Shown here piece by piece: positions 1-64,000 of a stretch of DNA of 64,000 nt. Origin of the DNA: Amphiura filiformis (taxonomy: Eukaryota; Echinodermata; Ophiuroidea; Amphilepidida; Amphiuridae). Below the pieces are notes generated by a model. It saw only the letters and a list, made by a program, of their open reading frames with translations, was not told the DNA's origin and did no database searches. Location: contig NC_092637.1 of assembly GCF_039555335.1 (NCBI RefSeq), positions 7,584,038 to 7,648,037 on the forward strand. Direction: 5' to 3'. Every line of letters starts with the position of its first letter. Within the stretch, counting starts at the first letter, position 1. The position numbers and the translations under genes are program-made.

Positions 1-1599
1 TAGCTGCCCTGTGACCATTTGGCAATTTACACACAGTATATTGTACTCATCTACACATGGCAGCTACACATGCCAGCTATTGCACTGATCTACTTTTGGC
101 ACTGAGCAGTCAAATTGTGACAAATGCGTTATTATCATTCCCAAGTCAGAGGCAGATCCATGGGACCCCAAACCCCCCAAAAGGTGAAAATAAGACAGGA
201 AATGGCTCTGTACATCAGATACAGTGAAAATGTGATTTTGACCCCTCCCCACTTATTTGCAAACTATTCTGACTGGAGGGGAGAGCCCTAGGGCTCCTCC
301 AAGAATAGCAACCGTAAAAAAGATGGGTTGGCAAAGTTTTAGTTGACTCACTCCCTTTTAAAAACCTGCAACTTAATTTACTGTTGAAATTAGAAATATG
401 TTGCAGTTGGTGAAATTCTGATCATTTTCTTGATATTTAAGCTGATGTATGACCAGATGGTTATATAAAGGACATTTATATAACGGTTATGAATTATACA
501 AGAAAGGGAGTCGGGACTTTTGAATAACCGTCATTATTAAATGTTATTTTTCACAACATTGCATTGGTAACAAACCAATAATGTAACATTACTCACAGTT
601 AGTAACTTTATTAACAGACAGGCAGGATATGTTCCTACACAAAAAAGATGAACCAAGACAATGAATGTCTTGTGTAGTCATATGATTACAGCTAGTTTTG
701 TCTGCTGATGTTGGGGCACTTGTATTTCAAGGTGGATATCATGATCAAATTATTCAAGAACTGCTGAAAATGTGCTTGGAATGTCATGGAAAATAATCAT
801 AGCATTTCAAATTAATTTTCATCATTACAAAAATTTTTTGACTTATAAAATATAATGATGAATTAAAGAGTAATTTGTAAAATGACAAATTATTGAATGA
901 CAAATATGGAGTATGACAAACATTTTTAGTATGTGACAAATTAAATGTAATTTTACAAATTATTCATTACTTTGTAATTAAAAAATTATTAGTTGTGAAA
1001 ATATTTGTAATGATGAAAACTATAAATTGTTTCTTCAAAATCCCAAGCACTCAGCAGTTTTATCTTGAATGCTAAATATTTCATATGCAATGATGAATTT
1101 TAATTTGTCAAATTAGACCACTTTTTTGATGAATTAATCTTTTCAGTGTATCCTTCATGCAGGCATAAAATGATTGTCAAGACTTCAACGAGGGGATTAG
1201 ACAGCTTTATTCTGTATGCTGTATAATATCTGTCTTTTATCACATCACAAATTAAAATATGTGATATGATCAAGGGAAATGAGTCCGATGTTGCTAATAC
1301 TGATTTTGAAATATTGGCAAAGAAAGTGTTATTAAAGATTCTTTTGTTTTATATTGTTTTCAGCGATTGATAAATTGACGTAACTTCACAATGAAAAGTC
1401 ATATCAACATGGAGTTTCTGAAAGCTAAAATGTCCTCTTCAGAAACATGTAAAACTCATTTTTGACCAGGGTCGACATTCCCCTTGATCATGTCACATAT
1501 ATACAAGGCTAACGCTGAGTATGTTTACATGAGGGTAATACTATAAACAAAAAGAACATAAATAATCGGAAGTAGAGATTTTCTCCTAAAATTTTCTTC
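1..1599. other. AT-rich stretch without a supported gene
   Basis: Both strands carry only short, low-complexity open frames. I see no splice-bounded exon, RNA gene or clear terminal repeats. Confidence 0.6.
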
Positions 1600-2745
1600 A
1601 TCATTAACCTGCCAATCTAACATTGCCTCTGATTGGTCAATTATATGATATCTTCACTTTAATCACCAATCAGATTGGAGCTTTGCAAATAATTCACCCC
1701 AATGTTTTTGTGTGGTGAAATTATTCTAACAATGTTGTTGATTGGTCCAATTGATAATGAAAACTTCTTCTTGGCCAATCGACAGGTAAAGCATGATATG
1801 TTTGGCAGCGTTAAAATTTCATGCATGTTTTGGAGACCACCCGTATTTCTGTGACATGGAATTTTTGCAATTTGTACATTTCCATAAAGGCCTAGGGGGC
1901 TTCCATTTTCTTCGGAAAGGGGGTCCCAAATTTACAAAAGTCAGCATCAATAAAATTTTATGACCCCCCACCACCGATACACCTTACCCCTTAAACAGGC
2001 TAATATTGTATTGAAATCGGTCGATCCTTCATGTAATTATTTCGTGTAAGCTAATCCTAACCCTAATCCTAACCCTAAACTAACCCTAACCCTAATTTCG
2101 TGTATAATTACATGAAGGAGTAACCTTGAAATCAGTCTTTTTGAATCTATCTGTGGTCATCTTGTGACTCCCTACATTTTGGTCAACAAAAAATTGATGA
2201 CCCCCCTATTTTTCTTTCCAAAAGTTTATAACCCACGGTATATTTGGGACCCCCCATGGGAAGAAAAATATTTGCATGCATAAAAGGTTTACAAATCAAC
2301 TGCACTGCATCTCATGCTTTACAGACATTATATGACACAGCTAATGCTTAAATATTTTGAATAATGGAAAGTTGCTTCATGTTTGGATCTTTGTGCGATT
2401 TATTTCAGTACTTATACATATCAATATCATGTTATAAAATTGCTTGATTTTACATAATTATGCCAATATTTTAATCCCACCTCCATGCATTCCTGTTCAA
2501 ACTTTATCTTTTGGATAAAATTTGATGATGCCAACCCTTAATTAACCCCCTGAACACTACTGGTCATCTTACAGCATTTCTGATTGGTTGATAACTTGAA
2601 ATGCTCATTTCAATGGCCAATTATGACTAGGCTTTAAACTATGGTCAAACTTGCTTTTGCTGATGATTTTATTAATACCCTCCTTGATTGGTTCAAAATT
2701 GGACACAATATTTATTTTGGCCAATCGGCAGGTACTTCTCATAGG
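1600..2745. repeat. Diverged repeat pair rich in CCAAT-like motifs
   Basis: About 1600-1800 and 2570-2745 share the same order of blocks: GATTGGT, a complementary CCAAT, another TTGATTGGT, then TTGGCCAATCGRCAGGTA. They look like two old copies of one dispersed repeat. The interval between them holds a foldback with an inserted telomere-like module. Confidence 0.4.
2025..2118. repeat. Small palindromic insertion with telomere-like core
   Basis: A core of CCCTAA and CCTAAT units (about 2051-2095) is bounded by inverted arms: CCTTCATGTAATTA on the left and TAATTACATGAAGG on the right, each with a TTTCGTGTA block inside. The same arms and core recur, inverted, at 46131-46260, so this is a mobile unit and not a former chromosome end. 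Confidence 0.6.
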
Positions 2746-3775
2746 GTTAATAAAGTTCACTTCTTTATAAGGCTGAAAAAATAATGCTATGTCTCAAAGC
2801 CCTTAGCAGTTTTCAAAAACATGACTGCAAAATGTTGTGTTTTTATTAAGAATTTTTTGTAAATATTTGTTTAAAACTTAATGTTAAATGAAGATGTCAT
2901 TTGCGAGTGTTCAAAAGTACACAGCATAAAATTGTGGTTCATTTACACAATTGAAGTACAAATATCAATTGCTTTATGCGAGTATCAAATCAAATAAATT
3001 TCCTTCAAAATAGTTATCAGAATTTATGATTTTATAACAAAAAACTATAAAAAAAAGAAATAACAAAATTAATGTTTCAGCTGAAATGGAAGCGCTAAGA
3101 AAAACAAACTCGTGCAGGCACTTTGAGACATAGCATTTCGTTTTAGCCCAAGCATACACAATATTAGCAGTATTGATTAGGCCAAAAAAAAAGGTTTGTC
3201 TCAAAGCTTGCACGCGCGTTTGTAAATTGCGCAATTTGAAAAAAAATGCTGAATTTTTTTTATTTAAAAAGTCGGGAATTAAAAAAAATAAAAAAATCGC
3301 ATTTAGCATTTGTTTTCAAAGCGCTCGTGAGCTTTGAGACAAACTTTTTTTTTTTGCCATATGTGTTCATTTTAGCTACAAAGTGCCTGTAATTATGAAA
3401 TAAGCTTAAATGTTTTGAGTAATAATAAATTATGTGATTTATTATGTACATATACATATCAATATGCATGATTTTACATAATTATGCCAATGATATTAAT
3501 CCATGATGCATTCCTGTTCACATTGAACTTTTGAATATATTTGATTATGCCAACCCCTTTTCAGACCTGAAACAGGGTCTTTATAAAAAAAAAGAGGAAA
3601 AAAGATGAAAATGCTCAAAAAACACTGCTTTTACAGCGTAAAATTGGGGTAAATTGGCTCAATTTGGGCTGAAAATAAAAGAAAACGCATAAGTTTCAGA
3701 AATAAAAAAAAGAGGAAATCATCTGAAAAGAGGAAAAGTTTCAGGTCTGAATTTCACTTCTTTATAATTACTGTG
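2406..3775. repeat. Diverged tandem segmental duplication
   Basis: The block near 2406-2540 (TTTTACATAATTATGCCAAT through TGCATTCCTGTTCA to TATGCCAACCC-like sequence) recurs near 3445-3560, about 1.03 kb downstream. Both copies lead into TTCACTTCTTTATAA. Inverted GCTATGTCTCAAAGC-like blocks lie between them. No coding potential is seen. Confidence 0.45.
3560..3751. repeat. Foldback MITE-like insertion
   Basis: It starts with TTCAGACCTGAAAC and ends with the exact reverse complement GTTTCAGGTCTGAA. Subterminal A/G-rich AAGAGGAAAA tracts follow. It interrupts the right-hand copy of the 2.4/3.4-kb duplication. Confidence 0.55.
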
Positions 3776-4424
3776 CCTGATAAAATCCCTGTTCCGGCAC
3801 TCATGCTTGTTGATATTTTCAGATAAAGAAACACGATTCGCAAATCACAAAACAATAATGATAAATTGGATGCTTTATGCCCAATATTTATTGGTCTAGC
3901 TATGAAATTTAAAATATAGGACTGGACTAAAGTTTGTTCGGTTTATAGGCATAAGGCAGAAAAAATAAGGCTCATTGATATAGAATAGCATGCACGCAGC
4001 TGGGCGTAATGCTTACATTAGTTGTGCGTTGTATAATGTGAGTTGAGTTGGGACTTTATTGACGCGCGCAGTAACAAAAGCCGAATAATTTTCGCCTTAT
4101 ATAAGCCGAACAAGACTTGCCCAATAAACTCATAGCCCTACCAATCAATATGGGCTCAAATGATCTAATCACTATCCACTTACTGACATAGTGACATATT
4201 GAATAAAATCCTAAGTCAATATGTCAGTATGCAATTTTATAGGCACACACTGTAACATGTAATCATGATAGTACTACATATCTTGTAATATTGTATATTT
4301 TACACTGGTGCTTTAAAAAAAGTGCTATTTCACAAAATTGCATATGAATTGTATTATTTTTATTAGATATTTGATAACGCACTAATTTGTTTATGATAAT
4401 TAGACTCTAATTAATCAGAAGTAT

Positions 4425-4585
4425 TGGGCTATTCCATACACCTCCTATGCAAGACCTTATTTTAATCTCCACACAAGGGGTGTGGATTTTATTCAGGTAA
4501 CACCATTTGAAAATCACATCCCCTGTGTGGAAGTTTAAGACTGTGTCTTCGATAGTGTGTGGATTTCAACTAGAACACCCAATAA
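4425..4585. repeat. GGCTATTCC foldback MITE family, copy
   Basis: Palindromic element: GGGCTATTCCA, then a CCATACACCTCC block, ending with the complementary GTGTGGATTTCAACTAGAA. Other copies lie near 7286, 11983, 12998 (amplified in tandem), 60160, 61450 and 61770. Confidence 0.55.
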
Positions 4586-5843
4586 GATTTTCTTGCATAT
4601 CAAAAACAGAGAGCTAAATCATAACCCCCACCATCACCACTACCACCACCAGTCCATACACTTTGTGCCACCTTGAGTTTGGTACTTGGATACATATTTC
4701 GCAGGTCACAGTATTGACAAAACCCTAGCCAGAGTGGGTGCGATGCACCCCCTAAAATGCCAATCTAAAGAACCACTCTTTTTTCTAAAAATAATCAGCC
4801 CTTTTTTGAAGGAAAAATTCACAAAACTTTTTCCAGTAAAAACGTTGAAATAAGCCCTTTTTGAAGGACAGATTCACAAAGAGTCCACTTTTGAGCCCTC
4901 TGCACCTCCAAAAATAAATCCTTGCTATGGGCCCTGAGTATCAAGTTATGCACGCTATAACTAGTTTACACACTTGTTGGAAACAGAGCAAACTTGTATA
5001 ATACCACCATAGGTGTAAATCCTGGGGGATAATTCTCCCCAATATTTTGATAAGGGGGACATTCAATCATCCCCAATGTTGATGATTGTAAGTAGGTTTC
5101 CATTTTTGCACCATTACTTCACCATTTTGACTTCAATGTTCGCACACATTTGTACTATAATGATTCTGTCGCCAAAAGTGCTAGATTCACAATACTTCAA
5201 CAAAAATTTCCAACCCCATCCCCCAAATGTCAAAAATAAATCTTCACCAGTGAATACCACCTGTGACAGCATAAATACAACTGTGTACAGCCTTACTCTG
5301 TGATATATGACATCCAAATATCAAGGTGAAACAAAGTGCAAATAATTCTTACAAATGTGGCCAGATCTGATCCAATCAGGCTAAAGCCAGCAATAATGAC
5401 AGTGAAATATATTCATAAAGTGTGGAGAAAAAGCAATAAAAACACAAGAAAATAGCCATATAAAAGGTTCATAACTGTGCACGAAAGTATATTCAAGAGA
5501 CCTACGGATGTTATCAGTAATTGTAGGTACTAATGGTAGTAATTAACTCAATTTCAAAATTTCTGACTTTAGTAGCTAGAGTGGATTAGATTGGGTCACA
5601 TATTGAAAACATAGAACTAAGCCTCTTATGACTGATATAAAAGTCGTATGACCAAATCAATGTATGACATACTTCCGTTCACTGCCCAACACATGTCAGC
5701 CTGATACTTCCGTTTATCCCAATATTTGTCATTTTACATTTGACACAAATAAATACCAGAGAGAGGTAGGAATACACTTTTTTGGTTGTAATACATGACA
5801 ATCCAATATGGCCATTGCATTACTTATGGAATAGGCCTACTCT
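4586..5843. other. No supported feature
   Basis: Non-coding sequence with C/T-rich dispersed repeat fragments (about 4720-4920 and 5010-5070). Opposed open frames near 5.1-5.3 kb are short, overlap each other, and have no splice context. Confidence 0.5.
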
Positions 5844-6729
5844 CTAAATGTAAAAGAGTGAAAAACCACAATTTCAGAGTGAATTTAAGTTAGCTCTAAA
5901 AGAGTGGGTTTTAGCTCTAAAAGAGTGAAAACAGTACACATATTTCACTCGCGATTTCGAGTGAGCCTCACTCGCTCACAGAGTGGCTCAAAATCAGAAG
6001 CGCCAAAAATCGGCCGATGTTTGTTGAACTTGCGTAACAAGATGGCGAACAGTGTGTGAATGAATGGCGAAAAGAAAGCGGATTTGATGAAGAAATAGAC
6101 AACATACTCAATAGTGATTACATTTATGTGTAGGTCATAACTTGTAGCAAGTATACACTTGGTCTGGAGACAACAGCAGCAGTAAGCTTAAGTCATATGT
6201 GAGCAGTTTGTTACCGGCCCAGTTGCCGGTTTACATGTACGCATATGTAGGCCCTAAGCTTACGTAGGTTACGCCGCATCACGCTTCTCCAGACTGTGGT
6301 CTGTAAACATGGTATTTGCCAAGTGTTATGTCCTACACCTAAGTGTACTCACCATTGAACAGTTTGACTATAATTTAGCTTCACTAAATCCATAGTTTTT
6401 CATCATTCATCCCACACTGAATTTGACACATTGTGTATGTGCTTAAGCTTTAGACCAGTTCAACATTCCTAGATCGGGCCCTACCCTAACCTGGGGCCTA
6501 GCCTCACAACAATTTAAAGCACATAGTAGCTGTTATGAAATGCTATGATATTCTTGTATATAAAATAGGCCTAAATGAATAAATAAATAAATAAATAAAT
6601 GCTCTTTTCTGATTCACTCTTTTCCGGAGTGAATTTTTTCACTCTTTCTTGAGAGTGAGCTTCACTCTAAAAGAGTTGTCACTCATACAGCTCTTTTTGA
6701 GTGATTTTTCACTCTTTCACATTTAGTAC
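5844..6729. repeat. Element with subterminal AAAAGAGTGA repeats
   Basis: The left end has several copies of AAAGAGTGA in one orientation. The right end has TCACTCTTTT copies in the opposite orientation, closing with TTTTTCACTCTTTCACATTT, the complement of the left end. The roughly 600-bp centre has no open frame of note; (AAAT)n lies near 6578-6600. A shorter relative is at 22648-22972. Confidence 0.55.
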
Positions 6730-7285
6730 ATTATATGGGTTCTACACTTTTTTTGGTTTTAATACATGACATTCCAATATTACTCATGGAATTATACAAA
6801 GTCTGAGTTCTCCTTGTCTAATCTCTTTGGCCGTCTGCCACTAACATTAAATTTTTTAATTAAACCAATAGAAGTCTGTTTTTTCATTGCTGCCTTAGTC
6901 CAATTGATGGTATTTCAGTATATCATATAGACTGTATAATAAGGCACAAACTTTAAAATCATTTACATTGCATGACAAATAACTTGTTGTATGAGACCTG
7001 TTCCCATAAAATGAGAGGAAAGTTGCTAATTTTTATTTTGAGTTATGTCTAGATTCATAACCTCTGGATCATAAGCTTTAAAATGACACATAACTTGTCA
7101 GGATTGTTCCTTCACTTGGTCTTCAAAATTCAATATTTAAACGAAGAATTTGTTTGTCTTCTATCGTTTTCTGACCTGTCTCATGAAAACCATATTACGT
7201 ATCTCCCACATTTTCTTCCCTAGCTAGCGACTTTCTGCACATTTTGTAAGAACAGGTCTCATTTACCTTGATCTTGATGCATATC
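6730..7285. other. No supported feature
   Basis: AT-rich sequence without long open frames, paired terminal repeats or RNA signatures. Confidence 0.5.
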
Positions 7286-7452
7286 TCATGGGGCTATTCA
7301 GTTGAAATCCATACACCCTATGGAAGGCATACCCTTAATCTCCCATACAGGGTAACCATTTATTCAGGTAACCACATTTGAATTTCACACTCCCTGTGTG
7401 GGAGATTAAGATCATGTCTTTCATAGGGGTGTATGGATTTCAAATAGTCCAA
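7286..7452. repeat. GGCTATTCC foldback MITE family, copy
   Basis: Inverted halves: CAGTTGAAATCCATACACCC on the left and GGGTGTATGGATTTCAAATA on the right. CTCCC...GGGAG arms and a short centre lie between them. Confidence 0.6.
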
Positions 7453-7539
7453 ATCAATCATCTTTGTAAGATAATTACTCACTGCCTATATGTGCCAAAT
7501 CTGGTCAACATTCCATAGCAGTTTTTGTATGCATGTCAG

Positions 7540-7845
7540 TAAGGGATCAAATCAAAACTTGACCGCCGGTTCCAGGTGGTTCCATCCAGTTGGAGACGGT
7601 TTCTATTGGTCTCAACAATGGAATTCGGTTCAACTGCCGGTAACTGCTGGTCAGGGATGCAAGTTTCAGGCTTTTGCCTGAATTCAGGCTTTTTTGTAGT
7701 CCAGATTTACGCACTTTCTTTTATTTTCAGCACGTGTTAGGGCCATTCTGGTCAATTTAACACTGTTATGCAGGCTTTGTGTCAAAAGTGGACTTTCATT
7801 CCTGCCACTGGTCAGCTGCCGGTCGAGTTTTGATTGCATCCCTAA
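7540..7845. repeat. Foldback element with GCCGGT arms
   Basis: The left GGATCAAATCAAAACTTGAC pairs with the right CGAGTTTTGATTGCATCC. Internal CTGCCGGT blocks are also inverted. Overlapping small open frames are by-products of the palindrome. Confidence 0.5.
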
Positions 7846-9077
7846 GGTAGAGCCAAAGAGTACTGACTCAGCCATCTTTGTGTGTCACTCATGGAGGCAA
7901 CACGTTACTCTGGATTATTTCAAACTTCAAAGTGTGCGATTGTCTGCATGCAGCATGTTGTGTCAAAAACGCACGCTAACCGATGCATGAGCAAATCTTT
8001 TTATAAGCTCAACTTAAAGATGCAAATTATCGTTCAATTTTGGGTTCTTGCTGATAAATGCCAAATGTACATTATATAACCTCCATAAGCAGCCCGGGGG
8101 GCACTCAACTGAAAATTTGGTGGGGGTGTGTGGCGCAGAGCACCAAACTTTTGGAACTAAGAACTGATTTTGGGCAAAATAGTGGCTTGTATTAACTGAA
8201 ATTTTAACATTTTTTATGGGTCTTGTGAACTACTGAAAATTGGGCCAAATTATAGGCTTTGGAGCTAAAAAAGAGCTACAATTGTCAGAGTTTGAGGCTC
8301 AAAGAACTGGAGCATGATCCAACTGTTGGAGAGCCTGAAAAAGAGACCCTTAACCGCCATGCCACACATACCCATACCACATTTACATGCGAGTGCCCCC
8401 TCCGGGTAAGCAACAAACCAAGATGGGCAATTTACCACATTACGTATAGTGCAATTTGAGTTGGTAATCTTTGGGTGTATAATGCAGGTACTATATATTG
8501 TAAATGTAAACGAATGTGGAAATAAAACAGTACAACAATGAAATTATGTGTCTGTATAAATCTTTCAGTGAATTTTATGTATACGTTATCAGGTTTCTCC
8601 ATAAGGCCGAGAAAAAATTGTTTGCTTGCCCTCCAGTGGGATTTTTGGGGTGGGTCGGTCTGTAGGCCTGCATAGGCAATGAATATTGGTTATGTTGAAA
8701 GATACATCAATACCTTACTTCAGACCTTCAATACGCAAGACACATCATAGAAATCATTTAAATTAGAACGACTGCATACTTAAAGGCATTAAGACGCCAA
8801 ATTTATCAGAAACATTGATGCATAAATGGATAGTTTTAAATGTTATAATGAGTTTACAGTAAAGATTTTCTTCTTAAGAAAAATGTTGTTGGCCAAATTT
8901 AGCTTTGAAATTAAATTTAGACACAGAAAAAGTAATAAAAACCATTAAAATTATAAACTAAAAAAAAACAATTTTAAAGGCCCTACTCTGATTTGAGCCA
9001 ATTTTGGGTCGGTCGGTGGAGAGCAAGCATTAAACAAAGCCTTACAATGTATAATACCAGATTACTGAAACATCCCT
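7846..9077. other. No supported gene; dispersed repeat fragments
   Basis: Two G-rich repeat fragments are visible: GGGGGGCACTCAACTGAAAA at about 8096, and TGGGTCGGTCGGTGGAGAGC-like sequence at about 9005 with a related GGGTCGGTCTG near 8650. No exon-like frame is seen. Confidence 0.45.
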
Positions 9078-9373
9078 ATATGTGTACATCCATATCAAAA
9101 GGATGCACTTGTCGGCTGCTACATGTGTCTAAATTCTCATAATAGCTAGGGATATAAATAAATACCAGACTCATCTCAAGTGGAGGTCACTTCAAATAAT
9201 CCCCAAGTCACATGGTTTAGGAATACAGAGAACATTCCTTAACCATGTCACTTTGGGACGATTTGAAGTGATCTCCACTTGAGATGAGTATGGTATTTAT
9301 TCTAGCTATTGTGTGAAATGAGATACATGTAGCAGCCGACAAGTGCATCGTTTTGATATGGATGTACACATAT
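9078..9373. repeat. Foldback MITE 1 of an adjacent pair
   Basis: Arms of about 125 bp. Left TATGTGTACATCCATATCAA, then a GCACTTGTCGGCTGCTACATG block; right ends with the complementary GATATGGATGTACACATA. Inner arms (CTCATCTCAAGTGGAG and CTCCACTTGAGATGAG) also pair, so transcripts would form a long hairpin. Confidence 0.65.
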
Positions 9374-9746
9374 CGTTAGAATCTGACAGACGGCGAATCC
9401 GGATTCGCTCTTTTGGTAAATTTATTTTACTGAATGCATTACATTTGAATTAGAGAACAAGGGATCAATGCTGTACATGATAGAGGGCAGCATATCATTT
9501 TTTTAACGGAGACCAGATGATAACAGCATATATAAGTAATCAAAAGAGGGCGGCATACAAGGTTAGTTGACGGTGCATCACAGTACAGGTCACCGACGGC
9601 AACCGTTAAAAATCGATATGCTGCCCTCTATATATAGGCTATAGCATTGATCCCTTGTTCTCGAATTCAAATGTAATGCATGTGTAAAATGAATTTACCA
9701 AAAGCCGAATCTGGATTCGGCCGTCTGCCGTATTCATAACGATATA
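9371..9746. repeat. Foldback MITE 2, abutting the first
   Basis: The left arm begins ATATCGTTAGAATCTGACAG and contains AGAGGGCAGCATATC. The right arm carries GATATGCTGCCCTCTAT and ends near CATAACGATAT. It shares only a few bases with the first foldback. Confidence 0.6.
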
Positions 9747-10570
9747 ATTATGACTTAAATATTACTTAAAGGTGGGTAACCTGATTGACAGCCTCGTCGC
9801 CCACTTTACCCCCATCAAAATGCAGATTTTGGTATCAGGTGAAAGTTCATATTTTTCTCATATCATAAACATATTGAAATCAGGCATTCCAAATTGGTAT
9901 ATTTCTGAAAAACACATCAAAAAACTGTTGAATTTGTCTTAAATGTGGTATACAATAATTATTTGATACTAATTCGACAGTTTTTTGATGATATCTTTGG
10001 AAATGCACCAATTTAGAACTTCAAATACTTAATAACATAATTATTTTCATTTACAATTTTTTTTGGCGTAATATCATTGTAAGGACAAGTTGTTGTTTCT
10101 AAGAATATTTTACGCAATTGGTCACACAATTAAGAATATACAGTGTATTGCAAATAATAAACAGCTTGTTAGACCACCATTCACATTATTGTGTGAGGTG
10201 CCTTTTTTCTGCCATAAGTAAATATCAACATCTGGTCCATTAATGTTAAGTTAATATTATATTTTAGTAAATGTTAATCAGAAAAGAAATTAATTGAAGT
10301 TATTTTGAAGGGTAGGTTTTCATTTGAATATATATGTAAATCAATTTAATTGACTTATAATTATTTTTACTTGAGTACAAATTTGGTTCAAAAGTACAAA
10401 TTTGATTAACTAATGTCACCCTTATTTCAAAGGGTAGGTTTTTATTTTAATAATTATGTAAATCAATTCAATTGACTTGTACTTATGTTTACTGCAGCTC
10501 AAAAGTACAAATTTGGTTCACTAATGTCAAGTTAACGGTATGTTCAAAAATGTCCTTTGCCTTTGCATGT
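9747..10570. repeat. Palindrome and short tandem duplication
   Basis: At about 9890-10010, AAATTGGTATATTTCTGAAA with CATCAAAAAACTGT pairs with ACAGTTTTTTGATG and GCACCAATTT. At about 10310-10540 a unit of about 125 bp (GGGTAGGTTTT, TATGTAAATCAATT, AAAAGTACAAATTTG) occurs twice. Confidence 0.45.
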
Positions 10571-10780
10571 AAGGCCTCGTATCCATAGGCTGTTCCCTTG
10601 TGGCTTGTGCCCTTGTTCCGTGTTTACTTTTTCCCATGTGACCTGCCACACAGATAACTAACCGTAGCGGCCACTAAGCAAAACAAAGGTTCGTTGTCTG
10701 TGTGGCAGGTCACATGGGAAAAAGTAAACACGGAACATGGGCACAAGCCACAAGGGAACAGCCTATGGATACGAGGCCTT
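10571..10780. repeat. Near-perfect 84-bp inverted repeat hairpin
   Basis: The left arm (10571-10654) and right arm (10697-10780) are almost exact reverse complements; by eye only about one mismatch is visible (CCCTTGTTCC against GGAACATGGG). The loop is about 42 nt. Open frames across it are symmetry artefacts. Confidence 0.75.
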
Positions 10781-11982
10781 AGGTTTCCATTGTAGTGTAT
10801 CATGTTAAATTGTGCTCTTCTCTCCCCTATACGTACATTAGCGCCGCCAACCCGGCTTGAAGTGTGTGTGTGGGGACTGGGGATCAATCAGCCTGAATTG
10901 TCAAAAAGAGGCTGAAAAGAACAAAAATAGGTCATTTTGCCAAAAAGTGGGGGACACATCCCCCTGTCCCCCCGGGATTGATGCCCATACCCCTGTATAC
11001 ACTCAAAATGCTAGTCACTTGTGGCTATTGTTATACAAGGCTCACACAGACATTTAATTAGGCACTGCACTGATCAAATTCAGTGTTAAAATGAGCGAAA
11101 TTGTTAGCTACACATTTTTACTTTAAAATAAATTTTCATTCTTTCAGTAAATATCAGAAGAAAACCATAATGCTTGATACTATATATTTATTTTAAATCC
11201 CAGTGTCAAACTTAGGTGTGAAATTTAGTCACCTAGTGTCAGACTTTCAATTTTGACAAGCCTGCACTTCGCCCGTGAGCTTTTTGGGGGAGTCAACTTT
11301 TTACAAGTAATATAATTCACTAATGAAAGATATTTCCCAACTTTCTAAAGCACATCATACGGGGCTATATATCATAGTTTTGTCAGAATTTTGGTTTTGA
11401 TGCCACCATTTTTCACTTCCGACTACCAATGTTTTCAAAATCAATGCGGGTATTTACCCATGGATGGATGATTTTGCATGCCACAACAGAAACATTGATT
11501 ATTTCTGCTGGTATATTTATTATATTCAAAATAAAGTACCAAGTTGTACATTTTGGCAGTCGCAAGTGAAAAATGGTGAAATCAAAACTGATATTTTGAC
11601 AAAAATATAATTATATAGACCCACACGATATGCTTTATATAGAGTTGGGAAAAATCTTTCTTTTACAAATTATGTTAGTTTGAAACGCTAAAAATTTAAC
11701 ACCAAAAAAAGCTCATTGGCGAAGTTTGGGTCTGTAAAAATCCAAAATCTTTCACTAAAAGACACAATTTTATGCCTAATTTTAACACCAGGAATTGTTT
11801 AAAAAGTATATTCACAAGAAAATGCACATATTTAATAATGCCCTGAAGCTCCCTTGGTTGAATAGAAAACATCTCAAACTATATACATAAATAAACTTAT
11901 CATAAATAAACTTACTATTGGTAATACTTTTCAGTACTGGAAAACTTTGGTAACTCTTTTTATGTACCATTAGCAATTCAGC
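10781..11982. other. No supported gene
   Basis: Non-coding. A long imperfect inverted pair is visible: CCCAACTTTCTAAAGCACAT near 11336 against GCTTTATATAGAGTTGGGAA near 11632, with internal CATTTTTCACTTCCGACTAC against AGTCGCAAGTGAAAAATGGT. This implies an old foldback at about 11330-11655. Confidence 0.45.
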
Positions 11983-12165
11983 AATAGACTCTTTCCATAC
12001 ACTCCTATGGAAGACATGGAGCTTAATCTCCCACACTGAGTGGGCATAGATTTCAAATGAAGTCACCCATGCAGGTAATCCCATTTGAAATTCATACTCC
12101 CTGTGGGGAATGTATTAAGGTCATATCTTCCATAGGGTGTATGGATTTCAACAGGAATAGCCCTA
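11983..12165. repeat. GGCTATTCC foldback MITE family, copy
   Basis: CTCCTATGGAAGACATGGAG on the left mirrors CATATCTTCCATAGGGTGTA on the right, ending AACAGGAATAGCCC. Confidence 0.6.
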
Positions 12166-12534
12166 TTTATCAGCCCAAAATCTGGTTTTCACATACTGAA
12201 ATTGTGTTTATATGCACTTACTGATTAATGCAATAGTCCAGTACCAGTAATTGCATATAGCGTAATACAAACCTCAAAAGAATTCTCAATATTTGTTTTA
12301 TATCCAAATCTTAAGATTCTTGTCATCTGTTTGGTTAAAAGCATCAGAGAAATTAATAGTTTCAATGCGAACGGCACAGATTACAATCTGCGATTTCCGA
12401 GTAATTATAGCGTAGTAATTATAGTAATTATATCATTTTACGCTGGGAACAAAGCACATGCAGAACTATATGCCGAGGAATAGTTACTTTTAACCAATCA
12501 GATGGTGGTAATCTTTAGATGAGGTATATGATAT

Positions 12535-12683
12535 TTAATATAACCCAATTACTCCCTTTGTGGTACCCTTCCATGGTGCCCCCACAGGACGTCCTCGCCT
12601 GTCTGCAGGTTTTGCGGTACCTTTAAGCGCTGGTTTTCTTGACTGTCTTGAGTTTCCTTTGGTAGTCCTTCTCCTCCTCTCAC
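12535..12683 (-). CDS. Last exon candidate: basic C-terminal tail
   Basis: The acceptor is TTGCTTCTTACAG on the minus strand. Entered in phase 1 from the upstream exon, it reads about 49 codons to a TAA at 12535-12537. The peptide begins ERRRRTTKGNSRQ and stays rich in Arg, Lys, Gly and Pro, as in a disordered nucleic-acid-binding or nuclear-localisation tail. The other two frames also look partly open, so the frame rests on splice phase alone. Confidence 0.4.
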
Positions 12684-15600
12684 CTGTAAGAAGCAACACA
12701 AGGATAACAAAGTTATTGAAATTACATTAATAACCTCATGAATATACGCAATGTGTTTAATCCAATCACAGATAATAACTTTTAAATATGCAGACAAATG
12801 CGGATTATTGAAAAAGTATAATGACTGAACCTCGTGACGTAGCTAAATATACGCTATACGATGACCGTGCCATGTGACGTGTTATGCTAGTGTGATTGGT
12901 CACTATAGTGATATTTCCTAAATATTTTTTTTTTTTTTAAAGTGGTTGAAAAGAAGCCCAAGATTTCTTATAATCTGCTTATAAACTCTGTATTTACATT
13001 GAGCTATTCCATTTAAAATCCACACTACCCCTGTGGAAGATTTTGGAAAGATCTTTCACAGGGGGAGTATGAATTTCAAATGGAATTAACACATTAGCAA
13101 CTCCATTTGAAACTCACTCTCCCTCCATGAAAGATTCAGGTGGAATATTTCTCAGAGGGTGTATGAAATTCAAATTGAGCTGCCTATGCTCATTCCATTT
13201 GAAATTTGTACTCCCCCTATGGAAGATATTTTCAAAATCTTTCACAGGGGGAGTATGAATTTCAAATGGAATTAACACATTAGCAACTCCATTTGAAACT
13301 CACTCTCCCTCCATGAAAGATTCAGGTGGAATATTTCTCAGAGGGTGTATGAAATTCAAATTGAGCTGCCTATGCTCATTCCATTTGAAATTTGTACTCC
13401 CCCTATGGAAGATATTTTCAAAATCTTTCACAGGGGGAGTATGAATTTCAAATGGAATTAACACATTAGCAACTCCATTTGAAACTCACTCTCCCTCCAT
13501 GACAGATTCAGGTGGAATATTTCTCAGAGGGTGTATGAAATTCAAATGGAGCTGCCTAATATGCTCATTCCATTTGAAATTCATACTCCCCCTATGGAAG
13601 ATATTTTCAATAGCCCAATTGCTTCTTAAATATGCTCATTCCATTTGAAATTCATACTCCCTCTGTGGTAGATATTTCCAAAATCTTCCACAGGGGGAGT
13701 GTGGATTTTAAATGGAATAGCCTCTCACCTGGTGATTGTGAGGAGGAGGATGCCAGGTCTGGTCAGCTTGTTCGTCCCAGGTCATTAAAAGCATCCACTA
13801 ACGTGTCAACATCATTGCTTACAAAGTTATGTAACATGTGAGCCTCTTGTTCCGCTCTCGTCAGTCGACACGTGCCATCCCAGAAGGCTGTCTTCATCTC
13901 ATTGGACTGAAACAAATCAAAATAGCTATGAAAAATCTTGTTACGGTAAATCCAACACAGTGGCGTGTCCAGGGGGCTTTAAGTGCTGAAGCCCCCCGCA
14001 CTTTGTTAAAAATCATGTAAAATTGGCCATTTTTTTGGCAATATTAGCCATTAAGCCCCCTGCAACTCTGAAAGAGGGGCTGAGCCCCCCCGCAGGAAAA
14101 GATCCTGGACACGCCAGTACAACACGTATCATTAACTCTCTAATGCCCCAGATCTTTAAGTTGTTTGTTTTTGTCCAGATTCGAACCCTAGACCGCTAAG
14201 CAGTAAGGTCAGCGACTGATAGCCACAGGTGCTTCACTGGCCCAGCCAACGAAACTGAGCGGATATATCATTTAGGGTGTTTGGGTAATCGCATCACATA
14301 GGACGCATGCATGCACAGTGAATATATTCTAGTATTTTGTAGAACCTGTACCTGGGAGTGTTAGGGTTAATATTGCTTGCACCACAAACATCAACCTATT
14401 TAGGGCAAACCCCTCCCCACTCCCCACCCTCCTGTATCCCTTAATATGAGAATACATACCATATCTACTTCTCTATTCCATATAGCCAAGCATTTCCCAT
14501 TACATATTGGGCATGGTCTAGTCAAGGCAAACCCGCCCCCACTCCCCACCCTCCTGTATCCCTTAATATGAGATTCTATTACCTCCACGACCCATTATTC
14601 AAAATCGCGCACTGTGATTTGTTAAAACGCGTCACGTGAGAGCCCATTATTCTGCAATAATGGGTCAAGCGCTGTAACACATTCTACGCGATACTCGCTG
14701 TCACTTACGCGTATGCGCTCCACCTTGAAGTAAACAACTTAAAATTGTTGTGCCAAAAAATGATATTTTCTCTTTAAATCGCACTATTTTCTGGTAATAG
14801 AATAGAAATAAAGGGTGCAGCATTATCCTTTACACGCAAATAATGTGCCCTCGGCAGTAAAAGCGTTTAAATAATGGGTTCGCTGCGCCTCACCCATTAT
14901 TTACGCTTTTACTGCCTCGACACATTATTTGGGTGTAAAAGATAATGCATTACCCTTTATTTCTTAAATACATACCATATCTACTTCTCTATTCCATATA
15001 GCCAAGCATTTCCCATTACATATTGGGCATGGTCTAGTCAGGGCAAACCCTCCCCCACTCCCCACCCTCCTATATCCCTTAATATGAGAATACATACCAT
15101 ATCTACTTCTCTATTCCATATAGCCAAGCATTTCCCATTACATATTGGGCATGGTCTAGTCAAGGCAAACCCTCCCCCACTCCCCACCCTCCTGTATCCC
15201 TTAATATGAGAATACATACCATATCTATTTCTCTATTCCATATAGCCAAGCATTTCCCATTACATATTGGGCATGGTCTAGTCAGGGCAAACCCTCCCCC
15301 ACTCCCCACCCTCCTGTATCCCTTAATATGAGAATACATACCATATCTATTTCTCTATTCCATAAAGCCAAGCATTTCCCATTACATATTGGGCATGGTC
15401 TAGTCAAGGCAAACCATCCCCCACTCCCCACCCTCCTGTATCCCTTAATATGAGAATACATACCATATCTACTTCTCTATTCCATATAGCCAAGCATTTC
15501 CCATTACATATTGGGCATGGTCTAGTCAGGGCAAACCCCTCCCCACTCCCCACCCTCCTGTATCCCTTAATATGAGAATACATACCATATCTACTTCTCT

Positions 15601-18600
15601 ATTCCATATAGCCAAGCATTTCCCATTACATATTGGGCATGGTCTAGTCAAGGCAAACCCTCCCCACTCCCCCCCCTCCTGTATCCCTTAATATGAGAAT
15701 ACATACCATATCTATTTCTCTATTCCATATAGCCAAGCATTTCCCATTACATATTGGGCATGGTCTAGTCAAGGCAAACCCTCCCCCACTCCCCACCCTC
15801 CTGTATCCCTTAATATGAGAATACATACCATATCTATTTCTCTATTCCATATAGCCAAGCATTTCCCATTACATATTGGGCATGGTCTAGTCAAGGCAAA
15901 CCCTCCCCCACTCCCCACCCTCCTGTATCCCTTAATATGAGAATACATACCATATCTACTTCTCTATCATATAGCCAAGCATTTCCCATTACATATTGGG
16001 CATGGTCTAGTCAGGGCAAACCCCTCCCCACTCCCCACCCTCCTGTATCCCTTAATATGAGAATACATACCATATCTACTTCTCTATTCCATATAGCCAA
16101 GCATTTCCCATTACATATTGGGCATGGTCTAGTCAAGGCAAACCCTCCCCACTCCCCACCCTCCTGTATCCCTTAATATGAGAATACATACCATATCTAC
16201 TTCTCTATTCCATATAGCCAAGCATTTCCCATTACATATTGGGCATGGTCTAGTCAGGGCAAACCCTCCCCCACTCCCCACCCTCCTGTATCCCTTAATA
16301 TGAGAATACATACCATATCTACTTCTCTATTCCATATAGCCAAGCATTTCCCATTACATATTGGGCATGGTCTAGTCAAGGCAAACCCTCCCCCACTCCC
16401 CACCCTCCTGTATCCCTTAATATGAGAATACATACCATATCTACTTCTCTATTCCATATAGCCAAGCATTTCCCATTACATATTGGGCATGGTCTAGTCA
16501 AGGCAAACCCTCCCCCACTCCCCACCCTCCTGTATCCCTTAATATGAGAATACATACCATATCTATTTCTCTATTCCATATAGCCAAGCATTTCCCATTA
16601 CATATTGGACATGGTCTAGTTAGGGCAAACCCTCCCCCACTCCCCACCCTCCTGTATCCCTTAATATGAGAATACATACCATATCTACTTCTCTATTCCA
16701 TATAGCCAAGCATTTCCCATTACATATTGGGCATGGTCTAGTCAAGGCAAACCCTCCCCCACTCCCCACCCTCCTGTATCCCTTAATATGAGAATACATA
16801 CCATATCTACTTCTCTATTCCATATAGCCAAGCATTTCCCATTACATATTGGGCATGGTCTAGTCAGGGCAAACCCTCCCCCACTCCCCACCCTCCTGTA
16901 TCCCTTAATATGAGAATACATACCATATCTACTTCTCTATTCCATGTAGCCAAGCATTTCCCATTACATATTGGGCATGGTCTAGTCAGGGCAAACCCCC
17001 CCACTCCCCACCCTCCTGTATCCCTTAATATGAGAATACATACCATATCTACTTCTCTATTCCATGTAGCCAAGCATTTCCCATTACATATTGGACATGG
17101 TCTAGTTAGGGCAAACCCTTCCCCACTCCCCACCCTCCTGTATCCCTTAATATGAGAATACATACCATATCTACTTCTCTATTCCATGTAGCCAAGCATT
17201 TCCCATTACATATTGGGCATGGTCTAGTCAAGGCAAACCCTCCCCCACTCCCCACCCTCCTGTATCCCTTAATATGAGAATACATACCATATCTACTTCT
17301 CTATTCCATATAGCCAAGCATTTCCCATTACATATTGGACATGGTCTAGTCAAGGCAAACCCTCCCCCACTCCCCACCCTCCTGTATCCCTTAATATACA
17401 AAATATATTAAATGTAATTATGTTCCAACAAATTTTGATGACAATAGAGACTTGATCTCAATTGATAAGAATAAGGATGCTTGTGATGTTAATTCTTTGA
17501 ACTTTCATACAACAGGAAATGTGATTGACAGTATAACTTCAAATAATAATTTAAAAAAATGTGCTGCCAAAGATATATCATCTTCTTTTGCTAGTCATTC
17601 TGAGAATTCTATTTGTGGAACTTGTAATTGTAAAATAAGAGCATCCCAATCTGAAACCACTTGTATTCAATGCTCTCTAAATTACCATATTGATTGTGTA
17701 TCTATTGAAAATGATAATGCCTCTTACTGGTGCCACTCATGCTTTTACAGAACATGTCTCATTGAACTTCCTTTTTGTAATGAACCATTTATTGATTATA
17801 ATTGTAAAGTGTCTAAAGGGTTTACAATTGCTCATCTTAACATTCAAAGTTTACGAAACAAAGTGGACCATGTCAGAATTCTACTTGATGAAAATAATAT
17901 TGATATTTTGTGCTTGACAGAAACTTGGCTGAATAATGATGATAATGATAGTAATATTACAATTGAAGGATTTAAATTTTGTAGACTTGATAGAACAACA
18001 ATGGAGCATGGTGGATTATTATGTTATGTAAAGATGGTATTGTTTTCAAAGAGAAATCTGATTTGTATGATAATGAAGTTGAAGCTCTCTGGGTTGAGAT
18101 CAATCTTCCTCACACTAGGCCAATTCTCCTTGGAACTGTATACAGAGTTCCTGATTCAAAGGCTGCCTATTTAGACAAATTAGATTTAGTCTTTCAAAAC
18201 TGTACTTCTATTTATGATGATGTTGTAATAGTTGGTGATTTTAATTTGGATTTATGTAAAAAATGTAACAGTAGTAAAATAAATAAAGTTGCTACTCATT
18301 GTAACATGAAGCAACTTATTGATGATTATACACAATTACTGAAACAACCAAAACAAAATTAGATCTTGCTTTTGTTTCTAATCCTAATCGAGTTTCTGAC
18401 TCGGGTGTTCATAGTTTTGGTATCAGCGATCACTCCTTAATATACTTAGTACGGAAAAATAAAAAACCAAAAGCTCCTTCAAAAACAATTAAGTATCGCT
18501 CAATGAAAAAATTTAATGATAATGATTTTATTAACTCTATTAAGGGTAAAAATTGGGATAAGGTTTTAAATTGTAATAATGTTAATGATGCATTAAGTGT

Positions 18601-21600
18601 TTGGAAAGAACTATTCAATGATGTTTGTAATGATCATGCACCTATAAAAGAAAAGCTTGTGAAAGGATCACCACTTCCTGAATGGATTACTAGGGACTTC
18701 ATTCAATTAACTAAAGATAGAGATTACCACTTCAAGAAAGCACACAAAACCAACAATCCTGAAGATTGGAAGACTGCTAAAGTGTTGAGAAATAAGGTTA
18801 ATAATATGAATAAGTCTTTGAAAAAGACTTACTGTTGCAATGCTATTAATGAAAATGTAAATAATTCTAAAAAGTTGTGGTCTACTATTAAAAAGTTGAT
18901 TCCTGACAATAAGTCTTCTGTTCATGCTGTCAAATCAAATGAGGGAATCACAGCTAATGATAAAGAAACTGCGGACAAATTCAATGAGTTTTTGCATCAA
19001 TTGGAAACAGTCTAGCCACTAAATTTAACAGTAATGATTATGATGACAAAGAATGTGCTCTGGGTAATCGTGTTAATGCTCAATTTTGTTTTGATTATAT
19101 TACACCTGAATTTGTCTTTGATGAAATTTGTAAGATGAACAACAGCAAATCACCTGGTATTAGTAATTTCGATGTAAGGCTGCTGCTCAGTTATTTGTAA
19201 ATCTCTGGCTTATATTTGTAATCTTTCGCTTTATACATCTTGTTTTCCAAATGACTGGAAGCAAGCCAAAATTACTCCTATTCATAAGGAGGGTGATAAG
19301 TATGATGTAAATAATTATAGACCAATTTCTGTGCTTCCTGTCCTTTCTAAGATTATTGAGCGAGCTGTTCATGATCAACTTTACAATTTCTTCACTGAAA
19401 ATAGCATTTTAAACCCTTGTCAGTCAGGCTTCAGACGTAATCACTCTACTGCCACTACTCTTATTGATGTTTCCGATTACATTTTAAATAACATGAATCA
19501 GGGTGTTGTCACAGGAGCATTGTTCCTGGACCTCAAAAAAGCTTTTGATACTGTAAATCACAAAATTCTTCTTCAAAAGCTTCATAGCTATGGTGTCACT
19601 GGTAATACTTTAAATTGGTTTAGGTCGTACTTAAGTGGTAGAATACAATCAGTCAATGTTAACTCTACACTCTCTGATTTTAAGAATGTAAACATCGGCA
19701 TTCCACAGGGTTCGATCTTAGGTCCACTGTTGTTTATAATTTATGTTAATTCTCTTCCTGAATGTATTGATTGTAAATGTGTTATGTATGCTGATGATAC
19801 AACTTTGCTTTTCAAATCGTCAGACCCATATGCTCTTCAGACTCAGATGAATGATAGCTTGTTAAAAATTGCTCGGTGGTTTGAAATCAACAAGCTTACT
19901 CTTAACATTAAGAAAACTAAGTACATGCTTTTTGGAACAAATCATACTTTGAAAAATTTTGATGACATTTCACTTATCTATGGTAATGAGTCTATCGAAA
20001 AGGTTGATAAATTTAAGTATTTGGGGGTCATATTTGATCCAATCTTAACTTGGAATGACCATATCAATTATATTTCTTCTGTTATTTCTAAACGTATTGG
20101 TGTCATTCGCAGAGTTAAGTTCTATCTTCCTCCAGCCACATTAAATTTACTTGCCAATGCATTGGTCTTCCCACACTTTGATTATTGCAGTCCTGTTTGG
20201 TCAAACTGCATTTCTGAACATTGTAATTCTCTCCAAATTCTTCAAAACAAACTTGCTCGTGTTCTTTTGTCTGCCGACATTAGAACACCCATTTCTGATA
20301 TGATGAGCACTCTTTCCTGGGACAGATTAAATGTAAGATGGGATAAACAGCTTCTTGTAACTGTTTTTAAATGTCTTCATCATGATGCTCCTTCTTACCT
20401 CTCATGGCAATTTATTTTACTTCTTCAATTCATTCAAAATGTACCAGAAGTCAATCTTGTAATACACTTGTCTTGCCATCTTGGAATAATAATTCAGGGA
20501 AACGAACTTTTTCTTACAGAGGTGCCTCAGTGTGGAACAAACTGCCTTCTGATGTTCGCATTAATCTTACATCAATGAATGTGAATATGTTCAAATCAAA
20601 GATAAGCATATAATTCACACCTTTCCACCTCTGTTAGTACTAAATTTCACTTCCTGTTTGTTAAAATTCATGTTTTATAAAATACATTTTATCATCTTGA
20701 TTTGTAAATGTTACCTACATGTACATATATGTACTCATTGTTCAATTTTGCTTTTCTTTTGTATTATGTAATTTATCTCTTGATATGTAAATTGTTAAAA
20801 TCTTATATAATGTAATTATTATCAGGGTCTCATGGGAGACCAGTTTTTGTAAACTGAATGAAATACCCTGAATAAAGATTGTTATCTATCTATCTATCTA
20901 TCTATGAGAATACATACCATATCTACTTCTCTATTCCATATAGCCAAGCATTTCCCATTACATATTGGACATGGTCTAGTCAAGGCAAACCCTTCCCCAC
21001 TCCCCACCCTCTTGTATCCCTTAATATGAGAATACATACCATATCTACTTCTCTATTCCATGTAGCCAAGCATTTCCCATTACATATTGGGCATGGTCTA
21101 GTCAAGGCAAACCCTCCCCCGCTCCCCACCCTCCTGTATCCCTTAATATGAGAATACATACCATATCTACTTCTCTATTCCATATAGCCAAGCATTTCCC
21201 ATTACATATTGGGCATGGTCTAGTCAAGGCAAACCCTCCCCACTCCCCACCCTCCTGTATCCCTTAATATGAGAATACATACCATATCTACTTCTCTATT
21301 CCATATAGCCAAGCATTTCCCATTACATATTGGGCATGGTCTAGTCAAGGCAAACCCTCCCCCACTCCCCACCCTCCTGTATCCCTTAATATGAGAATAC
21401 ATACCATATCTACTTCTCTATTCCATGTAGCCAAGCATTTCCCATTACATATTGGGCATGGTCTAGTCAAGGCAAACCCTCCCCCACTCCCCACCCTCCT
21501 GTATCCCTTAATATGAGAATACATACCATATCTACTTCTCTATTCCATATAGCCAAGCATTTCCCATTACATATTGGGCATGGTCTAGTCAAGGCAAACC

Positions 21601-24600
21601 CTCCCCCACTCCCCACCCTCCTGTATCCCTTAATATGTGAATACATACCATATCTATTTCTCTATTCCATATAGCCAAGCATTTCCCATTACATATTGGG
21701 CATGGTCTAGTCAGGGCAAACCCTCCCCCACTCCCCACCCTCCTGTATCCCTTAATATGAGAATACATACCATATCTATTTCTCTATTCCATATAGCCAA
21801 GCATTTCCCATTACATATTGGGCATGGTCTAGTCAAGGCAAACCCTCCCCCCTCCCCACCCTCCTGTATCCCTTAATATGAGAATACATACCATATCTAC
21901 TTCTCTATTCCATATAGCCAAGCATTTCCCATTACATATTGGGCATGGTCTAGTCAGGGCAAACCCTCCCCACTCCCCACCCTCCTGTATCCCTTAATAT
22001 GAGAATACATACCATATCTACTTCTCTATTCCATATAGCCAAGCATTTCCCATTACATATTGGGCATGGCCTAGTCAGGGCAAACCCTCCCCCACTCCAC
22101 ACCCCCCTGTATCCCTTAATATGAGAATACATACCATATCTACTTCTCTATTCCATATAGCCAAGCATTTCCCATTACATATTGGGCATGGTCTAGTCAA
22201 GGCAAACCCCTCCCCACTCCCCACCCTCCTGTATCCCTTAATATGAGAATACATACCATATCTACTTCTCTATTCCATATAGCCAAGCATTTCATATTAC
22301 ATATTGGGCATGGTCTAGTCAGGGCAAACCCCTCCCCACTCCCCACCCTCCTGTATCCCTTAATATGAGAATACATACCATATCTACTTCTCTATTCCAT
22401 ATAGCCAAGCATTTCCCATTACATATTGGGCATGGCCTAGTCAGGGCAAACCCTCCCCCACTCCACACCCCCTGTATCCCTTAATATGAGAATACATACC
22501 ATATCTACTTCTCTATTCCATATAGCCAAGCATTTCCCATTACATATTGGGCATGGCCTAGTCAAGGCAAACCCTCCACATTCCTCACATCCCTGAGTGT
22601 ATGTTTGTAATCTCCAACATATGTGACATCTGTAACAAGATCAAATATCATACTCTCTTTATAAAAGAGTAAAAAAATCACTCTCCAAAAGAGCAAAAAT
22701 CATTCCAAAAGAGTGAAAATCACTCCTAAAAGAGTGTTTCAAGGTATGATATACATGTAACAGACATTACTAGAAATAGTGCAATGTCCCTTATATCATA
22801 CCTTGACAGAGTGGTTTTCACTGTTTAAGGTGTGATTTTCACCTCTTTAGGAATGAATTTCATTCTTGTAGGAGTAATTTTCACTCTCTTAGAAATGATT
22901 TCACTCTTTTAGGAGTGATTTTCACTCATTTCACTATTTAAGAGAGTGAATTTTTCACTCTTTTATATCACTTGTGGACTCAATTTACAGCCTCGTCCCC
23001 CACTTTTCTTCATTAAAACTGAGATCAGTAACTTATATTTTTCTCATTACTTAAGTAAAATTTAACAGCCGAGATATGTTTCGTTCAGATGGCATGAACG
23101 AAAACAAAAAATGTAGCACTGCTAAAAATAGTAAGTCCAGTATTTTGATTCAATTCCAAATTTCATGCTACCAGCGATCGAATTCGACGGTATCGCATCG
23201 CAAAATGCGATGCAATTTCCATCAACTGCTATGCACTTTTCCAAAATGCATAGCTAAAAGTGCTATACTGCTATGCAAACATGTGTTTTGCATAGCACAA
23301 ACTGTGATGCAAAAAAATTGACTGAATTCGAACCCTGCATGCTACTACAACTGGATGACTGAGAACATACATCAATTTAAAAACCACCGGAAGTGTACAT
23401 ATGCAATATTCTATGGGGCATTGTTATACACTTTTTTTTGCTTTTCATATCAAATCTGCTAGAGAAATACAATTGAAAATTTGGACACATTATTGCTTAA
23501 ATGGTAGGCTTCACTAAAGAAATAGAGGGTAATGCAGTATCCTTTATGCAAATAATGTGTCCAAGGCAGTAAAAACATAAATAATGGGTGAGGCGCAGCC
23601 GAACCCATTATTTAAACGTTTTTACTGCCAAGGACACATTATTTGCATGTAAATGATAATGCTGCACCCTTTATTTCTATTCTATTACCACAAAATAGTG
23701 CGATTTAAAGAGAAAATATCACTTTTTTTGCCCAAATATTTGAAGTTGTTTACCTCAAGGTGGAGCGCCTACACGTAGCCAAAGCGTAAGTGATAGCAAG
23801 TATTGCAGAACACATAACCAAGCGTAATGCTTTGCGTAGTATGCGTAACGGCGCTAATATACTGCGACACGCTTTGCTGTGCGCTGTGATGCAAGAAGAA
23901 CAAAAAGTTCGTTGCCCTGGCTACTTTATTGCTAATTAATGGTCTTTCACGTGACGCGTTTCAACAAATCACAGTGCGCGATTTTGAATAATGGGTCGTG
24001 GGGTAATAGAATGTAATATATAAAACAGAATATGAAATAATTGGACTACGCCCCTTTCTGATAGTGATAGTGCCTTTAAAGGGCGTGGTCCAATTATTTC
24101 ATATTCTGTTATATCTTACATTGAGGCTGCCTACCATTAAAGCAAAAATTATTTTCCTTCCTCTTTTTCAATTTCCCCCACGCTCTTTCTTCAGTTCTTG
24201 ATAGTGACAAAATATTTATCAAAGAATTTCCATAGGCCTACTTACGTGGAGCAAGTTTCAGAAGACTTGTACTGTTGGCTTGTTGCAGTACTGGATGGCT
24301 GCATAGTGACTTGATTGTTACACACTCCTTCTCCAGGGTGGTAGGATTTATTAGTTTGATCTATAAAGGGGAAAATGTAAATGAAGTACGTAATTTATAA
24401 TAAAGTGGTTGTTAAAGTCAAATGACAATCTAAAACTACATATACTCACAAAAAAATAGAAAAACAGAAAGGAAGGAAGGAAGGAATGAGGGATGGGAGA
24501 GAGTGAGAAAAAGAGAGAGAACGAAGGGAAAATAAAGAAAAAATGGAGGAAGGTAAAAAAGCTAGGTGAATGTAGTTATGACAAATTATGTAATAGTCCA

Positions 24601-27600
24601 AAATTTCTACTTTTGCATGATTTGTAATGCCTATTGATGTACTAAAATACCATGTGACAGACTCCCGGGGATGGACTAAGACTGAAGTGCTTTGATTACA
24701 GTTTTATAATAAATCTGGGGATCCCCAGTTATCCCCGTTTTTTACTTTGCCAATTCCCCCATGAGAGCTTCACAGCTAATATAAGTGGGTTTTTTAAAAT
24801 TTTACCTCATAATCAGAAAACTTCCTTGACAGTTGTTACTAATAAATTATGTCATAATTTTTGGCAAAGAAAATTAAAATTTGACTAAAATCATACATTA
24901 TGGCTTTAAAATTATTTCATTCAGGTCAGGATGAGAGGAAGCAGAAAGTAGACCTGGGAAAGGAACAAAAGAATTAGGTGGTACTACACCCCCTGATAAC
25001 GGTTGTGACTAATTTTGCATTTTTCTCAAAAACTAAATAGACCAAAATATATATATATTATAGGGACATGGAAACCAATTACTTCACTGAAATTTCAGTG
25101 ATTGAAGACAAGTGGTTCATTATAAGAAATGAGGTATACATTTTAGGGGTACCTGTCCTTATCATAAATAACATACCCCTTGTCTTGAGTCACTGAAATT
25201 CCAGTGTAGTAACTGGATTCCTTTCCCCTATAATATACATAAATTTTGTTACATCTGACAGTGAAAGTAACATTTTGTGAAAAGAAAATACAATTCTATT
25301 TCTTATGGAAATGTTTTAATATGGCTTTAAGGGCTGGGGTATGAACGTTTGGACGGTATTTATTTTGGGACATTAGAGCACATCAGACATATCGAATTGC
25401 ATTCTGAATACGAAGAATGTCATTCTGATATCAAATAATTTTGATTTTTTAAATTACGCAATTTAATACACATTTTATGGCAAATCATTAAAATTGATAT
25501 TTTGATATTTAACAGTACTTGAAGTGAATTTTATAAATCTGATGATTTATACTTAAAGTGTATGTAGGTGGGATGAAAAGCCGACGATCAATTGAAAATT
25601 TTGACCTTTTCAGTATTGAAGATATGGATTTTTTTTCCCAAAACACCAAAAAAGTTAGGTCTTTTTGGGAAAAAAATCCATATCTTCAATATGAAAGGTC
25701 AACATTTTCAATTGACCGTCGGCTTTTCCTCCCTGCTACATATACTTTAAGAATATATCATTAGATTTATATAATTCACTTCGAGGACTTTTATATATCA
25801 AAAATTTGAAAAATATCAAATTTTTATAATTTGTCATAAAATTTGCATTATATTGTGATTTTCAAAAAATGAAAATTATTTGATATCAGAAAGACATGCT
25901 TCGTATTCAGAATGCAATTCGATAGGTCTGAGGTGCTCTCATGTCGCACAAAAAAATAAATACTGTCGAAACGCAATAAACGCTCATTTTAGATCCCTTA
26001 AGCAGCTATGCTAATATACACACAAATGTAAGTGGTTTTCTTAATTTTACCCCATAATCAGAAAACTTCCTTGACAGTTGTTACTAATAAATTATGTAAT
26101 AATTTTTGGCAAAGAATTACACATTTAAAATTTGACCAAAATCATACATTCTGCCTTTAAAATACTCCCATTCAGGTCAGGATGAGAGGAAGGAGAAAGT
26201 AGAAATGATAAAGGAATGCAAGAATAAAGGACAGAGAAAGGTAAACACTTAATGCACCTGTGTCCATGTCCATATCTTGATGAACAGCAGCTGCTGTTGC
26301 TGATTCCTGCCAAGATGACTCAGCTGCTGACTGCGGTATTCTTTGCTGTAGATACTGGTGCTCTCGTTCCAGGCACCCCAGGTAGGTGCACATGTCAAAG
26401 TGCTTCATAAACTTTGATTCGGTCTAGTTGTGATTTTATAAGCAAACTGGTCACTCTGTAGTTATATGCATTAAAGTTGAAATCTGAAAATAAATAAAAT
26501 TCAATTTGGTCAATTCCTCACTCTCAAGTCAGTAATTTAGATATTGTTTTTTTACTATATAAAATGTAATGATGAGAAGTATATAAAAGTATACATTTTC
26601 AGAAAGGAAATGATGCAAGGAATTCAATTGGCATGAACAGATTCCTGTGAAAATTTATACAGCTTTTTAAGAAAATCTCAAAATTTGATTTCACTTTATT
26701 GACTCAAGGAAGGTATATTATTATAGACAGGCCTGTAAACAAATCACCAAAGGCCCAAAAAGTCCCCTTATTTGGCCCAAAAAGTCCCATTTATGAGCAT
26801 GGCGAGTGAAAAAATAGGTTTTTATGCATTTTTGGTCAAAAAGGTCCAAATTTTGAAGTAAAGTCCACTTTTTCCAAATTTGCCCCCCCCCCATCCAAAA
26901 AGGTCCACAAACGTAAATATAGGTAAACTGTGCACATAAAACCTTTGCGATATAGTACTAAAAAATTCAGGTACAGCACATACGAGGGGGTATCCAAAAG
27001 TTTTTGACATCGCCCAGAAGGAAAAGAGCTATCGATGAAATTTTGTCAGTGTAGTCACTGGTCCTTATGTACATTATGGTCCAAAAATGGTCTCATAAGT
27101 ATGTTTACTTTCTTTACAGGTGGCGCTAGATGGGCAGTAGGCGCATAACCTGCAAGATGGTGAAAATTGAGGCACACAGCGTGATTAAGTTCCTGCATTT
27201 GGAGGGTTAGGCCTACAATGCTCAGAAAATCTATGATGAAATGAAAGCTATCTACGGTGACGATTGCCCATCATATGGCACTGTTGCTTTTTGAAAAAAA
27301 AAATTCCAAACTGGCCACATGTCCCTCACAGATGAGCCAAGAAGTGGATGTCCATCACTTACGGATGATGCGGCCACAGTCAGACGATGGTGGACTACAT
27401 TATTCACTGTGGCAACAGCCAATATCGTAAACAAAACAGACAATATGGCGGCAACACTGCCTGGACATTGGGCGCCCGTGCTGAGTTGTGTTTTTAGCTC
27501 TATTGGCCCCGTTACAGAAAAAAAATGCACAAAATATATTTCTCAGTGAATGTATAAATTTTCACATAAAAATAAATATTTTTGGATTCAAAATAAATGT

Positions 27601-28878
27601 GAAGAAAAAAAAAATTATAGCCGGGAGTGAGCGGGACTCGATCTCGGGACCCTATGCACCGCAGGCGAGACCCATTACCAGTAGACCACGCGAACCGCGA
27701 TACACAATGGGGGAATTTTTTAGGTATATATCATAAACATACCGTGCGTTATTCATACAAAACATTCAAAAAACAGTACTTACAATGAGGTTCACTGGCG
27801 AACCTCAACGGATTTAGACTGATAAAATAGTGCTTAATAACATACGTACAGTTTTGGAATAATTTGAGACATTTTTGTGCTTACGTGTAAAACCAATGAC
27901 AACGTCAAAATTCAGCCAATCTTGGCCGGCCCCCCCCTGGCCACAGTGAAGAAACTCAAAAAAGTGGAGGATCTTATCATGAAAAGGTTATGCGCCTACT
28001 GCCCATCTAGCACCACCTGTAAAGAAAGTAAACATACTTATGAGACCATTTTTGGACCATAATGTACTTAAGGACCAGTGAATACATTGACAAAATTTCA
28101 TCGATATAATTAACTCTTTTCCTTCTGGGTGATGTCAAAAACTTTTGGATACCCCCTCGTACATGTTTATTTATTATGAAGAAAGGTAGAAGAAAGCATT
28201 AGGCGGAATCACTCTATTAAGCGTTAGCTTTGGATATTCAATTATTCAATTATTTTATTTATTTTTCACTCGACTTTACCTTACGGTGTAAAATGAATAA
28301 ATTAATTAAATGTCCAAAGCTAACACTTAATAGGGCACCTCCGCCTAATGAGGATACATAACAATATCTACATGTATGTAGGGGAGGATTTTGTATCTCC
28401 CAAGAAAATTACTTGACTGCTGTAAAATATACCAAAAATTGCTTGCACTCACCCCACCCTTTTGGTCTGCTCATGGAAGAAAGAGGTAAGACCTTATCTC
28501 TTTCTTCCTTGGTCTGCCAACAATTGCTTGACTGTCCTGGCCACCACTCCCACCCCAGGCTAATTTTTCTCTTCCATACCTAAATTGTCACCAATTACAT
28601 TTTTACTTCTAAAGAGATATAAATTAAAGCAAGGATGACAAATTACCGTGATCATGGAATATTTCCTGTCCACCACTATATCACTGGTATTTAAAGCTAT
28701 CCAGCGAACATTGATCAATATACAGTAAACACACAGTAGTATCATGATATTAATCATGGACACCACTTTTCTTCCAGTGGCCATGAACCGTATGAGTCAT
28801 CGATTTCAAAAGCCTACACATTTTTTTTCCAGGAAATATCTATCGTCATTTTGGCGACATAAATATGACAAACTTACC
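12535..28878 (-). CDS. Unrecognised multi-exon gene (minus strand), partly resolved
   Basis: Four or five exon candidates on the minus strand have good GT-AG borders and mostly compatible phases: 28784 or 28696 to 28647, 26423-26258, 24360-24246, 13906-13729 and 12683-12535. A possible 5' untranslated exon ends at 28878 before GTAAGT. I recognise no family. The product would be short and hydrophilic, with Gln/Ser/Ala-rich middle segments and, if the last exon is read, a very basic C-terminus. Phases agree for exon 1 to 2 (0), 2 to 3 (1) and 4 to 5 (1), but not for 3 to 4 (2 against 0), so at least one exon is missing or unseen. The 10.3-kb intron between 24246 and 13906 holds the satellite and LINE. 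A decayed gene cannot be excluded. Confidence 0.5.
12998..13722. repeat. 186-bp tandem array derived from a foldback MITE
   Basis: TTAACACATTAGCAACTCCA recurs at 13085, 13271 and 13457, giving a 186-bp period and about 3.5 copies. Each unit has the family's inverted TTCCATTTGAAA / TTTCAAATGGAA ends and CTCCCTCC / GGGGGAGT blocks. The outer edges carry the GGCTATTCC-type terminus. Confidence 0.75.
13729..13906 (-). CDS. Exon candidate with one in-frame TGA
   Basis: Bounded by TTTGTTTCAG on the 5' side and CACCAG/GTGAGA on the 3' side. Read in phase 0, it begins SNEMKTAFWDGTCRL and contains LTRAEQEAHMLHNF, a convincing amphipathic stretch. Codon 48 is TGA (13763-13765); beyond it the frame stays open for PDLASSSSQSP to the donor and into the next exon. 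An internal GTAAGC after codon 33 could be an alternative donor. Either the protein ends at TGA, or the exon has a mutated or recoded codon. Confidence 0.5.
13958..14119. mobile_element. hAT-like MITE
   Basis: Terminal inverted repeats CAGTGGCGTGTCCAGG and CCTGGACACGCCAGT surround a CCCCC/GGGGG-rich core. Flanks share CAACAC but not a perfect 8-bp duplication, so the hAT assignment is by terminal sequence. Confidence 0.5.
14165..14250 (-). mobile_element. tRNA-derived SINE-like fragment
   Basis: On the minus strand, a box-A-like TGGGCCAGTGAAG lies about 50 nt upstream of a good box B, GGTTCGAATCT (14177-14187). AC-rich sequence follows. The stem positions do not make an intact tRNA. Confidence 0.45.
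14401..14572. repeat. 122-bp satellite, left block (about 1.4 monomers)
   Basis: Same monomer as the main array, cut off at TTAATATGAGA by a dispersed repeat. Confidence 0.85.
14573..14966. repeat. CCCATTATT dispersed repeat, inserted in the satellite
   Basis: Starts TTCTATTACCTCCACGACCC and ends ATTACCCTTTATTTCTT. Its right half is a hairpin: GCAAATAATGTGCC, GGCAGTAAAAGCGTTTAAAT, then the complementary ATTTACGCTTTTACTGCC and CACATTATTTGGG. An inverted copy is at 23519-24012 and a diverged one at 60850-61330. The satellite resumes right after it. Confidence 0.7.
14967..17397. repeat. 122-bp satellite, main block (about 20 monomers)
   Basis: Head-to-tail monomers with a 121-122 bp period: AATATGAGAATACATACCAT, CATATAGCCAAGCATTTCCC, TTGGGCATGGTCTAGTCARG, then the pyrimidine tract CCCTCCCCCACTCCCCACCC. 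A diagnostic AGTCAAGG/AGTCAGGG site alternates over several consecutive monomers (about 15030-15650), hinting at a local dimeric order. Short open frames here come from the monomer and shift every repeat. Confidence 0.95.
17452..18500 (+). pseudogene. LINE ORF2 N-part: PHD-like finger and endonuclease, frameshifted
   Basis: In 17452-18050 a Cys/His cluster (CGTCNCKI, CIQCSLNYHIDC, YWCHSCF) forms a PHD-like finger. It is followed by the endonuclease start, IAHLNIQSLRNK and LCLTETWL. The frame shifts near 18035; the next frame (18021-18362) continues with ALWVEINLP and the catalytic VIVGDFNLD. A second shift near 18360 precedes a GISDHSLIY histidine motif at about 18420. The breaks preclude a working endonuclease. 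Confidence 0.8.
18503..20613 (+). pseudogene. LINE ORF2 C-part: linker and reverse transcriptase, frameshifted
   Basis: 18503-19015 encodes the Lys/Asn-rich linker. After a frame change, 19331-20578 carries reverse transcriptase blocks: NYRPISVLPVLSK just upstream, GFRRNHSTAT, FLDLKKAFDTVNH, GIPQGSILGPLLF and YADDTTLL with the catalytic DD pair. The conserved 3' domain (VFKCLHHDAPSYLS) shifts frame near 20405 and ends at a stop by 20613. Shifts and stops mark a dead copy. Confidence 0.85.
20906..22590. repeat. 122-bp satellite, right block (about 13.8 monomers)
   Basis: Same monomer and orientation as the main block. Rightmost monomers are the most diverged (CTCCACACCCCC variants, GGCATGGCCTAG), and the array dies out at about 22590 with CCCTCCACATTCC. 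Confidence 0.93.
22648..22972. repeat. Short element with AAAAGAGTGA/TCACTCTTTT arrays
   Basis: Left half: about five AAAAGAG(T/C)GA copies spaced about 20 bp. Right half: the same motif inverted as TTTCACTCTTTTAGGAGTGA. The halves meet at AAGGTATGATATACATG and its complement TATATCATACCTT. It is related to 5844-6729. Confidence 0.55.
23519..24012. repeat. CCCATTATT dispersed repeat, inverted copy
   Basis: Reverse-complement copy of 14573-14966, starting AGAAATAGAGGGTAATGCAG and ending GGGTCGTGGGGTAATAGAA. It keeps the internal hairpin and is about 100 bp longer in the GCGTA-rich middle. Confidence 0.7.
24013..24122. repeat. Short hairpin element
   Basis: Arms of about 45 bp: ATGTAATATATAAAACAGAA...GGACTACGCCC pairs with GGGCGTGGTCC...TTCTGTTATATCTTACAT. 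Only a few mismatches are visible. Confidence 0.6.
24246..24360 (-). CDS. Exon candidate of the minus-strand gene
   Basis: 115 nt between CCCTTTATAG and CTCCAC/GTAAGT on the minus strand. Entered in phase 1 from the previous exon it reads DQTNKSYHPGEGVCNNQ... and leaves in phase 2. A phase-0 reading (IKLINPTTLEKECVTIKSL...) is also fully open and looks at least as protein-like, so the frame is uncertain. Neither exit phase fits the next exon seen at 13906. Confidence 0.5.
24463..24545. repeat. GA-rich microsatellite
   Basis: Imperfect (GGAA)n followed by GAGAGA-type purine sequence on the plus strand. Confidence 0.7.
25056..25236. repeat. Foldback element, 60-bp arms
   Basis: ATATTATAGGGACATGGAAA with CACTGAAATTTCAGTG on the left mirrors CACTGAAATTCCAGTG with CCTTTCCCCTATAATAT on the right. 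Confidence 0.6.
25329..26000. repeat. Large foldback element, arms about 300 bp
   Basis: The outer left TAAGGGCTGGGGTATGAACG pairs with the right end CGCTCATTTTAGATCCCTTA. Inner GAATTGCATTCTGAATACGA pairs with TCGTATTCAGAATGCAATTC. The fold centre, near 25650, has CCATATCTTCAAT and its complement. A 68-codon frame at 25558-25764 spans the centre and is an artefact of symmetry. A solo arm fragment is at about 35500-35590. Confidence 0.7.
26258..26423 (-). CDS. Exon candidate: best-supported exon of the minus-strand gene
   Basis: 166 nt between CACAACTAG and GGACACAG/GTGCAT on the minus strand. Only phase 0 is open; both other frames stop within ten codons. It reads TESKFMKHFDMCTYLGCLE, then REHQYLQQRIPQ, then an Ala/Gln/Ser-rich tail ending HQDMDMDT. 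The first half looks like a short helical domain; the second looks disordered. It exits in phase 1. I do not recognise the family. Confidence 0.6.
27157..27400 (+). pseudogene. Mariner transposase N-terminal remnant
   Basis: The ATG at 27157 opens a helix-turn-helix region like that of mariner transposases: KIEAHSVIKFLHLEG, then AYNAQKIYDEMKAIYGDDCP, SYGTVAF, KKKFQTGHMSLTDEPRSGCP. There are two in-frame stops: TAG after LEG, and TGA where the family normally has Trp. The downstream frame has no DDD/E catalytic motif. Confidence 0.8.
27622..27694 (-). ncRNA. tRNA-Gly-like pseudogene or SINE head inside the mariner
   Basis: The minus strand reads GCGTGGTCTACTGGTAATGG, GTCTCGCCTGCGGTGC and GAGATCGAGTCCCGCTCAC. 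Spacing of D-arm/box A, anticodon arm and T-arm/box B matches a tRNA, and GTCTCGCCTGC resembles tRNA-Gly. The anticodon stem pairs poorly and the loop would read GCG, so a working tRNA is unlikely. A T-run follows on the minus strand, like a Pol III terminator. Confidence 0.45.
28197..28350. repeat. Foldback MITE beside the mariner
   Basis: CATTAGGCGGAATCACTCTA with GTTAGCTTTGGA on the left pairs with TCCAAAGCTAAC and GGGCACCTCCGCCTAATG on the right. Confidence 0.6.
28647..28784 (-). CDS. First coding exon candidate of the minus-strand gene
   Basis: The donor GATCACG/GTAATT ends an open frame from ATG at 28784 that would encode MATGRKVVSMINIMILLCVY and so on, a hydrophobic signal-anchor-like start. 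Alternatively, an acceptor at 28697 (GCTGGATAG) gives a 50-nt exon whose only ATG is six codon-bases before the donor, so the protein starts MIT and runs straight into the next exon in phase 0. A donor at 28878 (CCCGG/GTAAGT) supports the second model with a 5' untranslated exon. Confidence 0.4.
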
Positions 28879-29556
28879 CGGGAATGTATAGAATTACGGA
28901 TAAATTTGATACGTGTAATTTGAAGATTTTATCCACCACATAAATTATTTCCCTGCCTCATCGAATTTCTGTCAAGCTGCCATCTGATGAATCTGTTTAC
29001 AGCTGATCGACACATGTTATTTCCGGGTTCGCCGAACTTTTTCCATAAAAATAGCTGATTTCAGATTATTTAATCTAGTTTAAGAAATCTTAATTTTACC
29101 ATTTCATTCATTTTACCATGTACAATATTAAAATTTAAACATTATATGCTCTTTTTTGAAACATAAAATATGGAACTATGACTTATTTCATTTTATTATA
29201 AATTCCTTATTTATTACGCTTGTAAGGTTTAGTCTTGATAGAAGTCTTTTGTACACACGTCTCACCTTTGTGGTGTAGGTAAGGGGGCGTGGGATGCAAA
29301 ACTAGACTTGGGCAAATCCAATTGTCATAGCTCCTGGATCTCAAAATAAACAAAATCACAGCTGATTTTCGGTTGTAAAATATTTTTCTTTCAGCGATTT
29401 GATCGAATGTTCGGTGAACTGTATCAAATTGTTCATTGTAAAAAGCAGCCTGTGTCATTGATTCAGTAAGTATTTGAAGAAGTGTTAACTTTTTTGCCCA
29501 TTTTTTGGTCAGGGCTGTTTTTGGTAAGCTTATGACATTTTTTTGAAACATTCTCA
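28879..29556. other. Possible promoter region of the minus-strand gene; otherwise empty
   Basis: The minus strand reads AACCCGGAAATAAC near 29020, with an ETS-like GGAA core, upstream of the putative untranslated exon. No TATA box is evident. A 116-codon minus frame (29207-29557) has no recognisable motif and is probably chance. Confidence 0.25.
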
Positions 29557-30574
29557 TCTTACTATAATTAGGGAAATGTTGTATCTATCTATCTATGTAT
29601 CTATGTATCATGGAAAGGCTCCGTCAGTTTCGATCCAAATGTCGCCAAATTCATACGGGAGATCGATGAATATACGGGAACGTGTTTAAACTTTATTTGG
29701 TTGAAAACGGTCAAGAATTGGCCTCAAAATCAGTGAAAATGTGGTCCGTTGCTATCCAAGGTAAACAAAAAAGCAGTCAGTTACTAAGCTAGGCCTGCAT
29801 GGCGGCGTATCTAATGCCAAACGCTCTCACAGTAGCTAAAGCGATACCGCAGCTGGTAACGCAGCACTACGCCATGGCACGCGTAAACGACGCAGAGTCA
29901 CGTAATGAATGATACTACGGGTGAACGACAGTAGCGTAATAAATACGGGAAACAGATGTGTGTTAAAAAGTACAAACAACATGAAGAGGTAGGCCTACTA
30001 TAAATAAAAAAGAAAACAAAATGAGGACAAAGAGGCTGTACGAGTATGTGGGTTATACTTAGTCACAAAATGAAACCGGGAATAAAATAGGCTAAAGAAG
30101 GAAAGAAAGAAACTCTTCAGGAAATGTAAGGGAAAAAAAAGCTATAATAAAATCAGGAAGTTTAAATAAAAAAGCTATTAAACTGAGGACAGAATTAAAT
30201 AAATAACATGAAAACGGCAAATCACAAGCTATGCAGCAAATAAAATAGAAGCTAAAATGGAAATGTAAGAAAGGACAGATTTAGAAAATAACGGAACGGG
30301 GTTGAATAAATAAAAAAAAACATGCATGGTAACGGAAAATCGGAAGCTTAGCAGCAGAATTTTTTTTTTAAATGGAACAAAATTGGTCCATGTAGAAAAA
30401 CTAAAAAAAGAAAGAAGTTAAAATGGAAACGTGGGCTTAAAGAGGGTCAGGTTCAGATAAATAAAATTTACCTTTTCAATTATTCTACCTGTTCAGTAAT
30501 TCCTCCTGTTTTAGTGAACGCCCCATTTACTCATCTAGCGGGGACCAGCAGGCGTGGCGCTGGTGTCCCGCTAG
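29557..30574 (+). mobile_element. Helitron 1 of a head-to-tail pair, non-autonomous
   Basis: Begins TC (TCTTACTATAATTAGGG), has (TATC)n just inside, and ends with a GC-rich hairpin (GGGGACCAGC paired with GCTGGTGTCCC) followed by CTAG. The base before it is A (29556). No Rep/helicase frame is present; the interior is A-rich with degenerate repeats of GGAAATGTAAG and AAATCACAAGCTA. Confidence 0.75.
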
Positions 30575-30602
30575 TCTTACTATAAATAGGGGAATGTTGT
30601 GA

Positions 30603-30634
<32 letters not shown>

Positions 30635-31470
30635 GTATGAAGATCGAAAGGCTCCGTCAGTTTGGATCCAAATGTCGCCACATTCATACGGCAGATCGAT
30701 GAATATACGGGAACGTGTTTAAACTTTATTTGGTTGAAAACGGTCAAGAATTGGCTGCAAAAACAGTGAAAATATGGGTAAAAACGGGTTTTGTTATGAA
30801 AATCGGTTACCAGCCTACGCGTTACTGCAGCTGGCGGCAGCGCGTCGGCGTCAGCGTATGTAATGCGATTACGCCAATGCTTGCGCAGAACGGCGCCAGA
30901 GCCACCACACGATTTGCGAGCCAGAGACCAGTGGACATGATAATACGGAAAGAAGGAAAAATAATAAAGGACAAAAAGGTACATGGACGGGTCACGGGAT
31001 GAAGCGGTACTATAAAGACAAATTAAATTAAAATGAGGACAAAAAGGTACGAGTAATTAGACCAACGGGTTAAAGTAACTAAATGAAACGGGAACGAAAC
31101 AAAGAAGAAAAGAAACTATTCAGCAATTTCAGGAAATGTAAGAAAAAAGAAGCTAAAATGATGAGAACAGAATTAAATAAAAAACATGGAAAAGGGAAAT
31201 CACAAGCAGCAAATAAAAAAAGATGCTAAAAGGAAATGTAAGAAAGAACAGATTAAGAAAATAATGGGAACTGGGTTAAATAAATAAATAACATGGAAAC
31301 GGAAAAACACAAGCTAAGCTAAAAAAGAAAATGTTAGAAGAGACAGATTTAGATAAATAAAAATGTACCTTTTCAATGATTCTACCTGTTCAGTAATTTT
31401 TCCTGTTATAGTGAACGCTCCCATTTACTCATCTAGCGGGGACCCGCGCGAAGCGCGGGTATCCCGCTAG
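30575..31470 (+). mobile_element. Helitron 2 of a head-to-tail pair, non-autonomous
   Basis: Begins TCTTACTATAAATAGGGG directly after the CTAG of copy 1, with no spacer. Ends with the hairpin GACCCGCGCGAAGCGCGGGT, then ATCCCGCTAG and a host T at 31471. Copies share GGCTCCGTCAGTTTSGATCC and TATACGGGAACGTGTTTAAA near the 5' end. Open frames near 30.6-31.0 kb come from shared repeat sequence and carry no Helitron motif. Confidence 0.78.
31441..31470 (+). terminator. Helitron 3' terminal hairpin
   Basis: CCCGCGCG and CGCGCGGG-type arms form a strong stem about 10 bp from the CTAG end, the usual rolling-circle termination structure of Helitrons. Confidence 0.7.
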
Positions 31471-31482
31471 TGATCTATTAAA

Positions 31483-31821
31483 GGGGCATTTCGTGATCCA
31501 CAGCCTCATCCCCCACTTTTCCCAAAAACAGTTGAGATTTTTACACCACTGGATAGCTCTGGCTACATAATGTTTATGTACCAAATATTTCTTGCAGATT
31601 AATTTGTTTAGCAAAAATATCGCTAAATTTGAATTTCGTTCTGGTGCACCAGAACGAAATTACAACACATTGTCTATGGAGCAGTGTAATACACATAATC
31701 ATGCATAACTCGCAAAGCAAAAATCGGAATCAACTGAAATTTTGGAAATAAGCTTTTTTCGTGGATATCTACTGAAAAATGTCATTAAAAGAGGATGCTA
31801 GGATCACAAAATCCTCCTTTA
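31483..31821. repeat. TTAAAGG foldback MITE family, copy
   Basis: Starts TTAAAGGGGCATTTCGTGAT and ends AGGATCACAAAATCCTCCTTTAA, mutually inverted at the ends, with a central palindrome TTCGTTCTGGTGCACCAGAACGAA. Other copies: 35697-35943 and 62983-63420. Related fragments lie near 9780 and 22980. Confidence 0.65.
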
Positions 31822-31929
31822 ACATGATTAAAGCCATATTATAACATTTCTGTAAAAATAGAAATTTATTCTCCATAAAATGTTAGCTTTTACTGTCAGA
31901 TATGTCCCCATTTGATTTTGAGCCAAATA

Positions 31930-32310
31930 AGTGAGGGGAGCGTGGCTGAGCGGTTAAAGGCGCTGTGAATCCAAGCCCAAGGGTCACGGGTTCGAATCCG
32001 AGGTCCGCCTGAGCTCGGCTGGCTCTTTGTGTCCTTGAGCAAGGCACTTCACTCTACTTGCTTAGTGCTTCGGAGGGCACTTTAAGCCGTCGGTCTCATG
32101 TGCATGTATTTCTGACATTTATGCAGTGTGCACGTTAAAGAACGTCACAGGCTATTCGAAAAGAGCAGGGGTTCATCCCGGTACTGTTGTGTTGACTGTA
32201 CTTCAAAAATACACTCATCTACTCTAGGTTCCAGAGTAAAAATAAGTACAGCTTGTCTGTACGCAGTGCGCTAATACTCATACATATGAGGCACACCGAC
32301 ATCGCCCGGT
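31930..32310 (+). mobile_element. tRNA-derived SINE
   Basis: Box A TGGCTGAGCGG (31943-31953) and box B GGTTCGAATCC (31989-31999) both match Pol III consensus, with a Ser/Leu-type long variable region. A body follows with TTGAGCAAGGCACTTCACTC and GTGCACGTTAAAGAACGTCA, sequence types found in conserved central domains of metazoan SINEs. Confidence 0.7.
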
Positions 32311-32494
32311 TAATAACTAGTACATGATACAGCCAGAGACACTAAAATGAATACCCGGGATCGATACACGTAAATGTGCTATGCACGATTGATATTCAGA
32401 CGATAAATCTTTGAATACCGGGGTAGAAAATGATGAATATCTCCTGTAAATGATTTCGTATAAAGAAACCAGATCTGGTTCCTTGCACTTGAAC

Positions 32495-33450
32495 ATATAT
32501 ATGTTCAACCATGGAAGTAATACACATGGAAGCTGGTCAAATACTACATCAAAGTGAGTATCATACTTGCCGCGATACTGAACAAAAGCAGTACAGTTGA
32601 AAGTGGAACAATTGAGTCATCGCATGGTCAACGTGTACCATGTCTAAAATCAAAGTTCCCGCTTAAAAATCAATAGCAGTACGAGGTCGTGTACTAAGTC
32701 CTGACAATGGGCTGTGTTATATTACCGCAGTGCATGACTAGTTTTATGAACACAAACAGATTTTATAAAATCCCTACGTAATGGTCAGAATGCTATCAGT
32801 TCAATTTATACAATTTTATTAAAAGTATGTAATTATGTGAAAACCTACCGATTAAATGTATATATATGCTAGACTTTCAAATAGCAGTTTTAAAACAGAA
32901 AATGAAATGAAATACAATTTATTTTACGCAAAATGTAAAGATAATGCCCGACTCTGGAACATTCTGGTCAACAGTAATTTCGGGCAGCCCGAACACACAA
33001 ATAGATGCGGATTCATTATATAATGTAAAGCATGTGCCAAGTGCGCATATCAATTATTACCGCTAATTAGCGGTTTAGACGTAAATGCATGATTTGCAAT
33101 ATTTTGAAGTTAAAGAAAATCTGTAAGTATAGGGTAGAAATCGATATTTTGAATGGATTTCTGTAATTATGGATTACAAATCTAACATCCCTGTCACTTT
33201 TTTCCGAATAAAAACAACATACTTGAAACATAATCAAGAAAAACACGATTTTTGCTCAAAATAATAAACCTGTAAATAAACGGACTGGCAATAAAGGCGG
33301 CAAGTCTGATCCACATTAAAGACACGCTGACTACATTGTTATCACAATAGCTTGATACGTACCCTCTATAGAATGTTACGTAAAGAATTCAATAGGAGTT
33401 GGATCGACCAGCTTCCATGTCTCTTACTTCCATGGTTCAACGGATATGAT
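32495..33450. repeat. Foldback element nested in the composite
   Basis: GTTCAACCATGGAAGTAATA with CATGGAAGCTGGTC (about 32505-32540) is mirrored by GACCAGCTTCCATG and TACTTCCATGGTTCAAC (about 33399-33442). The interior is non-coding. Confidence 0.55.
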
Positions 33451-34211
33451 ATAGTCGTTAGCTTGCGTCTTGAGAAAGAAGCGTGCGTCTTGAACTCATA
33501 AACTGACAAAAATATTCTGATTTTCTGATGTGAGCACTCACTCACATGGCGTATACAAGCTCACTTACACACTAGAGAAGTCAATTACCGAGGTATTGAC
33601 AGTAGCCTTAGTCGGGATGTCCCTCGGCTCATTAAAAGCGTCTTAAAGGTCGGAACAAAATGGTCATGCGTGGCTGTGGATTCAACCTACCATGGCGATT
33701 TCTGCCATGAAGATATTGGGGCGATGACACTGTGTGAGGCCAGCACTATAAAGTTCAGAAGTTATGTGCGGAAGTTGGTGAAATGCAGAGAGTGATCGCC
33801 CTGTCCTGCCGAAAAATCGATACTGATACTGAAAGCAAAGAAAATTGGAATTTACTACTAGCGCCAATGCATGTTACTCCAGCGGTTGTACAATGTAATA
33901 CGGTACAACCTTCATAGGTGTGTGTATGTATGTGTGACCCGCACGCCGTGTACGAACTCTGTTATCGCATACGTGTTCGACTAATACTTCCATCGTAGTA
34001 ATAATAAAACGATGGTTCCTGCGTTTTATTCAAAATCTCGGGTTTTGACAAAACTACAGCACCTATTTTGCAGATTATCTTTGTTTACTAAAGTACATTA
34101 CAATCGTGTAAAACACAGAAATTAAAATTTTGTGAGGGCGTTCTCCTCAGCAAATGTTATAATATGGCTTTAATATCATGATTATATAATTTTTTGCAAA
34201 TTTTACCTTTT

Positions 34212-34411
34212 CGGTAAATCCCATTTAAGCCTTTGCGAGTAGACCTGAGATATTGTCATTTAACATCATGCAGATACGCACATCATTTAGCGACCATTGT
34301 TACTGTGCATTTCAAAGCCGTGAAGTGCGCAGTAATTAACGTCCAACAACGTACCGTGCACCAGCATGACGACACCTCAGGTCTACCCGCAAAGGCTTAT
34401 GGGATTTTCTG
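34212..34411. repeat. Foldback MITE
   Basis: AAATCCCATTTAAGCCTTTG with GTAGACCTGAG at the left pairs with CTCAGGTCTAC and CAAAGGCTTATGGGATTT at the right. Confidence 0.65.
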
Positions 34412-35136
34412 AAAAGGTCAACAGGCCTAGAAATCTGTGGCAGTGTGGGTGAATCCATTTGGATTCTTGCAAGAGAATTTTGCGAGAATCCCTGATTCGC
34501 GCAAATCTACATCCCGCTCCCACTGCACAATGATTGCAAAAATATACTGCCCTCATACGGTTATGACAGTCTAATTTAGTCATTGAAGATGGCGGCTATT
34601 ATTGTACAAATTATTAATGATTTAAGTAAATTATACCATGCATAATTCATCATTTTGGGGGTCCAGTTGCTTAAATAATGAAGTATAAATAGTCAAACCG
34701 GGACTCAAACTGGGTACATATTTTTTTCTTTCTGTACACATGGTACACTGCCAATGCACTACGGGAATCCATATGGATTCGCCCGGTTGATGTTTTACGA
34801 GAATCTTTGCGCGAATCGATTCGCGGATTCGCGTCGGATTTCTGAGCCTGGTCAATTTCTTTTACAAATTAAGTGTACTGCTAACCATCCAGGGCGTATT
34901 ATTTGGCAGGCCAAGGGAGGGGGTGGGGCAAGCAATTTTGGCACGCCATTTGGAAATTTATTGCATAATTATTGCAAGCCCCTTATTGACGTGCCCCATC
35001 CTCAAGGTTGGGGTTTGCAGCATATTGTAATGATCTGTCTCAACACTGCCAACCGAGGGATTGGAATAGTAGAAACAATCCTGCAGTTCAAAATCCTTTT
35101 TAGTAACAGTATTTCTGTTTCCAACCTTGAATAAAG

Positions 35137-35287
35137 CAGGGCCGTAGCAAGGTTGAAAAATGTGGGGCGGCCAAGTTACAAATATATGCCCAAAGTGAAA
35201 TAGAGATATAAGAAAAACATAACAAATTTCTCAAAAAGTGGGGCTGCTATGGCATCCCTGGCCGCCCCCCTTGCTATGATGGCCCTG
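35137..35287. mobile_element. hAT MITE with perfect 8-bp target duplication
   Basis: Terminal repeats CAGGGCCGTAGCAAGG and CCTTGCTATGATGGCCCTG. The flanking octamer GAATAAAG is present at 35129-35136 and 35288-35295. Length 151 bp, no coding capacity. Confidence 0.85.
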
Positions 35288-35295
35288 GAATAAAG

Positions 35296-36160
35296 TGCAT
35301 TTCCCAGTTGTTTAGAGTTCATGTGTTGTGTGTCAAGGGTGAACACAGAGTTACACAACGTGGTGGTGTGTATGCATGCACGTTGTCTGTGACATGGTTG
35401 AGTTTTGGAAATACTGGCAATGTATTTGCCACTCTGTGTTCATTCAATTGCCCAGGTAAGGAGTCTACAAAATATTTCTGTTTTGGACTAAAGTGCATGT
35501 AGCTGGGATGAAAAGCTGTCCACCATATGAAAATGTTGACCTTTTGTTTTGAAGATATAGACTTTTTCCCCCCAAACACCAAAAAAAATGTAGGCAGGTC
35601 TTTCAGTTTTCTACATGAATGCTAGCAATGCATACTAATTTAATTAGTCCCAGGCTGGTCAATATATAGATTAGGAGCAACAGTAACTTACTTTATTGAA
35701 GGAGGATTTTGTGATCCTAGCATATCCTCTTTTCATGACATTTTCCCCAACATTTCAGTTGATTCCAATTTTGCGAGTTATGTATTTTACACTGCTCCTT
35801 AGGCCACTGTTGTACAATGTATTCATTCTGGTATACCAGAACAAAATTCAAATTTGACGATATTTTTGTTAAACGGTTTCCAGTGGTATACTTTTTTTGA
35901 GAAAAGTGGGAGGATGAGGCTGTGGATCACGAAATGCCCTTTTAAGCTTAGTAAATAACTTTTTTAGTAGCAGTAGTAGCAGTATATCTGTTTCTAACCT
36001 TGAATAAAGTACATTTCCTAATTATTTAGAGTTCATGCATGTGTTGTGTGTCAAGGTAGAACAGAGTGAAACACAATGTGTGCGTGGGCCTGTTGTCGGT
36101 CATGGTTGAGTAGTGGAAACACTGGCATTCCCCACACAGTATTCATTCAATTGCCTATCC
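35296..36160. repeat. Duplicated flank carrying the empty hAT site
   Basis: Sequence around the hAT insertion (CTGTTTCCAACCTTGAATAAAG before it, TGCATTTCCCAGTTGTTTAG after it) recurs uninterrupted at about 35985-36160 as CTAACCTTGAATAAAGTACA. The left copy contains CAATTGCCCAG/GTAAGG (35453), a good donor-like site, lost in the right copy. It could be an untranslated exon of the downstream gene, but nothing confirms this. Confidence 0.6.
35697..35943. repeat. TTAAAGG foldback MITE family, inverted copy
   Basis: Starts GAAGGAGGATTTTGTGATCC and ends GTGGATCACGAAATGCCCTT. It is the reverse complement of the family form at 31483, with the central TTCTGGTATACCAGAA palindrome preserved. Confidence 0.65.
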
Positions 36161-36443
36161 CAGAAGAGTACCACTACCACTACTGTAGTACCACAATAAA
36201 GGCGTCAGTATAGGCCCATCATCATAAGGTATGGTCGGGAAAATGTTTTGTTTTTAGAATTGCAAAATTCGGAACTTAATTTTGTATAAAATGGGGGTGA
36301 TCGTCTTGCTTGTTAAATAAAACAAAGGCAGGACCTATGGAATTGCATCTTCTCATCATCAGCTGAATAGATCAGGTTCAAAATGCCTAGTTTCTATATA
36401 GTTGATATATAACAAGAGTGTATAGCAAGCTGGCCTGTGAAAA

Positions 36444-36646
36444 GAGGCCGTCAGCCTTTCGCCATCTTGTGGGTGTACAAACGATCTACGTGTTCATGCA
36501 TCGGACACTACGCGCAGGGCGCAGCTTGCCACGCAGCTGTTATCATGCATCGATGCGGTGATTCTGCTGTTCACGCATGGAGATCGAACGACCATCGCAG
36601 CGTGTACCCACAAGATGGCGGCATATGACGTCACGCTGACGGCCTC
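36444..36646. repeat. Foldback element just upstream of NPL exon 1
   Basis: GAGGCCGTCAGC...CGCCATCTTGTGGGTGTAC pairs with GTGTACCCACAAGATGGCG...CGCTGACGGCCTC. Its right arm ends about 50 bp before the exon 1 acceptor. Confidence 0.65.
36612..36633 (+). promoter_or_regulatory. YY1-like and CRE motifs in the foldback arm
   Basis: AAGATGGCGGC (36612-36622) matches the YY1 core often found at animal transcription starts. TGACGTCA (36626-36633) is a perfect CREB/ATF palindrome. They sit 63-95 bp upstream of the NPL exon. A promoter role is inference; the exon has a splice acceptor, so the real start may be further upstream. Confidence 0.35.
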
Positions 36647-36696
36647 GATACACATTAAGTACATTAATTTCATTTGTTCATGTCTTTCCGTTACAG

Positions 36697-36768
36697 ATAA
36701 CTTACCATGGGTGATTTCAAATTAAAGGGTCTGGTTGCAGCTCCATTCACACCTTTTCATGAAAATGG
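36697..36768 (+). CDS. NPL: NPL exon 1 (first coding)
   Basis: Acceptor TTTCCGTTACAG, then 10 nt of leader and ATG at 36707 in a good context (TTACCATGG). It encodes [20 protein letters not shown], the first beta strand of the barrel. Donor GG/GTAAGT at 36769. Because an acceptor precedes it, a further untranslated 5' exon should exist upstream. Confidence 0.92.
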
Positions 36769-39700
36769 GTAAGTATTCCAATATAAGTATATTCTAGTTC
36801 TAGCCACAGAATTAGAGAAGGAGAACCGGGACTCCCTATACCGCCACATACAATTACAATCGCATACATACCGTCAGCTATAGGGAGAAAATTGGGGGTA
36901 TTCGGTTCCTTGCCGATGGTGCGCGGCGATGAACGAAAAGAATTTGGTGTGTCATCTGAAGCGTCTTGGTACTTGTGTGCAGGTCGCATCAAGTGCGCCT
37001 CTCAAATGCGTCCATCATCCATGCCGTGCTTGCATGACAACAAATTCCTCGAGCGCATTCCGAGGGAAACAGAATACCCCCAATTTTTGTGCCATGCCTG
37101 TATCAAGATTGTGGTCGAGTCCTGGTTCTCTTTCTCTATTTCTGTGGTTCTAGCTTATCTACATATACTTGATTACAATGCCAGAATCAATTAATTATAC
37201 ATGTAGTCTGTATCATCTCAAGTTGAGAGTAACACTATGTTGGATTTCACAGTGGCAGATTCAAATCACTACTTTTAAGTGGGCGTTGCCAGTGGACTAC
37301 GTACCCCCTATATTCCAGAAATATACAGTGCTAATTTTTTTTGGATTAAAAGAAATCATCCTGTTTTGCCAAATGAAACATATCTAAATTCTGTAATCCT
37401 TTATTCAGTTCTAACTGGTAATGATTGATAGTCACATCTTAATTTTTGGTCAATTTTTGGAAATAAGGGCCAAAACATGCCGTTTCTAGGGTGTTTTTCA
37501 TATCCTGTGACAATCAAGCTGAAAGGCTTGTACAATTAAGACTAATTTCTAGTTATGCATTCTAATTTTAATCAAAAATAACACAAAATATTTACATTTT
37601 AAGCTAATTCTAGCCTATTGCTCAAGAATTTGAATGCTTAGACTTGTGCCAAGTCTAAGAATTTTGTGACTACAATATCAACATGCAAACCATCATGTAT
37701 GTTAATGTTAACTCTAATTATTTTCTTCACCAACAGGGATTTGAACCTGACACCTATTGAGCCTTATATGAATTTATTATTGGCTGATGGAGTCAAGAGT
37801 GTTTTTAGTAAGTACTTTTGCCCCGGGGTGTACTTAGTACAAATGACCATACGGGGACGTGCCGCTAATATGGGTAGCATTTTTGGCCTTTTGGTATATC
37901 AATGACCCCTCTTTCTAAGCCAATTTTGGTATATGAATGGGTCCTTTTTTGAAAATTTGTTAAATTTTCTCGAAAAATAGCCCAATTTTTCCTCAATCTA
38001 GCCAAAATTTCGAAATTTTCCAAAACAAATTGAGAAAATTTGTAAAAACTAAGACAATTTGGGTTAAATTTGGCCGAAAATTTTGACTTTTGGTATATCA
38101 ATGGGTCCAAATTTCTTGAAAAATTGGTATATTTTTGAGTCCACTTTCAAATCCTACCAAAATCAAACTTGAGTACCTCCCCGCACTTTTGCTATAAATG
38201 GTACCCATCTGTTTTGGTGTTGTTTGTTTGTTTGTTTGTTTTTTTGATTGGCTGCTCTTTTCCACAACTTGAAACAGAGATAAGAATGAGATACTCCACT
38301 CCGTACAAACGGCCTATATACCGATGTTGAGGACATCAATTCACAAACGTCGCCACCAGCCAGGTCTTACTACAAACGTGTAATGACAAGAGCCCATAGA
38401 GTCATTTAGGCTCTGTAGAAGAGACAGTGCCAAATTTGAAGCCAGGGACACTTTAAATTTATTAAGAGCTAAACAGTACCAACTGACCAGCTGGGGAACT
38501 TTGAATGGATCCAAAAGATTCAAGAAGTGTACACAACCAAGGAAAATAAATGTTAAAAACTGTTTAATTTATGAAAATTACCTGTAAAATCAATGTTCAA
38601 TTTCAATTTTGTTTCTGATCGCACCACAACTCTGAAATTGTAATGCTAAATTGAGCTAATGTAGCCTGTATTCCAACTAAACACAGCCTGAATACTTCCA
38701 AGGTCAGAATACCCAAAATTGGTGTTCAATTTATAAAATATAAAATAAAACAATGTGTACCACATTATATTTCCAACTCCCCATAGGACATGAGACAAAT
38801 CTATTTATTTTTTTGGCTTAAAGGCATATATTGGAATGTCATCTTTCCATGGATAAGATCTGACACCAGGCCAGCCCATGGCCAGAGGGTAACATGAGTA
38901 GGTTTGTTTCACCTTGAAGGCAAGGATAGTCTTGCAAATATGGGCTAACTTTCCCCTAGGCCATCCAATATGCCATGAATTAGTAGGACTACAACTGGTA
39001 TCTACTGGTCACTTTATACTCCTATTTCCACATCTGTTAATTTTATATGGGCCTTTAAGAAATTGAGCGACAATCAAAGATATTAGACTGAAGGAGTACA
39101 GACTCAGAAAAGTCCCTTGTATGAATCCAGACTATGGTAAATCTGCCATATTATATTGTCACACTTGAAAACCAAAATAGAGTACTTCTTGCATTTATAG
39201 GCTAAAGTTTAAACAAAACAATCTGTTATCTCTTTTCTTCCTTTCATAGTTTGTGGCACAACAGGAGAAGGCCCTAGCATGACTTTACCTGAACGGAAAA
39301 GTCTTGCAGAAAAATGGGTGCAAGTAGGAAAAGATAAGTGAGTACCGTAAAAAATAACATAATTACATATTACACAGAATCCTAGTCAGCCTACATATAT
39401 AATAACCATCACAACCAGGATCAGAACTATGGCATTGCAGCTAGGGACTTGAACTCTTGCCATTAAGCACAAGACTCTGCACACCTACTGATTGAACGAA
39501 CTAAACTGCTAAATTTGGGTGCATGGCAGCAGTGCAAGATTCAGCTACCAACCTAGCCGCAGCCGGACTTAGCAAGCATGTGAGCAGCTAAGGCATTCAA
39601 CCGACTTTGCGCTGACGCAACCTCTCTGGTATTATAGCAACAGAGCCGAAAAGTAGTGCTACTTATAACAACCAATATTCACAAAAGTGACAAATTGGTC

Positions 39701-42700
39701 GATTCCGATTCTGATCTGATCTCGGCAATCTATTTTTAGTAACACGGCTATCTGAAAAATTACCACAAATCACTATCAGTACAAAAATGTAGTGCCACTA
39801 GTGCATACAATTTCACGAAGTTTATGTATGATAGGTGGTTTCTTGCTTATTATATAGATGTGAGCTATTGGCTTAAAGTTGTTTAAGACAGAATGTACAT
39901 TATTTCTGAATTTTCTGCTGTATTTTAGTGTGGTTTGTATGTATAACTGAGGTTTCAGAGATGGGTAAGGATATAGCAGCTAATAACATTTCCGCTGATC
40001 CTGATTCATTAAGGCCGATTCAACTTTCTGTTCTGGATTGGTCAACACAAACTGAGCCCAAACTCAAACAATGTGAAATGAAATAACAGTATAACATCCT
40101 TTTATAAGTTTAAACAAATTTGTTGTATGAAATTATACTGTAAGGCAATAGAAACAAATTAGTTTGATCTTTCAATGCTTGATCTATCCTTATTATTTAT
40201 GAAATCAATTAATCCACTATTGTTAATTGTGATAAAATAGTAATCATGATATTGACCAAAGTAAATTTAGCATTAGTTCTGATTAATGAGTTGATAGTTC
40301 ATTAATAAAAAGCATCGAAGCAGCATCGACGGTCGGTTCAAAGATCAAACTAATTTGTGCCTAACATGTATGTTTTATTGTTTGTGTAGGCTTGATGCTG
40401 TAGTTGTACATGTTGGCTGTGGTAATCTCAGAGAAACAATAGAATTGGTAAGTTTTAGAAACATTAAGGTTAAGATTGAGGTTTCATCTAGCAAACCAGT
40501 ATAATATATTTAATTATAAAAATGTCTTTTGTGTGTGTTCAGAACATACTTGTGAACATGCATGTACTTGTGAACAACAGTCTCTTACACAATTTGAAAT
40601 TACTTGATACTCTAGGTTGGTAAACATGAGTAAGGTTTGATCATTCCCTGGAGAAGTCCTTTTCATAGAAATCTTTCTTTATTGAGGGTAAAACAGCTTC
40701 AGTGACAAGCATTGCTTTCCAAGCAGGCCCTCATGTACTCAAGTACATTATATACAAACATCATAAATATTTAAAATTTACACAAGATGTACACATTAAA
40801 AAACAAAATGAGATCAAGTAACTAGAAATACAACAAAAAGTTATGTTATGTGATAATAATGAAATTGATTGAAAATTACAATGTACACAAGGATAAACTT
40901 TTTAAAGAGAATCTTGGTAAACTTTTGATTTGAATTGGCCTATTGAAATATTCTCCAACTCTGCTCTAACTACCAGAGATAAATTATTTCATGCGTAGGC
41001 TGCTTTCACATGAAATATACGTAGCCCTGAATTTGATTTAAATTTTGGCACAATCAATGTATTTGTACTATGATTTCTAGTTAGGTTGGTATGGATATCA
41101 TGTACAAAGTTAAATTGAGAAGATAAGTATGATGGACTTAATTTCCTGAAGCATTTAAAAATGAGCAGTAATAATTGATTATGCCATCTATTATCTAGTT
41201 TAAGGTTTGACACTATTTTAAAGTGTTGCGATTTGGTAGTTCACAGCATCTTCCGAATGGTAGTCAGCTTTGGCAAAAATCGCATTGCTCATTTCATAGC
41301 GAGTGTGTAGAAGAAACCAAATATCACAGATATACTTTTGTAGGCCCTGTGGTTCTTGAGTTATGTTGTAGGAGGGCTGAAACACCTGCAACACTTACAT
41401 AAACGTACATAGCTCATTAACAACGATAAATCAAGCAAGGTTTGAAAGTATATGGTTTGTAGAATGGACTTTTGCAAAACATCAAAGTGTTATTTTTCAA
41501 TAATATATTGATTTACACAATGAAAATTAATATTTTTTGGCTGCTTCGACCAACAGTACCTTGTCTACCCTTAAGCCACTGAAGTGCATCATATCATCTA
41601 TTGGCATTCTAATATCTGCAGAAAGTATAGTTCTGGTCAAATTATTATGAAGTACCTATAATTTGTTGTGAAATTCAACTGAAATTCAACTTCCATAGTC
41701 AAGGTGAGAGGGCTGAGCTTTCGGAACTCTAGCGAGTGCCATCTTCAGAGCACAGACCATCTTTGATTCTTGCACATTTCTTAATTCGTATGATCAATAA
41801 AGTCAGTAGTAACCAATTTACAACCAATTATGGCACAACAAATTGATCATGGGTGCAATTTCAATGAACTTTGGGTTCTATCCCGATTGTAGACAAAATA
41901 TCACCATCTGCTGAAAACGCTAGCTAGTCCACCTAGCGAAAATGTTCCAGTTGAGCAAAATATAGTGTAGTGTTGAAGTTTAACTCTTTAATTGTGACAT
42001 TCTATTTGTTCCCGTGTAGGCAAAACATGCTAAGGAGATAGGAGCCTCCGCCATTGCATCTATACCATCAGTGTTTTTCAAACCTAAAACTATAGGTAAG
42101 TTGTTGTGGATATAGGTTTTGCCAGACAGTGCCAGACATGAGCTAATGGTATGTCCAAGAGGTAATGTGACTATTTTCCCCGGAGGGGCCACTGCCATTA
42201 GAAGGTGGACACCATGCTCGTGTACAAAAACGCGTAAAAAGGGTATTTTTTAACGGACGGGCGATGTACGCGCGTACAGTGCAAAGGGTGTCAAAATTGC
42301 TAAAATCGGGGAAAAAGGGTATACTTTTACAACAACTTGGATGCGTGTAAACGGTATATAAAGCATTTATATTGATGTGTACAGTTAGATATCTTAACCA
42401 TACTACTAATAAATAATATGCATGATAGTGATAGTTGACAACTTTTCACAGTTTCATTTACTTAATTATTTTGATGATGTGAGCAAATGTGTTGTTAAAG
42501 GCCAGTAGGGCCTATATAATTGCTAAGAACATCTTATGGCTTTTTTTCAGACTTCGGATTTGAAAATACTTGTTTAGGGTGTGGAAAACATGACAAAATA
42601 CTTGTTTAGGGTATTCTGAGATCGAAGGATAATTACTTGTTTAGGGTCCATTTTGAAAGTCCATACATGAGCATGGTGTCCACCTTGTAATGGCAGTGGC

Positions 42701-45700
42701 CCCCGGGCTATTTTCTTCCTGCCACGATGTATTTCCTCATTTTAAAATGTAGATGCTATTTGTAATTGTGTTCTCCCTTGCATGAGACAGGTTTATCAGA
42801 CCTCAGTTGTTCTTGGGGTTAAATTGGCAGTATCAAGGGCCTGATTAACAAAGATATATGATCGATCTTACGATTCATTGAATAGGAAAAAACACTGGAT
42901 TTTTGTTTGACAAAACCAAGTGAATTTTACTCATCAGGTATGACTGATATGGTCAACTGTTTTGAGTGGTTTCCGGTGTTCCATAGCCTCTTTTGTAGAC
43001 TTCAATGGTGGATCATAAACATGACTTCAGAGTCATGTTAATCATTTAATAGGGGATTAAATGTGGTAAATCAATTATAAGATTGATCGTAAGATGTGAA
43101 ATACATAGGTCTTTTTGAAATATGAAACTGAAATGAAAGAAGCAATTTTCCAAGAAAATTAGACCCATTTTAATTTAACACAATTTTGCTCATTTTTACA
43201 GAAAATTTACCAAATATATTGAAATTTGGGGTCCAGTAGGTGAAAGTTCTTTTTTGTAAAAATTTCACGAAATTGTGTTAAATTTGACAAAAAATCTGGG
43301 CCTCGAGTATGAATATGGGTCTAATTTTCTTGGAAAAGTAGTATAAATATCACATTCCTACCCAAACAAAACCAGGATTCTATGATATCCTATGTAAGAA
43401 TTTTCCCACATTATCTTCTATAGTCCATTTGACTTCCTCAAGAGCGCCTTCATGTGACACAAACACACACAATCAAATGCATGGCATCTGTAGCGTACGA
43501 TGCAGCGTGAAGTGAATGTGCCCTACAGATACGCCGTCTTTGATCACGCATGTATCACACGCAGACCATGGGCATTAGCCAGTATTGCAACTTGAATAGC
43601 CCAGTAAAATGACCAGCTCAACATTTGACCTGTTCAGCATACTATTTGCTGTTGGGTTGGTGTCAGAGTACATCACATCCCTGGTAAAATGTGCATGTTA
43701 TATTTTCAATTCTGTCTATAGATGAGTTGACTTGTGACGTCATTGCCTGGCAGTATGCGCATGCATCATCACAATTTCCATTGTTTTTTGCCTGGCAGTA
43801 TGCGGGCGCATCATATTTTGTTCAGGACCGTGCTTTGAAAACTCCTGCCACATCACAAGAAGGCTATTGAACAGTGTAGTTGATGTATGTAGTTCGCTCA
43901 GGCATATCAATATGCCAGTCCCTTGCCTTTGTTGATAAACATTGCACTTTGCTATTTTTTAAATGTTTCGCTTGTTTTTAAATTTGTGATTCTGAGCTTC
44001 CTGACATTGAACAAAAGGATAAATTCCTTACAATAGGAATATATTTGTGCATTTTTATTTTCGGGATGGCTGTTTTAAAACTAAAAAGTGCAAAAATAAA
44101 TGTACCACTTTTAGAATTTTCATTTCTACAGATTTGTTGGTTGACTACATGAGGGAGATAAGCTTAGCAGCACCAGACTTGCCATTATATTACTATCACA
44201 TTCCTGGACTAACTGGAACTGATTGTAAGTATCACAAAACTATAAAAGGATCAAAATTTAATTGTTTTCATTTTTGACCAAACTTTGTGATATTTTAAGG
44301 TATAAAAATAGTACAAGGTCCTAATCAAAAAAGGAGTAACTGGTGTTGTGTCTTTAAACTTGATCAAAGATGGCATAATACTGTTGCGAACCCTTATTTT
44401 GGAGTATCACAATGATTATTAATAATATAGGCCTACAGAAACACGACAACTAAGAGCAAGACATTGATGATTCACTTAAGGTTTTATTATAACGTATATG
44501 ATCATGAACATGCTGCGAATACTTGAATAAACAATCGACTCGAATAAACAAAAGACTCTGAACTGAATGATTACTCTTACCAAGCACGTGGGCTTATATA
44601 TGGCTCATTAGCATACGATCAAAACTTTGTAGGGGTCAAACTGCAGATTTCAGGGAGGTCAACCACACATTTTTTTGGAGTAACCCTCGGGCGATATCAC
44701 ACCTATATTTTCTGGGCCCAGATCTGTGAGTTTGTACTCGCCAAACTATTTGTAGGATTGCACGCCCTGGATCTGAATCTGTGGATGATTTGTTCTCGCC
44801 AAACTATTTGTAGGATTGCACGCCCTGGATCTGAATCTGTGGATGATTTGTTCGCCAAACTATTTGTCGGAGTGCACGTCCTTGGATCTGAATGTGTGGT
44901 TGATTTGTTTACCCTGAATATTAGCTACTCTTGTTTTAGTGTCATAAATTAACGATATAAGACAAATCTTATATAGGCCATAATCGTGCATAATTATTAT
45001 CAAACATGATCTACAGGATCATAACACTGCCCTCTCCTTAGATTGGACAATGTCCCCATTGTTGACAAGAGTAAAAGTTTTCTTAGCGAATTGTTTAACA
45101 ACCAAAAGTGTAAAGTCAACAAAAAAAAAAAATATATATAGGAACATGCTAATTGCTATGGGGAAATTATTTCGATAGGCCCTATGCGTGTTATTGCGCT
45201 CACTGAAAATTGAATCTAACAGCATACTGAACATCAAATTCCTGGTCGCTAATTACTTTCATAGCTTAACCAAAAAAACACCAAACAATTCTGTATGTTC
45301 AAACATATCCAAATTGGTGCATATAAAAAGAATAACTCGTCGTCTATCTCAATTTATATCAATATCATAATTATCCGATCATCAACAGATCAACAAGCCA
45401 TTAATAAACTGCACGCTATAAACAAACGTCATCACACAACCAAAACGCCTTTCCGAGTTACAATCAAAATATTAAAGACTATTAACGAACAATGATCCAA
45501 ATCTCGCAAACACAAAGCGCACTATCGAAAAATATCCCCAAGCAATATTACTACTCAGAACTAAAACTACTGAACACGTTAGAATATAACTTATATAAGA
45601 GTTAGTAGTATAACCTATATAAAAGGCGTCGTTCCAGATATCAACAAAACATAGGCAAGGTCCTCAGAATTTTAAGCAATGATTTTTTTTTCTTTCAATA

Positions 45701-48700
45701 TACATTAAAACAATTTTTAATGTAACTAGAATAATTTTGTCTTCAAAATTGTCATTCAACTTCAAAACATCGAAAACCAAACTGTGAACGTGGTAACGCA
45801 CAGTTGTACAAAAGTACGTTATAACCATCCTAAGCCATTGTAGCTTAATTAAAACCAAAATTGCAATAAAGCAGATTTTTCTTAATGAAATGATTCCAGG
45901 AAAAAAAAAAAAATCTTGTTCCGTACAAGATATTGAATTAGGTACATTCAAACATCCAATCCTCCAAAACAGAATTTAAATAGGACCTGCCCGAACGACT
46001 TTTGCCCATTTCTGATATCACCGAGTGATTATTAATAACCTTTATCCCTTAGACTGTTTCTGTTTGATACAGTCGATCTATTCATCTAGAACATTCAATT
46101 GTGAAGATCAGTTGGGTTATACCTTAATGTTACACGAAATCAGGGTTAGGGTTAGCTGAGGTTAGGATTAGGGTTAGCTGGGGTTAGGATAGGATTAGCT
46201 GAGGGTTAGGATATGATTACTGTTAAGGTTAGGGTACACGAAATGATTACGTGAAGAATCGACTGAACTTGACTGAACCATAGTCCACTAAAACGCGGAC
46301 AAGAAACACAACAAGTCAATTAATCGAACTGCATGCTGGGGTAGTGTATGCAATATACCACTAATATTCACGCGACCATGCGTGCACACACAACCATTCA
46401 ACGCAAGAGCAAAGCAACTGTTACGCTCAGCCAATTACTTCTCGTAATATCCATGAAATATTTAGATACCTTACTCTACATAATCTTAAACTTGTGACAC
46501 GTGACTGTAGCAAACTTTAACATCTTTTCGATTAAATGATTAATGAAATGATTAGACAAAATCATCAAATAGGCCTACTGCGATTTAGCGCCGACATGCC
46601 AAAAACGCCTTCAAAAAATCAACCAAAATCAATAGAATCTGAATTTGAAAGAAAATCGCACCCATAATAATTTGGTTTCAATAATTATCACTATTAAACA
46701 AAACCGAAATTAATGTCACGAAGATGTCCCTTTTTACACAAAATTATGAAAACATTAACACAACTATAAAATGTGCTAAATTATAACGGCAACGTGCTGA
46801 CTAAAGTCAAAGCATAAAATACGAATTCAACCCATTCATGCGTGGCAATCTGAAATCGGGAAAAATTTTTTGTTGTTATACAATTCTGCTTTGACTTTTC
46901 CTCGCTCTGTGTCAAACATTTTTAACAACCATTCTAAAGCAATTATAAAACATCAGTCATATAAAACCATAGATAGTTTACACTGTCAATAAACAGTTGA
47001 GATACATCATGATTCTAAATGATAATATAGGGCACATTAATTATAAATCGGAAATTGTGACTCCTCTAACGTCAAAACAACAATGAATGAAAGAAAGTTA
47101 CGCAACTTGAACAAACCGCTATAGATAAACAGTTGGTTCCAGCTGAGAACCGGTGGTTTTGTCTGAAGTTGTTTTCCAGCATCTTCATCCTTATTTCTCA
47201 TGAAGATAAAAGTTTTAAATATATATAACAAAACACATCTTATCGTCCAAATCAAAAGAACATAATCACACTTTTCTGAAATTGTAACTCTCTTTAGATA
47301 CCTTTTTGAACGGAATTGGAAGGAAGCATTTTCACGGACATGGGCTCTAGGGCCTATCATGTGACAAAATTCAACATGTTTAACGAATTTGACTTAAAGC
47401 ATGATGTATCTCAATAACCTAAGTAACACCACAGGTATTTTGGAGTGTGGTAAGACACACTTGTATAAAACATTAATACCATAATGTCCATTTAAGTTCC
47501 CCAGTGCGTTAAAGTTCAAATATTAAGTATAAATAACGTCCTCAGCGCATAAGTTCAAATAAGTATAAATAACGTCCTTTTGAGTTCCTCAGCGAATAAT
47601 GTCAAGTTCAAATAAGTATAAATAACGTCCATTTGAGTTCCTCAGCGAATAATGTCAAGTTCAAATAAGTATAATCCTTTTGTTAAGGCAATTTCCACGG
47701 GGACTTAAAAGCTGGTTTAATAGCGTTTAGTATTGCAATGACATGTCCAAAATATTCCAGATTTAGTTGTACGCATCTTTTTATCAAAATGTAACAAACC
47801 GTCATAATATATTCCTCTAATCTCCGCAAGAGTCAATCAGTTTATAAGAAACAATCACCAGAACACCAGTGCTTTGCATGGTCATCAAGTTCAAACGGTT
47901 GTCGAAAAGGCCGAAAATCATGACATCATTTGTCACAAAAACGGTTCCGTATATCCATCCTTTCACAAGTTTCAATTCAAATCCAAGTGCAGTAAACGCT
48001 AGTTATGTCCATTTATCAAAAAAATTCAAACAACCGTCGGGATAATTATAGAAATGGACTTAAGCGTTTTCCCATGCATTTTTAAGGTCCTGTTGAAGAT
48101 GTCCAAAGAGTGTATGGCAATATTCCTTAACATTGTGAACTTGGTCCGTTTGGGACTGTTGAAGATTATTTAATTTCTCATCCACCGACTGAAGCCGTTG
48201 TGACATTGTAGCCACAGCATCTGCCAGCCTCCGCACCTCTTCAGCGAGTGACTGTTCTTGTGGTGGTTGCATTTTCTTTTTCTTGGGAGGGGTAGGAATA
48301 TCATCTGGTCGTGGTAATTGGGTCCATTGGAATGACTGGGCTGCAGGAGCTGGAGGTGCTGTCGCCGTGGTTGAGGGCATCCCGGATGCACTTGAGCTTG
48401 ACGCATTATACATGTTATACGGAAATGTTAGAGCTGGAGATGTCACCGTGCCGGTAGAAAGTACCCCGGATGGCATGGTACCTGAAAGAGTTGCAGCGTT
48501 TGAAGGAAATATAGTCAGTTGGTCGCCAAAATTCGGCACTGACACTGCTACAGTAGTAGACGAACCTGGGTCCTGTGATGGGGGTGGGCCTACCGCTGAC
48601 GTTGATGGTGGGGCATACCCCTGGGGTGATGATCTGGAAGTTTGTTCCTCATCATGAAGAATTGTATCTGTCGGGGACCTAGGCATGTCCCCCAGTTCTG

Positions 48701-51700
48701 TGGCGTCGAGGTCGTCGGTCGTGATAACCCTCGTGGCAGCTATGTGGTCATACAGCTCTTGCGTGAGATTCCCACTCTGGAGATCCAGCGGCAGCTGCCT
48801 ACTCCTCCATAAATTGATATTAAATTTCTCTATATCTCCAACATTCGCATCTTCTATGTGCTTAATGTGACCCTTAGTTTTGGTGTGCTGGAGCAGCCGG
48901 TATCTGTGAGAAAATCCATCACGGCAGTAACAGCACATGTATTCACTGTATTTCCAATTGCAGTGATCCGCAAAATAATGCCTAAATACAGTCACTTTGT
49001 CCTTGGCAATGACTTTGCCGAAACATCCCTGGTGTGGGCACTCGAACATAGTGAAAAGTTGATTTTAATAATATAAATAATATAAATGATCCAGAGGTGC
49101 AATTATTTTTTAGCAGTGCTGTGATGACCGAGAGTTGTTGAGAAGTGATGATCTGAGATGGCGGTGACGTAATATTTGCACCCATCAATTTAAGTGCTGG
49201 GGGTGTGGCCTAACAAAAGTTGTGGTGGTCAGAAAAAATCTAGTCCGTCGTTTCATGTCCTTGGACCGGTAAACCGTGTGTTTTATTTCTTCGGAGAGAT
49301 AAACTAAGCAGGAAGGCACGCAACTGCAAAAATTGATGAGTCCCGCCTTCAGGTGTGAAGTTAACTTTAAAAAAAAAATCAGAGCTCGTCCATCTCATGT
49401 CCTTGGACCGGTAAACTGTGTGTTTGGTTCGGAGAGATAAACTATTCAGACACGCAACTGTGCAAAAAATGATGAGTCCCGTCTTCAGGTGTGAAGTTAA
49501 CTTTTTTTTTTTTTCTTTGTGAAAAAAAATCGAGCTCGCCCATCTCATGCCCTTGGGCCGGCAATTGTTTTTGTTTTCGGATAAACCATTTCGGATAAAA
49601 CTACGACTTTCCATATCAGACAACCGGCGTCCCGTGCAAAAAAAAATTGTTTAAGTAAGATGTTTCCAACTTGACACTTCGTTTAACTTAATGATGAAAA
49701 GTCACAATTGTTTTTTTTGAATGTGCAAAGTTAATAATCTAAGGCATAGTCATTTAACCGTGACGGTGGTCGTCTTTTTCTTTGCCCTGTTTTCCGAGAT
49801 ACATTTATGTTATCATCTACATGCGCATTGTCACTCTCATGGTCAATATCCGTTTTAGTCTGTTTTGACCTTTTGTTTCTAGATTTCAGTCTTTGACCTT
49901 AGCATGCTTAGGTTGATTATCGCCTGAGGGAGGGGTGGGGTTAAGCATAGATACTGGCACTGCTGGTTGCTGAACATCACTGTTTTGACTCTTTTTATCA
50001 GTTTCTGCCCGAATTTTTCGTTGCATAATCTCCATCCAAGTCGGAATCTCCGAACTACTGAATATTTTAAGCCTGTCATGGTGCAGTATCTTAGGTTTCC
50101 CTTTTTGTTGAAATCTCACTTCGTATAGTAAATCACTCAGTTTCCGGGTTATAACATAAGGTCCTTTCCATCGAGCCTGCAGTTTTGGTGAAAGGCCTTT
50201 CGTTTTAGTCGAATCTCGAGTATATACTATGTCCCCTGCTCTATATGCATTAAACGAGATCCTAACATCATGATCTCTCCGTTGGCGTTCTCCCACCTTC
50301 TTAAGATTCGATCGCACTATATCCTGTATTTTTGTCAGATTTTCATTCAAGTTCACGACATATTCAGAAACATCTGTTGGTTCTTGCTCATGTGGAGATC
50401 CCAATAGAATATTAATAGGTTGATGGGTTTCTCTACCCAACATTAACATATTTGGGGAGTATCCCGTGCTTTCATGTTGACAACTGCGGTAAGCTGAGGT
50501 GAGAAGTGGTAGGTGCAAATCCCATGTTCGATGGTAGTCATCGACATATGCCGATATCATGTCTAAAAGAACTTGATTGAAGCGTTCAACTTGACCATTA
50601 CTTTGCGGGTGGTAGCTACTTGTCCTTGTCTTATTTATCTCCAATAGTTTGCACATGTCCTGAAACAATTTTGCTTCATACGTCGCCCTTGATCCGAGTG
50701 AATATCGAGTGGGCATCCGTATCTTGAAATGAACTCATATACAATTTTATGGGCTACCACTTGTGAAGTTTGATCAGGAATTGGATAAACTTCTATCCAT
50801 CTGGTAAACTGGTCTTGTACAAGAAGTATGTATCTGTTTCCATTATCACTTAGTGGTAACGGTCCTAATATATCCGTGACTATGCGATCGAGGGGTGCTC
50901 CAATTTGATATTCATGAAGTGGTGCCCTTGGAGTACGTTGCTGTCGTTTTCTTGCTCCACATTTTACACAAGTTCGTATATGGTTACGGACAAAATCTTT
51001 CATTTTGTACCAATAAAAGTTTTGTTTCACCTTCTTATAAGTCTTTTTCACGCCAAGATGTGCTGATGTCTTCGCATCATGGGAAGACTGTAGAATGGTC
51101 TTTTGGAGGCAGCGTGGAATCACGAGTTGTAAATGAGATTTGGACTTGTCTGTGGTGTGGTAATGCTTGTATAAAACTCCATTTTGTAATTGAAGCTGAT
51201 CCCACATTAACCACAGCTGACGTGTGCACGGGCTTTCTCGGTGAACTTGATCAGGGTTTGGTCTTGTAGGTGATGTCTTTAACCAATCAATAACAGGTTG
51301 AAGGTCTGGGTCTTCTTGTTGTAATTTTTCTAGTTCAGCTGAGTCATATCCGGGTATCCACGATGTTTTTACCGTTTCAGTCGTTAAACCGATATTTCGG
51401 GCGGCTCCAGCCCTAGTATGAGTGGCAAAATCTCCTCGTAGAGGGGGATACTCATCAGTCTTATTCTCTTTTCCGCGTGTTTCAGAGTCATTATGTTCTG
51501 TCATCATCCGTCTTTTAATTATTCCTCCAACATAAGACAAAAGATCCTTTACTGTATAACTCTTAAGCCGTGATATCTCATAACATTGCCCATCGGCCAC
51601 TGTCTGGTGAACGCGTTTCACCCAGTGCTGCATGGCATATATCCCGCTTCCAACAGTAAACAAAACACTTTTTAACAGCAACATAATGAACATAAACAAA

Positions 51701-54700
51701 AACACGGGTCCAGTTTCTTGAACAAAATCAACAACATTATCCTGATCGCTTGTACTAGGTTCAGCCTTTTGCTCGTCTGTCTCTAAGGTTTTTATATTTG
51801 AACTGTCATCCATATAACCTGATTTAATTTGTTTGCAGCTTCGTGGTACCACGTCATCAGCGTCATTAAACTTTGACCATTTGTTATGTTTTTGAAGACA
51901 TTGGTCACATCCTCCACACGGAAGATTTGTCAAAATCGTGTTACCATCGTAACACGTACATTCCTCAGGATCACAAATTGTCGTGATAAAGAATCAGCAT
52001 TTCCATGCTTCTTTCCAGCTCAGTGCAAAATTTCACAATCAAATTGGCTTAATATTTCCAACCACCGTGCCATTTGATCAATTGGATCCTTAAAAGACAT
52101 TAACCATCTTAATGCGCTATGATCCGTAAGTGCATAATAAAATGCCTACCTAACAAGTAATGTCTAAATTTCTGCACAAATGCTATGACGGCTAAGAGTT
52201 CACGTTTAGTGGTGCAATATCGCTCTGTGACTTATTCATAGACCTACTTGCAAAAGATATCGGTCTTTCTTCTTCTTGTTGCGTTTGTTCACACCATTGC
52301 ATTTGGCTTAAGGTACACCCTATACCGGTGTCAGATGCGTCGGTATCCAAGATAAACAACCCTTGATTATTTGGATACGCCATTACTTCTTCGCCTGTTA
52401 AAGCGTTTTTAATGTCTCAAACGCCGCTTGGCACTCTGCTGTCCATGTAAACGCTTGCCCGGCCTCAAGCAAACGATTTAACGGACTTGCAATCGTCGCA
52501 AAGCTCTTAATAAATCTCCTGTAGTAGGAACAAAGACCTAGAAAAGATCGGACCGCCGTCACATTCTTTGGGGTTGGCCAATCCTGTACCGCTGAACTTT
52601 GTCCGGATTCGGCTTTACTCCTTCTGGTGTCACCAAATGACCTAAGAAAAGAACTTCGTTCTTAAAAAGATCACATTTGCTCGGCTTAAGTTTCAAACCT
52701 GCTGTACCTAGACGATTTAACACCGCATCAAGTCGGCTGAGGTGTTCTTCGAAAGTTGACGAAAATATAATTATGTCATCCAGATATATCAGGATTGTTT
52801 TCCATTGTAACCCCGATAACACTAACTCCATGCATCTTTCAAAAGTGCTGGGACCATTTGCCAGGCCGAACGGCATTGTTACATATTCAGAGACCACTTC
52901 TTGTCACAAATGCCGCTTTTGCATCTGTCTTCTTTCTTGACTTCAATTTGCCAATACCCGATTGTAGGTCAAGTGTAGAAAACATTTTCGCACCATCTAA
53001 ACAATCTAAACAATCATCCACACGGGAAGAGGATAAGCGCAAAACTTACTTAATTTATTTACAGCTCTGTAATCGATACACGGTCTCACAGTTCCATCCT
53101 TTTTCCTGACAAACACCATTGGGGATGCCCATGGGCTTGTGGACTTTGTAATAACTCCTGCTTTAAGTTGACTTTCTATTACTGCCTCTTCCTCATGTTC
53201 AAATGCTTTTCGTGGGCTTACGTGGTCTTTGTCGAACTGGTTTTAAGTCCCCTGTATCTATTAGTGCTGGACCACTGAAGTTCTTCCGTGGTCATCAGGA
53301 GATTTTGCAAATGTATTTCTATGCTTTTCAAGTAAGTCTTTAAGTGATTCGCTTTGATTTGCATCAAGCTCTGAACAGCATCTATCATATAAATCACATA
53401 GAGGTTGTGACCATTCATCACGCTCATTACTTTTGACTTCATTTTGATCGCTATTTGTCATGTTCAAGGTGCGCATCCCGACGCTTTGTTACATGCTTTA
53501 GAATTTTCTTGCTCATTAAAATCGCTCACATATTCAACTTCGTGCAAAAAACCAATTGTAGTATCTTTCCTGATCAGTATATCCTCGGAGGATGAATTCA
53601 TCATTCTTACAGGAATTTCAGCTCGACTAGGGTCAATAAGGGAGCGTCCGACGATAAGGCTTTCACTTATTTTCCTTAAGCAACCTGGTTCAACCAAACC
53701 ATACTTTGATTCAAAGGTTAAGGCATTGCTGATGTTTCCTTCAACAACTATTTCGCTGTATGCGGGTATGCACACCTGTTTTAGGATAGCAATTTTTCGG
53801 GCATTATACACGCAATCATTCTGCCCTCTGATTATGCAATCTACCCACACCCCGTCAACTCTGAATTCTCCTCTCGCTTCTAAGGCACAATCATATTGGT
53901 ACATGAAGTCAAAACCTAATATAGCACTTTCTTCAATAGGAGCAACATAAACATTCCATCCGAATTCTTGGTTACCAATTCCAATTTGTATACATGCAAC
54001 ACCATCTATAGCTATCATTTCGTTATTTGCCGTTTCCAATTTAGTTTTCTCCGTAGGCATTTGAAGGTGAGGGCGTCTTCTTGGCGATAGGCTGTTGAAC
54101 AAATCTCTAGAAATCACTGTAACCTCTGCACCACTATCTATTAAAAATTCTGTTTCAACTTCAAAAATGGTTGCAGTCAAAAATGCCGATAATCCTGTTT
54201 TTCTTTCTTGGCAACTTCCAATCCTTACAATATGAACGGGTCCCTCTTCTTGTTGGACCGGAGCCGGGCCGGAGGGCCCGGTCCTTATTGGTTTCCCGCC
54301 TGTCCATCACTTTTAGCTTCCTTGCTTTCTAAGCTATTTTTCAAGGGGCAATTTCTCGCATAGTGCCCATCTCCATTACAGTTCCAGCACTTGAAATCTT
54401 CCTGTGCTTTATCAGATTTGTTTCTATTATTATAACGTCCTCTGTCCGGTTTGCGATTATAATATCTCTCACCACTTTTGTTCTTGGCAGCCATTACTTC
54501 CAGAAGTTCCTTCATTCGGTTATCAAAGGCAGTTAGCATCTCCTGGAATTGTGTTACATAAGTACCGGGTTTTGTGTCCAATTGTTGAGCAGTAGCTTCA
54601 TTGCCTTGTTGTATTGCCCGTATTGCGCGGGTTTGACCTTTTGAGGATTCTTCCTTCAATGTCATATAGTGTTCGGCAGCTACTCGGGCTTCCTCAATGT

Positions 54701-57700
54701 CCTTTGGATCTTTCATCCCAACCGACATAACCATCTGGGGATCATTTAATCCCTTTATGAAATATCTCAATCCAATGGTTTCACGGGTTGTCTCATCGGC
54801 TGTGGGGTAGCCCTTCAAAACTAGCCTCCTAACATCCGCGGTGTAGTCTGTTAGTGTTTCCTTGGGGCCCATCTTCTTGGCCTCTAACTGTGCCGAAAAT
54901 AAGTGGGCTGATCGCCTGTCACCAAATCTGTTTTCCAGAGCTTTCTCAAGCAATTCTGCTGAATTAAGAATGTCCTCATCAAGCTCTGAAAAAGCATATG
55001 TCGCGCGTCCCTCTTAAACTGCTGATGAGTCTAAATATGCGTCATCTTCTGTCCAACAGCATGCAGCTGCTAAACCTCTGAAGGGCTTGATAAAACTTTC
55101 CCAGGGCTGTTTTCCATCAAATAATCCCTGACGTGGAAGAGGGACAGCTAGATTTTTTCGCTGTTCCTTACTCTGGCTATTTGTGGAGCTAGATCTGTTG
55201 ACGAGTCCTGATGGACTGTCCGAAGAGCTACGCTGTCCATACGCCTCTGATCTTGTTTCACTTTTTGCAGCCTGTACCGGTGGTGAAGACATGTTAATTG
55301 ACTTTTCTCCCATGTCCCGCGAGTACCGCAATTCGTGCATTTCTTTTTCATGTATCTTGCTCTTTCTCGTTCTTCTTCCACTCTATATTCCGCACTCTCA
55401 GCTCTTTTATTCGCCTTTTCAAGTTCAGCAATAATCCTTCCTTCGCGTTCCTTTATAATTCTTTCTCGCTCTTCAGCTTCTACTAAACCTTGCCTCATCA
55501 TTTGAAGATCCTGTGTAACTCTGGTAGCATTGTCTTTTGATTCAAGTTCTTTCTTACTGGCTTCAACAAGGCGAGTTTCCATTGCAGAAATTATTTCTTG
55601 AAACTCCATTTTCAACTGATTACGCACGCGAGAAATTCGATCTTCCTCAGTTACTCGTGCTGTCTCTTCTGCTCTCGATAGTTCATCCAATGCATGTTCC
55701 GCTTTTCCGCTCTTGTCGCTGTTTCATTTAATTCAGTTCTCACCATTTCTAATTGTTCCTTTAACAAATCCATATCCTCCGTGATTGAAGAAGGAGACCC
55801 TGCTCGTGCTTGAGAACTTCTTCTTCTCCTACTGCTTTTAGGCATCTTGTCGTCCGAGTGGTTGCATTAATAATTATGAAAACGTGTTGAAGTCCAAAAT
55901 CCCGTCGCTGCCACCAGTGTTGCGAACCCTTATTTTGGAGTATCACAATGATTATTAATAATATAGGCCTACAGAAACACGACAACTAAGAGCAAGACAT
56001 TGATGATTCACTTAAGGTTTTATTATAACGTATATGATCATGAACATGCTGCGAATACTTGAATAAACAATCGACTCGAATAAACAAAAGACTCTGAACT
56101 GAATGATTACTCTTACCAAGCACGTGGCTTATATATGGCTCATTAGCATACGATCAAAACTTTGTAGGGGTCAAACTGCAGATTTCAGGGAGGTCAACCA
56201 CACATTTTTTTGGAGTACCCCTCGGGCGATATCACACCTATATTTTCTGGGCCCAGATCTGTGAGTTTGTACTCGCCAAACTATTTGTAGGATCGCACGT
56301 CCTGGGTCTGAATCTGTGGATGATTTGTTCTCGCCAAACTATTTGTAGGATTGCACGTCCTTGGATCTGAATCTGTGGATGATTTGTTCGCCAAACTATT
56401 TGTCGGAGTGCACGTCCTTGGATCTGAATCTGTGGTTGATTTGTTTACCCTGAATATTAGCTACTCTTGTTTTAGTGTCATAAATTAACGATATAAGACA
56501 AATCTTATATAGGCCATAATCGTGCATAATTATTATCAAACATGATCTACAGGATCATAACAATACTCTATTAATGACTGTTTTCAAATGTTTAAAGAAT
56601 GAATATCCATCATACTTATCTTCTCAATTTGATTTTGTTCATGATAACCATAATCATATAACTAGAAATCATACTTCTAATACATTGATTGTACCAAAAT
56701 TTAAATCAAATTCAGGTCAACGTACGTTTCACGTCAGGGCAGCCTATGCATGGAATTCTTTGCCACCGACAGTAAGAGCTCAGATGGAAAATATGACTTT
56801 AGGCCAATTTCAATCAAAAATTAAAGAAATTTAGGCCTGTCTTTATCTATATTTTATTCATTTACTTGCTTGATTTTTGTATATAAATATAATTATTGTA
56901 TTTCTGTATTTTGAATCATGGTATTTATAATTATCTTGTAGTTGATGATATCATTATACTTATTTGTAATATATTGTAAATACATTGTAAATACTGTATG
57001 ATACTTTGTAAATATTGTGTATCGTAATATATTTTGTTGCTATATAACATGTATCAATGAGGGCCTGCTTGAAAAGCAGTGCTTGTCACTGAAGCAGTAT
57101 AACCCTCAATAAAGAAAGAATAAATAATAATAATAATAGACATAGGCTAAATATACAGTTTCATTGATTTGGAAATTTAAGGCAAGTTGTTTTAGGCTTA
57201 CGAAATAAATGTTCATTTTGTCAGAAATCTGCTGTGCTACTGTGTCTCATCTCAAGTTGAGAATAAGTTAATAACGCCATGTTGGATTTTGTAGGTGCAC
57301 TAACCTAATCCCACGGCACGTATGCACACACATAGAAGGGCTGCCATCACAACCGTGAACGCACTGAAGCAAGTCTGCCACAACAAAAATCAACATGACT
57401 GTATTCTCAACTTGAGACGAGACACAGTATAGTTGGATTCCTTGCATCATATCCTTTCTGAAAATGTATACCTTTATTACAAACTAGCACACAAGATCAA
57501 ATTAATGATGCTTTTATAATATTAATATTTTATGGTATTAAAATCATTATAATATTAATATTTTATGGTATTAAAATCGTTATTCTTAATATATCAATAT
57601 ACAGGGGAAAGAAGAATTACGCATCTTACACTAGCACAATAAACATAAACTTACAAATGGAAACATGACATGCATAGGCAGATATACCAGTATTTTCGCA

Positions 57701-60700
57701 TTTTGTCGCTATTGGACAAGCTAATACGTATCAAAACAAGCTTTGCAATGATATGCTGCACTGCGCATCTCTCTGTTGCTTGTTTGCAAGTTACATGTAC
57801 TAAATTATCTGTCAAAGTGTTGGAAAATCTTTTGTTTTTTATTGTTCTTTGAATGGTCACCTTTATTCATATAATACCATATTTCACCCTGATGTGACGT
57901 CTTTGAGGAAACTTTTTTGCACACAGATCTATGCATCAGTGTCTTTAAAAGTGTGTGTATGCTAGCGCTTTGAGCGAACACTTAAGCGATTTAAAGCTGC
58001 AATGTAATACTCATTGACATCATTGCCACATCAGGATGAAAAATGATATTAGGCCTAATTGTTATTTCTGCCACACAGTCCCAATGTATGACTTCATGGA
58101 GGTCGCCAGTACCAGGGTTCCAAATTTGGCAGGCTTCAAATTTTCACACATGAACACCGAGGACATCATGCTATGCTTGCACCAGTATGGAGTGAAATAC
58201 CAGTTTTTAGTTGGAACTGATTCTGTATGTTTTAATTCTGCCTTTCAAAAATACCCCAAGCTCATCACTGTTATAAACTGCTCAAATAAAGAAAGTCCGC
58301 AGTCATGTAACCCGTCCTACACCAAAACCTGATCTTGTTATGAAATTTTGATTGATACGGTTGTGTGCAGAATCTTGTTAGCTCTAATTTGATACCAAAT
58401 TTGATACCAAACACTCAAAAGTGACAAAGACTGATACCAGTTTATGGCATTTGGTGCATTTTCAAAAGTTGCAAATCAAAACGATAACGCGGTCGAAATT
58501 GCTTAAGCGTGGCAATGTGGTCAAGCTTGCTTGCCCACGATGAACCCATGTCGACTATCCCAAGTGCGCGCTTTATTCAATTGTTAATTTAAAACGCATG
58601 GATTGCTACAGTGCTTTGCTGATGAATACTAGGGCTCGATGCGATCGATATGACCTAGCGGTTGTTTCGGGCTTTATCAATGGTCGCTAGCTGTGCCATT
58701 CAATTTATAGCTCATGCGTGGTCCATTTTTAATTTGCAACTTTTGAAAATGCACCAAATTTCATATACTGGTCTCAATCTCTCTGAATTTAGAGTTTTTG
58801 GTGGCAAATTTGGTATCAAGTTGGAGCTAACAAGATTCTGCACACGACTTTATCAATTAAATGTTCATAACACGATCAGATTTTGGTGTAGGACGGGTTA
58901 CATGACTGCGGACTTTCTTTATTTGAGCAGTTTATATGGTTATTCAAACACAATGATCGTCCCTGTCACAGCTGAGACAAATATTCATCTCAGGTCATAG
59001 CTCTATAAAAAGCCGATCATTTTATATCACACTTTTAATACTGTATAACGTGAATGATACTTTTGTAGCATTAAAATGTTGTGTTTTGGAGAGAACCCAT
59101 TATTCTGTGACATGAAATTTGTTCATTTCGTAAAAGGCATATAGCAATAAAAATATTTGTGTTCATGAAAATTTCGCAAACCAAATACGATTAAAATAAT
59201 TGTAATTTAATTCTGCCACACAGTCCCAATGTATGACTTCATGGAGGTTGCCTCTACCAGGGTTCCGAATTTGGCAGGCATCAAATTCTCTCACGTGGAG
59301 ACTGTGGACTTGATGAGGTGTTTACACCAATTTGGAGAAAAATACCAGTTTTTACTAGGAACTGATTCTGTATGTCTTAAATTTGTGCAGGTTTAAGCTT
59401 TATTCTTACTGGGTTTTTTTTGTCTTTATTTATTTTCTTTTTGCACATTTTCTTCCACCAGTCTTTCCATTTAATATATTATGGCACTGTTTGTCAGGGG
59501 GTCAAACCCCCACCCTTTTCATTTTCCCACTTTTTAGCCAGACACCCTTTTGATCAGGAATTGAACCCCCACCCTTTTGTGACCAAATCTTACAACATTG
59601 TCGTTATCAAATTCAGAAGACTGAATAGCGCAAATTTCATAGTCATTTCCTGGTTCATTATCGCTATCTGCTTAATCAGTCATTGTCCATTCCAGAGTCC
59701 AAATTTGAATCCTTATCTAGCAAACATTCATTATTTTCATCTTCATCTGAAACATTTGCAACATAATTGGCACAATTACTGAATCACTGCAACTGCAATC
59801 ATATCTTACGAAAAATACGATCTTCGCCATTGGATTGTAAAGCATGACTTTGTGTTCTGACAAATGGGCACAAAATATCTGAATCGATGTTGAGCTGTCT
59901 TTACTGCCGAATGATGTTATTTTCAATCAAATGATTCTCAGATATCAATGTGATTTTCAGTGTTTTATATCATCACAAAGTCTGATCAAAGATCATTAAA
60001 ATCATAAATGGGACGATACTCTTAGGGTGGTGTCTCTCAAAATTCAACTTGAAATGGCAAATCTGGTTAACTTCTTTAGCTTTTGATGCTTTTTGTTTAG
60101 AAAAACTAACAGCAAATATGGTAACAGGTGTGATTCTAATTAACTGCTAACAATATGGGCTATTCCATTTGAAGAGGGATGTTTTCAAATGGAATTGGTT
60201 AGGTTAATTATTTTGAAACCCATACTCCCCCTGTTTATTACCTATAGATATCTTCCACAGTAGTGAGTATTTCAAATAGAAGTGACCCAATTGTCTATTC
60301 TATTTAAAACCCATACTCCCTTTGTGGAAGACTTAAATAGCTAAATGTTGCACAGGGTGTGGATTTCAAGTGGAATTCGCTGGAGTAGTGCACATTAGTA
60401 ACCATTGGTTACTACTCCAAGCCTGGGCTCATACACCTGTTCCGAATTTTGATATGCCATAGGCTTTGTGTTGTGATCATTTCGATCAGTGGTTTGTAAC
60501 AAAGAAAGTGTGATCGAGTCATATTCTAAGGACAGCGAATAGCCCAATTTTTTGCTTTGCTCTCACTGCACAGTTCCTATGGATGATTTCTTGGGAGCAG
60601 CCAAGGGGAGAGTCCCAAGCTTACGAGGGATCAAATTTGGGGACCCCAATCTTATCAATTTTGGTCACGCTAGTGAGAGATTTGGCCATGAATACCAAAT

Positions 60701-63700
60701 GTGCTTTAGCAAAGATGAGGTAAGCATGCTCCGTGACCACCAATCAGTCAGTCAATCAATCAACATATCAATCAATAGCATGGTCTGTGACTACCAATCA
60801 GTCAATCAATCAACATAGCAATCAATCAATCAATCAATCAATCATCATAAATGGTAATGCCTTATCCTTTACACCCAAATAATGTGTTTTTAATGTGTTA
60901 AAGGCAGTAAAAATGTGTCAATAAAGGGCAAGGTGTAGCAGATGGGGTCTCCCCATCAGTTCAAAACATCATCAATCCGAACTCCCATCAGTCTGAAAAT
61001 CCATTAGGGTTAGGGTTAATTTTGGACTGACTGGGTGTCCCCATTTAAACGTTATATTACTGCCATTTTTTGGTTGTAAAGGATGAGGCAGTAACTCTTA
61101 AAGAGAAGTGTTACTCTTTGCCTAAAGATCAAGGTAAAACAAATACGCGTTTCTACCGCTCAAGTGACGGCGCATATTGCGGGGAAATTGTATGTGCAAA
61201 CTCACATACATGTATTCATGCTTTTTATATTACATTCCATACAAATTCAGAGCACATTATTTCAAATAAAGTACGTTGACAAATCACAGTGTGTGATTTT
61301 CAGTAATGGGCTGTGGGGGTAATAGAATTATCAAGATTTCCAGGAGTCAAAGAATGTACTTAGTCTTAAAATTACAAGCTCCAAGTTTCCCAAGTTCTCC
61401 AGGATGGGGGTGGAGAAGTACTTGACTAGTGAGTTGCACATTCATATATACCTTGGGCTGTTCTAGTTGAAATCCATATACCCCCTATGGAAGACATAAT
61501 CTTAATCTCCCACACAGGGAGTGTTGAGAGATTTAAGTTATGTCTTCCATAGGGTGTATGTATTTTAACTGGAATAAACCTTTGTGTCATTTAGAGTTTG
61601 GTAGGGATGTCTCTGCATGTTTTAAATTGCGTAGCTTTCAACGTGCACAGTTCTCGCAGTCGCAACAATATACACTTGTGTGTAAAAGCTGCACAATCAG
61701 AATGCTGTCTCGCATACAGAGGTGCATTGTAACATCACTACCAAATTCGAGGTGATACAAGATATAGGTACAACAGGCTATTCCAGTTGGAATCCATACA
61801 CCCCTATGGAAGACATGACCTTAATCTCCCATACAGGGAGTGTAGATTTCAAAAGGAGCCACCCATTCAGGTAACACCATTTGAAATATGCACTCCTGTG
61901 TAGAAGATTAAGGTGTATGGATTTTAGGCAGAATAGGCTAATGCAGCTGCAGAAAGCTGAATCTTGGTCAGTGATCAAGTTACCCCGGAAGTTACCACGA
62001 TAGGAATTGCTTTATTCCGTGTTGGAGGTAACTTGATTTCTGACCAAGATTCTGCTCGCTGCACTGCAGCTAGACCACAGTACACATTGATGCACATAAT
62101 CCGCTTGCCGTTGCACATTGCCATATCACCACAGACAGAATACAAGGCACTACTGTTATAACCCTAACCCTAAACTCTTACACTAATCCTAACCTTAACC
62201 CTAAACTCTTACCCTAATCCTAACCCTAAACCCTAACCCTAATTTGAGAGTGTATTCTGCAATTCCGCCAATATCAAGCTCATCAAGCTCATCATACATT
62301 TTACATTTGGGAGCACTTCATGCATTGTATTTTTGTTTTTGTAAAAATCAAAATAAATAATCATCATAAGTAATGATAATATCTTCTTTCTACTGTTTCT
62401 GATTGAGCTTAAAAACTGCTGTATATTTCTATCGGGGGTACTCAGTACAAATGACCATAAGGGACGTGCCACAAACATAGATAATGGTAACTTTTTCGGA
62501 CTTTCGGTATGTCAGTGAACACCTTTTCAAGGCCTATTTTTGAAATGGATGGTTCCTTTTTTCAAATTTTTTTTTCTGGAAAATTGTCAAATTTTACCTC
62601 ACTGTAGCCAATTCTTTTTTTTAAATTTCTTTAAAATGTTAGGAACAAGTTGTAAAAAGCTAACACAAGTTGTGTTAAATTTTTGACTTTTGATATATTG
62701 TTGGGTCGGTATTTCTCAGCGGCACACCCGTACCCAAATCAAACTTGAGTACCCCTGGGATTTCTTTACATGAAAAATTGGATCTTGAATTTTGGTACTC
62801 CTAAGAAATGCAAACATGTGCATTTTTAGTCTTAAAATCCCATAACACTACCATAAAACTTTAAGCATTCAATAAATTTGTGGTTGTTTATTTTTTTTAA
62901 ATATATAGTTACTTCTGCCATCGATGACTTTTGGGAGTGAAGCATTTGTTGGAAGGTAAGTTTATATTCTGTGTTCTTATTAAAGGGGCATTTTGTGATC
63001 CACAGCATCATCCCCCCACTTTTCTTTTAAAAAGTTGAGATTTTTATTTTAAAAAAAAGAAGAAAAGTGCAGTGATTTATAGTGCGCTACACACAGGCAC
63101 AATGTTGATCCACAAGCCTCAGCACAATTTACAACTGGACACCTCTGGCTACTTAATGTTTCTTGCACAATTATTGTGAAATTTGAATTACGTTCTGGTC
63201 AGGCCCGTAGCCAGGATTAATTTGAGGAGGGTGCGGGACCTCAAAAAGTGGACCTTTTTTGGACCCAACCCCCCTAACCCTCCTACAAAAACCTCGTTAT
63301 TGGGCCACTTTATCACAAAAATTGGACCTTTTTAGCACTTTTGGCAAATTTGGGTGGCACCCCCCGCACCCCCTTGGCTACGGGCCTGGTTCTGGTACAC
63401 CAGAAGTCCATGATGGTCACGCACTAATATAATGTGAAGTGTGTTTTACTTTTTTTTGGGAATAGCAGAAGAGCCAAAAGGGGATTGTCAAAGGGGCACA
63501 TACCCAATGGCGTAACTAGGGGGGTGGGCAACGTGCCCCGGGCGCCAAATTCAGCATCGATTCTGCGCCCCTCCAAGCGATGAAATTTCAGCACAAAATC
63601 AATTGAAAGAACATTTTAAGACCGATATTCAAATTATAGTAACCAAAATTAATTAGTGGTAGGCCTTTACTTCTCCGCACGCAATTGTTTCAAGAATGGG

Positions 63701-64000
63701 GGGCATTATGTATCCTTAGCCCTGGGTGCCACAACCCCTAGCTACTGCCCGCGTCTAAGATATTCGATATTCTCCGGTGGGGGTAGGGGCGCCAATTTTG
63801 TTTCTTGACCCGGGCGCTACCTACCCTAGTTACGCCACTACACATACCTGTATTATGGCCCAGCTAATGGGGTTGGAGCATGCTTAGATAACCAAAGTGT
63901 TACAATTCTTCATTATTTGACTGTATGATAACGTCACCTTATTTGTGTGTAATTTACAGTACTTACAATTTCTGTGGTAAGCCATGCAACAGAGTCATAG
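36697..64000 (+). CDS. NPL: N-acetylneuraminate lyase (sialic acid aldolase), 3' end outside window
   Basis: Cytosolic class I aldolase of the DHDPS/NAL family; it cleaves N-acetylneuraminate to N-acetylmannosamine and pyruvate. Nine exon positions are visible, one of them in three versions. All junctions agree: cumulative lengths 62, 133, 221, 279, 355, 448, 594 and 641 nt give phases 2, 2/1, and so on without a break. Conserved elements: [10 protein letters not shown] strand (exon 1), CGTTGEGPS carboxylate-binding loop (exon 3), YYYHIP with the catalytic Tyr (exon 6), the KF lysine motif (exon 7), and GSTYN (exons 8/9). About 227 of roughly 320 expected residues are inside the window. Introns are packed with MITEs and hold a 12-kb retrotransposon. 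No frameshift or stop occurs in any exon. Confidence 0.94.
36769..37736 (+). other. NPL intron 1
   Basis: Contains a foldback at about 36812-37145 whose outer ends GAGAACCGGGACTCC and GAGTCCTGGTTCTC pair, and whose inner TACCCCCAATTTT-type blocks also pair. Open frames at 36.75-37.2 kb are products of it. Confidence 0.5.
37737..37807 (+). CDS. NPL: NPL exon 2
   Basis: 71 nt, acceptor TTCTTCACCAACAG, donor TTTTTA/GTAAGT. Encodes [20 protein letters not shown] followed by SVF, the first helix and second strand of the barrel. Enters in phase 2, leaves in phase 1. Confidence 0.93.
37808..39249 (+). other. NPL intron 2 with dispersed element
   Basis: About 37815-38190 is a repeat with inverted ends (GGGGTGTACTTAGTAC and AACTTGAGTACCTCCCC) and several TTTGGTATATCAATG blocks. 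A related copy is at 62433-62760. (GTTT)n lies near 38220. The rest is unremarkable. Confidence 0.5.
39250..39337 (+). CDS. NPL: NPL exon 3 (GTTGE loop)
   Basis: 88 nt between CTTTCATAG and GATAA/GTGAGT. Carries [20 protein letters not shown], including the Thr-Thr pair that binds the pyruvate carboxylate in this family, then KWVQVGKDK. Leaves in phase 2. Confidence 0.94.
39338..40389 (+). other. NPL intron 3
   Basis: AT-rich. A faint inverted pair, GACAGAATGTACATTATTTC against TGCCTAACATGTATG-like sequence, is not convincing. No gene or clear element seen. Confidence 0.45.
40390..40447 (+). CDS. NPL: NPL exon 4
   Basis: 58 nt between TTTGTGTAG and GAATTG/GTAAGT. Encodes [19 protein letters not shown], the barrel strand and helix matching IIHVGALSLKES of the human enzyme. 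Leaves in phase 0. Confidence 0.92.
40448..42019 (+). other. NPL intron 4
   Basis: Contains an antisense CR1-like LINE 3' fragment (40668-41235). The remaining 0.8 kb has no supported feature. Confidence 0.5.
40668..41235 (-). mobile_element. CR1-like LINE 3' fragment
   Basis: On the minus strand it encodes the end of a reverse transcriptase ORF ([44 protein letters not shown]), then a 3' region closing with CCCTCAATAAAGAAAGAT. It is the same family as the LINE split by the LTR element at 44.3/56.6 kb and is 5'-truncated. Confidence 0.8.
42020..42095 (+). CDS. NPL: NPL exon 5
   Basis: 76 nt between TTCCCGTGTAG and ACTATAG/GTAAGT. Encodes [20 protein letters not shown] then KPKTI, matching the human AAEIGADGIAVIAPFFLKP strand-loop. 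Leaves in phase 1. Confidence 0.93.
42185..42705. mobile_element. MITE with about 40-bp terminal inverted repeats
   Basis: GGGGCCACTGCCATTAGAAG and GTGGACACCATGCTC at the left are mirrored by GAGCATGGTGTCCAC and CTTGTAATGGCAGTGGCCCC at the right. No coding capacity. Confidence 0.7.
43146..43346. repeat. Foldback element
   Basis: TTTTCCAAGAAAATTAGACC with AATTTAACACAATTTTG pairs with AATTGTGTTAAATTTG and GGTCTAATTTTCTTGGAAAA. Confidence 0.6.
44132..44224 (+). CDS. NPL: NPL exon 6 (catalytic tyrosine)
   Basis: 93 nt between TTTCTACAG and CTGATT/GTAAGT. Encodes [18 protein letters not shown] then [13 protein letters not shown]. The YYYHIP motif supplies the Tyr that acts in proton transfer in this family (Tyr137 in the E. 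coli enzyme). Leaves in phase 1, the entry phase of all three exon 7 versions. Confidence 0.94.
44290..44381 (+). mobile_element. CR1-like LINE, left part, interrupted by the LTR element
   Basis: Ends [10 protein letters not shown] at the insertion point. The frame continues as [19 protein letters not shown] after the LTR element at 56567. The left boundary is approximate. Confidence 0.6.
44382..45026 (-). repeat. 3' LTR of the gypsy-type element
   Basis: 645 bp, ends TGTTGCGAACCC and GGATCATAACA in plus orientation. It contains about three tandem copies of a unit of about 60 bp with CGCCAAACTATTTGT and GATCTGAATCTGTGGATGAT. Confidence 0.93.
45027..45039 (-). other. Polypurine tract
   Basis: The minus strand reads AAGGAGAGGGCAG immediately before the 3' LTR, the expected place for plus-strand priming. 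Confidence 0.6.
46131..46260. repeat. Telomere-like module inside the LTR element
   Basis: TTAGGG and TTAGGATTAGGG units interspersed with GTTAGCTGAGG, bounded by ACACGAAAT on both sides and by ATTACGTGAAG on the right. It is the inverted relative of the module at 2025-2118, so it moved into the retrotransposon. Confidence 0.6.
47495..47685. repeat. Tandem repeat in the LTR element
   Basis: Units containing AAGTTCAAATAAGTATAAAT and AACGTCC, with TTGAGTTCCTCAGCGAATAA in the longer units. About four copies, 30 to 62 bp long. Confidence 0.7.
48060..49049 (-). CDS. Intact zinc-finger/coiled-coil ORF in env position
   Basis: 329 codons, uninterrupted, downstream of integrase on the same strand. 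Residues 4-29 fit a C2H2 finger (C4, C9, H24, H29). Residues 39-61 form a second (C39, C42, H55, H61). About 120-255 is Pro/Ser/Thr-rich and low-complexity. [10 protein letters not shown] near 260 looks like a nuclear localisation signal. About 265-325 ([19 protein letters not shown] and following) is a predicted coiled coil. There is no signal peptide, membrane segment or furin-type site, so it is not an envelope. It probably acts in the nucleus as a DNA- or RNA-binding accessory protein; that function is inference. Confidence 0.75.
   Translation of the reverse strand: MFECPHQGCFGKVIAKDKVTVFRHYFADHCNWKYSEYMCCYCRDGFSHRYRLLQHTKTKGHIKHIEDANVGDIEKFNINLWRSRQLPLDLQSGNLTQELYDHIAATRVITTDDLDATELGDMPRSPTDTILHDEEQTSRSSPQGYAPPSTSAVGPPPSQDPGSSTTVAVSVPNFGDQLTIFPSNAATLSGTMPSGVLSTGTVTSPALTFPYNMYNASSSSASGMPSTTATAPPAPAAQSFQWTQLPRPDDIPTPPKKKKMQPPQEQSLAEEVRRLADAVATMSQRLQSVDEKLNNLQQSQTDQVHNVKEYCHTLFGHLQQDLKNAWENA
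49240..49580. repeat. Tandem repeat between integrase and the zinc-finger ORF
   Basis: Three diverged units of about 140-150 bp, each with CATGTCCTTGGACCGGTAAA, GAGAGATAAACTA and TTCAGGTGTGAAGTTAACTT. They lie just upstream of the zinc-finger ORF and could carry its promoter, but nothing shows this directly. Confidence 0.7.
49886..50716 (-). pseudogene. Integrase C-terminal half (frameshifted from the N-half)
   Basis: Begins just after the second catalytic Asp. Carries [15 protein letters not shown] with the third catalytic residue (Glu), then a GPY/F module ([13 protein letters not shown] ... HHDRLKIF) and a basic tail. It is out of frame with the upstream half, so integrase is broken. Confidence 0.85.
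50635..51933 (-). pseudogene. RNase H-integrase linker and integrase N-terminal half
   Basis: Opens with [10 protein letters not shown], the cysteine-rich end of the RNase H region, then an acidic stretch and a strongly hydrophobic segment ([20 protein letters not shown], about residues 76-95), unusual at this place. The integrase part has the HHCC finger (HDAKTSAH ... CVKCGARKR), TDILGPLPL with Asp 1 and IHSDQG with Asp 2; the frame is lost right after. Confidence 0.85.
52192..52383 (-). pseudogene. RNase H fragment
   Basis: Shows [19 protein letters not shown] with the first catalytic Asp, and [14 protein letters not shown], both typical of Ty3/gypsy RNase H. Frameshifts lie on either side. 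Confidence 0.8.
52559..53476 (-). pseudogene. Reverse transcriptase, frameshifted
   Basis: 52559-52897 carries [14 protein letters not shown] and the catalytic [12 protein letters not shown], then [17 protein letters not shown]. The N-terminal part lies in other frames between 52900 and 53476 ([18 protein letters not shown]). At least two frame changes interrupt the domain. Confidence 0.85.
53464..54180 (-). pseudogene. Aspartic protease region of pol
   Basis: About 239 codons without a break. [13 protein letters not shown] holds the catalytic DSGA (residues 15-18) and AILGFDFM the second conserved block. Likely translated after a gag-pol frame change. It is the least damaged pol domain, but a part of a broken polyprotein. 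Confidence 0.8.
54285..54953 (-). pseudogene. Gag capsid C-half and zinc knuckle
   Basis: Ty3-type capsid helices ([28 protein letters not shown]), then a CCHC knuckle [14 protein letters not shown] near the C-terminus. It is separated from the N-terminal gag by a frameshift near 55 kb. Confidence 0.85.
55014..55845 (-). pseudogene. Gag N-terminal region, coiled coil, frameshifted
   Basis: Three overlapping frames (55651-55845, 55148-55690, 55014-55340) together make a basic start ([16 protein letters not shown]), a long Glu/Arg-rich coiled coil, a CTNCGTRG motif and the start of capsid ([19 protein letters not shown]). Two frame changes and a stop separate them. Confidence 0.75.
55899..55916 (-). 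other. Primer binding site, tRNA-Leu-like
   Basis: The minus strand reads TGGTGGCAGCGACGGGAT one base after the 5' LTR. It closely resembles the complement of a tRNA-Leu 3' end (TGGTGGCAGCG then GGGATT) as I recall that tRNA. Confidence 0.6.
55918..56562 (-). repeat. 5' LTR of the gypsy-type element
   Basis: 645 bp, about ten differences by eye from the other LTR (for example CACGTGGCTT against CACGTGGGCTT, and GTACCCCTCG against GTAACCCTCG). Confidence 0.93.
56563..57138 (+). mobile_element. CR1-like LINE, right part with 3' tail
   Basis: Continues the ORF interrupted at 44381: [52 protein letters not shown], stop at 56834. The 3' region ends CCCTCAATAAAGAAAGAATA and (TAA)n. Confidence 0.85.
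57238..57432. repeat. Foldback element upstream of exon 7a
   Basis: ACTGTGTCTCATCTCAAGTTGAGAATA-type left arm pairs with TATTCTCAACTTGAGACGAGACACAGT-type right arm. A fragment of the left arm is at about 37205 in intron 1. Confidence 0.6.
58079..58224 (+). CDS. NPL: NPL exon 7a, alternative version 1
   Basis: 146 nt between TTTCTGCCACACAG and GATTCT/GTATGT. Read from phase 1 it gives [49 protein letters not shown] and exits in phase 0. The Lys in AGFKFS aligns with the Schiff-base lysine. The final motif is GTDS where human and E. coli enzymes have GxDE. It shares its first 19 codons, at the protein level, with 7b. Confidence 0.88.
58277..58933. repeat. Large foldback between exons 7a and 7b
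   Basis: Left arm (about 58277-58480: AACTGCTCAAATAAAGAAAG, CATGTAACCCGTCCTACACC, TTTTCAAAAGTTGCAAAT) and right arm (about 58728-58933) are inverted, about 200 bp each. It starts 52 bp after exon 7a; the 112-codon frame inside is an artefact. Confidence 0.75.
59224..59369 (+). CDS. NPL: NPL exon 7b, alternative version 2
   Basis: 146 nt, with the same acceptor sequence TTCTGCCACACAG as 7a and the same donor GATTCT/GTATGT. It reads [49 protein letters not shown]. Nine residues differ from 7a, all from the residue before the catalytic Lys onward. No stop or frame damage, so it is not an obvious relic. Confidence 0.86.
60160..60385. repeat. GGCTATTCC foldback MITE family, copy
   Basis: GGGCTATTCCATTTGAAGAG on the left; TGTGGATTTCAAGTGGAATTC on the right. 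It lies between exons 7b and 7c. Confidence 0.55.
60574..60719 (+). CDS. NPL: NPL exon 7c, alternative version 3
   Basis: 146 nt between CTCTCACTGCACAG and GATGAG/GTAAGC. It reads [57 protein letters not shown] resembles the human DLLDFGQC helix, and the DE pair at the end matches the GxDE motif of characterised lyases, so this is probably the ancestral version. The Gly of GxDE is Ser here. Confidence 0.87.
60850..61330. repeat. CCCATTATT dispersed repeat, diverged copy with insertion
   Basis: Starts AATGGTAATGCCTTATCCTT and ends TGGGGGTAATAGAATT, matching the family at 14573 and 23519. The hairpin centre is interrupted by sequence with inverted CCCCATCAGT blocks and a TTAGGGTTAGGGTTAA stretch (61004-61019). 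Confidence 0.6.
61450..61575. repeat. GGCTATTCC foldback MITE family, short copy
   Basis: GGGCTGTTCTAGTTGAAATC, with CCCCCTATGGAAGACATAAT inverted as TTATGTCTTCCATAGGGTGT. The central half is deleted. Confidence 0.6.
61770..61937. repeat. GGCTATTCC foldback MITE family, copy
   Basis: GGCTATTCCAGTTGGAATCC on the left, GGATTTTAGGCAGAATAG on the right, with the usual internal GGGAGTGTAGATTTC. Confidence 0.6.
61941..62072. repeat. Foldback element
   Basis: GCAGCTGCAGAAAGCTGAAT with CTTGGTCAGTGATCAAGTTACC pairs with GGTAACTTGATTTCTGACCAAG and ATTCTGCTCGCTGCACTGCAGC. Confidence 0.6.
62160..62243. repeat. Interstitial telomere-like tract
   Basis: CCCTAA and CCTAAT units with periodic AAACTCTTA inserts, about 84 bp. 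Flanks do not show the ACACGAAAT arms of the other modules. Confidence 0.65.
62433..62760. repeat. Dispersed GGGGTACTCAGTAC element
   Basis: Related to 37815-38190: GTACAAATGACCATA and GGGACGTGCC near the left, CAAACTTGAGTACCCCTG at the right end as inverted complement of the start. Confidence 0.6.
62909..62955 (+). CDS. NPL: NPL exon 8
   Basis: 47 nt between TTTAAATATATAG and GGAAG/GTAAGT. Entered in phase 0 it reads [15 protein letters not shown] and splits the Ser codon of GSTYN with the next exon. It follows directly on GTDS (7a, 7b) or SKDE (7c), matching GVDEQLLSALV of the human enzyme. Confidence 0.92.
62983..63420. repeat. TTAAAGG foldback MITE family, copy split by an hAT MITE
   Basis: Starts TTAAAGGGGCATTTTGTGAT. 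Its central TTCTGGTACACCAGAA palindrome is split at 63199/63389 by the hAT element. Right part decayed. Confidence 0.6.
63200..63388. mobile_element. hAT MITE, 189 bp, perfect 8-bp duplication
   Basis: Termini CAGGCCCGTAGCCA and TGGCTACGGGCCTG. Octamer GTTCTGGT at 63192-63199 and 63389-63396. Confidence 0.88.
63505..63840. mobile_element. hAT MITE, 336 bp, perfect 8-bp duplication
   Basis: Termini CAATGGCGTAACTAGGG and CCCTAGTTACGCCACTA. Octamer CACATACC at 63497-63504 and 63841-63848. Confidence 0.87.
63960..64000 (+). CDS. NPL: NPL exon 9, cut by window edge
   Basis: Acceptor TGTAATTTACAG. Joined to exon 8 it completes [15 protein letters not shown], matching GSTYNYLGKKTNQML of the human enzyme. 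The remaining C-terminal helices lie beyond the window. Confidence 0.92.

Follow-up and report, generated by a model that had tools for sequence, protein, structure and literature searches.

Can one gene of the brittle star Amphiura filiformis supply several enzymes by exchanging its catalytic exon? An earlier sequence-only reading of the 64-kb window (the whole stretch of DNA analysed) described three tandem, frame-locked versions of the catalytic exon in a sialic-acid lyase gene, and proposed that this gene yields three lyases. The explanation that we favour, with moderate confidence, is that tandem duplication produced mutually exclusive versions of exon 7, and that splicing would switch the pocket for the sugar tail.

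The gene and its exons

When exon 7b is used, the conceptual protein matches the A. filiformis 'N-acetylneuraminate lyase-like isoform X1' (P0001) at 100% identity over 227 aa. This protein carries PF00701 (DapA/NanA family), and its PDB matches at E up to 1e-10 comprise 113 distinct sequences, the best being 6arh, an N-acetylneuraminate lyase. Judged by these matches, the window gene is an A. filiformis member of the N-acetylneuraminate lyase (NPL) family. The exons below come from an in-frame splice model; exons after 9 fall beyond the window end. Residue equivalents were assigned by comparison with NanA.

36707..36768, + strand: exon 1, coding part, constant, ATG at 36707 (P0001 residues 1-21)
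37737..37807, + strand: exon 2, constant
39250..39337, + strand: exon 3, constant; GTTGEG motif with the NanA Ser47-Thr48 equivalents
40390..40447, + strand: exon 4, constant
42020..42095, + strand: exon 5, constant
44132..44224, + strand: exon 6, constant; contains the NanA Tyr137 equivalent and ends in phase 1
58079..58224, + strand: exon 7a, first of the alternative active-site exons; weak donor; loop GTDS, with Ser at NanA 192
59224..59369, + strand: exon 7b, alternative active-site exon of isoform X1; GTDS loop; weak donor
60574..60719, + strand: exon 7c, alternative active-site exon, diverged; loop SKDE; strong donor
62909..62955, + strand: exon 8, constant; in frame with exactly one exon 7
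63960..64000, + strand: exon 9, constant; truncated where the window ends

A single exon 7 keeps the reading frame

Exons 7a, 7b and 7c are each 146 nt long, enter in phase 1, leave in phase 0, contain no stops and have AG/GT borders. Coordinates, lengths, borders, phases, open frames and intervening introns were all as first read. We tried the five combinations with zero, two or three copies of exon 7. Joining exon 6 directly to exon 8 shifts the frame, with the first stop at codon 160. Frameshifts also follow when 7a and 7b, or all three, are spliced together (first stop at codon 228), and when 7c is combined with either 7a or 7b (codon 253). The prediction that only one exon 7 per mRNA keeps the frame is thus borne out in every case. 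As the sequence-only reading had argued, the introns separating the versions (999 and 1204 nt) rule out steric block; U2/U12 incompatibility was rejected too, since all borders are AG/GT and none has a U12-type donor by the consensus used for this check.

The versions are clearly related. DNA identity between 7a and 7b is 82.9%. In tblastn searches of the 64-kb window, 7a and 7b match each other at E 4e-25, and 7c is matched at 4e-8 by the 7b peptide and at 3e-6 by the 7a peptide; over this range (3e-6 to 4e-25), chance similarity was rejected. The same searches of the window found no fourth exon 7 and no repeat of any other exon. Duplication of the whole gene was rejected, as exon 7 alone is repeated in the window. 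A haplotype or assembly copy was likewise rejected: 7a and 7b are merely 83% alike and their flanks barely align (∼17 nt upstream and ∼16 nt downstream; in a second comparison, 17 nt upstream and nothing adjoining downstream). The remaining tblastn matches, near 12.8, 26.3 and 28.8 kb, are weak (E 0.24 to 0.98) and look like chance. A database search with P0001 residues 148-202 returned P0001 alone, from a single candidate, and says little on uniqueness.

Exon 7 versions differ in the active site

In a structural model of P0001 (pLDDT 95.8), exon 7 corresponds to residues 150-198, which span two helix-strand pairs (helix 152-162 and strand 166-171; helix 176-186 and strand 191-194) and run into the beginning of the following helix. 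By this model, exon 7 encodes one quarter of the TIM barrel (helix5-strand6-helix6-strand7), Schiff-base lysine included. That lysine (NanA 165) is present in all three conceptual isoforms and in 193/193 compared relatives, and the equivalents of NanA Gly163 and Asp191 are also retained in 7a, 7b and 7c. The equivalents of NanA 47, 48, 137 and 208 are intact and encoded outside exon 7, so they are common to the three conceptual isoforms; the codon for the Ser208 equivalent is split over the exon 8/9 junction.

Other positions vary. At NanA 192, a Glu in 192 of the 193 relatives, 7c has Glu and 7a and 7b have Ser. At NanA 167 (Thr in 183 relatives, Ser in eight), 7c has Gly. The NanA Gly189 equivalent, Gly in 187/193 relatives, is retained in 7a and 7b and replaced by Ser in 7c. 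The residue equivalent to NanA 172 is different in each version (Glu/Val/Ile). In a study of E. coli NAL (PMC3014015), Glu192 is placed to bond O8/O9 of sialic acid and lies between Tyr190 and the neighbouring subunit's Tyr172, which lines the pocket. A second study reports that residue 167 governs stereochemistry (PMC2431125). On sequence comparison, then, the exon 7 versions diverge at positions that govern the sugar specificity of E. coli NanA, an observation new here.

Glu192, the O8/O9 contact of N-acetylneuraminate lyases, is present in 7c and absent from 7a and 7b; on that basis, we would class the 7a and 7b forms as NPL-family proteins rather than as demonstrated Neu5Ac lyases. They may even be inactive, because E. 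coli NAL E192S had no significant activity on Neu5Ac or the test analogue (PMC3014015). The claim of three lyases thus stands only in part: one NPL gene does contain three frame-locked catalytic exons, but Ser192 makes three lyases doubtful. That these forms have a changed specificity, or have lost the usual lyase activity, is no less likely than that the gene makes three ordinary lyases.

One could imagine, though we think it unlikely, that 7c makes the working lyase and that 7a and 7b make dead or weak subunits that tune activity in tetramers. The Ser in place of Glu192 fits this idea, as does the finding that, at position 192 of E. coli NAL, significant Neu5Ac activity was seen only with Glu and Gln (PMC3014015); the variation at residue 172, a pocket-lining residue from the neighbouring subunit, also fits. 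Yet 7a and 7b retain the equivalents of Lys165, Asp191 and Gly189, the residues at 167 and 189 make 7c itself non-canonical, and it is 7b that the annotated X1 form contains. A switch of pocket by exclusive splicing is the reading that we prefer.

Splice sites and candidate RNA pairing

Donors were scored using the U1 end and the donor consensus. The donor shared by 7a and 7b, TCT/GTATGT, is very weak, with a U1 pairing energy of -1.1 kcal/mol; values for the eight other donors in the window, that of 7c included, range from -4.9 to -10.1 kcal/mol. The good acceptors and donors first attributed to all three versions are therefore borne out as regards AG/GT borders, but a strong donor is found in 7c only. 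Weak donors are usual in regulated exons. Exon 7c, with its strong donor, may be the default, and 7a and 7b would then need a splicing factor or RNA pairing. Use of 7c as default is, however, disfavoured because annotated isoform X1 has 7b.

Version 7b is the sole one tied to an annotated protein. The 90% cluster of isoform X1 has three member sequences, all from one contig. Full-length identities to the 7b isoform are 97.0% for 7a and 90.2% for 7c, such that both isoforms would fit in this cluster.

The sharp difference in donor strength between 7a/7b and 7c could also suit a scheme in which all three versions are ordinary lyases of equal activity and the duplication merely gives tissue or stage regulation. 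We consider this quite improbable, given that the changes hit the near-invariant active-site positions Glu192, Thr167 and Gly189.

Exclusive choice could involve RNA pairing, for which there is a candidate set of sites:

61290..61319, + strand: candidate docking site in intron 7c-8, which could pair with a site behind each exon 7
58251..58280, + strand: candidate selector behind 7a; duplex with 61290-61319, -25.0 kcal/mol
59566..59595, + strand: candidate selector behind 7b; duplex, -24.4 kcal/mol
60977..61006, + strand: candidate selector behind 7c; duplex, -24.7 kcal/mol

Equally good sets were found in 0/24 block-shuffled, 0/108 dinucleotide-shuffled and 2/108 natural-segment null sets, the natural segments being drawn from outside 58-63 kb and the satellite region. 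A docking site in intron 6 was no outlier (21/24 shuffled sets were equally good). Several points count against the RNA-pairing idea: two architectures were tested, the region borders were chosen by the analyst, and the first null used plain block shuffles.

Constraint on 7a and 7b

For 7a versus 7b, dN is 0.129 and dS 0.557 (dN/dS 0.23). When one copy was left to drift freely in simulations with 27 mutations, nine or fewer amino acid changes were rare, arising in 7 of 5000 runs that started with 7a and in 14 of 5000 when 7b was the start. Runs that stayed stop-free numbered 1825/5000 and 1839/5000, so an open frame alone is weak evidence. In a codon bootstrap, constraint on both copies (dN < dS/2) failed in 123/2000 replicates. 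Decay of one copy accounts poorly for this pattern of divergence. Decayed 7a/7b copies, the counter-case raised in the sequence-only reading, left little sign in open frames, dN/dS or drift fits.

These data bear on two further explanations, both of which we regard as very improbable. In one, 7a and 7b are poison exons that, when included beside 7c, throw the mRNA out of frame and reduce expression via nonsense-mediated decay. Double inclusion does shift the frame, and the weak donors are of the kind usual in regulated exons; but poison exons need no protein-level constraint, yet dN/dS is low, catalytic residues are retained and 7b is present in the annotated protein. In the other, one or two versions are dying, functionless copies, as might be suspected from the weak 7a/7b donors and from an annotated protein tied to 7b alone. 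Against this, frames are open and splice dinucleotides intact in all three, drift of one copy seldom reproduces the pattern, and 7c, though strongly diverged from 7a and 7b, retains the Gly163, Lys165, Asp191 and Glu192 equivalents. Mutually exclusive, functional versions remain our preferred reading.

Origin of the versions

The exon 7 tree was built from a 49-residue region of 31 sequences picked from 198 aligned rows. It grouped 7a and 7b well (0.98) and all three versions weakly (0.73). An AU test of seven exon 7 trees rejected none, so this 49-residue region cannot prove a shared in-gene origin of 7a/b and 7c. Placement of 7a+7b within animal sequences was excluded by RELL and c-ELW weights, though not by AU. 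The constant part of the protein clusters with six other echinoderm sequences (0.935). Probably, a first tandem duplication gave the 7c and 7a/b types and a later one gave 7a and 7b. Scored over the exon 7 region, all three versions are on average nearer to the other proteins (183, most of them bacterial) than to the 11 from animals; we read nothing into this, because the lists were drawn by similarity to these same proteins.

A model for exon choice

We propose that splicing picks one exon 7 version at a time, and that mRNAs with zero, two or three copies would be lost by frameshift, probably through nonsense-mediated decay. The isoforms would share pyruvate/Schiff-base chemistry and differ in the glycerol-tail pocket, which could give them different preferred sialic acids.

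Echinoderms are known to have 8-O-methylated, 8-O-sulfated and otherwise modified sialic acids. A more specific and rather speculative scheme, unlikely when taken as a whole, is that the swap of a barrel quarter matches the enzyme to such decorated substrates. Loss of the Glu192 carboxylate in 7a and 7b would make room for 8-O-methylated, 8-O-sulfated or tail-modified sialic acids, and 7c would take another substrate or stereochemistry through Gly167/Ser189. Pairing between one docking site and three selectors would determine which version is used, and mixed tetramers would have pockets built from two versions at once. If true, three pockets on one constant scaffold could be used to test how lyase specificity evolves, and there might be a connection with the variety of modified sialic acids that echinoderms have. 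The locus would also be a three-way case for studying exclusive splicing enforced without steric or spliceosome incompatibility.

Comparison with known systems

The sequence-only reading knew of no report of mutually exclusive exons at the NPL catalytic exon, and we found none among the papers listed by searches of open-licence literature. A second A. filiformis NPL gene (P0003, one sequence in its cluster) is of the same family and retains the Asp-Glu loop; it differs by Cys at NanA 167 and Ala at 189.

Exclusive-exon switching of enzyme pockets is already known, and NPL would be an additional example. One close likeness is COQ-2 of nematodes, annelids and molluscs, where RNA-seq and exon deletion support mutually exclusive exons 6a/6e (PMC7434440). 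There, too, homologous exons are used one per mRNA, the enzyme core is remodelled and the substrate is switched. COQ-2 has two versions, whereas A. filiformis NPL, a class I aldolase, has three, identified by computation, with the Schiff-base lysine in the swapped exon. In ACSL1/ACSL6, a mutually exclusive exon pair exchanges a fatty-acid gate-domain motif (PMC1543647); this is a short motif in an unrelated enzyme, and again there are two versions. Directed evolution of E. coli NanA (E192X, T167G), aimed at changing the sugars that it accepts, altered the same positions that differ among the natural exon 7 versions (PMC3014015, PMC2431125). Those variants are laboratory mutants of one protein, and E192S was not useful there (PMC3014015) and T167G was studied jointly with E192N (PMC2431125). 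In A. filiformis, one animal gene appears to offer, by splicing, natural alternatives at the engineered NanA positions 192 and 167.

A single exon 7 version keeps the reading frame

On the + strand, an N-acetylneuraminate lyase (NPL) gene runs from 36707 up to the end of the window and contains three tandem versions of exon 7.

Exons of the NPL gene model
36707-44224, + strand, exons 1-6
58079-58224, + strand, exon 7a
59224-59369, + strand, exon 7b
60574-60719, + strand, exon 7c
62909-62955, + strand, exon 8
63960-, + strand, exon 9 (only its start lies within the window)

As the sequence-only reading had described, each version is 146 nt long, has AG/GT borders, enters in phase 1, leaves in phase 0 and lacks stops. 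Exon 8 is in frame with exactly one version, and the five other combinations lead to early stops. Messages with the wrong number would probably be lost to nonsense-mediated decay, exons after 9 lying outside the window. At the DNA level 7a and 7b are 82.9% identical, and 7c shares 47.9% with 7a and 49.3% with 7b; homology of the 7c and 7b proteins is clear (tblastn E 4e-8). A search of the window showed neither a fourth exon 7 nor a repeat of any other exon. Over its 227 residues, the conceptual 7b protein matches the 305-aa P0001 ('N-acetylneuraminate lyase-like isoform X1 [Amphiura filiformis]') at 100% identity, so 7b at least belongs to an annotated protein. The 90% cluster of P0001 holds three member sequences from one contig, and full-length identities to the 7b isoform (97.0% for 7a, 90.2% for 7c) would let all three isoforms fit it.

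Evidence for constraint

Comparison of 7a with 7b gave dN 0.129 and dS 0.557 (NG86). When one copy was allowed to drift by 27 simulated mutations, ≤9 amino-acid changes arose in only 7/5000 and 14/5000 runs. The frame stayed open in 1825/5000 and 1839/5000 of these simulations, and in 870/20000 shuffled versions of 7c; an open frame by itself thus says less about living copies than does the small number of amino-acid changes. Under a stricter criterion, dN < dS/2, a codon bootstrap of the 7a/7b pair failed in 123 of 2000 replicates, and constraint on both copies is therefore likely, not certain. Silent changes in 7c are saturated against both 7a and 7b, and the alignment shows its catalytic residues to be kept. 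Intron flanks of 7a and 7b can be aligned for only ∼17 nt upstream and ∼16 nt downstream, as expected if the duplication is old.

Intron 6 is longer by ∼12 kb through an LTR retrotransposon (44382-56562, - strand) with TG..CA ends, ATAC on both sides as a likely target duplication, and ORFs for CCHC, aspartic protease and integrase. Its LTRs (∼645 nt) are 98.8% identical, and the element looks much younger than the 7a/7b duplication. Downstream of integrase, a 334-aa ORF of this element (48060-49064, - strand) matched no Pfam family at E ≤ 0.001; by eye, its start resembles a zinc-finger motif. Elsewhere, a 122-bp repeat occurs in tandem in two arrays (14967-17397 and 20903-22577), one on each side of a block of non-LTR retrotransposon ORFs that includes a reverse transcriptase (17395-20578).

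Possible means of choosing one version

Intron lengths argue against a steric block between versions, and intron borders against minor-spliceosome incompatibility. Good donors had been claimed for all three; this holds for 7c (U1 duplex -9.6 kcal/mol) but not for 7a and 7b, which have the same very weak donor (5/9 consensus bases, -1.1 kcal/mol). The other seven donors range from -4.9 to -10.1 kcal/mol. Because of this difference, a natural guess would be that 7c is the default and 7a and 7b are regulated. Counter to this, the annotated X1 form contains 7b.

A candidate docking site for RNA pairing in intron 7c-8 (61290-61319) is predicted to pair with one candidate selector behind each version (-24.4 to -25.0 kcal/mol). 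Equally good scores were obtained with 0/24 block-shuffled, 0/108 dinucleotide-shuffled and 2/108 natural segment sets; a second architecture, with the docking site in intron 6, did not stand out from shuffled sets (21/24 scored as well). That such pairing picks the version may be taken as a lead only. Intron 7a-7b also holds a MITE-like element (58272-58936). Its terminal inverted repeats span 210 nt and are 89% complementary, and its RNA is predicted to fold into a hairpin at about -353 kcal/mol.

The exchanged module and the sugar pocket

P0001 was modeled from an alignment of 55 of 194 proteins (pLDDT 95.8, pTM 0.93). In this model, exon 7 (residues 150-198) supplies two helices (152-162 and 176-186), two strands (166-171 and 191-194) and the beginning of the helix that follows. 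Together these make up a quarter of the TIM barrel, including the Schiff-base lysine, residue 170 (NanA 165). NanA numbers follow an E. coli sequence that matches the papers cited here at its key positions.

We aligned the isoforms with 193 other proteins from two overlapping lists, one giving the best 120 of 1373 matches and the other the best 120 of 506. The Schiff-base lysine is present in 193/193 of these relatives and in 7a, 7b and 7c. Position 192 is Glu in 192/193 relatives and in 7c, and Ser in 7a and 7b. At 167, relatives have Thr (183/193) or Ser (8/193), 7a and 7b Ser, and 7c Gly; at 189, Gly is found in 187/193 relatives and in 7a and 7b, with Ser in 7c. Position 172 is Glu in 7a, Val in 7b and Ile in 7c. 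No version is canonical at all key positions compared. Equivalents of NanA 47, 48, 137 and 208, all outside exon 7, are intact; the constant part of P0001 departs at 11 of 76 near-invariant positions, so deviations also occur beyond exon 7. P0003, from a second A. filiformis NPL gene, keeps the Asp-Glu loop, though its residues 167 and 189 are Cys and Ala. The single relative without Glu at 192 is P0004 of the starfish Acanthaster planci (NPL-like isoform X2; cluster of four members, one contig), which has Gly there and is also non-canonical at 167 (Val), 189 (Ser) and 191 (Glu).

In E. coli NAL, one study describes Glu192 as flanked by Tyr190 and by Tyr172 from the adjacent subunit, and as positioned to hydrogen-bond O8 and O9 of Neu5Ac; there, only Glu and Gln gave significant Neu5Ac activity, and small residues including Ser were inactive on a dipropylamide analogue (PMC3014015). 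The terminal triol is described as contacted by Asp191, Glu192 and Ser208. Given these contacts, the exchanged exon carries much of the sugar-tail pocket, and its versions differ there. Another study reports that NeuGc is often methylated in the brittle star Ophiactis savignyi and is not methylated in one sea cucumber (PMC7616688). We hypothesize that the 7a and 7b forms accept methylated sialic acids such as that of O. savignyi.

Comparison with known exclusive exons

PKM and ketohexokinase are cases of exclusive exons that alter a substrate pocket. Such exons are also described for COQ-2 (PMC7434440) and ACSL1/6 (PMC1543647). Exclusive exons that change enzyme pockets are thus already known; for NPL, we found no report in the open-licence literature, in part only among the matches listed. 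Compared with the known enzymes, NPL exon 7 is unusual in having three versions, in carrying the catalytic lysine within the exchanged module, and in changing at positions targeted by directed evolution.
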